Below, piece after piece: positions 1-38,695 of a DNA stretch of 38,695 nucleotides; within the stretch, counting starts at the first letter, position 1, and each line of letters begins with the position of its first letter. The notes below the pieces were generated by a model. It was given only the letters and a program-made list of their open reading frames with translations, had not been told where the DNA came from and searched no databases. The translations under genes were made by a program, and so were the position numbers. Source of the stretch: an uncultured Prevotellaceae bacterium (GTDB lineage: Bacteria > Bacteroidota > Bacteroidia > Bacteroidales > Bacteroidaceae). The DNA lies in the NCBI GenBank assembly GCA_946622085.1, contig CAMOPD010000003.1, forward strand, positions 1 through 38,695, read 5' to 3'.

Positions 1-52
1 CAAGACCTTCAGAACCGGAATCTGACGCTCTATTCAGCTAAGCTACGGGACC
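1..52 (-). tRNA. tRNA-Arg (anticodon CCG), 3' part outside the window
   Basis: Read on the minus strand from base 52, the sequence gives a 5' acceptor half GGTCCCG, the TA linker, a D arm (GCTT...GAGC), an anticodon stem TCAGA/TCTGA and a seven-base loop TTCCGGT. The anticodon is therefore CCG, which reads the arginine codon CGG. The variable loop starts with AGGTC and the window then ends, so the T arm and the 3' acceptor half are missing. A Bacteroidetes promoter sits 12 bases upstream. The identity is secure from the anticodon arm. Confidence 0.9.
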
Positions 53-63
53 GAATGCGGTTG

Positions 64-71
64 CAAAGGTA
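64..71 (-). promoter_or_regulatory. Promoter -7 box for the tRNA-Arg gene
   Basis: The minus strand reads TACCTTTG followed by C, an exact match to the Bacteroidetes sigma-ABfr -7 consensus TAnnTTTG. It lies 12 bases before the first tRNA base, which leaves room for only a very short 5' leader. Confidence 0.8.
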
Positions 72-181
72 ATACAATAAATTGACAATTGGCAACTGAA
101 AACTGATTTTTTTCTCCTCTCAGTGAAAAAAAATCGACGCGCAATGGGCTGAAGCGAGAAAGACAAAGACAGACAGACAGC

Positions 182-201
182 CCAAACGGATGCCCGTTTG
201 G
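182..201. repeat. Perfect 8-bp inverted repeat between divergent promoters
   Basis: CCAAACGG and CCGTTTGG are separated by ATGC. The hairpin lies between the tRNA promoter and the asnA promoter, about 50 bases upstream of the asnA -33 element. It could be an operator or a weak terminator. The rest of 72-248 holds only AT-rich spacer and a short GACA run. Confidence 0.4.
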
Positions 202-248
202 TAAGCAAAACAACAATATTGATGACATTTTGATAAATAATTCCGATT

Positions 249-283
249 TTTGCTTGCATATTAGCAATAAATGCGTACCTTTG
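249..283 (+). promoter_or_regulatory. asnA promoter
   Basis: TTTG at 249-252 and TACCTTTG at 276-283 match the Bacteroidetes -33 and -7 elements, with a 23-base spacing that is slightly long. Transcription would begin near 289. This excludes the in-frame upstream ATG at 271, which lies inside the promoter. Confidence 0.8.
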
Positions 284-321
284 CAGCAATTTTAGTAACA
301 ATAGAGAAAAAGAGAAAAGGA

Positions 322-1359
322 ATGAGTAGACTAATTCGACCTATAGACTACGAACGCCTGCTTGACATACGGCAGACGGAACAAGGTATTAAGCAGATTA
401 AGGATTTCTTTCAGGCTAACCTCTCTACAGAATTGCGTCTGCGTCGCGTTACCGCACCGCTGTTTGTGTTGAAAGGATTGGGAATCAACGACGACCTGAA
501 CGGCGTGGAGCGTGCCGTGACGTTCCCCATCAAGGATCTTGGCGATGCCAAGGCCGAGGTGGTTCATTCTCTGGCCAAGTGGAAACGCCTGACGCTGGCC
601 GAGTATAACATCGAGCCCGGCTATGGCGTCTATGCCGACATGAATGCCATCCGTGCAGACGAAGAACTCGACAACCTGCACTCGCTCTACGTTGACCAGT
701 GGGACTGGGAGGCCGTCATCTCCCGTGAAGACCGCCATCTGGAGTTCCTCAAGCGGGTGGTGCGACGCATCTATGCAGCCATTCTGCGCACAGAATATCT
801 CACCTGCGAGACCTACAGCCAGATTAAGCCTTTCCTGCCGCGCGACATACATTTCATCCACAGCGAGGACTTGCTGGCACTCTATCCCGACAAGACCGTG
901 AAGGAACGCGAAGACCTCATTGCCAAGAAATACGGTGCCGTGTTCATCATCGGCATTGGTGGCAAGCTGGCCAACGGCGAGCCTCACGACGGGCGCGCCC
1001 CCGACTATGACGACTGGACCACGGAAACGGGCGAAGGCAAGCGCGGACTCAACGGCGACATCCTGATTTGGTATCCGGTGCTTGGCCGTTCGGTGGAGCT
1101 GTCATCCATGGGCATCCGTGTAGACAAGGAGGCCCTGCTGCGGCAGCTGAAGCTATCCGACAAAGAGGAGCGCAAGCAGCTCTATTTCCACCAGAAACTG
1201 CTCAACGACCAATTGCCGCTGAGCATTGGCGGCGGCATTGGCCAAAGTCGCCTGTGCATGGTACTGCTGCACAAAGCTCATGTGGGCGAAATCCAGGCCA
1301 GCATCTGGCCCGACGACATGATCAGGGAGTGCGAGCAGCTGGGAATGCCGCTCATCTGA
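322..1359 (+). CDS. asnA: Aspartate--ammonia ligase (AsnA)
   Basis: Makes asparagine from aspartate, ammonia and ATP in the cytoplasm. The 345-residue product starts MSRLIRPIDYERLLDIRQTE and carries the AsnA signatures: a GIGGKLANGEPHDGRAPDYD-like segment in the middle and GGGIGQSRLCM near the C terminus, the ATP-binding part of its class II tRNA-synthetase-like fold. Length agrees with Bacteroides AsnA and is slightly above the roughly 330 residues of E. coli AsnA. I place the start at 322, after the purine-rich AGAGAAAAGGA, because the ATG at 271 would precede the transcription start. It is monocistronic and convergent with dnaX, with a perfect hairpin between them. Confidence 0.95.
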   Translation: MSRLIRPIDYERLLDIRQTEQGIKQIKDFFQANLSTELRLRRVTAPLFVLKGLGINDDLNGVERAVTFPIKDLGDAKAEVVHSLAKWKRLTLAEYNIEPGYGVYADMNAIRADEELDNLHSLYVDQWDWEAVISREDRHLEFLKRVVRRIYAAILRTEYLTCETYSQIKPFLPRDIHFIHSEDLLALYPDKTVKEREDLIAKKYGAVFIIGIGGKLANGEPHDGRAPDYDDWTTETGEGKRGLNGDILIWYPVLGRSVELSSMGIRVDKEALLRQLKLSDKEERKQLYFHQKLLNDQLPLSIGGGIGQSRLCMVLLHKAHVGEIQASIWPDDMIRECEQLGMPLI

Positions 1360-1380
1360 GACAGAGCTATCTGCAACCAT

Positions 1381-1437
1381 CAGGAAGGAGTTGAAAAAAT
1401 CGGCAACATTTCTGCCGGTTTCTTCAACTCCTTCCTG
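1381..1437. terminator. Bidirectional terminator hairpin between asnA and dnaX
   Basis: A perfect 15-bp inverted repeat: 1381-1395 pairs with 1423-1437. A second nested stem, CGGCA at 1401-1405 with TGCCG at 1413-1417, sits inside it. The A run after the left arm gives a T run in the minus-strand direction. The position between two convergent stop codons fits termination of both genes. Confidence 0.8.
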
Positions 1438-1461
1438 CGTTTTCTCCCCCGTGTCTTCGGG

Positions 1462-3216
1462 TCAGGTCAGCTCCAGCTTCAGCAGTTTGGAGAGTTTTTC
1501 CACTGACTGGTTTCTGGTTCTCATTTCCTCGAAAAGTTCTTTCCTGGAAAGCACTTTCTTCAATTCCGTCGCCTCTGCCACCCGCATGCTGAGCGTGATG
1601 TTTCCGTTGTGCAGGGCCTTGGCCAGCGTGGCCTTGATGCGCCCCTTGATGGCAGTCATTTGCTCTAAGAGAATCTGATTGTCCACCACCACCTCCACCT
1701 CGGGGAAGGTGCTGATGACGGGCATCATGTTTTTCATTCTCATCGACATGCCGGCCATTTGCTGCGGCATGCGCTGACACATGGCCAGCCATTCGCGTTG
1801 CAGTTCCTCATTGCCGAACTGCCGGTTTTCATCCTTATTCTCAATGACGGGTTCGGCCGCCGGGCCTCCGTTTCCGCCGGGCGTGCTGAGAATGGCCTTA
1901 AAAGTCATTCCGATGCTGCCCAGATTCACTCTCTTGGGTGCCGGTGTGGCTTTCTGCTCAGGCTCGGTTGTAGCCTGCCGTTGCTGCGTGGCCTGAGTGG
2001 GTCGCTGCAAGGGCTTTTCAGCAGCAGCCACCTGCCTGGCTGCCTTTGGCTGAACGTTGGCTACGAGTTTCTTAAACAGGGATTTCAGTCGCTTAGGGCT
2101 ACGCCCCGCGCCAGGAGCATCGTCCTCCTGAGTGATCTGCGCCACCTGGATGAGCGTCAGCTCCACCAGCAGCCGTTTGTTGGAGCTCTGCCGGTAGTTG
2201 ATGTCGCAGTCGTTCATGATTTTCAGCGCCTGATAGAGGAAGTTGGCGGGGCATTTCTGAGCCTGCACTTTGTATTTCTCGGCCTGCTGCTGGCTCACTT
2301 CGAGCAGCGGGATGGTCTGTGGGTCCTTGGCCATGAGCACATTGCGCACGTGGGAAGCCAGCCCGCCGACGAGATGGCCGCCGTCGAACCCCTTGTTGAT
2401 GATGTCGTTGAGCAGCACCATCACCTCGGCCACCTTATTGTCAAGACACAGGTCGACGATGCGGAAATAGTTCTCCGAGTCGAGCACGTTCAGGTCTTCA
2501 ATCACCTTGTCGTAGGTGATGTTGCCCTGGCAGAAGGATGCCGTCTGGTCGAAGATGCTCAGAGCGTCGCGCATGCCACCATCGGCCTTCTCGGCAATCA
2601 CGCTGAGCGCTTCCTCCTCATAGGCGATGCCCTCCTTCTGGGCCACCATCTTGAGGTGGTTGATGATGTTGGGCACCGTCATCCGCTCAAAGTCGTATAT
2701 CTGGCAGCGCGAGATGATGGTGGGCAGAATCTTGTGCTTCTCGGTGGTGGCCAGGATGAAGATGACGTGTGCCGGCGGCTCCTCGAGCGTCTTCAGGAAG
2801 GCGTTGAAGGCCTGCGACGACAACATGTGCACCTCGTCGATGATGAACACCTTGTAGCGGCCCACTTGCGGCGGAATGCGCGTCTGCTCCATGAGCGCCT
2901 TGATGTTCTCCACCGAGTTGTTGGATGCCGCGTCGAGTTCAAAGATGTTGTAAGACCGCTGCTCGTTGAATGCCTGGCAACTCTCGCAGTGGTTACAGGC
3001 CTCGCCGTCCTCCGTGGGAGACTGGCAGTTGATGGCCTTGGCAAAGATGCGTGCACAGGTGGTCTTGCCGACGCCTCGCGGACCGCAGAAGAGATAGGCG
3101 TGTGCCAGCTTTCCGCTCTTCACGGCGTTCTTCAGCGTGGTGGTCAGCGCCGACTGCCCCACCACCGAGTCGAACGACATGGGCCGGTATTTCCGTGCAG
3201 AAACAATGTATTCCAT
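1462..3216 (-). CDS. dnaX: DNA polymerase III subunit gamma/tau
   Basis: Clamp-loader ATPase of the replisome that loads the sliding clamp. The 584-residue protein shows Walker A GPRGVGKTT at residues 45-53, a zinc module with Cys 64, 74, 77 and 80, Walker B DEVH at 127-130 and the SRC sensor motif at 169-171. These lie in the AAA+ core (about 1-370). A Gln/Pro/Ala-rich linker follows, then a tau-like C-terminal domain. I see no A-rich slippery heptamer at the core/tail border, so production of a short gamma form by frameshifting is not supported. No clear TAnnTTTG box precedes the ATG. The gap to the antiporter gene upstream is only 63 bases, so co-transcription is possible. Confidence 0.95.
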   Translation of the reverse strand: MEYIVSARKYRPMSFDSVVGQSALTTTLKNAVKSGKLAHAYLFCGPRGVGKTTCARIFAKAINCQSPTEDGEACNHCESCQAFNEQRSYNIFELDAASNNSVENIKALMEQTRIPPQVGRYKVFIIDEVHMLSSQAFNAFLKTLEEPPAHVIFILATTEKHKILPTIISRCQIYDFERMTVPNIINHLKMVAQKEGIAYEEEALSVIAEKADGGMRDALSIFDQTASFCQGNITYDKVIEDLNVLDSENYFRIVDLCLDNKVAEVMVLLNDIINKGFDGGHLVGGLASHVRNVLMAKDPQTIPLLEVSQQQAEKYKVQAQKCPANFLYQALKIMNDCDINYRQSSNKRLLVELTLIQVAQITQEDDAPGAGRSPKRLKSLFKKLVANVQPKAARQVAAAEKPLQRPTQATQQRQATTEPEQKATPAPKRVNLGSIGMTFKAILSTPGGNGGPAAEPVIENKDENRQFGNEELQREWLAMCQRMPQQMAGMSMRMKNMMPVISTFPEVEVVVDNQILLEQMTAIKGRIKATLAKALHNGNITLSMRVAEATELKKVLSRKELFEEMRTRNQSVEKLSKLLKLELT

Positions 3217-3279
3217 GTGATTATAATAGGCTTTTGTTATTTTATTTTTCGGAGTTCAAGGAGTCCCAGGTAGTTCGGC

Positions 3280-4209
3280 CTACACATTGTAGATGAGCCA
3301 CCCCATGTAGCCAAAGAACAAGACGAGCAGCAGCACGCCCTCCCAGCGCTCCAGCTTGTAGCGGGTGAAGGAGAACAGCCACACGAGCAGGATGCTCACC
3401 ATGAGCATGGCGATGTCTACGCGCGTGATGCCACTGAGCTGCATGGGGCAGATGAGCCCGGTGATGCCCAGTATCATGAGAATGTTGAACACGTTGCTAC
3501 CGAGCACGTTGCCAATGGCCAGGGCGCTGCGCCCCTTGCGCGCGGCCACCACGCTCGTGGCCAGTTCGGGCAGCGACGTGCCGCCGGCCACTACGGTCAG
3601 ACCGATGACGGCATCGCTCACGCCCATGGCAGCAGCCACATTCTTGGCTCCCTCCACAAAGACATTACTGCCCAGGATGAGGCATGCCAGGCCCAGGGCC
3701 ACGAAGCACACCGACTTCGTCACGCTGTAGTCTTTGTCGCTCTCGTGCTCCACCTCCGAGCCTCCACGCTTGCCCATCCGCACGGTGTAGACCATGAAGA
3801 TGACAAACAGGATGAAGAACACCAGGGCGTCGAGCCGCGAGATGTTGCTGTCGAGGCAGAACAGGGCCAGCAACACCGAGGCCACCACCGTGAAGGGGAT
3901 GTCCTTCTTCACCGTGCTCGGAGCTATGAGCATGGGCGAGATGAGCGCCGCCGAGCCGACGATGAGCATGGTGTTGAAGATATTGCTGCCCACCACGTTG
4001 CCCACGGCCAGGTCGGGCGTGCCCTTGAGGGCTGAAATAAGGCTGATGAACAGTTCGGGAGCCGACGTGCCGATGGCCACCACGGTGAGCCCGATGACGA
4101 TTTGGGGGATATTCATGCGCTGGGCCAGCGCCACGGCGCCGTCCGTCATGCGGTCGGCACCCCACAGTACCAAAGCGATACCTATTACAATAAAGACGAT
4201 GTTTAGCAT
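3280..4209 (-). CDS. Calcium/sodium antiporter, CaCA family (YrbG-like)
   Basis: Inner-membrane cation/Ca2+ exchanger. The 309-residue protein is almost wholly hydrophobic, with about ten membrane segments, and contains the two inverted alpha repeats of the family. The first is VVAIGTSAPELF with GNVVGSNIFN, the second VVAGGTSLPELA with GNVLGSNVFN; the Glu in each GTS.PE motif is the expected ion ligand. I chose the ATG at 4209 (MLNIVFIVIG). The in-frame ATG at 4245 lies upstream of the promoter -7 box at 4234-4241 and would add a polar extension. The gene precedes dnaX on the same strand. Confidence 0.92.
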   Translation of the reverse strand: MLNIVFIVIGIALVLWGADRMTDGAVALAQRMNIPQIVIGLTVVAIGTSAPELFISLISALKGTPDLAVGNVVGSNIFNTMLIVGSAALISPMLIAPSTVKKDIPFTVVASVLLALFCLDSNISRLDALVFFILFVIFMVYTVRMGKRGGSEVEHESDKDYSVTKSVCFVALGLACLILGSNVFVEGAKNVAAAMGVSDAVIGLTVVAGGTSLPELATSVVAARKGRSALAIGNVLGSNVFNILMILGITGLICPMQLSGITRVDIAMLMVSILLVWLFSFTRYKLERWEGVLLLVLFFGYMGWLIYNV

Positions 4210-4233
4210 GTCAGTGTTTTCGTTAATCAGTTG

Positions 4234-4241
4234 CAAAGATA
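4234..4241 (-). promoter_or_regulatory. Promoter -7 box for the antiporter gene
   Basis: The minus strand reads TATCTTTG followed by C, an exact TAnnTTTG match, about 25 bases upstream of the ATG at 4209. It may also drive dnaX downstream. Confidence 0.75.
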
Positions 4242-4249
4242 ACAAAAAA

Positions 4250-4275
4250 TCCCCGAATGCTCACGCACTCGGGGA
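4250..4275 (-). terminator. Rho-independent terminator of the Hsp20 gene
   Basis: TCCCCGA (4250-4256) pairs with TCGGGGA (4269-4275). On the minus strand the hairpin is followed by ATTTTTTG. It lies about 110 bases beyond the hsp20 stop codon and directly before the antiporter promoter, so it insulates the two units. Confidence 0.8.
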
Positions 4276-4385
4276 AGAAAATCTAACAATCACACAAATA
4301 AATATCAAGCTTTATTCACCTATTGGAATAATTCCATGAAACAATCTTTCCACCTTATTATATATATACCTTTTCGCTCGGAGCC

Positions 4386-4814
4386 TTAGCCGATGTTGAT
4401 CTGGCGGGCCACCTTGACCTCCTCCTTCACAATCTTCGGCAGGTTGACGGTGAGCACACCGTCGGCCACGCTGGCTGCAATCTTCTCCTTGTCAACATCC
4501 TCAGGCAGGATGAGCGTCTGCTCGAACTTCGAATAAGAGAACTCGCGGCGCAGATAGCGTGCCTTGCGGTCTTCATCCTTCTTCTCCTGCTTGCTCTCCA
4601 TCTTGATGACAAGATTTCCTTCGTGATTGATGTTCACGTTGAAGTCTTCCTTTTTCATGCCCGGTGCGGCCAGCTCCACGCGGTATTCTTTCTCGTCTTC
4701 AAGCACGTTGATAGCCGGTGCAGTGGCATTGGCCTTCGGCATGAAGTCGGCATTGAACAAATCGTTGAACACTTCTGGTAACCAAGCATTTCTGTGCATT
4801 GTAGGATACATCAT
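4386..4814 (-). CDS. Small heat shock protein, Hsp20/alpha-crystallin family
   Basis: ATP-independent holdase chaperone that binds unfolding proteins in the cytoplasm. It has 142 residues: a short N-terminal arm (MMYPTMHRNAWLPEVFNDLF) and an alpha-crystallin domain from about residue 35. The family signature ADGVLTVNLPK stands near the end. A strong ribosome-binding site AGGAGG (4823-4828 region, minus strand) precedes tandem ATGATG codons, so either start is usable. Upstream, a leader of AT-rich sequence carries no clear TAnnTTTG box. I saw no CIRCE element. A weak promoter-like GGTATACTACTTGC lies around 4920-4940 on the minus strand. Single gene with its own terminator. Confidence 0.95.
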   Translation of the reverse strand: MMYPTMHRNAWLPEVFNDLFNADFMPKANATAPAINVLEDEKEYRVELAAPGMKKEDFNVNINHEGNLVIKMESKQEKKDEDRKARYLRREFSYSKFEQTLILPEDVDKEKIAASVADGVLTVNLPKIVKEEVKVARQINIG

Positions 4815-5115
4815 AATCTTTACCTCCTGTTTTTCTTTTTTTATTATTAATTTGTTGTTTTGTTTTTGTTCTTTGCGGGTCTCGGCTCCTCGTTGGGGCT
4901 TCAGCCTTCACCCACACATATTGCAAGTAGTATACCAAACCAGCACAGCACGACAAACTGTCAAACCAGAGCGCCAAAATGTCATATTACGAGCCGCCTT
5001 CCAGACTTGATTACCCCATTCACCTGTCTTTCTTTTTACCTCTTTTCCCCTCTTAACATCTCATTGCGCTGTTTTCGGGTCGAAATCACGCAGCTCTCAA
5101 TGAGTGTTTGGCATG

Positions 5116-5216
5116 TTTGCTGTCTGTTGACTGGAGTCAACGCACCTGTTGACTTAAGTCAACGCACCTGTTGACTGGAGTCAACAGATCTATTGACTTA
5201 AGTCAACAGACAGCAA
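5116..5216 (+). repeat. 101-bp palindromic repeat array, copy A (22-bp period)
   Basis: Four 14-bp dyads lie at 5127-5140, 5149-5162, 5171-5184 and 5193-5206, all starting exactly 22 bases apart. Units 1 and 3 are TTGACTGGAGTCAA; units 2 and 4 are the perfect palindrome TTGACTTAAGTCAA. The 8-base spacers are CGCACCTG, CGCACCTG and CAGATCTA. The outer flanks GCTGTCTG and CAGACAGC extend the end units into 14-bp terminal inverted repeats, 5119-5132 and 5201-5214. The element is repeated exactly, in reverse complement, at 32708-32808. No target-site duplication is visible. It lies between the 3' end of the lipoprotein gene and the upstream region of hsp20. The rest of 4815-5247 shows no gene. 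Confidence 0.95.
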
Positions 5217-5247
5217 TCGGCCTGCTTGCCCATTGACAGCAGCCCGA

Positions 5248-5988
5248 TTACTTCCGATAGTAGGCCTTGGTTTCGCCTGCGAAGCGCAGCAGCAGGGAGT
5301 CTCGCCTAAGGGAGAGAATCTCTGCCGTATCGGAGATGCTCTCTTTGGAGCTGTCGCGCGACTCCTGGGTGAGTATCAGTTTGCCGTTGAAGAGATGCCA
5401 CTCGGTGTAGAACCTTGGCCGCGGATATTGCACGAGGCTTTGCCGGTTGCGCCGGGCGTCGCGAGTGCCGCTTATGAGTGGCTGGGCGGCATGGTTGCGC
5501 TTCAGCGTGAATCCATATTCTCGTGGCACCATGATCTTCCGCATGATGCTGTCGGGAATAGGCGGCAGCGAGTCCTTCATCGCGGAGTCTACGGCACGTC
5601 GCCTCAGCGTGGGCATCACCTGATAGGCCCACGTGCCTTTCAGCCGGTCGATATTGACTACGCACAGCGCCTCATGCCTGTTGTCGGGATTGAAGGCCAC
5701 GGCCAGGTTGTCGCCTATGCGGGGGCGGCCCAGCACGCGGCGTGCCAGCGTGGCCCGCAGGATGTCGATGGTGTCGGGGTCGCCGCCTTCCTCGCTGAGG
5801 AATACCAGTATGGAGTCGGTGCATCCCTCGCAGGCCATCCCGTAGACCATGGAGTCGCCAGGCAGGGCACTTGCGGTGCCTGGAGCGCCGTTTTCCCCGC
5901 CCTGGGGCTTTCTGTCGGCACATGCTGCGGCCAGCATCAAGGCGGCCAGTAGAACGAAAAGATTTCTCACATTGATGATGTTACGCAT
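5248..5988 (-). CDS. Uncharacterised lipoprotein
   Basis: I do not recognise the family. The 246-residue product starts with a lipoprotein signal peptide (NLFVLLAALMLAAAC) whose lipobox LAAAC places the modified cysteine near residue 23, so it should be anchored to a membrane facing the periplasm or cell surface. The mature part has no membrane segment. It contains a GMACEGC motif with two close cysteines near residue 55. The C-terminal third (WHLFNGKLILTQ to LLLRFAGETKAYYRK) looks like short beta strands, as in lipocalin-like lipoproteins of Bacteroidetes; that resemblance is only impressionistic. The start is fixed by a promoter about 20 bases upstream. Transcribed alone, divergent from the carboxyltransferase gene. 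Confidence 0.8.
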   Translation of the reverse strand: MRNIINVRNLFVLLAALMLAAACADRKPQGGENGAPGTASALPGDSMVYGMACEGCTDSILVFLSEEGGDPDTIDILRATLARRVLGRPRIGDNLAVAFNPDNRHEALCVVNIDRLKGTWAYQVMPTLRRRAVDSAMKDSLPPIPDSIMRKIMVPREYGFTLKRNHAAQPLISGTRDARRNRQSLVQYPRPRFYTEWHLFNGKLILTQESRDSSKESISDTAEILSLRRDSLLLRFAGETKAYYRK

Positions 5989-6007
5989 ACAGGTTCTGTT
6001 TTGTTTG

Positions 6008-6015
6008 CAAAGGTA
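6008..6015 (-). promoter_or_regulatory. Promoter -7 box for the lipoprotein gene
   Basis: The minus strand reads TACCTTTG followed by C, an exact consensus match, 20 bases before the ATG at 5988. It stands back to back with the plus-strand box at 6060-6067. Confidence 0.75.
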
Positions 6016-6059
6016 TGAAAAAAAACGCCATAACTTATTGCGGAATTAAAAAAAATGCC

Positions 6060-6067
6060 TATTTTTG
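6060..6067 (+). promoter_or_regulatory. Promoter -7 box for the carboxyltransferase gene
   Basis: TATTTTTG followed by C matches TAnnTTTG. A weak ATTG at 6037-6040 stands in the -33 position. The predicted leader is about 65 bases. Confidence 0.65.
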
Positions 6068-6136
6068 CACCATGCACTGAAAAGTGTGCCATGAAGCGCT
6101 TATTATTCACACACTGTTATAACACAAATCTAAGGT

Positions 6137-7915
6137 ATGAAAAAGAAAATTCAATTCAGTCTTGTTTATCGAGACATGTGGCAGTCGTCTGGCAAGTTTC
6201 AACCGCGCAAGGACCAGTTGGAGCGCATAGCCCCCGTGATTATCGACATGGGAGTTTTCGACCGCGTGGAGACCAACGGCGGTGCTTTCGAGCAAGTGAA
6301 CCTGCTGGCTGGCGAGAACCCCAATGCGGCAGTACGCGCATTCTGCAAGCCTTTCAACGAAGTGGGCATCAAGACCCACATGCTCGACCGCGGTCTGAAC
6401 GCTTTGCGCATGTATCCCGTGCCCGACGACGTGCGCGAACTACAATATAAGGTGAAGCACGCTCAGGGAGTGGACATCCCCCGCATCTTCTGCGGACTAA
6501 ACGACGTGCGCAACATCATCCCTTCGGTGAAGTGGGCCAAGGCCGCGGGCATGACGCCACAGGCTACGCTCTGCATCACCACATCGCCAGTGCACACGGT
6601 GGAATACTACAGCAACATTGCCGACCAGGTGATTGAAGCCGGTGCCGAGGAGATCTGCTTGAAGGACATGGCCGGCATCGGACAGCCCGCCCTGCTCGGA
6701 GCGCTCACCAAGGCCATCAAGACCAAGCACCCGGAAGTCATCATACAGTATCACGGCCACTCTGGCCCCGGTCTCTCCATGGCCAGCATCCTGGAGGTGT
6801 GCAACAATGGCGCCGACGTCATCGACACCGCCATCGAACCGCTCTCGTGGGGAAAGGTGCACCCCGACATCATCAGCGTGCAGAGCATGCTCAAGAACGA
6901 AGGCTTCGAGGTGAAGGAAATCAACATGAAGGCCTATATGCAGGCCCGCTCGCTCACCCAGGAGTTCATCGACGACTGGCTGGGCTACTTCATCAATCCC
7001 GGCAACAAGCAAATGTCGTCGCTGCTGCTCGGATGCGGCCTGCCCGGCGGCATGATGGGCTCGATGATGGCCGACTTGGCTGGCATACACCACGTCATCA
7101 ACAACACGCTCAAGGCCAAGGGTGAGCCCGAACTCTCTACCGACGAGATGCTCGTGAAGCTCTTCGACGAGGTGGCCTACGTGTGGCCACGCGTGGGCTA
7201 TCCCCCACTGGTGACGCCGTTCTCGCAATATGTGAAGAACATCGCGCTGATGAACCTGCTCACACTGGCTCAGGGCAAGGGCCGCTTCGTCATGATGGAC
7301 GACTCGATGTGGGGCATGATTCTCGGCAAGAGCGGAAAGATTCCCGGAACCATCGACCCCGAGCTCGTGGAACTGGCCAAGAAGCAGGGCCGCGAATTCA
7401 CCGATGCCGACCCGCACACGCTCATCCCCAACGCCCTGGACGACTTCCGCAAGGAAATGGACGAGAACGGATGGGACTACGGACAAGACGACGAGGAACT
7501 CTACGAACTGGCCATGCACCCCGAGCAGTATCGCAACTTCAAGAGCGGACAGGCCAAGAAGAACTTCCTGGCCGACCTGCAGAAGGCCAAGGACGCCCGC
7601 ATGGGCTCCAAGCTCACACCCGAGCAGATCAGTGCCTTCAAGCACGCCAAGGCCGACGCCATCGTGGCTCCCGTCAAGGGTCAGCTCTACTGGGAGTTCA
7701 ACGGCGAGGGCGAATGCGCTCACACCGTGGAGCCATTCATCGGCAAGGAATACAAGGAAGGCGAGCCCTTCTGCTACATCCAGGCTCCCTGGGGCGAAAT
7801 CGTGAGCGTGCCGGCCGACTTGGGCGGAAAGCTGGTTGAGATAGATGCCAAGCAGGGCACCAAGGTGAACCGGGGCGACGTCATTGGCTATATTGAGCGC
7901 GACCACAAGGAATAA
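6137..7915 (+). CDS. Oxaloacetate decarboxylase alpha / pyruvate carboxylase B-like carboxyltransferase with degenerate biotinyl domain
   Basis: A member of the HMGL-like carboxyltransferase family that transfers CO2 between a 2-oxo acid and carboxybiotin. The N terminus carries LVYRDMWQSS, the counterpart of the family RDxxQS motif. EICLKDMAG contains the lysine expected to be carbamylated, and QYHGHSGPG holds the metal-binding histidines. A conserved carboxylase domain follows to about residue 480. The last 80 residues resemble a biotinyl domain (APVKGQL... and GTKVNRGDVIGYI), but the segment that should read EAMKM is QAPWGE at 549-554, with no lysine for biotin. No beta or gamma decarboxylase subunit or biotin carboxylase is adjacent, so a separate carrier protein is likely. 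Monocistronic, with its own terminator. Confidence 0.85.
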   Translation: MKKKIQFSLVYRDMWQSSGKFQPRKDQLERIAPVIIDMGVFDRVETNGGAFEQVNLLAGENPNAAVRAFCKPFNEVGIKTHMLDRGLNALRMYPVPDDVRELQYKVKHAQGVDIPRIFCGLNDVRNIIPSVKWAKAAGMTPQATLCITTSPVHTVEYYSNIADQVIEAGAEEICLKDMAGIGQPALLGALTKAIKTKHPEVIIQYHGHSGPGLSMASILEVCNNGADVIDTAIEPLSWGKVHPDIISVQSMLKNEGFEVKEINMKAYMQARSLTQEFIDDWLGYFINPGNKQMSSLLLGCGLPGGMMGSMMADLAGIHHVINNTLKAKGEPELSTDEMLVKLFDEVAYVWPRVGYPPLVTPFSQYVKNIALMNLLTLAQGKGRFVMMDDSMWGMILGKSGKIPGTIDPELVELAKKQGREFTDADPHTLIPNALDDFRKEMDENGWDYGQDDEELYELAMHPEQYRNFKSGQAKKNFLADLQKAKDARMGSKLTPEQISAFKHAKADAIVAPVKGQLYWEFNGEGECAHTVEPFIGKEYKEGEPFCYIQAPWGEIVSVPADLGGKLVEIDAKQGTKVNRGDVIGYIERDHKE

Positions 7916-7939
7916 GAATCCTCATAGACTACCACCAAG

Positions 7940-7984
7940 AATCCCAGGAACAGCTGCCAAGAAGAGCGTTCCTGGGATTTTTTC
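7940..7984 (+). terminator. Rho-independent terminator after the carboxyltransferase gene
   Basis: AATCCCAGGAAC (7940-7951) pairs perfectly with GTTCCTGGGATT (7968-7979), followed by a T run. It lies 25 bases beyond the stop codon. Confidence 0.9.
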
Positions 7985-8059
7985 TTCCCCAAAGCGCAGG
8001 AGGCTCCGGAACACGCCGACTACCCGGAAGGCCAGATGAAGAATTTGGCAGCTTTTTTC

Positions 8060-8090
8060 TTTGTCGTCACCATTTTAATCATTACCTTTG
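8060..8090 (+). promoter_or_regulatory. Promoter of the HD-domain gene
   Basis: TTTG at 8060-8063 and TACCTTTG at 8083-8090 are separated by 19 bases, the canonical Bacteroidetes spacing. Transcription would start near 8096, after the in-frame TTG at 8088. Confidence 0.85.
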
Positions 8091-8114
8091 CAACATCAAA
8101 ATGAGAAAAGGAGC

Positions 8115-8657
8115 ATGATAAAGAACTATCAGCCAATCATCGACAAGTATTATCCCGAAGATAACGAGCTGCGCCACATCCTCATCACCCACAGCCGCAG
8201 CGTGGCCGACAAGGCCTTGAGCATAGCCAAGGCGCACCCGGAAATGCATCTCGACACCGAGTTTCTGGAAGAAGCGGCCATGCTCCACGACATCGGCGTC
8301 TTTCTCTGCCATGCCCCTGGCATCCAGTGCTTTGGCAACGAGCCCTACATCCGTCACGGCATGCTGGGAGCCCAACTGCTGCGACAGGAAGGACTGGCGC
8401 GCCATGCACGCGTGTGCGAACGCCACACCGGAGCAGGCATCTCGGCGGAAGAAATTGAGCGCCAGCAGCTGCCCCTGCCTCCCGGCGACTATCTGCCCGA
8501 GACGCTGGAAGAAAAGGCCATCTGCTTTGCCGACAAATTCTTCAGCAAGACACGGCTCGACCGCGAAAAGACGCTCGAACAGGCCACTGAAAGCCTGAAG
8601 AAATTTGGCAACGAGGGCGTGAAACGCTTTCTGCAATGGGCCGAAATGTTTAAGTAA
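8115..8657 (+). CDS. HD-domain phosphohydrolase, uncharacterised
   Basis: A 180-residue cytoplasmic protein of the HD superfamily, metal-dependent phosphohydrolases that often act on nucleotides. The defining His-Asp pair is in EEAAMLHDIGVF (residues 58-59). An upstream His (H26, in ILITHSRS) and later RHG, ERHTG and ADKFF segments supply the other expected metal ligands. Substrate unknown; small stand-alone HD proteins of this length are usually annotated only as HD-domain proteins. The ATG at 8115 follows AAAAGGAG at good spacing; earlier in-frame codons overlap the promoter. It is separated by 88 bases from lptD, which has its own promoter. Confidence 0.88.
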   Translation: MIKNYQPIIDKYYPEDNELRHILITHSRSVADKALSIAKAHPEMHLDTEFLEEAAMLHDIGVFLCHAPGIQCFGNEPYIRHGMLGAQLLRQEGLARHARVCERHTGAGISAEEIERQQLPLPPGDYLPETLEEKAICFADKFFSKTRLDREKTLEQATESLKKFGNEGVKRFLQWAEMFK

Positions 8658-8699
8658 ATCGGTGTTTGCTATTGTTAAATAAACCATAAAAACGGGCCT

Positions 8700-8734
8700 T
8701 TTGTGAGATATTAGGCATTTATTCCGTAATTTTG
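8700..8734 (+). promoter_or_regulatory. Promoter of lptD
   Basis: TTTG at 8700-8703 and TAATTTTG at 8727-8734, with 23-base spacing. The -7 box ends only 11 bases before the ATG, predicting a leader of just a few bases. Confidence 0.75.
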
Positions 8735-8745
8735 CACCTTGCAAA

Positions 8746-11646
8746 ATGAGAACGAAGTCTGTTATATTCATCTTGCTGTCGGTCGTTATCTTCATATTGG
8801 CCGATACGCACATGCCCTTTTCCCCGGAGAAAACATGGGGGAATAATGGCGACACCGTTCTCCATTTGCCCGACACTCCCGACACATTAAAACCCCAAAA
8901 CAGCGACCCTGCGGAGCCGAAGGACAGCACCTCAGACGCCCACTCTCCGGGCGAGATGCTGCCCGACAGCACTCTGCTGCCCGACACCCTGCTGGGCATG
9001 GACTCGCTGCAACGTGCCGTCTATCTGCACAACAAAGCCATCGACGACTCCATCAGCCTGGACAGCATGGCCCGCAACAAGAAAAACGGCATTGAGGCTC
9101 CGGTGGAATACGAAGCCGAGGACTCGCTCGTCTACGATGCCGCCTCCAAGCGAGTGTGGCTCTACGGCAAGTCGCACGTGAAGTATCAGAACATGGAGCT
9201 CAACAGCGAGAAGGTGAACATGAGCATGAACGACAACGTGGTTCATGCCACGGGTGTGGCCGACTCAACAGGTGCGCTGAGCGGACAGCCTGTGTTCCAG
9301 TGGGGCCAAGACACCTATGAGAACGACACCATTGCCTTCAACTTCAAAACCAAGAAGGGACTGATTACCAACGTCTACACGCAGCAGGAAGAAGGATATC
9401 TGACGAGCCAGAAAGCCAAGCGAAACGACGAGGGCGATATGTTCATTCAGCATGGCCGCTACACCACCTGCGAACTGCCCCACCCCGACTTCTACATCTC
9501 GTTGTCGCGCGCCAAGGTGCGTCCGGGCAAAGACGTGGTGTTCGGACCGGCCTATCTGGTGGTGTGCGATGTGCCGCTGCCGATAGCCATCCCCTACGGA
9601 TTCTTCCCCTTCACCAAGAGCTACAGCAGCGGTTTCATCATGCCCACCTATGGCGATGAGAGCGCCCGCGGATTCTATCTGCGCGACGGCGGCTACTATT
9701 TCGCCATCAGCGACAAGATGGACCTGAAACTCATCGGCGAAATCTACACCAAAGGCTCATGGGGCATCACCGCCACCACAAACTACAGAAAGCGCTACAG
9801 ATATAGCGGCAACTTCCTCTTCAGCTATCAGGACACGAAAAACGGCGATAAGGGCATGCCCGACTTCACCGAAGAGGAGAGCTTCAAGCTGCAGTGGAGC
9901 CATCGGCAAGACCAGAAGGCCAACCCCTTCAGCACGTTCTCGGCAAGCGTGAACTTCGCCACATCGAGCTTTGAGCGCAACAACCTGACGAGCATGTACA
10001 ACCCGCAGGCCATGACGCAGAGCACAAGAACGTCGAGCGTGAACTGGAGCACATCATTCTCGAGCATCGGACTGACGCTCAACAGCACCATGAACCTGAA
10101 CCAGAACATGCGCGACTCATCCATCAGCATGACGCTGCCCGACCTGAACATCTCGCTGAGCCGATTCTACCCCTTCAAGCGCAAACACGCTGCCGGAGCC
10201 GAGCGATGGTATGAGAAACTCTCCGTGAGCTATACCGGCCACTTCAGCAACTCCATCAACACCAAGGAAAGCGAGCTGATGCACACGAACATTATCAAAG
10301 ACTGGAAGAACGGCATGCAGCACCAGATTCCCATCAACGGCTCGTTCACGCTCTTCAACTACATCAATGTGAATCCCTCGTTCAACTTTACCGACCGCAT
10401 GTACACCAACAAGATTGTCAAGTCGTGGGACGAGGTGGGACAGCGCGAAGTGGCCGATACCATCTACGGTTTCAACAACGTCTACAACTGGAACCTCAGC
10501 ATGGGACTCTCCACCAAGCTCTATGGATTCTTCACTCCTTCGCGCAAGCTCTTCGGCGACAAGATTAGTGCCATTCGCCACGTCATCACCCCACAAGTGA
10601 ACTTCAGCTATGCGCCGGACTTCAGCGCCCAGCGCTATGGCTACTACAACACCTACCAGAAGACCGACGCCAACGGCAACGTGTCGCTCGTGCAATATTC
10701 ACCTTACGACGGCAGCCTCTACGGCGTGCCGGGCAAAGGGCGCACGGGAAGCATCTCTTTTGACGTGGGCAACAACGTGGAGATGAAAATAAAGACCGAC
10801 AAGGACACCACAGGATTCAAGAAAATCAGCATCATCGACGAACTCGGAGCCAGCATGTCGTACAACATGGCGGCCAAGGAGCGGCCTTGGAGCGACTTGA
10901 GCACCCGCATCCGACTGAAGCTCACCAAGAGCTACACGTTCAACATGAATGCCGTCTTCTCCACCTACGCCTACGACCTGGACGACGATGGCAAGCCCTA
11001 CATTGGCACCCACACCGAGTATAGCCGCGGACGCTTCGGACGCTTCCAGGGCATGTCGCAGAACCTCTCGTTCACGCTGAATCCCGAGACTTTCAAGAAA
11101 TGGTTCGGCAAAAAGGAGAAGGACGAGGACGAAGACAACGGCAACTCGTCGGACGACGATGACAGCGACACTGGCGTGGACACCAACATCGACGACGACA
11201 TGATGCGCGGACAGCGGGGAGCAAAGAAAGAGAATGCAGGACTGGCCGAAACCGACGGCGACGGATACATGACGTTCTCCATGCCCTGGAGCATCACTTT
11301 CGGCTATGGCATCACCATGCGCGAAAACACACAGGGGAAATTCAACACAAAAACCATGCGCTATCCCTACGGCTTCACCCAGACGCTCAACATGAGCGGC
11401 AACCTGAGACTCAGCGACGGATGGAACATTTCGTTCTCGAGCGGCTACGACTTCGAACACAAGGCTTTCTCGATGACTACGGCCTCACTGCAACGCGACC
11501 TGCACTGCTTCAACATGTCGTGCTCGGTGGTGCTGGCTCCCTATACCAGCTACAACTTCAGCTTCAGATGCAATGCCGCCACACTGACCGACGTGCTGAA
11601 ATACGACAAGAAGAGTGGCTATTCCAATGCCGTGCAGTGGTATTGA
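8746..11646 (+). CDS. lptD: Outer-membrane LPS assembly protein LptD-like
   Basis: Large 966-residue outer-membrane protein that should insert lipopolysaccharide (or lipooligosaccharide) into the outer leaflet. An N-terminal signal sequence (MRTKSVIFILLSVVIFILAD) is followed by a Pro/Asp/Ser-rich stretch. Then comes an OstA/LptA-like beta-jellyroll region with typical DSLVYDAASKRVWLYG, SEKVNMSMNDN and GRYTTCELPHPDFY segments. From about residue 270 alternating aromatic strands form the predicted barrel. A strongly acidic insertion (about residues 788-825, Asp/Glu/Ser runs) lies in a presumed loop. Length is normal for Bacteroidetes LptD. I keep the ATG at 8746 because it opens the signal peptide, although the promoter leaves almost no leader and no Shine-Dalgarno sequence. 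Confidence 0.9.
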   Translation: MRTKSVIFILLSVVIFILADTHMPFSPEKTWGNNGDTVLHLPDTPDTLKPQNSDPAEPKDSTSDAHSPGEMLPDSTLLPDTLLGMDSLQRAVYLHNKAIDDSISLDSMARNKKNGIEAPVEYEAEDSLVYDAASKRVWLYGKSHVKYQNMELNSEKVNMSMNDNVVHATGVADSTGALSGQPVFQWGQDTYENDTIAFNFKTKKGLITNVYTQQEEGYLTSQKAKRNDEGDMFIQHGRYTTCELPHPDFYISLSRAKVRPGKDVVFGPAYLVVCDVPLPIAIPYGFFPFTKSYSSGFIMPTYGDESARGFYLRDGGYYFAISDKMDLKLIGEIYTKGSWGITATTNYRKRYRYSGNFLFSYQDTKNGDKGMPDFTEEESFKLQWSHRQDQKANPFSTFSASVNFATSSFERNNLTSMYNPQAMTQSTRTSSVNWSTSFSSIGLTLNSTMNLNQNMRDSSISMTLPDLNISLSRFYPFKRKHAAGAERWYEKLSVSYTGHFSNSINTKESELMHTNIIKDWKNGMQHQIPINGSFTLFNYINVNPSFNFTDRMYTNKIVKSWDEVGQREVADTIYGFNNVYNWNLSMGLSTKLYGFFTPSRKLFGDKISAIRHVITPQVNFSYAPDFSAQRYGYYNTYQKTDANGNVSLVQYSPYDGSLYGVPGKGRTGSISFDVGNNVEMKIKTDKDTTGFKKISIIDELGASMSYNMAAKERPWSDLSTRIRLKLTKSYTFNMNAVFSTYAYDLDDDGKPYIGTHTEYSRGRFGRFQGMSQNLSFTLNPETFKKWFGKKEKDEDEDNGNSSDDDDSDTGVDTNIDDDMMRGQRGAKKENAGLAETDGDGYMTFSMPWSITFGYGITMRENTQGKFNTKTMRYPYGFTQTLNMSGNLRLSDGWNISFSSGYDFEHKAFSMTTASLQRDLHCFNMSCSVVLAPYTSYNFSFRCNAATLTDVLKYDKKSGYSNAVQWY

Positions 11647-11700
11647 CAAGGCTTTTCGACATCCAGCCCCCCTGCAGATTCGCCACTGCATAGAAACAGC

Positions 11701-11757
11701 GAGCACGCTGCTCGATCGAAGCGAGCACGCCGCTCGCTTGGAGAGAGCACGCCGCTC
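11701..11757 (+). repeat. Three-unit near-palindromic array with 22-bp period
   Basis: GAGCACGCTGCTC at 11701-11713 and GAGCACGCCGCTC at 11723-11735 and 11745-11757 start exactly 22 bases apart. Each is a GAGC...GCTC dyad. The 9-base spacers are GATCGAAGC and GCTTGGAGA, and a partial GATCGACGA follows the last unit. The array starts 54 bases after the lptD stop codon and has no T run, so it is not a typical terminator. The remainder of 11647-11892 is AT-rich spacer without a gene. Confidence 0.85.
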
Positions 11758-11892
11758 GATCGACGAAAGGAAGTAGGACGAGAATGCATGTCATGACTTT
11801 TCATAAACCGATTTCAACCTTTTTGAACCTTTTTCTTTGGTTGAACTCACGTTAATCTTCCATAATCTTTCGTGTTTCACAACAAATTTCCA

Positions 11893-11900
11893 TATCTTTG
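11893..11900 (+). promoter_or_regulatory. Promoter -7 box for the secreted protein gene
   Basis: TATCTTTG followed by C is an exact consensus match. It ends only 5 bases before the ATG at 11906, so the mRNA would be leaderless or nearly so. TTTC at 11868-11871 is a possible -33 element. Confidence 0.7.
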
Positions 11901-11905
11901 CAAAG

Positions 11906-14068
11906 ATGAAACCTCGACTATCTATATTGCCGCTGATAGCGGCCTTGCTGATGAGCACTTTGCCAGGCAAGGCTGCTGAGGGGTCGGCACCCAAAAAAGA
12001 AAACAACACTGCCAACATCATCTCGGAGAAAGAACTGAAGCATCGCTCCATGGCGATGCTCGCACGGTTTATGGAATATGCCAAGAGCATCTATACCGAT
12101 GCAGGCGTCAACGCGCGGGGCGACTCGTGCGGCTACTTCAAGGCCTTGAAAGCCGGAGGCAGCGATGAAGACGGTGTTCGCACCAATGCCGACATAGCCA
12201 TGACGATGGCTTTTGTGGCTCGCTATGGCAAGGCCGATGGCGTGGACCTGCCCGCCGGGTTGACTGATGCCGACCTGCGCCGCATGGCCAAGCGCGCACT
12301 GACTTGGGCTTACAGCACCCATCGGGCCAATCAGCTGGTAGCCTGTGCCGATGGCAAGCACTGGGGAAGCCAGGGCGGCCAGTGGCAATGGGAGAGTTCG
12401 CTATGGGCCATGAGCGTAGCTTTGTGTGCCCACTTCCTGAACGCAGAGGGACCGATGGCAGAAAGCGTGAGAAAACTCATTGTGGCTGAAGCCGATGCGG
12501 AACTGGTGCGACAAGTGCCCACCAACTATCGCAACGACACCAAAGCCGAGGAGAACGGATGGGACGCCAACGTGCTGGCATGTGCTGTAGGCATGATGCC
12601 CAGCCACCCCCACTCCAAGCAATGGCGCGAAGCCATGTGCCGGTTTGGCTTCAACTGCTACACGGTGAAAGCCGACCAACAAGACACCACGATGGTGGCT
12701 GGCAGACACGCCAAAGACTGGTATGCAGGCGCAAACCTCTTCGACGACTTCACGCTGCAAAACCACAACTTTTTCCACACAAGCTATCAGAACGTAGTGA
12801 TGCAGGAACAGGCAGAAAGCATGGTTGTGGAAAAGCTGTTTGGGGGAGAGCCCACCACCGACATCTTCACCTGGCACTGGCAGGAAGTATGGAATGAGGT
12901 GTTGGCCCCCATGGCTCTTTGCGACGGCGAACTGGCCATGCCCAACGGCAACGACTGGAGTCTCTACTTAGGCGACCAGATGCCCGCCTACACAGCCATG
13001 GCTGCCTTCAAGCGCAATGGCGAAGCCCTGATGCTCGAAAGCCGTACACTCAGGCTAATAGAGGCACGCCAGGCCACCACTCCCAACGGCGCCTGGATGC
13101 TTCATGCTGACATAGGCCCACGGCGAATGGGCGTAACAGCCCACCGCGTGATGATGACATGGCTCATGCACGAACTCTTCTCTACCGCCGACCTGACGCC
13201 CGTCGGCTGGGAAACATTCCAGTACAACCATGCCAAGGCTAAAATCCTGCCGGCACAAAACATCATACGCTCTTTATCGGAAGAACGGTTCGTAAGTTTC
13301 TCGTGGAGCAACGGACTGAAAAACGCCAATTGCCTGATAGTGCCCAACCAAGCTGACGAACGGGCCAGAATCATTGTTCCCTACAGAAAGGGCGGAACAG
13401 GCAATCTGATTGGATATTACGGAAACGAGCCGTCGGAGCCAAGCGGCGAACTGAAGCTGGCAGGCAACACGCTGCAATGGATTGCCAGCGGACGAATGCT
13501 CGTAGGCGCAGGCAAGGCCCACCAGAATTTCGGCATTGCCGCCCTGCCCAGCAATGCGGTGGTGATGGTAGACGAACTGAAGGCGAGCTCGGCTGCCACG
13601 CTGGGCACCGACCGCGTGGGCATGCTGGCCATTTCTGTTGACCCTGTTTCCAAGCCTCAGCGCACACTCTACTGGGATGGCGGTTCCACTACGACCGACG
13701 GCTCAGAAATGGTGATAATGCCTTCGCGATGGGTGAACATTGACAACCAGATAGGCATCATCTCTCTGGACGAAAGGCCCATCATGGCCTTTGGCGACCG
13801 GGAACTCTGCAACTCCATCTATACCGCTAAGCTCTACCCGTCGTACGGAGAGAGCAGGGTGAGCACGCACGAGAATGACAACCGTCACCACCTTATTTAT
13901 TATATGAACGTGACTGCGGAGCAAACCGCACGACTCGCCCGAAAAGCCAGCGTGAAGACAAGCCCAGGCAAGAGCACCATGCACGTGGAAGACACCGACG
14001 GAAACAAATATCAGGTGGAAGCCAACCTCTCTGACCCAGACAAAAGAATTGTAACCAAAAAACTATAA
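11906..14068 (+). CDS. Large secreted protein of unknown function, possibly polysaccharide-lyase-like
   Basis: A 720-residue exported protein that I cannot assign to a named family. A signal peptide (MKPRLSILPLIAALLMSTLPGKAAEG) suggests a periplasmic or surface location. Residues about 40-450 are helical with repeated Trp/His/Asn-rich motifs (GKHWGSQGGQWQWESSLWAM, NHNFFHTSYQNVV, FTWHWQEVWNE). The C-terminal 300 residues look like beta sheet. A helical toroid followed by a beta sandwich is the layout of chondroitin AC/heparinase-type lyases, and the NH...H.SY motif would suit a substrate cleft; this is inference from layout only. No sus genes are nearby. The start at 11906 opens the signal peptide; the upstream ATG at 11837 precedes the promoter. 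pepT follows 15 bases later. Confidence 0.75.
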   Translation: MKPRLSILPLIAALLMSTLPGKAAEGSAPKKENNTANIISEKELKHRSMAMLARFMEYAKSIYTDAGVNARGDSCGYFKALKAGGSDEDGVRTNADIAMTMAFVARYGKADGVDLPAGLTDADLRRMAKRALTWAYSTHRANQLVACADGKHWGSQGGQWQWESSLWAMSVALCAHFLNAEGPMAESVRKLIVAEADAELVRQVPTNYRNDTKAEENGWDANVLACAVGMMPSHPHSKQWREAMCRFGFNCYTVKADQQDTTMVAGRHAKDWYAGANLFDDFTLQNHNFFHTSYQNVVMQEQAESMVVEKLFGGEPTTDIFTWHWQEVWNEVLAPMALCDGELAMPNGNDWSLYLGDQMPAYTAMAAFKRNGEALMLESRTLRLIEARQATTPNGAWMLHADIGPRRMGVTAHRVMMTWLMHELFSTADLTPVGWETFQYNHAKAKILPAQNIIRSLSEERFVSFSWSNGLKNANCLIVPNQADERARIIVPYRKGGTGNLIGYYGNEPSEPSGELKLAGNTLQWIASGRMLVGAGKAHQNFGIAALPSNAVVMVDELKASSAATLGTDRVGMLAISVDPVSKPQRTLYWDGGSTTTDGSEMVIMPSRWVNIDNQIGIISLDERPIMAFGDRELCNSIYTAKLYPSYGESRVSTHENDNRHHLIYYMNVTAEQTARLARKASVKTSPGKSTMHVEDTDGNKYQVEANLSDPDKRIVTKKL

Positions 14069-14083
14069 CAACAAAAGAAAAAC

Positions 14084-15307
14084 ATGGATATTACCGAAAG
14101 ATTTCTTAATTACGTGAAGTTTGACACGCAATCAAGCGAAGACTCAGAGAGCGTGCCAAGTACATCAAAGCAACTGGTGTTTGCTGAATATCTGAAGAAA
14201 GAACTTGAAGACGAAGGATTCGATGACGTGGAAATGGACGAAAAAGGCTACATCTATGCCACACTAAAGGCCAACACCCGCAAGGAAATTCCCACCATCG
14301 GCTTTATCAGCCACTACGACACCAGCCCCGATTGCTCAGGAGAGAACGTGAAGCCGAGCATTGTGCGCAACTATGATGGTTCAGACATTGAGCTCTCGCC
14401 GGACATCGTGTCAAGCCCAAAGAAATTTCCTGAACTGCTTAGCCATGTGGGCGAAGACATCATCGTGACCGACGGAACCACGCTGCTCGGAGCCGACGAC
14501 AAGGCCGGCATCGCAGAAATCGTGCAAGCCATGTGCTACCTGCGCGACCACAAGGAAATCAAGCACGGCGATATCCGCATGGGATTCAATCCCGACGAGG
14601 AAATTGGCATGGGGGCTCACCACTTCGACGTGGAGAAGTTTGGATGCGAATGGGCCTACACCATGGATGGCGGCGACTTGGGCGACCTGGAATTCGAGAA
14701 CTTCAACGCCGCATCGGCCAAGATTTTCATCAAGGGCGTGAGCGTGCATCCTGGCTATGCCAAGGGCAAAATGATCAATGCCAACCGCCTGGCCGTGGAG
14801 TTTGCTTCCATGCTTCCTGCCGACCAGACCCCCGAAACCACCGAAGGCTATGAGGGATTCTATCATTTGCTGGGCATTGAGAGCAACATTGAGAACGCCC
14901 GTCTGAACTACATCATCCGCGATCACGACCGCGACCGCTTTGAAGACCGCAAGCTATTCATCGAACGCTGTGTGGAAAAGATGCAGAAAAAGTATGGTGA
15001 AGAGGCCATCAGATGTGAGGTGAAAGACCAATACTACAACATGAAGGAGAAAATAGACCCCAACATGCACGTCATCGACCTCGTACTCAAAGCCATGCAG
15101 GAATGCGACGTCCCCCCACGCGTGGAGCCCATCCGTGGAGGCACTGACGGCGCACAGCTCTCATTCAAGGGACTGCCATGCCCTAACATCTTCGCCGGCG
15201 GCGTGAATTTCCACGGCCCCTACGAATTCGTCAGCATACAAGTGATGGAGAAAGCCATGCAGGTGGTGGTGAAGATTTGCGAACTGACAGCCGCCTATAA
15301 CGACTAA
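14084..15307 (+). CDS. pepT: Peptidase T (tripeptide aminopeptidase)
   Basis: Zinc aminopeptidase of family M20 that releases the N-terminal residue from tripeptides in the cytoplasm. At 407 residues it has the usual PepT length. Metal and catalytic residues are visible: H77 and D79 in SHYDTSP, the bridging aspartate in LLGADDKAG (about 138-139), E172/E173 in NPDEEIG, D195 in MDGGD, and the late histidine in NFHGPYE. The start follows the preceding stop by 15 bases and is preceded by AAAAGAAAAAC. No separate promoter is visible, so it is probably co-transcribed with the secreted protein gene. Confidence 0.96.
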
Positions 15308-15352
15308 ACCTTTGATTGACAGCAACAGAGCACACTCTTATCTAACAGGCAG

Positions 15353-17605
15353 ATGGCCGAACTTCCAACAATAATAAAGGACCTTGCACTGATTCTTGTC
15401 GTAGCAGGTGTTGTAACGCTCATTTTCAAGAAACTCAAGCAACCACTGGTGTTAGGCTATGTGGTGGCAGGATTCATGGTCTCTCCACACATGCCCTACA
15501 CCATGTCGGTAGTCGACACGGAGAACATTCACACATGGGCAGACATCGGCGTGATGTTCCTCCTGTTTTCCTTAGGACTCGACTTCTCGTTCAAGAAGAT
15601 TCTGAAGATGGGGGCTTCTCCAATCATCGCCACATGTACCATCGTGTTCTGTATGATGATGCTCGGCATCATGGTTGGGCATGCCTTCGGATGGGCCAAA
15701 ATGGACTGCATCTTCCTTGGCGGCATGCTCGCCATGTCGTCAACAACCATCATCTATAAGGCCTTCGACGACCTTGGTCTGCGGCAACAGCACTTTGCAG
15801 GACTTGTGATGAGTGTGCTCATTCTTGAAGACATTCTGGCCATTGTGATGATGGTGATGCTGGCGGCCATAGCCAGTGGCAACAATCCCGACGGCGGACA
15901 GATGCTCGGAAGCGTTGTGAAGATAGGCTTCTTCCTTGTGCTCTGGTTTGTGGTGGGCATCTTTGCCATTCCTCTGTTTCTGCGGCGTGTGCGCAAGTTG
16001 ATGAATAGCGAAGTGCTGCTCATCGTGTCGCTCGGACTTTGTTGCGCCATGGCCGTGCTGAGCACGAGCGTTGGCTTCAGTAGTGCCTTCGGTGCCTTTG
16101 TCATGGGAAGCATCCTGGCCGAAACCATTGAGGCGGAAAAAATCATCAAGCTCGTAGAGCCGGTGAAGAATCTCTTCGGAGCAATATTCTTTGTTTCGGT
16201 CGGCATGCTCGTCGACCCCAATATCCTCATAGCCTATGCTCTGCCCATCGTGGCACTGGTGATGACCATCCTTTTGGGCCAAGCCGTCTTCGGCTCTTTA
16301 GGGTTCATGCTGGCAGGTGAGTCGCTCAAATCGGCCATGAAGTGCGGATTCTCCATGGCTCAGATAGGCGAATTTTCGTTCATCATTGCCTCATTGGGCC
16401 TCTCGCTCGGCGTCATAGGCGATTTCCTCTATCCGGTGGTGGTGGCCGTATCAGTCATAACAACATTCCTCACACCTTACATGATACGGTTTGCCACACC
16501 GGCTTACAACCATCTGGAGCAGCACCTCTCGCCCAAATGGGTGCGCTCGCTCAACCATCTGAGCATGAGTCATCCCAACTCAACGGAACATGGACTCTGG
16601 CACAAGCTGCTCATCCAGATGGCAAGCAACACGCTCATCTATTCCATCCTCTCGGCAGCAGTCATTGCACTGATGTTCACCTTCTTCCTGCCCTTCATCC
16701 ACCAGGTGCTCCCAGGCAAAGAGATGCTCTGGTATGGCAATGCCATCACGGGGGTTGCTACCGTCCTGCTCATTTCACCCTTCCTCAGAGCCATGGTCAT
16801 GAAGAAGAACCACTCAGAAGAATTCAAAGCCCTTTGGCGCGAGAGCAACATCAACCACCTGCCGCTCATCTTCACCATCCTCGTTCGCATGGTCATTGCC
16901 ATGGGATTCATCTTCTACATCTGCCATCACCTTTCCCACTTCAGTCGTGCCATCATCATCACCATCGGCATTGTGGCCTTGATGACAATCATCTTCTCGC
17001 GGTGGATTAAGCATCGCAGCATCAAGCTGGAACGGCTCTTCATCCTGAACCTGCGGTCGCGCGACATTGAAGCCCAGGTGCATGGCCACAAACGCCCACT
17101 CTACGAAGGCCGTCTGCTCGACCGCGACATCCACATTGCCGACTTCGAGATTCCCACAGACTCGCAATGGTCGGGAATGACGCTTCGCGAGCTCAACCTG
17201 GGCAAGAAATACGGCATCCACGTGAGCAGCATCCTGCGAGCCGGACGGCGGTTCAACATACCCGACGGCAACGACCGCATCTTTCCGGGAGACACGCTGC
17301 AGGTGATTGGAAGCGACGACCAGCTGACCACCTTCAAGCATGCACTCGAAGAGGCTCTCTTTGAGGAGGACTATGAACTGGAGAAACGCGAGATGAAACT
17401 GCGTAGCATCGTCATTTCAGGCAACAGCCCCTTCGTTGGGCTCACCCTCCAGGAGAGTGGCATCCGCGACCAGTTCAACTGCATGGTGGTGGGCATTGAG
17501 GAAGGAAAAGAGAACCTCTCGCTGGTGAAGCCTTCCTACCGTTTCGAGAAAGGAGACATCATCTGGGTAGTGGGCGAAGAGGACAACCTGAACAAGCTGA
17601 AATAG
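15353..17605 (+). CDS. Monovalent cation:proton antiporter, CPA2 family, with two C-terminal RCK_C (TrkA-C) domains
   Basis: Inner-membrane K+/Na+:H+ antiporter of the KefB type. The 750-residue protein has an N-terminal Na/H-exchanger domain (about residues 10-385) with FLLFSLGLDFSFKKI and the conserved core VLILEDILAIVMM. Further membrane segments follow (about 425-555). Two soluble RCK_C-like domains end the protein: about 590-670 (WSGMTLRELNLGKKYGI) and about 685-750 (FVGLTLQESGI). There is no NAD-binding RCK_N domain between pore and RCK_C domains, unlike E. coli KefB/KefC, so ligand control probably differs. It lies 45 bases after pepT with no own promoter seen, suggesting one operon. 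Confidence 0.9.
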   Translation: MAELPTIIKDLALILVVAGVVTLIFKKLKQPLVLGYVVAGFMVSPHMPYTMSVVDTENIHTWADIGVMFLLFSLGLDFSFKKILKMGASPIIATCTIVFCMMMLGIMVGHAFGWAKMDCIFLGGMLAMSSTTIIYKAFDDLGLRQQHFAGLVMSVLILEDILAIVMMVMLAAIASGNNPDGGQMLGSVVKIGFFLVLWFVVGIFAIPLFLRRVRKLMNSEVLLIVSLGLCCAMAVLSTSVGFSSAFGAFVMGSILAETIEAEKIIKLVEPVKNLFGAIFFVSVGMLVDPNILIAYALPIVALVMTILLGQAVFGSLGFMLAGESLKSAMKCGFSMAQIGEFSFIIASLGLSLGVIGDFLYPVVVAVSVITTFLTPYMIRFATPAYNHLEQHLSPKWVRSLNHLSMSHPNSTEHGLWHKLLIQMASNTLIYSILSAAVIALMFTFFLPFIHQVLPGKEMLWYGNAITGVATVLLISPFLRAMVMKKNHSEEFKALWRESNINHLPLIFTILVRMVIAMGFIFYICHHLSHFSRAIIITIGIVALMTIIFSRWIKHRSIKLERLFILNLRSRDIEAQVHGHKRPLYEGRLLDRDIHIADFEIPTDSQWSGMTLRELNLGKKYGIHVSSILRAGRRFNIPDGNDRIFPGDTLQVIGSDDQLTTFKHALEEALFEEDYELEKREMKLRSIVISGNSPFVGLTLQESGIRDQFNCMVVGIEEGKENLSLVKPSYRFEKGDIIWVVGEEDNLNKLK

Positions 17606-17710
17606 CCCCACGGGGAGTCTCTGTGCTCCAAAGGCAACTGCCAACACCACTTTTTTCAGGTTTTTAGCATAATTTTCCATTGACAATGGACGATTATCGG
17701 CTAAAAGTGT

Positions 17711-17718
17711 TACCTTTG
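17711..17718 (+). promoter_or_regulatory. Promoter -7 box of the queuosine operon
   Basis: TACCTTTG followed by C is an exact consensus match. Transcription should start about 17724, just before the riboswitch. A CCATT-GAC-AATGG inverted repeat at 17677-17689 lies upstream near the -33 region. Confidence 0.8.
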
Positions 17719-17734
17719 CACCCGCAAAAAACAC

Positions 17735-17769
17735 AGGGGTACTTGCTCAACCCCCTTTAACAAAACAAG
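17735..17769 (+). promoter_or_regulatory. PreQ1-I-type riboswitch
   Basis: Stem P1 is AGGGG (17735-17739) with CCCCU (17752-17756). The loop contains CUUGCU, and its CUUG (17742-17745) is complementary to CAAG (17766-17769) in the A-rich tail UUAACAAAACAAG, giving the H-type pseudoknot P2 of the class. The tail closely resembles that of the characterised Thermoanaerobacter preQ1 switch. The tail ends three bases before the ATG at 17773, so ligand binding would hide the translation start region. The genes controlled are a queuosine-precursor transporter and queF, exactly the expected regulon. Confidence 0.88.
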
Positions 17770-17772
17770 ACA

Positions 17773-18462
17773 ATGAAAAAGAAACAACCAACAGTGAGTG
17801 TGCTGTTCATGCTTTTCAGCATCCTCTTTTGTGTTTGCCTCATTGCGGCAAACCTCTTTGCAACAAAGCAGATTGCCCTTGGAAACATCAGCGTGACGGG
17901 AGGGCTCATCATTTTTCCCATTTCCTACATTGTGAACGACTGCGTGTGCGAAGTGTGGGGCTACAAGAAGACTCGACTGCTCATCTGGGTGGGCTTTGCC
18001 ATGAATTTCTTCTTTGTGCTCATGGGCGCATTGTGCGACCTCATACCCGCAGCCCCCTACTACACCAATACTGAGGGCTTCCATGGCGTATTCGGATTGG
18101 CTCCGCGCGTAGCCATGGCTTCGTTTTGCGCCTTCCTCGTGGGCTCGTTTCTCAATGCCTACGTGATGAGCCGCATGAAGATTGCCTCAAACGGCAACAA
18201 CTTCTCGGCACGCGCCATTTTGAGCACCATCGCAGGCGAAGGAGCCGACTCGCTCATCTTCTTTCCCCTCGCATTGGGAGGCGTAGTACCCACTGATGCC
18301 CTCATTCCTCTCATGCTCTGGCAAGTGGTACTCAAGACGGTCTACGAAGTCATTGCCCTGCCGCTCACCATCCGAGTGGTGAAGCTGCTCAAGGCCCACG
18401 AAGGCGAAGATGTGTATGACAACGGTATCAGCTACAACGTGCTGAACGTTCTAAGCATTTAA
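17773..18462 (+). CDS. Queuosine precursor transporter (YhhQ/QPTR family)
   Basis: Inner-membrane importer of 7-deazaguanine precursors such as preQ0 or preQ1. The 229-residue protein has about six hydrophobic segments. Family features are an early AANLFATKQI, the segment FPISYIVNDCVCEVWGYKKTR and GEGADSLIFFPLALGG. It is the first gene behind a preQ1-I-type riboswitch whose tail reaches the start codon, and is followed 12 bases later by queF. The context supports salvage of external queuine precursors combined with the last step of preQ1 synthesis. Which precursor it carries cannot be told from sequence. Confidence 0.93.
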   Translation: MKKKQPTVSVLFMLFSILFCVCLIAANLFATKQIALGNISVTGGLIIFPISYIVNDCVCEVWGYKKTRLLIWVGFAMNFFFVLMGALCDLIPAAPYYTNTEGFHGVFGLAPRVAMASFCAFLVGSFLNAYVMSRMKIASNGNNFSARAILSTIAGEGADSLIFFPLALGGVVPTDALIPLMLWQVVLKTVYEVIALPLTIRVVKLLKAHEGEDVYDNGISYNVLNVLSI

Positions 18463-18474
18463 AAAAACAACAAT

Positions 18475-18936
18475 ATGGAAACAAGAAACCAGGAAGGGCT
18501 GCAAGCGTTAGGCAGGCAGACAACCTATAGCTCCGACTACAATCCGCAGGTGCTGGAGACATTCCACAACATGCATCCGGGAAACGACTATTGGGTGCAG
18601 TTCAACTGTCCCGAGTTCACCACGCTCTGCCCCATCACGGGGCAGCCCGACTTTGCCGAAATCAGAATTATGTACGTGCCCGATGAACTCATGGTGGAGA
18701 GCAAAAGCCTGAAGCTCTACCTCTTCAGCTTCCGCAACCACGGCGACTTCCACGAGGACTGCGTGAACATCATCATGAAAGACCTCATCCGGCTGATGCA
18801 ACCCAAATACATCGAAGTGGTGGGACTGTTCACTCCCCGCGGGGGCATCAGCATACATCCCTATGCCAACTATGGCAAGCCCGGCACCAAATACGAACAA
18901 TTGGCCGAGCACCGATTCATGAACCACAACATGTAG
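18475..18936 (+). CDS. queF: NADPH-dependent 7-cyano-7-deazaguanine reductase
   Basis: Reduces preQ0 to preQ1, the base inserted into tRNA before conversion to queuosine. The 153-residue length fits the short unimodular QueF. The catalytic cysteine is C52 in [12 protein letters not shown], and D59 in the same motif is the proton donor. The QueF signature ESKSLKLY is at residues 75-82. Twelve bases separate it from the transporter, so both answer to the upstream preQ1 riboswitch. A strong hairpin follows. Confidence 0.97.
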
Positions 18937-18957
18937 AGTGGTCTCCCCCCTCTTCGT

Positions 18958-19015
18958 CTTTCGGGGCTTTATTGTGCTGCTAATTCTCACAGCCAGCACA
19001 ATAAAGCCCCGAAAG
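18958..19015 (+). terminator. 22-bp perfect hairpin after queF
   Basis: Bases 18958-18979 pair perfectly with 18994-19015 around a 14-base loop. A T-rich TTTTCTTT tract follows a few bases later. It ends the riboswitch operon and may reduce reading into the next gene. Confidence 0.8.
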
Positions 19016-19053
19016 CATCGTTTTCTTTATAAATGCAAGAAAACATCTCACCC

Positions 19054-19737
19054 ATGAAGAAAATCCTCCTTTCACTCGTGATGCTGCTCCCGGCCATGCC
19101 GATGCTGGCACAATATCAGCGGGGCGACACGTTCCTCTATCCACGCATAGGCATCAACGTTGCCAACATGAGCGGCAACGACATCTTCTATATTGTAGAC
19201 CCGTTAGACTCGAAAGGCAAATCGGGGCTCACCGCCGGCCTTGAAGTGGAGCGGTTTGTGGCCAGCAGGCTGAGCCTGTCGCTCGGCGCTTTCTATTCCA
19301 ACGTGGGATGCCGTTACGACGACTTCGGCTATGTGGACACACAAAAGGCCATCTACGAAAACACAGAGAACAGCAAATGGAACGTCCACCAGCTGAGCAT
19401 GCCCCTCATGGCCAATTTCTACGTCACCGAGCATCTCGCCCTGAAGCTTGGCGTAGAGGGCAACTATCTGCTTTCGGCCAAGGTCACCAGCGACTTCACG
19501 CATGGACGCATAGAAGACATCAGTAAATACATTCCAGAAGAGCAACGCAGTGAATCGGAAGACATCACATCGGCCTTCCACAAAATGACCGTCTCCATAC
19601 CTGTAGGAGCCTCAATAGAATATAAACATGTGGTGCTTGATGCCCGCTACTACATGGGAATCACCAAGGCAACAAAGCTTTACGATTCATGCCACAGATG
19701 GTTTGCCCTGACCCTGGGCTACCAGCTGGAACTCTGA
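19054..19737 (+). CDS. Outer-membrane beta-barrel protein (PorT/OMP_b-brl_2-like)
   Basis: A 227-residue exported protein. The signal peptide MKKILLSLVMLLPAMPMLAQ is followed by a small barrel with amphipathic strands: LYPRIGINVANMSG near the start, then GLEVERFVASRLSLSLGAFYSNVG, and a C-terminal aromatic strand WFALTLGYQLEL. This matches the small 'porin family' or PorT-like proteins of Bacteroidetes, whose function is unknown. I chose the ATG at 19054, at the signal peptide, over 19033. No exact TAnnTTTG box is seen between the queF hairpin and the start; TATAAATG at about 19029 is a weak candidate. The stop codon lies only 9 bases from that of the convergent gene. Confidence 0.85.
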   Translation: MKKILLSLVMLLPAMPMLAQYQRGDTFLYPRIGINVANMSGNDIFYIVDPLDSKGKSGLTAGLEVERFVASRLSLSLGAFYSNVGCRYDDFGYVDTQKAIYENTENSKWNVHQLSMPLMANFYVTEHLALKLGVEGNYLLSAKVTSDFTHGRIEDISKYIPEEQRSESEDITSAFHKMTVSIPVGASIEYKHVVLDARYYMGITKATKLYDSCHRWFALTLGYQLEL

Positions 19738-19746
19738 ACCCCCGAA

Positions 19747-20436
19747 TTAACAAAGTGAACGGACGAAAAACCAGGCCACGGGAATGAGCAACGCGGGGAG
19801 CAGGTTGAGCGTCTTGCAGTCCTTCAACTGAAGCAGCGAGAGGCCGGAACCGGTGATAAGCAGCCCTCCCACGATGAGCAACTCGGCCATGAGCTCGTCG
19901 CTCACCGCACTGCTTGAGAGCATGGCAGCGAGATAGAAAAGTCCCTGCCAGCAGAAGAGCACTGGTGCGGCCAAAACCATGCCTATGCCATAGGTGGAAG
20001 CGAAGACCGTGGAAGAAACGAAGTCGAGCGTGGCGTTGGTGTAGAGAAACGTATTGTCGCCATTGAGCGCACTGATGACGGGGCCGAGCATCGAGAGCGG
20101 GCCAATGCAATAAAGGAGAATGGCCGTGGCCAGCCCGTCAGCCAGCCGGTTGCTGTCGCCTTGCCTGGAATGCCGGTCCACAAGACGCTTGAAGTGGCCG
20201 TCTATATCGAGCGCCGTGCCCACAACCCCTCCTATGGCCATGGCCACGATGAAGAGCACCGGCTGCTGGCTCCGGGGGAAATTCTGTATGGTGGCATTGA
20301 GGCCTATGGCGAGGCTCGCCAGTCCGAGAGCCGTGAAGAGAGCCTCCTTGTAGCGTTCCTTGATTCCGCGGTGGAGCACCGTGCCTACTATGCTGCCCAC
20401 GATGATGGTGGCAGTGTTGACAATCGTTCCGAGCAT
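19747..20436 (-). CDS. DUF554 membrane protein (YqgA/YdfK-like)
   Basis: A 229-residue inner-membrane protein of unknown function. The N terminus MLGTIVNTATIIVGSIVGTVL with the later GLASLAIGLNATIQ and MAIGGVVGTALDID segments is characteristic of DUF554. About six hydrophobic segments are present. The start is set at 20436 because the in-frame codon at 20478 precedes the promoter -7 box at 20467-20474. It is divergent from trpS and convergent with the barrel gene. Confidence 0.92.
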   Translation of the reverse strand: MLGTIVNTATIIVGSIVGTVLHRGIKERYKEALFTALGLASLAIGLNATIQNFPRSQQPVLFIVAMAIGGVVGTALDIDGHFKRLVDRHSRQGDSNRLADGLATAILLYCIGPLSMLGPVISALNGDNTFLYTNATLDFVSSTVFASTYGIGMVLAAPVLFCWQGLFYLAAMLSSSAVSDELMAELLIVGGLLITGSGLSLLQLKDCKTLNLLPALLIPVAWFFVRSLC

Positions 20437-20466
20437 GGGGGAAATGTTTTGTGCTGAAAAATCGTG

Positions 20467-20474
20467 CAAATTTA
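20467..20474 (-). promoter_or_regulatory. Promoter -7 box of the DUF554 gene
   Basis: The minus strand reads TAAATTTG followed by C, an exact consensus match 31 bases before the ATG at 20436. It is back to back with the trpS promoter. Confidence 0.7.
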
Positions 20475-20517
20475 GCATTTTTCTTTCAAACCATCACATT
20501 TTGTGGAATAAAAAGCG

Positions 20518-20542
20518 TAATTTTGCAACTCAAATTGAGTTG
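20518..20542 (+). promoter_or_regulatory. trpS promoter with palindrome at the transcription start
   Basis: TAATTTTG (20518-20525) is the -7 box. It is followed at once by the 17-base palindrome CAACTCAA-A-TTGAGTTG (20526-20542), which covers the expected transcription start. A repressor bound there would block initiation; alternatively it forms a short 5' hairpin in the mRNA. Confidence 0.65.
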
Positions 20543-20584
20543 GAAACCAAAGAACAATAACACAACAAATAGAAACGAAAGAAA

Positions 20585-21673
20585 ATGGGAAAAGTGATTT
20601 TAACAGGCGACCGCCCCACCGGCAAGCTCCATTTGGGCCATTACGTGGGTTCGCTTCGCCGCCGTGTGGAATTGCAGAATGCGGGCAACTACGACCGCAT
20701 GTTTGTCTTCATGGCCGATGTGCAGGCACTGACAGACAACGCCGACAATCCTGAGAAATTGCGCCAGAGCATCATCCACGTGGCGCTCGACTGGCTCTCA
20801 GCAGGGCTCGACCCGAGCCGCTGCACACTCTTTGTGCAGAGCATGATTCCCGAGCTGGCCGAGCTGACCACCTATCTGATGAACCTTGTGTCGGTGAGTC
20901 GCGTGCAGCGCAATCCCACGGTGAAGACAGAAATCAAGATGCGCAATTTCGAGGCCAACATTCCGCTGGGCTTCTTCTGCTATCCCGTGTCGCAGGCTGC
21001 CGACATCACGCTCTTCAAGTCGACCACCGTGCCCGTGGGCGAAGACCAGGAGCCCATGCTCGAACTGACACGCGAACTGGTGCGCCGCTTCAACAACACT
21101 TATGGCGAGGTGCTCGTTGAGCCCAACATCATGCTGCCCGAGAACCAGACGGCACGCCGCCTGCCGGGTACCGACGGCAAGGAGAAAATGTCGAAGTCGC
21201 TGGGCAACTGCATCTATCTGAGCGACTCGGCCGACGAGGTGTGGCAGAAGGTGCGCTCCATGTACACCGACCCCACGCATATCAACCTGAACGACCCAGG
21301 CCACGTGGAGGGCAACGCCGTGTTCACCTATCTCGATGCCTTCTCGTGCGATCAGGACTTTGCCGACTTCTGGCCTGAATATCAGAATCTGGATGAGCTG
21401 AAAGACCACTACCGCCGGGGCGGACTGGGCGACATGAAGTGCAAGAAATTCCTCAATCAGGTGCTCAATAAATTTCTGGAGCCCATGCGCCAGCGCCGCG
21501 CCGAACTAGTGAAGGATATTCCCGAAATCTACAACATCCTGCGCCGCGGAACGGAAGAGGCGCGCGAAGTGGCCGCACAGACCATGAGCGAAGTGCGCCA
21601 TGCCATGCGCATCGACTATTTCGACGATGCCGACCTCATTCGGCAGCACATTGAAATGTTCAGCGGCAAATAA
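20585..21673 (+). CDS. trpS: Tryptophanyl-tRNA synthetase
   Basis: Charges tRNA-Trp with tryptophan in the cytoplasm. The 362-residue class I synthetase has its HIGH-type signature HLGH at residues 16-19 (in [13 protein letters not shown]) and the KMSKS motif in [11 protein letters not shown] near residue 200. The start ATG follows the A-rich GAAACGAAAGAAA. The transcript is monocistronic, with a leader of about 55 bases and a very strong terminator hairpin. No leader peptide with Trp codons or T-box is visible. Confidence 0.97.
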
Positions 21674-21689
21674 GCTGCACCCCGATAAG

Positions 21690-21740
21690 AAGGCGAGCCC
21701 CTCTCTGCTTCGTTTTTCGAAGCAGAGAGGGGTTCGCCTT
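21690..21740. terminator. 23-bp hairpin between convergent trpS and gpx
   Basis: Bases 21690-21712 pair with 21718-21740 around a TTTTT loop, with a single G-T mismatch in 23 positions. It stands between two convergent stop codons and so can terminate both transcripts. Confidence 0.85.
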
Positions 21741-21783
21741 TTGCTTTGCCGCCAGCAGTCATCTCCCCTGGCGAGAGGTGCTT

Positions 21784-22392
21784 TCAGAGCAGGGTCTCGA
21801 TGGCTGCCTTGACGTCGGCCATGCTCTCGGTGGGCTCAAAACGCCGTACGACGTTGCCTTTCCTGTCGACGAGGAACTTGGTGAAGTTCCACTTGACGTC
21901 GGGCTTCTCTGCATAGTTCTCGTCGCGCTTGAGCATCATCTGGTGCATCATGGAGCCCGTCTTGTCACTCTGGTCGAAGCCCTTGAAAGGCTGCTCCTTC
22001 TTGAGCAGCGTGAAGAGCGGCGACTCCTGCGGGCCATTGACGTCTATCTTGTCGAACTGGGGGAAGTGGATGTCGAAGTTGGCCGTGCAGAAGGAGTGGA
22101 TTTCTTCTATACTGCCAGGTGCCTGCTCGCCAAACTGGTTGCAGGGGAAGTCAAGGATTTCCAGGCCGCGGGAGGAAAACTCGGCATAGAGTGCTTCCAG
22201 TTCCTTATACTGAGGAGTGAATCCGCAGCGCGTGGCTGTGTTGACGATGAGCAACACCTTGCCCTTATACTGCCTGAGCGACACCTGTTCGCCTGCATCG
22301 TTCACCACTTTCACCTTGTAGATGTTGTTGCGTGCGCTCACGGTGAGCATGCTCACCGTGAAAAGCGCCACCAGTAATAATAATCTTTTCAT
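21784..22392 (-). CDS. Glutathione peroxidase family protein, exported
   Basis: Thiol peroxidase that reduces hydroperoxides. The 202-residue protein has a signal peptide (MKRLLLLVALFTVSMLTVSA), so it probably acts in the periplasm. The peroxidatic site is cysteine (C56 in NTATRCGFTPQY), not selenocysteine. The rest of the catalytic set is present: Q90 in DFPCNQFGEQ, and Trp-Asn in VKWNFTKFLVD. C84 in the FPCNQF motif is the candidate resolving cysteine, which would make it thioredoxin-dependent as in many bacterial members. Its ATG overlaps the stop of the preceding gene by four bases (ATGA), making it the last gene of the nusB cluster. Confidence 0.93.
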   Translation of the reverse strand: MKRLLLLVALFTVSMLTVSARNNIYKVKVVNDAGEQVSLRQYKGKVLLIVNTATRCGFTPQYKELEALYAEFSSRGLEILDFPCNQFGEQAPGSIEEIHSFCTANFDIHFPQFDKIDVNGPQESPLFTLLKKEQPFKGFDQSDKTGSMMHQMMLKRDENYAEKPDVKWNFTKFLVDRKGNVVRRFEPTESMADVKAAIETLL

Positions 22393-23066
22393 GCGTTTTC
22401 CTTTGTTTTATGTATCTTTCCTAAATCGCTTTGTCTTTTTCCGCCCGGGCCTGCAGGCATCATGTAGCCGAATTCGTCGAAGCGCTCAAACCCCATCCGG
22501 CGCAATTGGCCGATGCTATCCTGTACGCCCGCGCGCGTGTTATAATAAGGAATGAGGGGAACCCTAACCACCACGTCGGCCGCCCTGCCCTGCTGGGCCA
22601 GCCACTCCAGGTTGCTCTTCACCAGCTGGTTGGATTGTCCCGTGTAGCGTTCATAAACGTCGTTGTTCATATCCTTCACGTCGACAATCCATTCATTCAC
22701 CACAGGCAGCAATGCCTCCAGATGATGGCATGCCACGTGGAGACTCGTCTCGAGCGTGATGCGCCAATCGTCGCCGCATAGCGCATGCAGCCGGGCAATG
22801 AAACGGCTCTGCAGGCACGGCTCTCCTCCGCCGAAAGTAACGCCTCCCCCCGTGGCAAGAAAGTAGATGTTGTCTACAGCCAGCTCCTCATAAAGCATCT
22901 CGGGAGAGACTCTGCGCCAAACGCCCTCCGGCCGCAGGCACTGCGGATTGAGGCAGTAGCGACACGACAACGGACAGCCATGGAAGGCCACCAGTGTGGT
23001 CACTCCCTGGCCGTCCGTTGCCAGTCGATGACGCTCAATGCCGATGAGCGGCGCCTCATTGCTCAT
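22389..23066 (-). CDS. Radical SAM glycyl-radical-enzyme activase (PflA-like)
   Basis: Uses S-adenosylmethionine and a [4Fe-4S] cluster to place a glycyl radical on a partner enzyme. The cluster motif CxxxCxxC is C31, C35 and C38 in FHGCPLSCRYCLNPQC. GGGVTFGGGEPCLQ is the SAM-binding GGE-type motif. At 225 residues it is slightly short compared with E. coli PflA (about 246) and has no extra ferredoxin insertion. No glycyl radical enzyme is in the window, so the partner is unknown; pyruvate formate-lyase is the usual guess. It overlaps both neighbours by 4 nt, implying coupled translation. Confidence 0.9.
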   Translation of the reverse strand: MSNEAPLIGIERHRLATDGQGVTTLVAFHGCPLSCRYCLNPQCLRPEGVWRRVSPEMLYEELAVDNIYFLATGGGVTFGGGEPCLQSRFIARLHALCGDDWRITLETSLHVACHHLEALLPVVNEWIVDVKDMNNDVYERYTGQSNQLVKSNLEWLAQQGRAADVVVRVPLIPYYNTRAGVQDSIGQLRRMGFERFDEFGYMMPAGPGGKRQSDLGKIHKTKENA

Positions 23067-24142
23067 GATTCGCTGTCAGCATCCTTCTCGTCGGCCTTGC
23101 GGTCGTCTATATTGTCGCCCTCTGTGGGAGCCATTTCCTCTTCGAAGTCGGTGATTCCGGCCTTCACCAGGATGTTGTACCACGAGAGGAGCTTCTTGAT
23201 GTCGCTGTCGTGCACGCGGTCGCGGTCGAAATCGGGCAGCACCTGAGCAAAATACTCGCGCAGTTCCTTGCCCGAAGCCTTCTTGAATTTCAGCGAGCAC
23301 TCCTTGCCCTCCTCTTTGTCGCGGATGCTGGCCAGCACGGTCATGAGTGGCACGTCTTCAGCATCGGTATACATGGCGATGTCGGCCAGGCTCGTCACGC
23401 GGTCGGTGGCAAATGCCGGCATACGCTTATGTGTTTCGTCGAGCGCCTCGACGATGAGATTCGACTTACCTCTTGAAACAAGTTTGTAGAGTCCGGGTTT
23501 CCCGGCAATAGAGAGAATTGTCTGTACCATTTTGTTTTGTTGTTTTGCTTTTATTGGTTTTGAAAAGTTATTGTTTTGCTCTGCCGCCATCGAGGCCAGC
23601 ATGTGGTCAATTTGCTCGTTGATGGAGCGTTCCCCATCGTTCACTATCTCGTAGTCGCTCCGGCGCCGCGTCTCCTCCTGCGGCATCTGCCTGTGTATCC
23701 ACTCCAGCGCCTGCTGGCGGCTGATGCCGTCGCGTTGCATGATGCGGCTGATGCGCACCTCGAGAGGGGCGGTGACGCAGACCACATGGTCGAAGTGCAC
23801 CCGCTCAGAGAAAGCGCTTTCAAAGAGTATGGCGCTCTCGAGCCACTCATAGCCCGACAACAGGAAGTCTTTAGCTACGGCGGGATGCACCACGTCGTTG
23901 ACGGCTTGCTTGTTGCTCTCCGAGGCCAGCAGGAATCGGGCCAGAACGGGCTTGTTGAGCTCCTCGCCCGCATAGACATCAGAGCCCACGAGTGCTGTCA
24001 GCCCTCTGCGAATGGCGGCCGACGAGCGCATGAGCCTTTTGGCGGCACTGTCGCAATCGTAGACGCTGATGCCGCGTTTTTCCAGCTGTCGGCACAAGTA
24101 GCTTTTCCCGCTGCCTATGCCGCCCGTAATTGCCACCTTCAT
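23063..24142 (-). CDS. coaE: Dephospho-CoA kinase fused to a DUF5606 domain
   Basis: The N-terminal domain (about residues 1-188 from the ATG) is CoaE, which phosphorylates dephospho-CoA in the last step of CoA synthesis. It shows P-loop GGIGSGKS, YDCDSAAKRLM, HPAV and LLFESAF-like motifs. An AT-rich 15-residue linker (NNNFSKPIKAKQQNK) leads to MVQTILSIAGKPGLYKLVSR, the typical start of DUF5606, which continues to about residue 325 before an acidic tail. CoaE is normally about 200 residues and DUF5606 a separate protein, so this looks like two genes joined by loss of a stop codon. The internal ATG at 23530 could still start DUF5606 alone. The start may be the ATG at 24142 or a GTG at 24157 overlapping the ybbR stop. 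Confidence 0.88.
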   Translation of the reverse strand: MKVAITGGIGSGKSYLCRQLEKRGISVYDCDSAAKRLMRSSAAIRRGLTALVGSDVYAGEELNKPVLARFLLASESNKQAVNDVVHPAVAKDFLLSGYEWLESAILFESAFSERVHFDHVVCVTAPLEVRISRIMQRDGISRQQALEWIHRQMPQEETRRRSDYEIVNDGERSINEQIDHMLASMAAEQNNNFSKPIKAKQQNKMVQTILSIAGKPGLYKLVSRGKSNLIVEALDETHKRMPAFATDRVTSLADIAMYTDAEDVPLMTVLASIRDKEEGKECSLKFKKASGKELREYFAQVLPDFDRDRVHDSDIKKLLSWYNILVKAGITDFEEEMAPTEGDNIDDRKADEKDADSES

Positions 24143-24153
24143 ACCGTCGGAGC

Positions 24154-25137
24154 TCACTGTTGTTCAATCAGATAATCCACTTGCTCCACCACCGTGTGAG
24201 CCTTGGTCACTCCATGGGGGAAGGAACGCAGATAGATGTTGCATTTCTCCGACGGTTTGTCGGCCAGCTCATTGTAATCCACGATGACGCTGAAGTCCTC
24301 GGGCTTGATAGAGCGGAACATGCTTGCCCCGGTGACGAAGACCACCTTCACCCGCGCGGGAAATGTGCGCAGGATTTTGCCTTCGGGCATATTGATGGCC
24401 CTGATGGGCACTTCCACGCTTTCCTCGGTGAGGATGTCGGGATAGAAGGCCACCTTGATGACCTCGGGGTCGCACTTGACGCCCTTGATCTTTCTGAGTC
24501 CTATCTCGTGGACCACGGTGTCGGTGATGTTCTCCACCTGCAACGGCTCGGTGAACACATACTTCACGCTGTCGAGAATGTCCTGGGCTGCCAGGATGGT
24601 CACGCTGTCGGGCATGAAGACCGTCTTGGATATGTAGTAGCTCTGGCCGGGAGAAGCCTTCCCCAGCAGCCTCACAGGCACGCGCTTGCTGCTGCCGTCG
24701 TTGTAGTAGAACTCCAGTTTGTCGGGCCGCAAGGCGGTGATCTTCGACGAACTGAAGAGTTGCGAGTAGGCCATCTTCATCAGCTCCGTGCCGGGCACCA
24801 CCCCTTTTCCGTTGCCTCTGGCAAAGGTCTTGAAGTCGGCGGTCACCGTCTTCACCTTGTCGCCGTAGATATAGGAGAAGATGGTGTAGCCCTTGTCCTT
24901 CACGGTGACGCGGATGAAGTCGTCCGACTGTCCGTTGAGCACGTTGCCCTTGGTCACGTTCACCACGTCGACAGGTATTTGAATCTCCTTCTCGTAGGTT
25001 TCATTCAGCGTCATCATGAGCCAGAATGTGCCACTGAGCAGAAGGAAAAACAAAAAAATCAGAAACTCCTTGTTAGCCTTGCTCAGGAAGAAGTCTCTGA
25101 AGTGTTGCCAAAGGCCTTTTGTCCCGTTGTCTGTCAT
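24154..25137 (-). CDS. YbbR-like domain protein
   Basis: A 327-residue protein with a short cytoplasmic N terminus (SKANKEFLIFLFFLLLSGTFWLMM gives a single membrane anchor at about residues 20-43) and an extracytoplasmic part built of repeated YbbR-like beta domains. In Firmicutes YbbR proteins (CdaR) regulate a di-adenylate cyclase, but no cyclase is adjacent here. In Bacteroidetes the gene commonly sits between yajC and coaE, as here. The role is unknown; an envelope function is likely from topology. Its stop overlaps the possible GTG start of coaE. Confidence 0.88.
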   Translation of the reverse strand: MTDNGTKGLWQHFRDFFLSKANKEFLIFLFFLLLSGTFWLMMTLNETYEKEIQIPVDVVNVTKGNVLNGQSDDFIRVTVKDKGYTIFSYIYGDKVKTVTADFKTFARGNGKGVVPGTELMKMAYSQLFSSSKITALRPDKLEFYYNDGSSKRVPVRLLGKASPGQSYYISKTVFMPDSVTILAAQDILDSVKYVFTEPLQVENITDTVVHEIGLRKIKGVKCDPEVIKVAFYPDILTEESVEVPIRAINMPEGKILRTFPARVKVVFVTGASMFRSIKPEDFSVIVDYNELADKPSEKCNIYLRSFPHGVTKAHTVVEQVDYLIEQQ

Positions 25138-25229
25138 GCGGTGCGAAGCATGGGGAGAGCGTGCGCGGAGGCAGGAATCATCATGCTGCTTCCCCGCTCC
25201 CCCCGGTGTTGTGAAAAATCTTCTTTCTC

Positions 25230-25562
25230 TTACTTCTGTGTGTTTGCCACGGCCGAGTCGGCAGCATCGGCAAAGACGTAGTTTTTGTCAACACGAATCA
25301 CCACGCCCTTGGCCACTTCCACCTCGATGACGTTGGCAGCCAGGTCGATGCGCTTCACGGTTCCGTGAACGCCGCCGCCGGTGATGATTTTAGTGCCTTC
25401 GGCGAGCGAGTTCTGAAACTCGCGTATCTTTTTCTGCCGCTGCTGTTGTGGACGAATCATGAAGAGCCACATGATGACAAACAGGGCTATAATCATGATC
25501 AGGGTTGGCATCATGCTGGGCTGCTGGGCGGCCTGAGCTGCCAAAAAGAATGTTGTACTCAT
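25230..25562 (-). CDS. yajC: Preprotein translocase subunit YajC
   Basis: Small accessory membrane protein of the SecDF-YajC complex, which assists protein export. It has 110 residues: one membrane helix (about 16-37, MMPTLIMIIALFVIMWLFMI) followed at once by the family signature RPQQQRQKKIREFQNSL. The soluble domain includes GTKIITGGGVHGTVKRID. Its place between nusB and ybbR supports the assignment. A 92-base gap without a hairpin follows. Confidence 0.96.
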   Translation of the reverse strand: MSTTFFLAAQAAQQPSMMPTLIMIIALFVIMWLFMIRPQQQRQKKIREFQNSLAEGTKIITGGGVHGTVKRIDLAANVIEVEVAKGVVIRVDKNYVFADAADSAVANTQK

Positions 25563-25623
25563 CTTGATGATTTACGTTTATTTTACTGATTTATTATGAT
25601 GTTTCGTTCACATGCCTGCATCT

Positions 25624-26607
25624 TCAGGCCTCGCTGCCCTCGCCGTCTTCATCGTCCGGGTGTCGGCGCGAGCGGGGAGCATCGATGCTCTTGAGCAGTC
25701 GGCCGCTATGGATGAGATGGCGCGCAATGGCATCGAGCATGCCGTTGATATAGCCGCCGCTCTTGGGCGTGCTGTATATCTTGGCCAGGTCCACATACTC
25801 GTTGATGGTGACGCTGACGGGAATGTTGGGGAAGGTCATCATCTCGGCCAGCGCTATCTGCATGATCACCACGTCCATGTAGGCCAGTCGCGAGAAGTCC
25901 CAGTTGCGGCTGGCCTCAGTCATGTAGCGCTGATACTGGTCGGCATTGAGAATGGTGGCACGGAAGAGCTTCCGCGCAAAGTCCTTGTCCTCTATGTCCT
26001 TGTATTCAGGCAGCAGTTCCTGGTTCTTGCCGTTTTTGGGGTCGAAGCGCTTGATGGTCTTGATGACAAACGTGTCCACCGTCTCCTTGTCGTCGTTCCA
26101 GTAAAGGCTTTTCTCCTCCAGCAGCGCGTCGAGGTCGGCATTGTCCTGAATGAGCGCCTTATAGAGCTTGCGCCACAGCTCGCGGTCGGCATCGTAGCTG
26201 TCGTCGTCGCTCTCCATGTAGTCCTGATAGATTTGGCTCTGGACCATTTGTCCGTAGAGTTTGCGCACAAACTCCACGTCGTTTTCCCACGTCTGCTTCT
26301 GGTTCTCCACGAAGTCGTTGAGCTGGCGGTTCTCCTCCACCTGCAGGGCGAACTTATTGTCGACAAACTTGCGCGAGGGCATGGCCGTTCCTTCGCGGGC
26401 TGCCCTCTGCTCAGCTATCTCCACGTGGCGGCGGGCCTCGCGCGTGATGGCCACGACGAGCAAGAGCAGATAGTTATACAGGTCGTATGCTTTCGAGAGG
26501 CTGAAAATCAGCTCCTTCTCAGCAGTGTCCATGTTCTTGTTACCGTTTTGATAGTATGCGTAGGTTAACTGAACGACTTTTATCCGAATTAATTCTCTGT
26601 TGATCAT
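25624..26607 (-). CDS. nusB: Transcription antitermination factor NusB, long Bacteroidetes form
   Basis: RNA-binding partner of NusE (S10) in rRNA antitermination complexes. The 327-residue protein is about twice the length of E. coli NusB. The N terminus MINRELIRIKVVQLTYAYYQNG carries the start of the NusB fold. A long helical insertion rich in charged residues fills about 70-200. The C-terminal half has SRLAYMDVVIMQIALAEMM and PVSVTINEYVDLAKIYST, typical of NusB. It ends in a charged tail. It is the first gene of the cluster, with a promoter about 55 bases upstream. Confidence 0.93.
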   Translation of the reverse strand: MINRELIRIKVVQLTYAYYQNGNKNMDTAEKELIFSLSKAYDLYNYLLLLVVAITREARRHVEIAEQRAAREGTAMPSRKFVDNKFALQVEENRQLNDFVENQKQTWENDVEFVRKLYGQMVQSQIYQDYMESDDDSYDADRELWRKLYKALIQDNADLDALLEEKSLYWNDDKETVDTFVIKTIKRFDPKNGKNQELLPEYKDIEDKDFARKLFRATILNADQYQRYMTEASRNWDFSRLAYMDVVIMQIALAEMMTFPNIPVSVTINEYVDLAKIYSTPKSGGYINGMLDAIARHLIHSGRLLKSIDAPRSRRHPDDEDGEGSEA

Positions 26608-26658
26608 TTCTCCAAATGTGTAGATTATCCGTGTTGTCTTCTTAATTTATTATATGTG

Positions 26659-26666
26659 CAAAGATA
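26659..26666 (-). promoter_or_regulatory. Promoter -7 box of the nusB cluster
   Basis: The minus strand reads TATCTTTG followed by C, an exact match. CTTG (26686-26689 on the minus strand) stands 19 bases upstream as a near-consensus -33 element. Confidence 0.8.
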
Positions 26667-26741
26667 AGCAAAAAAGGTTTTTCCTGCAAGGATTAAACAC
26701 TATTTTGTATCGTTTTTTGTTTTTTTATTGCCCTCTCTCTG

Positions 26742-26851
26742 CGGTTTGTCGCCTGCAGCCCGTGCCCGCCCGTGGGCATGGGGTAGGAATCGGCCCGCCA
26801 ACGGAGGGGAATCGCCAGCGGGGAGCGATTCGCCTGCATGCAGGGACTTGG
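26742..26851. other. GC-rich, dyad-rich intergenic island
   Basis: The 455-base gap between nusB and rplY contains a GC-rich block unlike the AT-rich spacers elsewhere. It includes TGCCC/GGGCA (26763-26778), GAATCGC/GCGATTC (26809-26831) and the perfect palindrome CCTGCATGCAGG (26833-26844). GGAATCG occurs at 26786 and 26808, again 22 bases apart. It may be a decayed repeat element. No protein of convincing character is encoded. Confidence 0.45.
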
Positions 26852-26982
26852 AGATTATTTCCTTTCCTTGAAGCGTGGATGATGAAACGTTCTTCTTATG
26901 CAGACGCCACACATATTTATATATATGCGCGGGAGAGTAGAAAAATGTGGGCAATTTATTTTCGTAATCCGAGAAAAAGTTG

Positions 26983-26990
26983 TACCTTTG
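26983..26990 (+). promoter_or_regulatory. Promoter -7 box of the rplY operon
   Basis: TACCTTTG followed by C is an exact match. Transcription would start near 26996, giving a leader of about 125 bases before rplY. Confidence 0.8.
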
Positions 26991-27027
26991 CCGCGCTTTT
27001 TCAGGCACATCCATAGCGATGTATGGG

Positions 27028-27052
27028 ATTGGCCCCGGCCAATGACCCTCTC
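27028..27052 (+). promoter_or_regulatory. Leader hairpin of rplY
   Basis: In the long rplY leader GGGATTGGCC pairs with GGCCAATGACCC: ATTGGCC/GGCCAAT forms a perfect 7-bp stem around CC, extended by GGG/CCC with a small bulge. No T run follows, so a terminator is unlikely. It could be an autoregulatory site for L25, which binds structured 5S rRNA; this is unproven. Confidence 0.45.
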
Positions 27053-27121
27053 GTGTGATGGCGAATTAAGCATTTCAAGAAACCAAAACAGTAAAACTTA
27101 ATTTAGAGTAACACAAAGATT

Positions 27122-27721
27122 ATGAAAGAAATCAACGTAAAAGGACAAAAGAGAACAGACGTTGGCAAGAAAGCCACCAAGGAGTTAAGAAAACAAGGTC
27201 TCGTGCCCTGCAACCTCTACGGCGAGGCTAAGGGCGAGGACGGCCTGCCTCAGGCCGTGGCCTTCGCCATTCCGGCAGTAGACCTGCGCAAGGTGGTCTA
27301 CACGCCCCACGTCTATGTAGTGAATATTGAGCTCGAGGGCAAGCACCACGTGGCCATCATGAAGGAACTGCAGTTCCATCCCGTGACCGACCAGCTGCTC
27401 CACATCGACTTCTACGAGGTGAACGAGGAGAAGCCCATCACCATCGGCATTCCCGTGAAGCTCAACGGTCTGGCACAGGGTGTGCGCGACGGTGGACGCT
27501 TGAACCTCACCGTGCGCAAGATCAACGTCACTGCTCCCTACAAGCAGATTCCCGAAGTGCTCGACATCGACGTGACCAACCTCACCATCGGCAAGAGCAT
27601 CAAGGTGGGCGAACTGAAGTTCGAAGGCCTGGAGATGGCCACCAGCAAGGAAGTGGTGGTTTGCTCCATCAAGGCTACACGTAAGTCTAACGCTGCCGCT
27701 CAGACCGCCGAAGAGGAATAA
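27122..27721 (+). CDS. rplY: 50S ribosomal protein L25/general stress protein Ctc
   Basis: Binds 5S rRNA in the large ribosomal subunit. The 199-residue protein is the long Ctc form: an N-terminal L25 domain ([30 protein letters not shown], 1-90) followed by a C-terminal beta domain from about 95 ([15 protein letters not shown]). Its stop codon overlaps the pth start by one base (TAATG). The rplY-pth order is widely conserved and couples a ribosomal protein to peptidyl-tRNA recycling. Confidence 0.97.
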
Positions 27722-28353
27722 TGGACAAATACTTGATTGTTGGCTTGGGCAATCCGGGCGCAGAATACGCCGATACCCGCCACAACACAGGATTCATGGT
27801 ATTGGACGCTTTTGCGAAGGCGTCCAATATTGTTTTTGAAGACCGCCGCTACGGATTCGTGGCCGAAACCACCATCAAGGGGCGCAAGGTGATTCTGCTC
27901 AAGCCCACCACCTATATGAACCTCAGCGGAAACGCCGTGCGCTACTGGCTCAACAAGGAGAACATCGACCAGGGACGGCTGCTCGTGGTGAGCGACGACG
28001 TGGCCCTGCCTTTGGGCGACTTCCGGCTGAAGGCCAGCGGCAGCAACGGGGGCCACAACGGCCTGGGCCACATCCAGCAGCTCATAGGACAGGATTACGC
28101 CCGACTGCGCATTGGCATCGGCAACGACTTTCCACGGGGCATGCAGGTAGACTGGGTACTGGGCAGCTATAGCGAGGCTGACATGCAGCAGCTGCAACCC
28201 ACCCTCAACCTGGCCACCGAAATCATCAGGAGCTTCGTGCTGGCCGGCATCGGCATCACCATGAACCAGTATAACAAGCTGGGCAAGAGAAAGGCACCGA
28301 AAGCTGAAAAGACGGCTACCGGCGAAGAGACGACAGAGGAGAAACAAGCATGA
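27721..28353 (+). CDS. pth: Peptidyl-tRNA hydrolase
   Basis: Cleaves peptidyl-tRNA dropped from ribosomes and recycles the tRNA. The 210-residue protein has the N-terminal [20 protein letters not shown] with N10 and the catalytic H21, [10 protein letters not shown] with its substrate-binding Asn, [10 protein letters not shown] with the catalytic Asp, and GGHNGLGH. A short Lys/Glu/Thr-rich tail of about 20 residues extends beyond the fold. It overlaps rplY by one base and hslR by four (ATGA), so translation of the three is likely coupled. Confidence 0.97.
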
Positions 28354-28784
28354 ACGAAACTGCCAGAACAGACAAATGGCTATGGGCAGCGCGCATCTTC
28401 AAGACGCGCTCCATAGCTGCCGACGCCTGCAAGAACGGACGCGTCAGCATCAACGGCGTGAACGTGAAGCCCAGCCGCCCGCTGAAGGCCGGCGAAGTGG
28501 TGAGCGTGAAGAAGCCGCCCATCACCTACTCGTTTCGCGTGCTGAAATGCATAGAGCAGCGCGTGGGCGCCAAACTGCTGCCGGAAATCTATGAGAACGT
28601 CACCGACCCGAAGCAGTATGAGCTGCTGGAGATGAGCCGCATCAGCGGATTCGTTGACCGCGCAAGGGGCACAGGACGCCCCACGAAGAAGGAGCGCCGC
28701 GCCATCGACCACTTTGTAGACCCTGCCCTCTTCGGCTTCGACGATGACGACGACATGTTTGACTACGATGACGACATTGAATAA
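28350..28784 (+). CDS. S4-domain RNA-binding protein, Hsp15 (HslR) family
   Basis: Hsp15-type proteins bind stalled 50S subunits carrying peptidyl-tRNA, which suits its position after pth. The 144-residue protein has the S4 domain at about 7-65 ([34 protein letters not shown]). A basic segment GRPTKKERR follows, and the end is very acidic ([14 protein letters not shown]). E. coli HslR has about 133 residues. The acidic tail is a minor oddity that might limit nonspecific RNA binding. Confidence 0.92.
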
Positions 28785-28806
28785 AAGCTTAATAGTTGAG
28801 AAAAAA

Positions 28807-29376
28807 ATGATAAACCTCGCCATTTTTGTTTCGGGCGGCGGAACCAACCTTGAGAACATCATCCGCCACTTTGCTCCCAACCCCGACGTGCGCATTGCCC
28901 TCGTGCTGAGCAACAGGGCCGACGCCTATGCGTTGGTGCGCGCCAAACGCCACCACGTGCCCAGCGTCGTCGTGCCGCGCGCTGACTTTGCCCGGGAAGA
29001 GATACTCATGCCGCTGATGAGGCAATACGACATCGACTTCATCGTGCTGGCGGGATTCCTGCTCATGGCTCCCGACTTCCTCATCGATGCCTATCCGCGG
29101 CGCATCATCAACATCCACCCCGCCCTGCTGCCCAAATACGGCGGCAAGGGCATGTATGGGCACCACGTGCACGAGGCCGTGAAGGCCGCCGGGGAGAAGG
29201 AAACGGGGATGACAGTGCACTACGTGAGCAACGTGTGCGACGGCGGAGAAATCATCGCCCAGTTTGCCACTCCCCTTTCGCCCGACGACACGCCCGACGA
29301 CATTGCCGCCAAGGAGCACGTGCTCGAACAGAAATATTTCCCACAAGTGATAGAACAGCTGCTCAACGAGCTGTAA
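28807..29376 (+). CDS. purN: Phosphoribosylglycinamide formyltransferase (GAR transformylase)
   Basis: Formylates glycinamide ribonucleotide with 10-formyl-THF in purine synthesis. The 189-residue protein shows VSGGGTNLENII for phosphate binding, VLAGFLLMAPDFL, and INIHPALLPKYGGKGMYGHHVHEA with the catalytic Asn and His. VCDGGEIIAQ carries the catalytic Asp. I place the start at 28807 (MINLAIFVSG), 22 bases after the hslR stop; an in-frame ATG at 28744 would overlap hslR and add an unrelated extension. It is probably the last gene of the rplY operon. Confidence 0.96.
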   Translation: MINLAIFVSGGGTNLENIIRHFAPNPDVRIALVLSNRADAYALVRAKRHHVPSVVVPRADFAREEILMPLMRQYDIDFIVLAGFLLMAPDFLIDAYPRRIINIHPALLPKYGGKGMYGHHVHEAVKAAGEKETGMTVHYVSNVCDGGEIIAQFATPLSPDDTPDDIAAKEHVLEQKYFPQVIEQLLNEL

Positions 29377-29378
29377 GC

Positions 29379-29469
29379 GTTGTTTTTCGTGGGCGCGTGG
29401 GCGCAATAATAGTATCGAGCGCTCGGAACATATCTCGCACCTTCGCACCCACGCACCCACGTAAACAAC
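29379..29469 (-). terminator. Long imperfect hairpin between purN and the barrel gene
   Basis: Bases 29379-29404 pair with 29445-29469 (GTTGTTT/AAACAAC, CGTGGG/CCCACG twice). Two positions are C-A mismatches in plus-strand RNA but G-U pairs in minus-strand RNA, so the structure is better formed in the minus-strand transcript. It probably ends the barrel-gene transcript. Confidence 0.6.
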
Positions 29470-29494
29470 ACCCCCAAAGATAAAGAGAGAGAGA

Positions 29495-29544
29495 AAGGCC
29501 GGACTCTGCTCTTCCGCCCCCAACATGGTGGGGCGAGAGAGAGA
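29495..29544. terminator. GC-rich hairpin at the 3' end of the barrel gene
   Basis: AAGGCCGGACTCT (29495-29507) pairs perfectly with AGAGTCCGGCCTT (29532-29544), and GCCCC/GGGGC pair inside. It lies 38 bases beyond the stop of the minus-strand gene and is the first of two hairpins in this convergent gap. Confidence 0.7.
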
Positions 29545-29582
29545 GTCCGGCCTTAATGCGTATGCGGAATTCTTGTGTTGGT

Positions 29583-32561
29583 CTAATCGATCATCATGGG
29601 GCCGCCGAAGCCTCCGCGCGGACGACCGCCGCCAAAGCCTCCTCCTGGGCGTCCGCCACCAGGCCTGCCACCTCCCCAGCCGCCACGGCCGCCGGGTCCG
29701 CCAGGTCCGCCGAAGCCCTGTCCCTGGCCTTGCTTATGGCGCCCGCCAAAGGAGTTGAGCCGGTAGATGACGTGCAGCATGACGTAGGAGTTGATGGAGT
29801 TGTAGCGCGTTTCGCTGCTCATATCGGCGGTCACCGAATTGCTGATGTTGCTGCGGTTGTGCAGTATGTCGTAGAACTGCAGCGAGAGTGTCAGCGCATT
29901 GCCCTTGAGGAAACTCTGGCTTATCTGCGCGTTCCACACCAGCTCGTTGGTGTTCATGCTCCTGTCGTTGTAGCCGCGCCGGCTCTGGTTGTGCAGGTCG
30001 GTCGAGATGGACGTACCCCAGGGTGCAAAGATGTTGAGTGAGCCTCCGTAGGAGAACATCCACGTGTCGAGATTGTCGACGGCCTGCAGCAGGTTCTTCG
30101 AATGGTTGTAGTTGAACATGCCGTCGGCAGCAATCTCAAACCAGTCCTTGCGGAAGCTTGCCTGCAGACGGTCCATGATCATGTCGGAGCGCGTGGTGTT
30201 CACCACCGACTCCTTGCCCTGCGCCAGATAGTTCACGTTGTTGCTGTGGTTGAGCATGGCAAAGTTGTTCACGTTCCACACGCCGGCCGAATCGATGGAG
30301 AAGTTGTACATCATTCCCAGGGCGGCGTTCCAGTTGCCGTTGATGTTCTCCGGGCGGATGGTTTTCTGGCCCGTATCCCTGTCATAGTAGGTTTTGTTTC
30401 CTATGCTGTTGCGGGTGTTGTTGTAGTTGGCAAAGGTCATGATGCTCTGCTGATGGCTTTGAATATAGTTGTTGTAGCGCAGTTCAAAGCGGTTGGTGAA
30501 CGAAGGCTTCAGTCCCGGATTACCCATTCTGACGCTCATCGGATTGCTGTCGTCCACGATGTCGAGCAGGTCGGTCATCGACGGCTGCGACGTGGTGCCC
30601 CGATACTGTGCGCGCAGTTCGCTCATGGGGTTGAACTTGTAGCGGAAGTCGAGCGTGGGGGTGAGGTTCACCACGTTGCGCGTGGTGTCGGTGTGTATGC
30701 CCAGGTATTCCTGCTTGAAGTTGGTCTTCTGCGGTTGCAGCATGCCACCGATGTTGAGCTGATACTTCGTGTCGATGATGCGCAGCATCAGGTTCACCTC
30801 GTGAATGTAGTTGCTGTATTCAGAGAATCGGCTCAGGTCGTCGTCGAGATAGTTCTGCAGCGGATGGGTGAGCAGGCCGAGGAAGCTGTCCCATCCGCGA
30901 TACTTGAAGCCCAGACCGTCGAAGGCGCTGACGTTTCCGAAGTCGTAGGTAGAACGGTCGCTCTTGTTGTAGTTGTAGCGGAAGCGATAGCTCAGCTGCA
31001 GGAATCCGCCCTTGAAGATGGGCTCGCTGTAGGTGGTCAGCAGTGAGTAGCTCCAGGTCTTGGTGGGCGTGACGCTGTAGCGGTTGGTGTAGAACGTGGA
31101 GTCGTTGCCAAAGCGGTCTTGCTGCTGATAGAGCGTGGTGTGGGCCGACGAGAGGTTCTTGCCGTCGGTGTCGCTATAGCTGAAGTCGCCGCGCAGGGTG
31201 ACGTTGCGCCCCTTCTTGCCCAGCTTGCGGTTGTATTGCAGCATGGCTCCCGCCGACTTTCCGTCGCTGTAGCTGATGGAGCCGTTGTCGGCATTGTTCA
31301 CGAGCACGCCTTTCTCCTTGAGCGTGGTGAGCTGGCCCAGCGGGTCGTCTACGTAGAGATAGGGATTGTCGTTGAAGGTGGCCGAGGTGGACGTGTTGGT
31401 GCCGTCGCTCTTGGTGATGCGGAAGTTGGGTCGGAACATCACGTTCGTCATCGAGTCGGGCTTCCACTCCAGTCGCATCTGGGCGTTGAAGTTGGTGTTG
31501 CGACTGTTCTGCTGGGTGATGCTATTCTCATAGGAGACGTTGTTCAGATTGAATCTGCTCACCGACTGTATGGTGTGGGTGTCGTTGTCGCGTCGGTTCC
31601 AGCGCACGCTTCCGTCAATCTCCAGCTTGTCGGAGAGATGGTTGTAGTTCAGGGCGCCCATTTTGTGGGTGTTCAGTCCTTGCTGGCCGCCGAATCGTCC
31701 GCCGCCACCGCCGCCGGGGAATCCCTGGTTGCCCGTGTTGTTGGCATTGATGAAGGCCATGTAGCGGTCGCTGTCGGTGAAATAAGAGCCCATCAGTCTC
31801 AGGGCGTAGCGGTCGTGCGTGCCTATGCCGATGTCGTTGTTGGTGAATTTTCCGCGGTTCATGCCGGGCTTGATGCCGAAGTCGAGCACGGTCTCCTCCT
31901 CGCCGTCGTCAATGCCGGTGATGCGTGCCAGGTCGCTTTTCTCCTGATACGAGCGTATGTTGTTCACAATGTCAACGGGCAGATTCTTCAGCGCCGTCTC
32001 GGTGTCGCCGGTCATGAATTCCTTGCCGTCAACCTTGATTTTCTTCACTTCGCGGCCGTTGATGGTGATTTTCCCGTCGTCGCTCACCTGCGCTCCGGGG
32101 AGCTTCTTCACCAGCTCTTCCACCACCGAGCCTTCGGGTGTGCGATAGGCGGCTGCATTATATACAAAGGTGTCGGCCTTCACCGTCACCTTGGCGGCCG
32201 TTCCCGTGGCGGTGACGCCTTTCAGCATGATGGCGTCGGGCTGCATCGTCAGCGTGCCCATGCTGACATCCTTGCCGGCCGACACGGTGACACTTTTCAC
32301 CAGGTTCTTATATCCCACGCTGGTCATCTTCAGCAGATAGCGGCCTGTGGCGGGAGCTTCGAGCGAGAACACACCGTCTTCGTTGGACAATGCACCAACG
32401 ACGAAGGTGCTGTCGGTCTTCAACAACTGCACCGTCACCTGCATAACAGCTTCTTTCGTGTCATGATCTACTATTTTTCCAGAAATCTTTCTACCTTGAG
32501 CATGTGTCAACACCGACACAAACAAAAGTAACGCAAGCAAAATCCATTTATTAGAGCGCAT
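29583..32561 (-). CDS. TonB-receptor-like outer-membrane beta-barrel protein with Gly-rich tail
   Basis: A 992-residue outer-membrane protein. It has a signal peptide (MRSNKWILLALLLFVSVLTHAQG), a carboxypeptidase-regulatory-like beta domain (about 25-110, ISGKIVDHDTKEAV...), a plug-like region (about 120-230, VVEELVKKLPGAQVSDDGKITING) and a long barrel. This is the outer-membrane barrel (OMP_b-brl_3) group related to TonB-dependent receptors; I see no SusD partner. A Gly run (NQGFPGGGGGGRFGG) lies in an early loop. The last 54 residues are a Gly/Pro/Arg-rich tail after the barrel. I chose the ATG at 32561; the reading frame stays open to 32753 but that part crosses the palindromic repeat and precedes the signal peptide. 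No clear TAnnTTTG box was found upstream. Confidence 0.88.
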   Translation of the reverse strand: MRSNKWILLALLLFVSVLTHAQGRKISGKIVDHDTKEAVMQVTVQLLKTDSTFVVGALSNEDGVFSLEAPATGRYLLKMTSVGYKNLVKSVTVSAGKDVSMGTLTMQPDAIMLKGVTATGTAAKVTVKADTFVYNAAAYRTPEGSVVEELVKKLPGAQVSDDGKITINGREVKKIKVDGKEFMTGDTETALKNLPVDIVNNIRSYQEKSDLARITGIDDGEEETVLDFGIKPGMNRGKFTNNDIGIGTHDRYALRLMGSYFTDSDRYMAFINANNTGNQGFPGGGGGGRFGGQQGLNTHKMGALNYNHLSDKLEIDGSVRWNRRDNDTHTIQSVSRFNLNNVSYENSITQQNSRNTNFNAQMRLEWKPDSMTNVMFRPNFRITKSDGTNTSTSATFNDNPYLYVDDPLGQLTTLKEKGVLVNNADNGSISYSDGKSAGAMLQYNRKLGKKGRNVTLRGDFSYSDTDGKNLSSAHTTLYQQQDRFGNDSTFYTNRYSVTPTKTWSYSLLTTYSEPIFKGGFLQLSYRFRYNYNKSDRSTYDFGNVSAFDGLGFKYRGWDSFLGLLTHPLQNYLDDDLSRFSEYSNYIHEVNLMLRIIDTKYQLNIGGMLQPQKTNFKQEYLGIHTDTTRNVVNLTPTLDFRYKFNPMSELRAQYRGTTSQPSMTDLLDIVDDSNPMSVRMGNPGLKPSFTNRFELRYNNYIQSHQQSIMTFANYNNTRNSIGNKTYYDRDTGQKTIRPENINGNWNAALGMMYNFSIDSAGVWNVNNFAMLNHSNNVNYLAQGKESVVNTTRSDMIMDRLQASFRKDWFEIAADGMFNYNHSKNLLQAVDNLDTWMFSYGGSLNIFAPWGTSISTDLHNQSRRGYNDRSMNTNELVWNAQISQSFLKGNALTLSLQFYDILHNRSNISNSVTADMSSETRYNSINSYVMLHVIYRLNSFGGRHKQGQGQGFGGPGGPGGRGGWGGGRPGGGRPGGGFGGGRPRGGFGGPMMID

Positions 32562-32707
32562 AGAATGAATAAAAATAAATAATTGTGATTGTATATTTTC
32601 TCTTTTAGACGCTCTGAGTCCCACATGGTTTAACGGGGCAAGGAAAAAAATCGGGCGCCAGGGGGAGAACCGCCGAATGACGTGCCCGCAACCCGTAATC
32701 ACGCCAC

Positions 32708-32808
32708 TTGCTGTCTGTTGACTTAAGTCAATAGATCTGTTGACTCCAGTCAACAGGTGCGTTGACTTAAGTCAACAGGTGCGTTGACTCCAGTCAACAG
32801 ACAGCAAA
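32708..32808 (-). repeat. 101-bp palindromic repeat array, copy B (reverse complement of copy A)
   Basis: Exact reverse complement of 5116-5216 over all 101 bases. Dyads lie at 32718-32731, 32740-32753, 32762-32775 and 32784-32797, again 22 bases apart, with flanks GCTGTCTG and CAGACAGC. Outside these limits the two flanks differ at once. It occupies the divergent gap between the barrel gene and aroB, about 110 bases upstream of the aroB -33 element. The rest of 32562-32919 is spacer without a recognisable gene. Confidence 0.95.
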
Positions 32809-32919
32809 TGGCTTGATTAAGCCCTGCAAAGGGCGTCGTCTGACCCAGCAGAATGGCGAGTAACAGAGATGAAAACCGTGAGAATTGCGAGCCAGATGCC
32901 AAAGAAAATGGGTTTTCGT

Positions 32920-32950
32920 TTTGTGTTCCAATCAGTTATTCGTATCTTTG
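32920..32950 (+). promoter_or_regulatory. aroB promoter
   Basis: TTTG (32920-32923) and TATCTTTG (32943-32950) with exactly 19 bases between them, a textbook Bacteroidetes promoter. The leader is about 60 bases. Confidence 0.88.
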
Positions 32951-33018
32951 CAGCCGAGAAAGATTGTAAAGGAAGGCTGCCATCCCCTGGGAGCAGCAGC
33001 GGAAACGTTAGTATTATT

Positions 33019-34074
33019 ATGAGTATGGAACAGAGAATTATTATTTCAAAAAACTTGCAACAGGAATTGGCCACGGCCATTTCCGAATGCGAGCACGACC
33101 GCTTGTTTGTGCTCGTAGACGAGACCACGCGCCAGGCGTGCTGGCCCCTGCTACGGCATTTCCTCTGTCTGAAGACCGCTGAACTCATCACCATCGGTGC
33201 TTCCGACACCAACAAGACGCTGCCAACCACAGCCCACGTGTGGCAGTCGCTCAGCCAAGGAGGAGCCACACGCCACTCGCTGCTCATCAATCTGGGCGGC
33301 GGCATGGTGACCGACCTGGGCGGTTTCGCGGCTTCTACGTTCAAGCGCGGCATCGACTTCATCAACATTCCCACCACGCTGCTGGCCATGGTCGACGCGA
33401 GTGTGGGGGGAAAAACCGGCATCAACTTCGAGGGACTGAAAAACGAAATCGGCGTGTTCAGCGAGCCCCGCTTCGTCATTCTCAGCACGCAGTTCCTGCA
33501 GACTCTCGACCATGAGAACCTCTGTTCAGGCTATGCCGAGATGCTGAAGCACGGACTGATAAGCAACGACACCATGTGGGCCGAGCTGCTCAACTTCAAC
33601 CTGGCCGAGCCCCACTTCGGCCAACTGCAGCAGATGGTGGCCGACTCAGTGAAAGTGAAGGAAAACATCGTGGAAGCCGACCCCCGCGAGAAGGGCATCA
33701 GAAAGGCACTCAACCTGGGCCATACCTTCGGACACGCCTTCGAGTCGATGGCCATGCGCCAGGGCCAGCCCGTGCTCCACGGCTATGCCGTGGCCTGGGG
33801 AATAGTATGCGAACTCTTTCTCAGTGCTGTCAAGACGGCTTTCCCCACTCAGCGCATGCGGCAGACCGTGGGATTCATCCGCCAGCACTATGGCCAACCG
33901 AACATCACGTGCGACGACTATCCCGAACTGCTTGAACTGATGCGCCACGACAAGAAGAACATCGGCAACAGCATCAACTTCACCCTGCTGGGCGATATTG
34001 GCGACATACGCATCAACCAGACAGCCACCGAAGAGGAAATAAAGGAAGCCCTCGACTTCATTCGCGAGGGATAA
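33019..34074 (+). CDS. aroB: 3-dehydroquinate synthase
   Basis: Converts DAHP to 3-dehydroquinate, the second step of the shikimate pathway; it needs NAD+ and a divalent metal. The 351-residue protein contains the NAD-binding GGGMVTDLGGFAASTFKRGI segment, the DASVGGKTGIN signature and the metal-binding LNLGHTFGHAFE. Length is normal for the family. I use the ATG at 33019 (MSMEQRII); a second ATG is at 33025. The longer frame from 32869 is excluded because it starts upstream of the promoter. Chorismate made through this pathway feeds the menaquinone genes that converge on it. Confidence 0.96.
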   Translation: MSMEQRIIISKNLQQELATAISECEHDRLFVLVDETTRQACWPLLRHFLCLKTAELITIGASDTNKTLPTTAHVWQSLSQGGATRHSLLINLGGGMVTDLGGFAASTFKRGIDFINIPTTLLAMVDASVGGKTGINFEGLKNEIGVFSEPRFVILSTQFLQTLDHENLCSGYAEMLKHGLISNDTMWAELLNFNLAEPHFGQLQQMVADSVKVKENIVEADPREKGIRKALNLGHTFGHAFESMAMRQGQPVLHGYAVAWGIVCELFLSAVKTAFPTQRMRQTVGFIRQHYGQPNITCDDYPELLELMRHDKKNIGNSINFTLLGDIGDIRINQTATEEEIKEALDFIREG

Positions 34075-34113
34075 TTTCAGGAATACAAGTTTCTCACGTC
34101 AGAGAAGACAAGA

Positions 34114-34190
34114 AGTAAAGGGAGTATGCGTTTTTTGGGGTTCCGTATTCATGAACGAACGGAAAGCCCAAAACGCTTACTCCCTTTACT
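34114..34190. terminator. Long hairpin between convergent aroB and menE
   Basis: AGTAAAGGGAGTA (34114-34126) pairs with TACTCCCTTTACT (34178-34190). After one T-T mismatch GCGTTTT pairs with AAAACGC, and GGG/CCC and TTCCGT/ACGGAA continue inside. The T run in the left arm and A run in the right arm allow use in both directions. It ends two bases before the menE stop. Confidence 0.75.
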
Positions 34191-34192
34191 CC

Positions 34193-35158
34193 TTACTCCC
34201 CTCTCAATTTCTCCGCCATGCTTTCAGCTTCAGCTCTTGCAGGTTTGCCGGTGCCCGTCAGCGGAATGCTGCTGACGGTGAAGACGAGCCGTGGCTGCCA
34301 ATACCTGGGAAGCACCTGCCGACAGACGGCAGCTGCAGCGTTGGCATCATCCTCGGTGAGCAACACCACCACTTGGCCAAACTTGGCGTCACGCGCGCGC
34401 GTAATAATAAAAGGAAGGGGGAGATGGGGACGCAACAGCCGCTCCACCTCTTCGGCCTGTATCTTGATGCCCCCCGAACAAATCACGTTGTCGCGTCGCC
34501 CCAGGATGCGGAAGCGACGGCCGTCAATCTCGGCCATGTCATGGGTCAGCAGCGGTCCTTCGTGAACGGCAGGCGCATTGACAATGAGGCACTGATCGTC
34601 GGAAAGACTGACGTCCACGCCCTCGAAGGGGGTGTACCACTCGGTGGCCTGCTGCCCGTTGAGCCTACGCATGGCAATGTGTGAGAGCGTCTCGGTCATG
34701 CCATAGGTGCTCCAGATGTGGTTGGGAAGCGTCTGCAGTTCTGCAGCCAAGGCATCGTCGATGGCCCCGCCACCGATAATGAGATGGCGCACCTGCATGA
34801 GCCGCTCGCGCCCGGCCTCGTCGTGCAGCAGATTCCACACCTGCATGGGCACCATGGCAGCAAAGTCTACGTGGCCTTCCCAATGGGGAAGGCCGCTCGG
34901 CGCAATGGCCACGAGCCGCAGCCCCCAGGTGAGCGCCCTGACCACCATCATTTTTCCGGCTATATAGTCGAGCGGCATGCAGAGCAGGGCCGTGTCGCCC
35001 GCACGGAGCCCGAGAAAGGCGCACGTGATGCGTGCCGATGCCTCCATGCGCCGCTTCTCCACCCACATCGGCTTGGGCTGCCCCGTAGAGCCGCTGGTGC
35101 GTACCAGGACGTGGTCGCCAGGAGCATTCCACTCTTCAAGAAAATCCTCAAGCGTCAT
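34193..35158 (-). CDS. menE: o-Succinylbenzoate--CoA ligase (MenE)
   Basis: Adenylates o-succinylbenzoate and links it to CoA in menaquinone synthesis. The 321-residue protein belongs to the AMP-binding family: the phosphate-binding motif TSGSTGQPKP is near residue 30, STYGMTET in the middle, and DNVICSGGIKIQAEEVE with the following C-terminal lid and a late TGTGKPAR lysine. It is shorter than canonical MenE (about 450) because the N-terminal subdomain before the P-loop is missing. The start at 35158 overlaps the menC stop by four bases (ATGA); the frame is open further upstream but that part lies inside menC. Confidence 0.92.
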   Translation of the reverse strand: MTLEDFLEEWNAPGDHVLVRTSGSTGQPKPMWVEKRRMEASARITCAFLGLRAGDTALLCMPLDYIAGKMMVVRALTWGLRLVAIAPSGLPHWEGHVDFAAMVPMQVWNLLHDEAGRERLMQVRHLIIGGGAIDDALAAELQTLPNHIWSTYGMTETLSHIAMRRLNGQQATEWYTPFEGVDVSLSDDQCLIVNAPAVHEGPLLTHDMAEIDGRRFRILGRRDNVICSGGIKIQAEEVERLLRPHLPLPFIITRARDAKFGQVVVLLTEDDANAAAAVCRQVLPRYWQPRLVFTVSSIPLTGTGKPARAEAESMAEKLRGE

Positions 35159-36165
35159 CCCATCCACAGTTTGTCTCCGCGAACCTCGAGCGGCATGTCT
35201 ATATTGTCGGTGAACAGCTGTCCTGTGCCCAGGCCCTGAGGCATCGTCAGCCCGTCGCCATAGATGTCGGCACAGAGCTGGGCAATGGCATTGAGTCCCA
35301 CGTTGCTTTCCAGCGCTGAAGTAATCCATGAGCCAATGCCCATGTCGCGGGCAATGCTGACCCACTCACGCGTACCGGCCATGCCTCCATGCAGCGACGG
35401 CTTCAGAATGATGTAGGCTGGGCGTATGATGTTGAGCATCTGGCGCTTGGTGGGCGCATCGTTCACGCCGATGAGCTCCTCGTCGAGCGCAATGGGAAGG
35501 GGCGACTCGCGGCACAAATCGGCCATGTAGGCCCACAGGCCCTGACGGATGGGCTGCTCGATGGAGTGAATGTCATACTGCGAGAGCAATTCGAGCTTAT
35601 AGAGCGCTTCGTCAATGGGGAAGGCGCCGTTGGCATCGAGCCGCAGTTCCACCTCTTGGCGCGAGAAGCGCTGACGTATGCGCTTCACCAAGTCGAGTTC
35701 GCGGTCGAAGTCAATGGCTCCAATCTTCAGTTTCACGCAGCGGAAGCCCTGCTCCAGCTTCTGCTCCATGCGGCTGAGCATCTCCTCGTATGTGCCCATC
35801 CATACCAGTCCGTTGATGGGGATGCCCACCTCACCGCGGCTGAAGGCTGAGGGGAAAAGCTGCTGCCCGCGGTGCAGGCTCAGCATGGCCGTCTCCAGGC
35901 CAAAGAGCATGGAGGGATAGCGTCGCAGTTCTTCGCAGGGGATGCTGCCCGTGCGCTCCACCTCATCGCAGAAACGTCGCAGCACGTCGCCGTAGTTGGG
36001 AATGTCGTCGCAGCTGAGCTGGGGCAAGGGAGCACACTCCCCCACTCCCTGGGCCGGGCCCTCGCTTGCGTGCAGGAGCCATATTTTCCGCTCGGTGTAG
36101 ACTCCGCGGCTGGTGCCGGCGGGCTGGCGGAAGTGGAGCGTCCGCTCCTCAATGTCTATCGTCAT
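35155..36165 (-). CDS. menC: o-Succinylbenzoate synthase (MenC)
   Basis: Dehydrates SHCHC to o-succinylbenzoate; enolase superfamily. The 336-residue protein has the catalytic KxK in [11 protein letters not shown], metal ligands Asp in RLDANGAF, Glu in IEQPIRQG and Asp in ALDEELIG, and the second catalytic Lys in ILKPSLHGG. The N-terminal capping domain includes [10 protein letters not shown]. Four-base overlaps join it to menB upstream and menE downstream. menF, menD and menH are not in the window. Confidence 0.95.
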
Positions 36166-37019
36166 GGTATCTTGGGATATTGGTCAAAGTCGGGTTTGCG
36201 CTTCTCCAGGAAAGCCTTGCCGCCCTCCTGGGCCTCATCGAGGAAATAGTAGAGCATGGTGGCATCGCCGGCCAGCTGCTGAATGCCGGCCTGGCCGTCG
36301 AGCTCGGCGTTCAGTCCGGCCTTGATCATGCGCAGGGCAATGGGGCTGCGCTCCATCATCGTCTCGGCCCAGCCGACGCACTCGTCTTCAAGCTCTCCGA
36401 GCGGCACCACCTTGTTCACCATGCCCATCTGCTCGGCCTCACGGGCAGAATACTGCCGGCAGAGGAACCATATTTCGCGCGCCTTCTTCTGCCCCACGAT
36501 GCGGGCCAGATAGCTGCTGCCGAAGCCTGCGTCGAAGGAGCCCACCTTGGGTCCCGTCTGGCCGAAGATGGCATTCTCTGAGGCGATGGTGAGGTCGCAG
36601 ACCAGATGGAGCACGTGGCCGCCGCCGATGGCATAGCCGTTCACCATGGCAATGACGGGCTTGGGCAGGCGCCTAATCTGCATCTGCACGTCGAGCACGC
36701 TCAGCCTGGGCACGCCCTCCTCGTCGATGTAGCCGCCGCGCCCCTTCACGTGCATGTCGCCACCCGAACAGAAGGCGTGTTTCACCTCTTCCGGCCGCTT
36801 CCCCTCAGGCACGGGCGACATGGCGCCCGTGAGCAGCACCACGCGGATGCGGGCCAGCTCGCGGCAGAGGGCAAACGCCTGGCTCAGCTCCAGCGTGGTC
36901 TTCGGAGTGAAGGCGTTGCGATATTGCGGTCGGTTGATGGTAATCTTGGCTATGCCATTATACTCTTCGAAAAGAATCTCTTCGAACGTTCTGATGTTTT
37001 TCCATTCTCTTGTTGCCAT
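36162..37019 (-). CDS. menB: 1,4-Dihydroxy-2-naphthoyl-CoA synthase (MenB)
   Basis: Crotonase-fold enzyme that closes the naphthoquinone ring of menaquinone. The 285-residue protein has [26 protein letters not shown], the oxyanion-hole segment [19 protein letters not shown] and [21 protein letters not shown], all typical of MenB. It is the first gene of menB-menC-menE, with its own promoter 25 bases upstream. Menaquinone in this group serves anaerobic fumarate respiration (family knowledge). Confidence 0.97.
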
Positions 37020-37043
37020 AAGTCTTTATTCTTCTTTTTTGCG

Positions 37044-37051
37044 CAAAGATA
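37044..37051 (-). promoter_or_regulatory. Promoter -7 box of the men operon
   Basis: The minus strand reads TATCTTTG followed by C, an exact match, 25 bases before the menB ATG. It is divergent from the promoter at 37126-37157. Confidence 0.8.
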
Positions 37052-37125
37052 ATACATTTTTATCGATTATTCTCCTTGCGCCGCTTCTTTCTTCCCCCGG
37101 CTGACGCAAAATAAGGAGAGGCAAA

Positions 37126-37157
37126 CTTGCTTTATTGCCTTTTTTTTCATATCTTTG
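37126..37157 (+). promoter_or_regulatory. Promoter of the nucleoside kinase gene
   Basis: CTTG at 37126-37129 (near-consensus -33) and TATCTTTG at 37150-37157 (exact -7), 20 bases apart. The leader is about 43 bases. Confidence 0.8.
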
Positions 37158-37205
37158 CAGAAAACAAAACTACCATTATCCTTCACTTGTAATATCTTTT
37201 TTCCC

Positions 37206-38695
37206 ATGCTACAGATTCGCTGCAAGAACAACAACATCACAAAGAGCTTTCCCGAGGGGACTTCGCTGCTGGATGTCTATCAGGAATTTGCCGACGAGAT
37301 TAAGCTGCCCTATCCGGTGGTTTCGGCAAAAGTGAACAACACTTCGCAGGGCCTGAAGTTCAGGCTCTTCCAAAATCGCGACGTGGAGTTTATGGATGCT
37401 CGCGAAGGCAGCGGCCACCGCGTCTATGTGCGTTCGCTCTGCTTCGTGCTCTACAAGGCCACGCAAGACCTCTTTCCCGGCTCAAAGCTCTTCATTGAGC
37501 ACACCATCTCGCGGGGCTACTACTGCAACTTCAAGAAACGTGCCGGCGAAGCGCTCACCGAGGGCGACGTGGACAGCATACGGAAGCGCATGCAGGAGAT
37601 TGTGAACCTCGACATGCCCTTCCGCCGCAATGAGGCCACTACCGAGGAGGCCGTGCGCGTGTTTGCCGAACGGGGATTCACCGACAAAGTGAAGCTGCTC
37701 GAGACCAGCGGACAAATCTACAGCGACTACTACACGCTGGGCGACACGGCCGACTACTACTACGGCCCGCTGGTGCCTTCGGCCGGCTATCTGTCGGTCT
37801 GGGGCCTGGAGCCTTATCACGACGGCATGCTGCTGCGCGTGCCCGACTGGAACAATCCGTCGGTACTGGCCGAGAAAGTGGACATGCCCAAGACCTACGG
37901 CATGTTTGCCGAGAAAACTCGCTGGGACATTATCATGCGACTCTCCAACGCCGGCGACGTGAACAAGGCCATTCTGAAGGGACACGCCTCGGAACTCATC
38001 CAGGTGAGCGAGGCCCTGCAGGAGAAGAAGATTGTGCAGATTGCCGAGGAGATAGACCGCCGCTTCCGACAGGAGAAAGACCCCATCAGGCTGGTGCTCA
38101 TCACGGGGCCGTCGAGCTCGGGCAAGACCACTTTCTGCAAGCGACTGTCGGTGCAGCTGCTGGCATGCGGACTGCGCCCCTACTCCATCTCCACCGACGA
38201 CTACTTCGTCAATCGTGTCGACACGCCCAAGCTGCCCAATGGCGACTACGACTTCGACAACATAGAAGCCGTGGAATACAACTTGATGGAGGACCATCTT
38301 TCGCGCCTGATGAAGGGAGAACGCGTGGAAGTGCCCGAATATAACTTCGTCACAGGAAAGCGTGAATACAACGGCAAACGGGTGAAGCTCTCCAACGACA
38401 GCGTGCTCATCATCGAGGGCATTCACGCCCTGAACCCGCTGCTGACGCAGAAAATACCCGACTCGGCGAAGTTCAAGATCTATATCTCTGCCCTGACCAG
38501 CGTGTCGCTCGACGACCACAACTGGATTCCCGTGCGCGACAACCGACTGCTGCGCCGCATCATCCGCGACTACAACAAGGGGGCATTCACTGCCCAGCAG
38601 ACCATCAGCCAGTGGAAAAACGTGTGCGAAGCCGAAGACAAGTGGATATTCCCCTTCCAGGAGACGGCCGACGTGATGTTCAACTCGGCGCTCAA
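37206..38695 (+). CDS. Nucleoside kinase: TGS/SAD-like N terminus plus uridine-kinase domain (3' end cut by window)
   Basis: The frame stays open from the ATG at 37206 to the window end, giving at least 496 residues. The first 60 residues (MLQIRCKNNNITKSFPEGTSLLDVY) resemble a TGS domain. The next part (about 70-230, with FIEHTISRGYYCNF) resembles the second additional domain of threonyl-tRNA synthetase. From about 290 a phosphoribulokinase/uridine kinase domain begins, with P-loop GPSSSGKTT at about 301-309 and ISTDDYFV and IIEGIHALN motifs. Proteins of this layout, near 550 residues, are annotated as nucleoside kinases in Bacteroidetes, so about 50 residues are probably missing. The substrate is not established by sequence. 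Confidence 0.9.
   Translation, partial: MLQIRCKNNNITKSFPEGTSLLDVYQEFADEIKLPYPVVSAKVNNTSQGLKFRLFQNRDVEFMDAREGSGHRVYVRSLCFVLYKATQDLFPGSKLFIEHTISRGYYCNFKKRAGEALTEGDVDSIRKRMQEIVNLDMPFRRNEATTEEAVRVFAERGFTDKVKLLETSGQIYSDYYTLGDTADYYYGPLVPSAGYLSVWGLEPYHDGMLLRVPDWNNPSVLAEKVDMPKTYGMFAEKTRWDIIMRLSNAGDVNKAILKGHASELIQVSEALQEKKIVQIAEEIDRRFRQEKDPIRLVLITGPSSSGKTTFCKRLSVQLLACGLRPYSISTDDYFVNRVDTPKLPNGDYDFDNIEAVEYNLMEDHLSRLMKGERVEVPEYNFVTGKREYNGKRVKLSNDSVLIIEGIHALNPLLTQKIPDSAKFKIYISALTSVSLDDHNWIPVRDNRLLRRIIRDYNKGAFTAQQTISQWKNVCEAEDKWIFPFQETADVMFNSAL

Follow-up and report, generated by a model that had tools for sequence, protein, structure and literature searches.

A dispersed, probably MITE-like intergenic repeat with 22-bp-spaced dyads in an uncultured Prevotellaceae bacterium

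Introduction

Three described systems resemble the repeat reported here. The nearest kind is BrickBuilt of Porphyromonas gingivalis, which also belongs to the Bacteroidales. BrickBuilt is a MITE that lies between genes, forms stem-loops, and contains a 23-nt minisatellite; it carries IS5-type terminal inverted repeats (TIRs; GAGACCTTCGCA), is variable in unit number and reaches up to ~1 kb (PMC4596501). REP/BIME elements, attributed to RAYT transposases, are likewise dispersed intergenic palindromes with species-specific sequences. The tandem sites of Lrp/AsnC proteins are short dyads that are clustered at regular intervals within about 100 bp (PMC2995911).

The present element differs from each of them. 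Its unit is 22 nt, against 23 nt in BrickBuilt; within this genome its core always has four units, its arms are symmetric and inverted, and families sharing the period but unrelated in sequence coexist within one genome. The BrickBuilt TIR GAGACCTTCGCA has no match near either copy described below, with two mismatches allowed. Because neither the period nor the TIR agrees, the element is designated as BrickBuilt-like and not as a member of BrickBuilt. Compared with REP/BIME, it has a larger unit and a fixed 22-bp phasing, and no RAYT was found in the genome. Lrp/AsnC sites are regulatory and lie at particular promoters, whereas the present repeats are dispersed, with neither a fixed gene context nor a linked protein.

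Results

Two inverted copies of a 101-bp core

The window, which is the whole stretch of 38,695 nucleotides that was analysed, corresponds to contig C3 (CAMOPD010000003.1) of a draft metagenome-assembled genome (MAG; GCA_946622085.1; 2.13 Mb, 222 contigs, 73% complete). It contains two copies of the core. Copy 2 (32708-32808, forward strand) is located between a divergent outer membrane beta-barrel gene and aroB, and copy 1 (5116-5216, reverse strand) between hsp20 and a lipocalin-like gene (g05). As the original prediction stated, the two are exact reverse complements at 101/101 bases, ~27.5 kb apart. Directly beyond either end of this stretch not one further base matches, and 112 nt are aligned at 96% when mismatches are allowed. 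The probability that such a match arose by chance is negligible.

The core is composed of TTGCTGTCT, four 16-bp dyads of the form GTTGACT-NN-AGTCAAC at offsets 0, 22, 44, and 66, and then AGACAGCAA. In copy 2, the dyads on the forward strand are GTTGACTTAAGTCAAT (32717-32732), GTTGACTCCAGTCAAC (32739-32754), GTTGACTTAAGTCAAC (32761-32776), and again GTTGACTCCAGTCAAC (32783-32798), giving the order TA-CC-TA-CC of the central dinucleotides. The number of four dyads and the exact 22-bp spacing are kept in all 18 complete copies of the genome. The core is predicted to fold very stably (-72 kcal/mol, z about -12).

Degenerate arms and the full element

The full element is ~150-230 bp long, with two inverted degenerate arms around the core. 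For copy 2 (L001), the 168-bp alignment with the C58 copy (L013), at 88%, together with the arm alignment places the left arm at approximately 32666-32707 on the forward strand, and the right arm, inverted relative to the left, at approximately 32809-32833 on the reverse strand. Copy 1 and its arms (5033-5252, reverse strand) can be aligned with the C7 copy at 88% identity along 222 bp. The flanks had been claimed to diverge immediately; this holds for copies 1 and 2 compared with each other, but not generally, as these two longer matches demonstrate. The arms of all copies fit one inverted degenerate consensus, roughly GCTTTCAACCCGAAATCGGGCCACTTGCTGTCT in the direction towards the core. Mean identity between copies is ~50% in the arms and 92% in the cores (97% within the main core type). 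In the alignment across copies the arms end without a sharp boundary, and the sister species is so diverged that its alignment at the insertion ends is too poor to read a target-site duplication. Putative hairpins in the arms look convincing by eye, although their covariation was not significant against swapped controls. A common repeat, TAGGGACGCGCC / GGCGCGTCTCTACA, adjoins several copies (flanks of L008, L016, L017, and L018).

Copy number and exchange of cores

Complete cores were found at 18 places in the genome, and 15 further cores are cut by contig ends (33 places). Because two contig ends may stem from a single copy, the genome contains about 26-33 copies in all. Copies 1 and 2 are not a special pair, and the term "second copy" in the original prediction is wrong. 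Based on the order of the central dinucleotides, the complete copies are divided into two core types, TA-CC-TA-CC (12 copies) and TA-TA-CC-CC (6 copies). An invariable pairing of TA with CC centres is seen in this genome but not in others, and was dropped as a rule.

The relationships of the arms and those of the cores are discordant. L008 and L016 have similar arms (0.78) and different core types, as do L001 (copy 2) and L013 (0.76). Conversely, L001 and L002 have identical cores with arms only 0.63 alike, and copies 1 and 2 share the same core with different arms. This pattern is as expected from ectopic gene conversion or another exchange of cores between copies, and such exchange would account for an exact 101-base match with abruptly ending flanks. 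The original proposal of recent dispersal or gene conversion is supported by the copy number and by this discordance. Some of the apparent core-type switches could instead reflect rearranged units within individual copies. The copies were all taken from a single draft MAG, and assembly from short reads can make repeats uniform or join them wrongly.

Genomic context and synteny

The complete copies for which a gene was called on both sides all lie between genes or at a gene edge. Their neighbors are divergent in 7, convergent in 4, and tandem in 5 cases, and these mixed orientations argue against a role as a terminator.

The barrel gene and aroB are adjacent and divergent in eight relatives (G238, G135, G119, G195, G208, G110, G061, and G201), where 150-260 bp without a 22-nt array separate the aligned gene ends. 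Because this junction is conserved, the assembled gene order at copy 2 is judged ancestral by comparison among these genomes, and the element therefore either entered a stable junction or was lost there. Conservation of an array upstream of aroB was considered and rejected, as only 2 of 29 other aroB loci show a lag-22 signal (G194 with 22-nt units, and G270 with an 11-nt period).

Copy 1, between hsp20 and g05, coincides with a synteny breakpoint relative to the relatives, which could be a MAG misjoin. A third 22-nt array of unrelated palindromic units (GAGCACGCCGCTC type) was recognized by lag scan at 11663-11798; it has no second place in its own genome and is also situated at a synteny breakpoint, between LptD and g09. 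Two of the three arrays in the window thus lie at breakpoints, which is suggestive and statistically not strong. Comparison of 1462-19737 with G135, G238, G195, and G110 revealed several local inversions and translocations; the re-ordered blocks are g05-g08, g10-g11, and g12-g13, and the order of g19-g29 is largely kept.

Arrays with a 22-nt period across the genus

The pattern TGACTNNAGTCA-N10-TGACTNNAGTCA, with one mismatch allowed, was found in 17 of 398 genomes of the genus, and its reversed control had no match among the genomes listed. The named genomes with a match are mostly Prevotella MAGs from ruminants. Matches from Clostridia, Granulicatella, and Hymenobacter look like unrelated palindromes and were excluded from the count; one of the sequences outside Bacteroidales, L117:207-285 of Hymenobacter metallicola, has TGACTATAGTCA palindromes spaced 22-23 nt, possibly by coincidence. 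In the species with the pattern, the flanks are also 22-nt periodic, with a self-match of 0.412 at lag 22 against about 0.25 at other lags.

Unbiased lag scans, whose array counts rest on sampled sequence, revealed 20 arrays at lag 22 against 0-9 at other lags in this genome (398 kb), 12 against 0-3 in the complete genome G016 (200 kb), and 17 against 0-7 in 20 genomes of the genus (400 kb). In G121, lag 22 is not prominent (13 arrays, against 15 at lag 14), yet 62 pattern matches are present there. Although open reading frames cover 81-91% of the sequence, 61 of 65 lag-22 arrays are mostly outside them, and 33 of the 65 are palindromic at p<0.05. The array sequences are unrelated between species. 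In a smaller sample from other families of the order, lag 22 was not enriched, with 4 matches in 258 kb, of which 2 are runs of N.

A second repeat family was found in the same genome, with ~40 copies of ~215 bp (for example, L152:3314-3534 and L162:10870-11100). It is delimited by TTTTGTAAAAATAATTCACAA-like sequences and contains four 22-bp units of a different, GTAAGCACGCCACTTAC type, and its copies are 79-89% identical. At L224:8026-8356, three different 22-nt arrays follow one another directly within a single intergenic region, and the dyad centres of the first two are seemingly an exact multiple of 22 apart.

Discussion

Copies 1 and 2 are best explained, with a probability of about 60%, as members of a dispersed, non-coding, intergenic MITE-like repeat family in a genome of the Prevotella type. 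In size (~150-230 bp), copy number (26-33), and intergenic position, the element agrees with the definition of MITEs as short (50-1000 bp), non-coding, and present in many copies. As for terminal inverted repeats, inverted arms are present, about 50% identical and without a sharp end. No match to the element was found in phage and plasmid collections, and the genome-wide transposase search, which covered Y1_Tnp, revealed no autonomous partner or mobilising enzyme. The element probably spread as a non-autonomous unit, and recent spread together with ectopic gene conversion between copies would keep the cores near-identical. At a phasing of 22 bp, about two helical turns, the dyads may all lie on roughly the same side of the double helix, and for that reason the core is predicted, more tentatively, to be recognised by a single DNA-binding protein in the form of tandem dimers. 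Candidate readers would be a transposase acting in trans or an oligomeric regulator of the host. Against this reading, a length of 22 bp slightly exceeds two turns of 10.5 bp each.

The original prediction also raised an invertible segment, in which recombination between the inverted copies flips 27.5 kb and swaps the upstream regions of hsp20 and aroB. The exact, inverted identity of the copies and the synteny breakpoint at copy 1 agree with it, and such recombination is physically possible. But eight relatives keep the junction of the barrel gene and aroB, the flipped order with g05 beside aroB occurs in no relative examined, those window proteins that were scanned against Pfam gave no match to a recombinase family, and ~30 other copies deprive this pair of any special status. 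An invertible segment is accordingly most improbable, and the element is not a dedicated inversion switch. It is very improbable as well that short-read assembly of the repeat created the exact identity or the junction at copy 1: 15 contig ends fall inside the repeat and copy 1 sits at the synteny break, but the copies differ by core type, single bases, and arms, and the junction at copy 2 keeps the ancestral order.

Under a host function, the core would not be a selfish repeat but a conserved platform, kept by selection, to which a nucleoid protein or an oligomeric regulator binds, such as one of the Lrp/AsnC type. The regular 22-bp dyads, the recurrence of this period throughout the genus in arrays of other sequence, and the almost exclusively intergenic location of the arrays would suit such a platform, and Lrp-type proteins use clustered sites of 13-17 bp and wrap about 100 bp (PMC2995911). 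It is nevertheless rather unlikely, as the copies have no link to a gene class or orientation, the position at aroB is not conserved, the sequence differs between species, and each genome has 1-3 Lrp genes against several array families. Lrp-family genes are present but not distinctive, and their counts are uninformative. Strong selection on this particular sequence, also suggested originally, is less likely for the same difference of cores between species. A role in RNA, with the long hairpin serving as a terminator, stabiliser, or processing site of transcripts, is quite improbable. The very stable predicted fold is what it would need, but any palindromic array folds in this way, so the hairpin alone is no evidence for RNA; moreover, divergent contexts are the most frequent, the window has no Rfam match, the core lacks a T-tail, and the arm hairpins show no significant covariation. 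A REP/BIME-type element moved by a RAYT (Y1 tyrosine) transposase is most improbable. Many-copy intergenic palindromes with species-specific sequences are typical of that type, but REPs are units of 20-40 bp (PMC3733652), and the RAYT domain PF01797 has no match in this 73%-complete genome (G000) or in five relatives with arrays (G121, G198, G318, G263, and G003), while it was found in G010, G016, G183, and control genomes.

The MITE-like family itself belongs to a wider set of arrays. A search of the open literature, with subscription journals and preprints outside its scope, retrieved no description of 22-bp-phased arrays in Prevotella, and sequence-unrelated 22-base arrays in many species of the genus seem undescribed. 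A tentative and still doubtful interpretation is a genus-wide class whose members keep the 22-bp period, the dyad symmetry, and a number of about four units but are almost unconstrained in sequence. If so, DNA would be read or written in dyad steps of 22 bp by some undescribed protein or replication process, and the arrays would spread and become homogenised within each species.

An ordinary dispersed repeat explains the pair of copies in the window, and the interest lies in the class of arrays. That a spacing of about two helical turns persists despite turnover of the sequence points to a physical reader, which could be sought directly. Dispersed copies exchanging their cores are natural substrates for rearrangement and, in a genus abundant in the rumen, they interrupt assemblies made from short reads.
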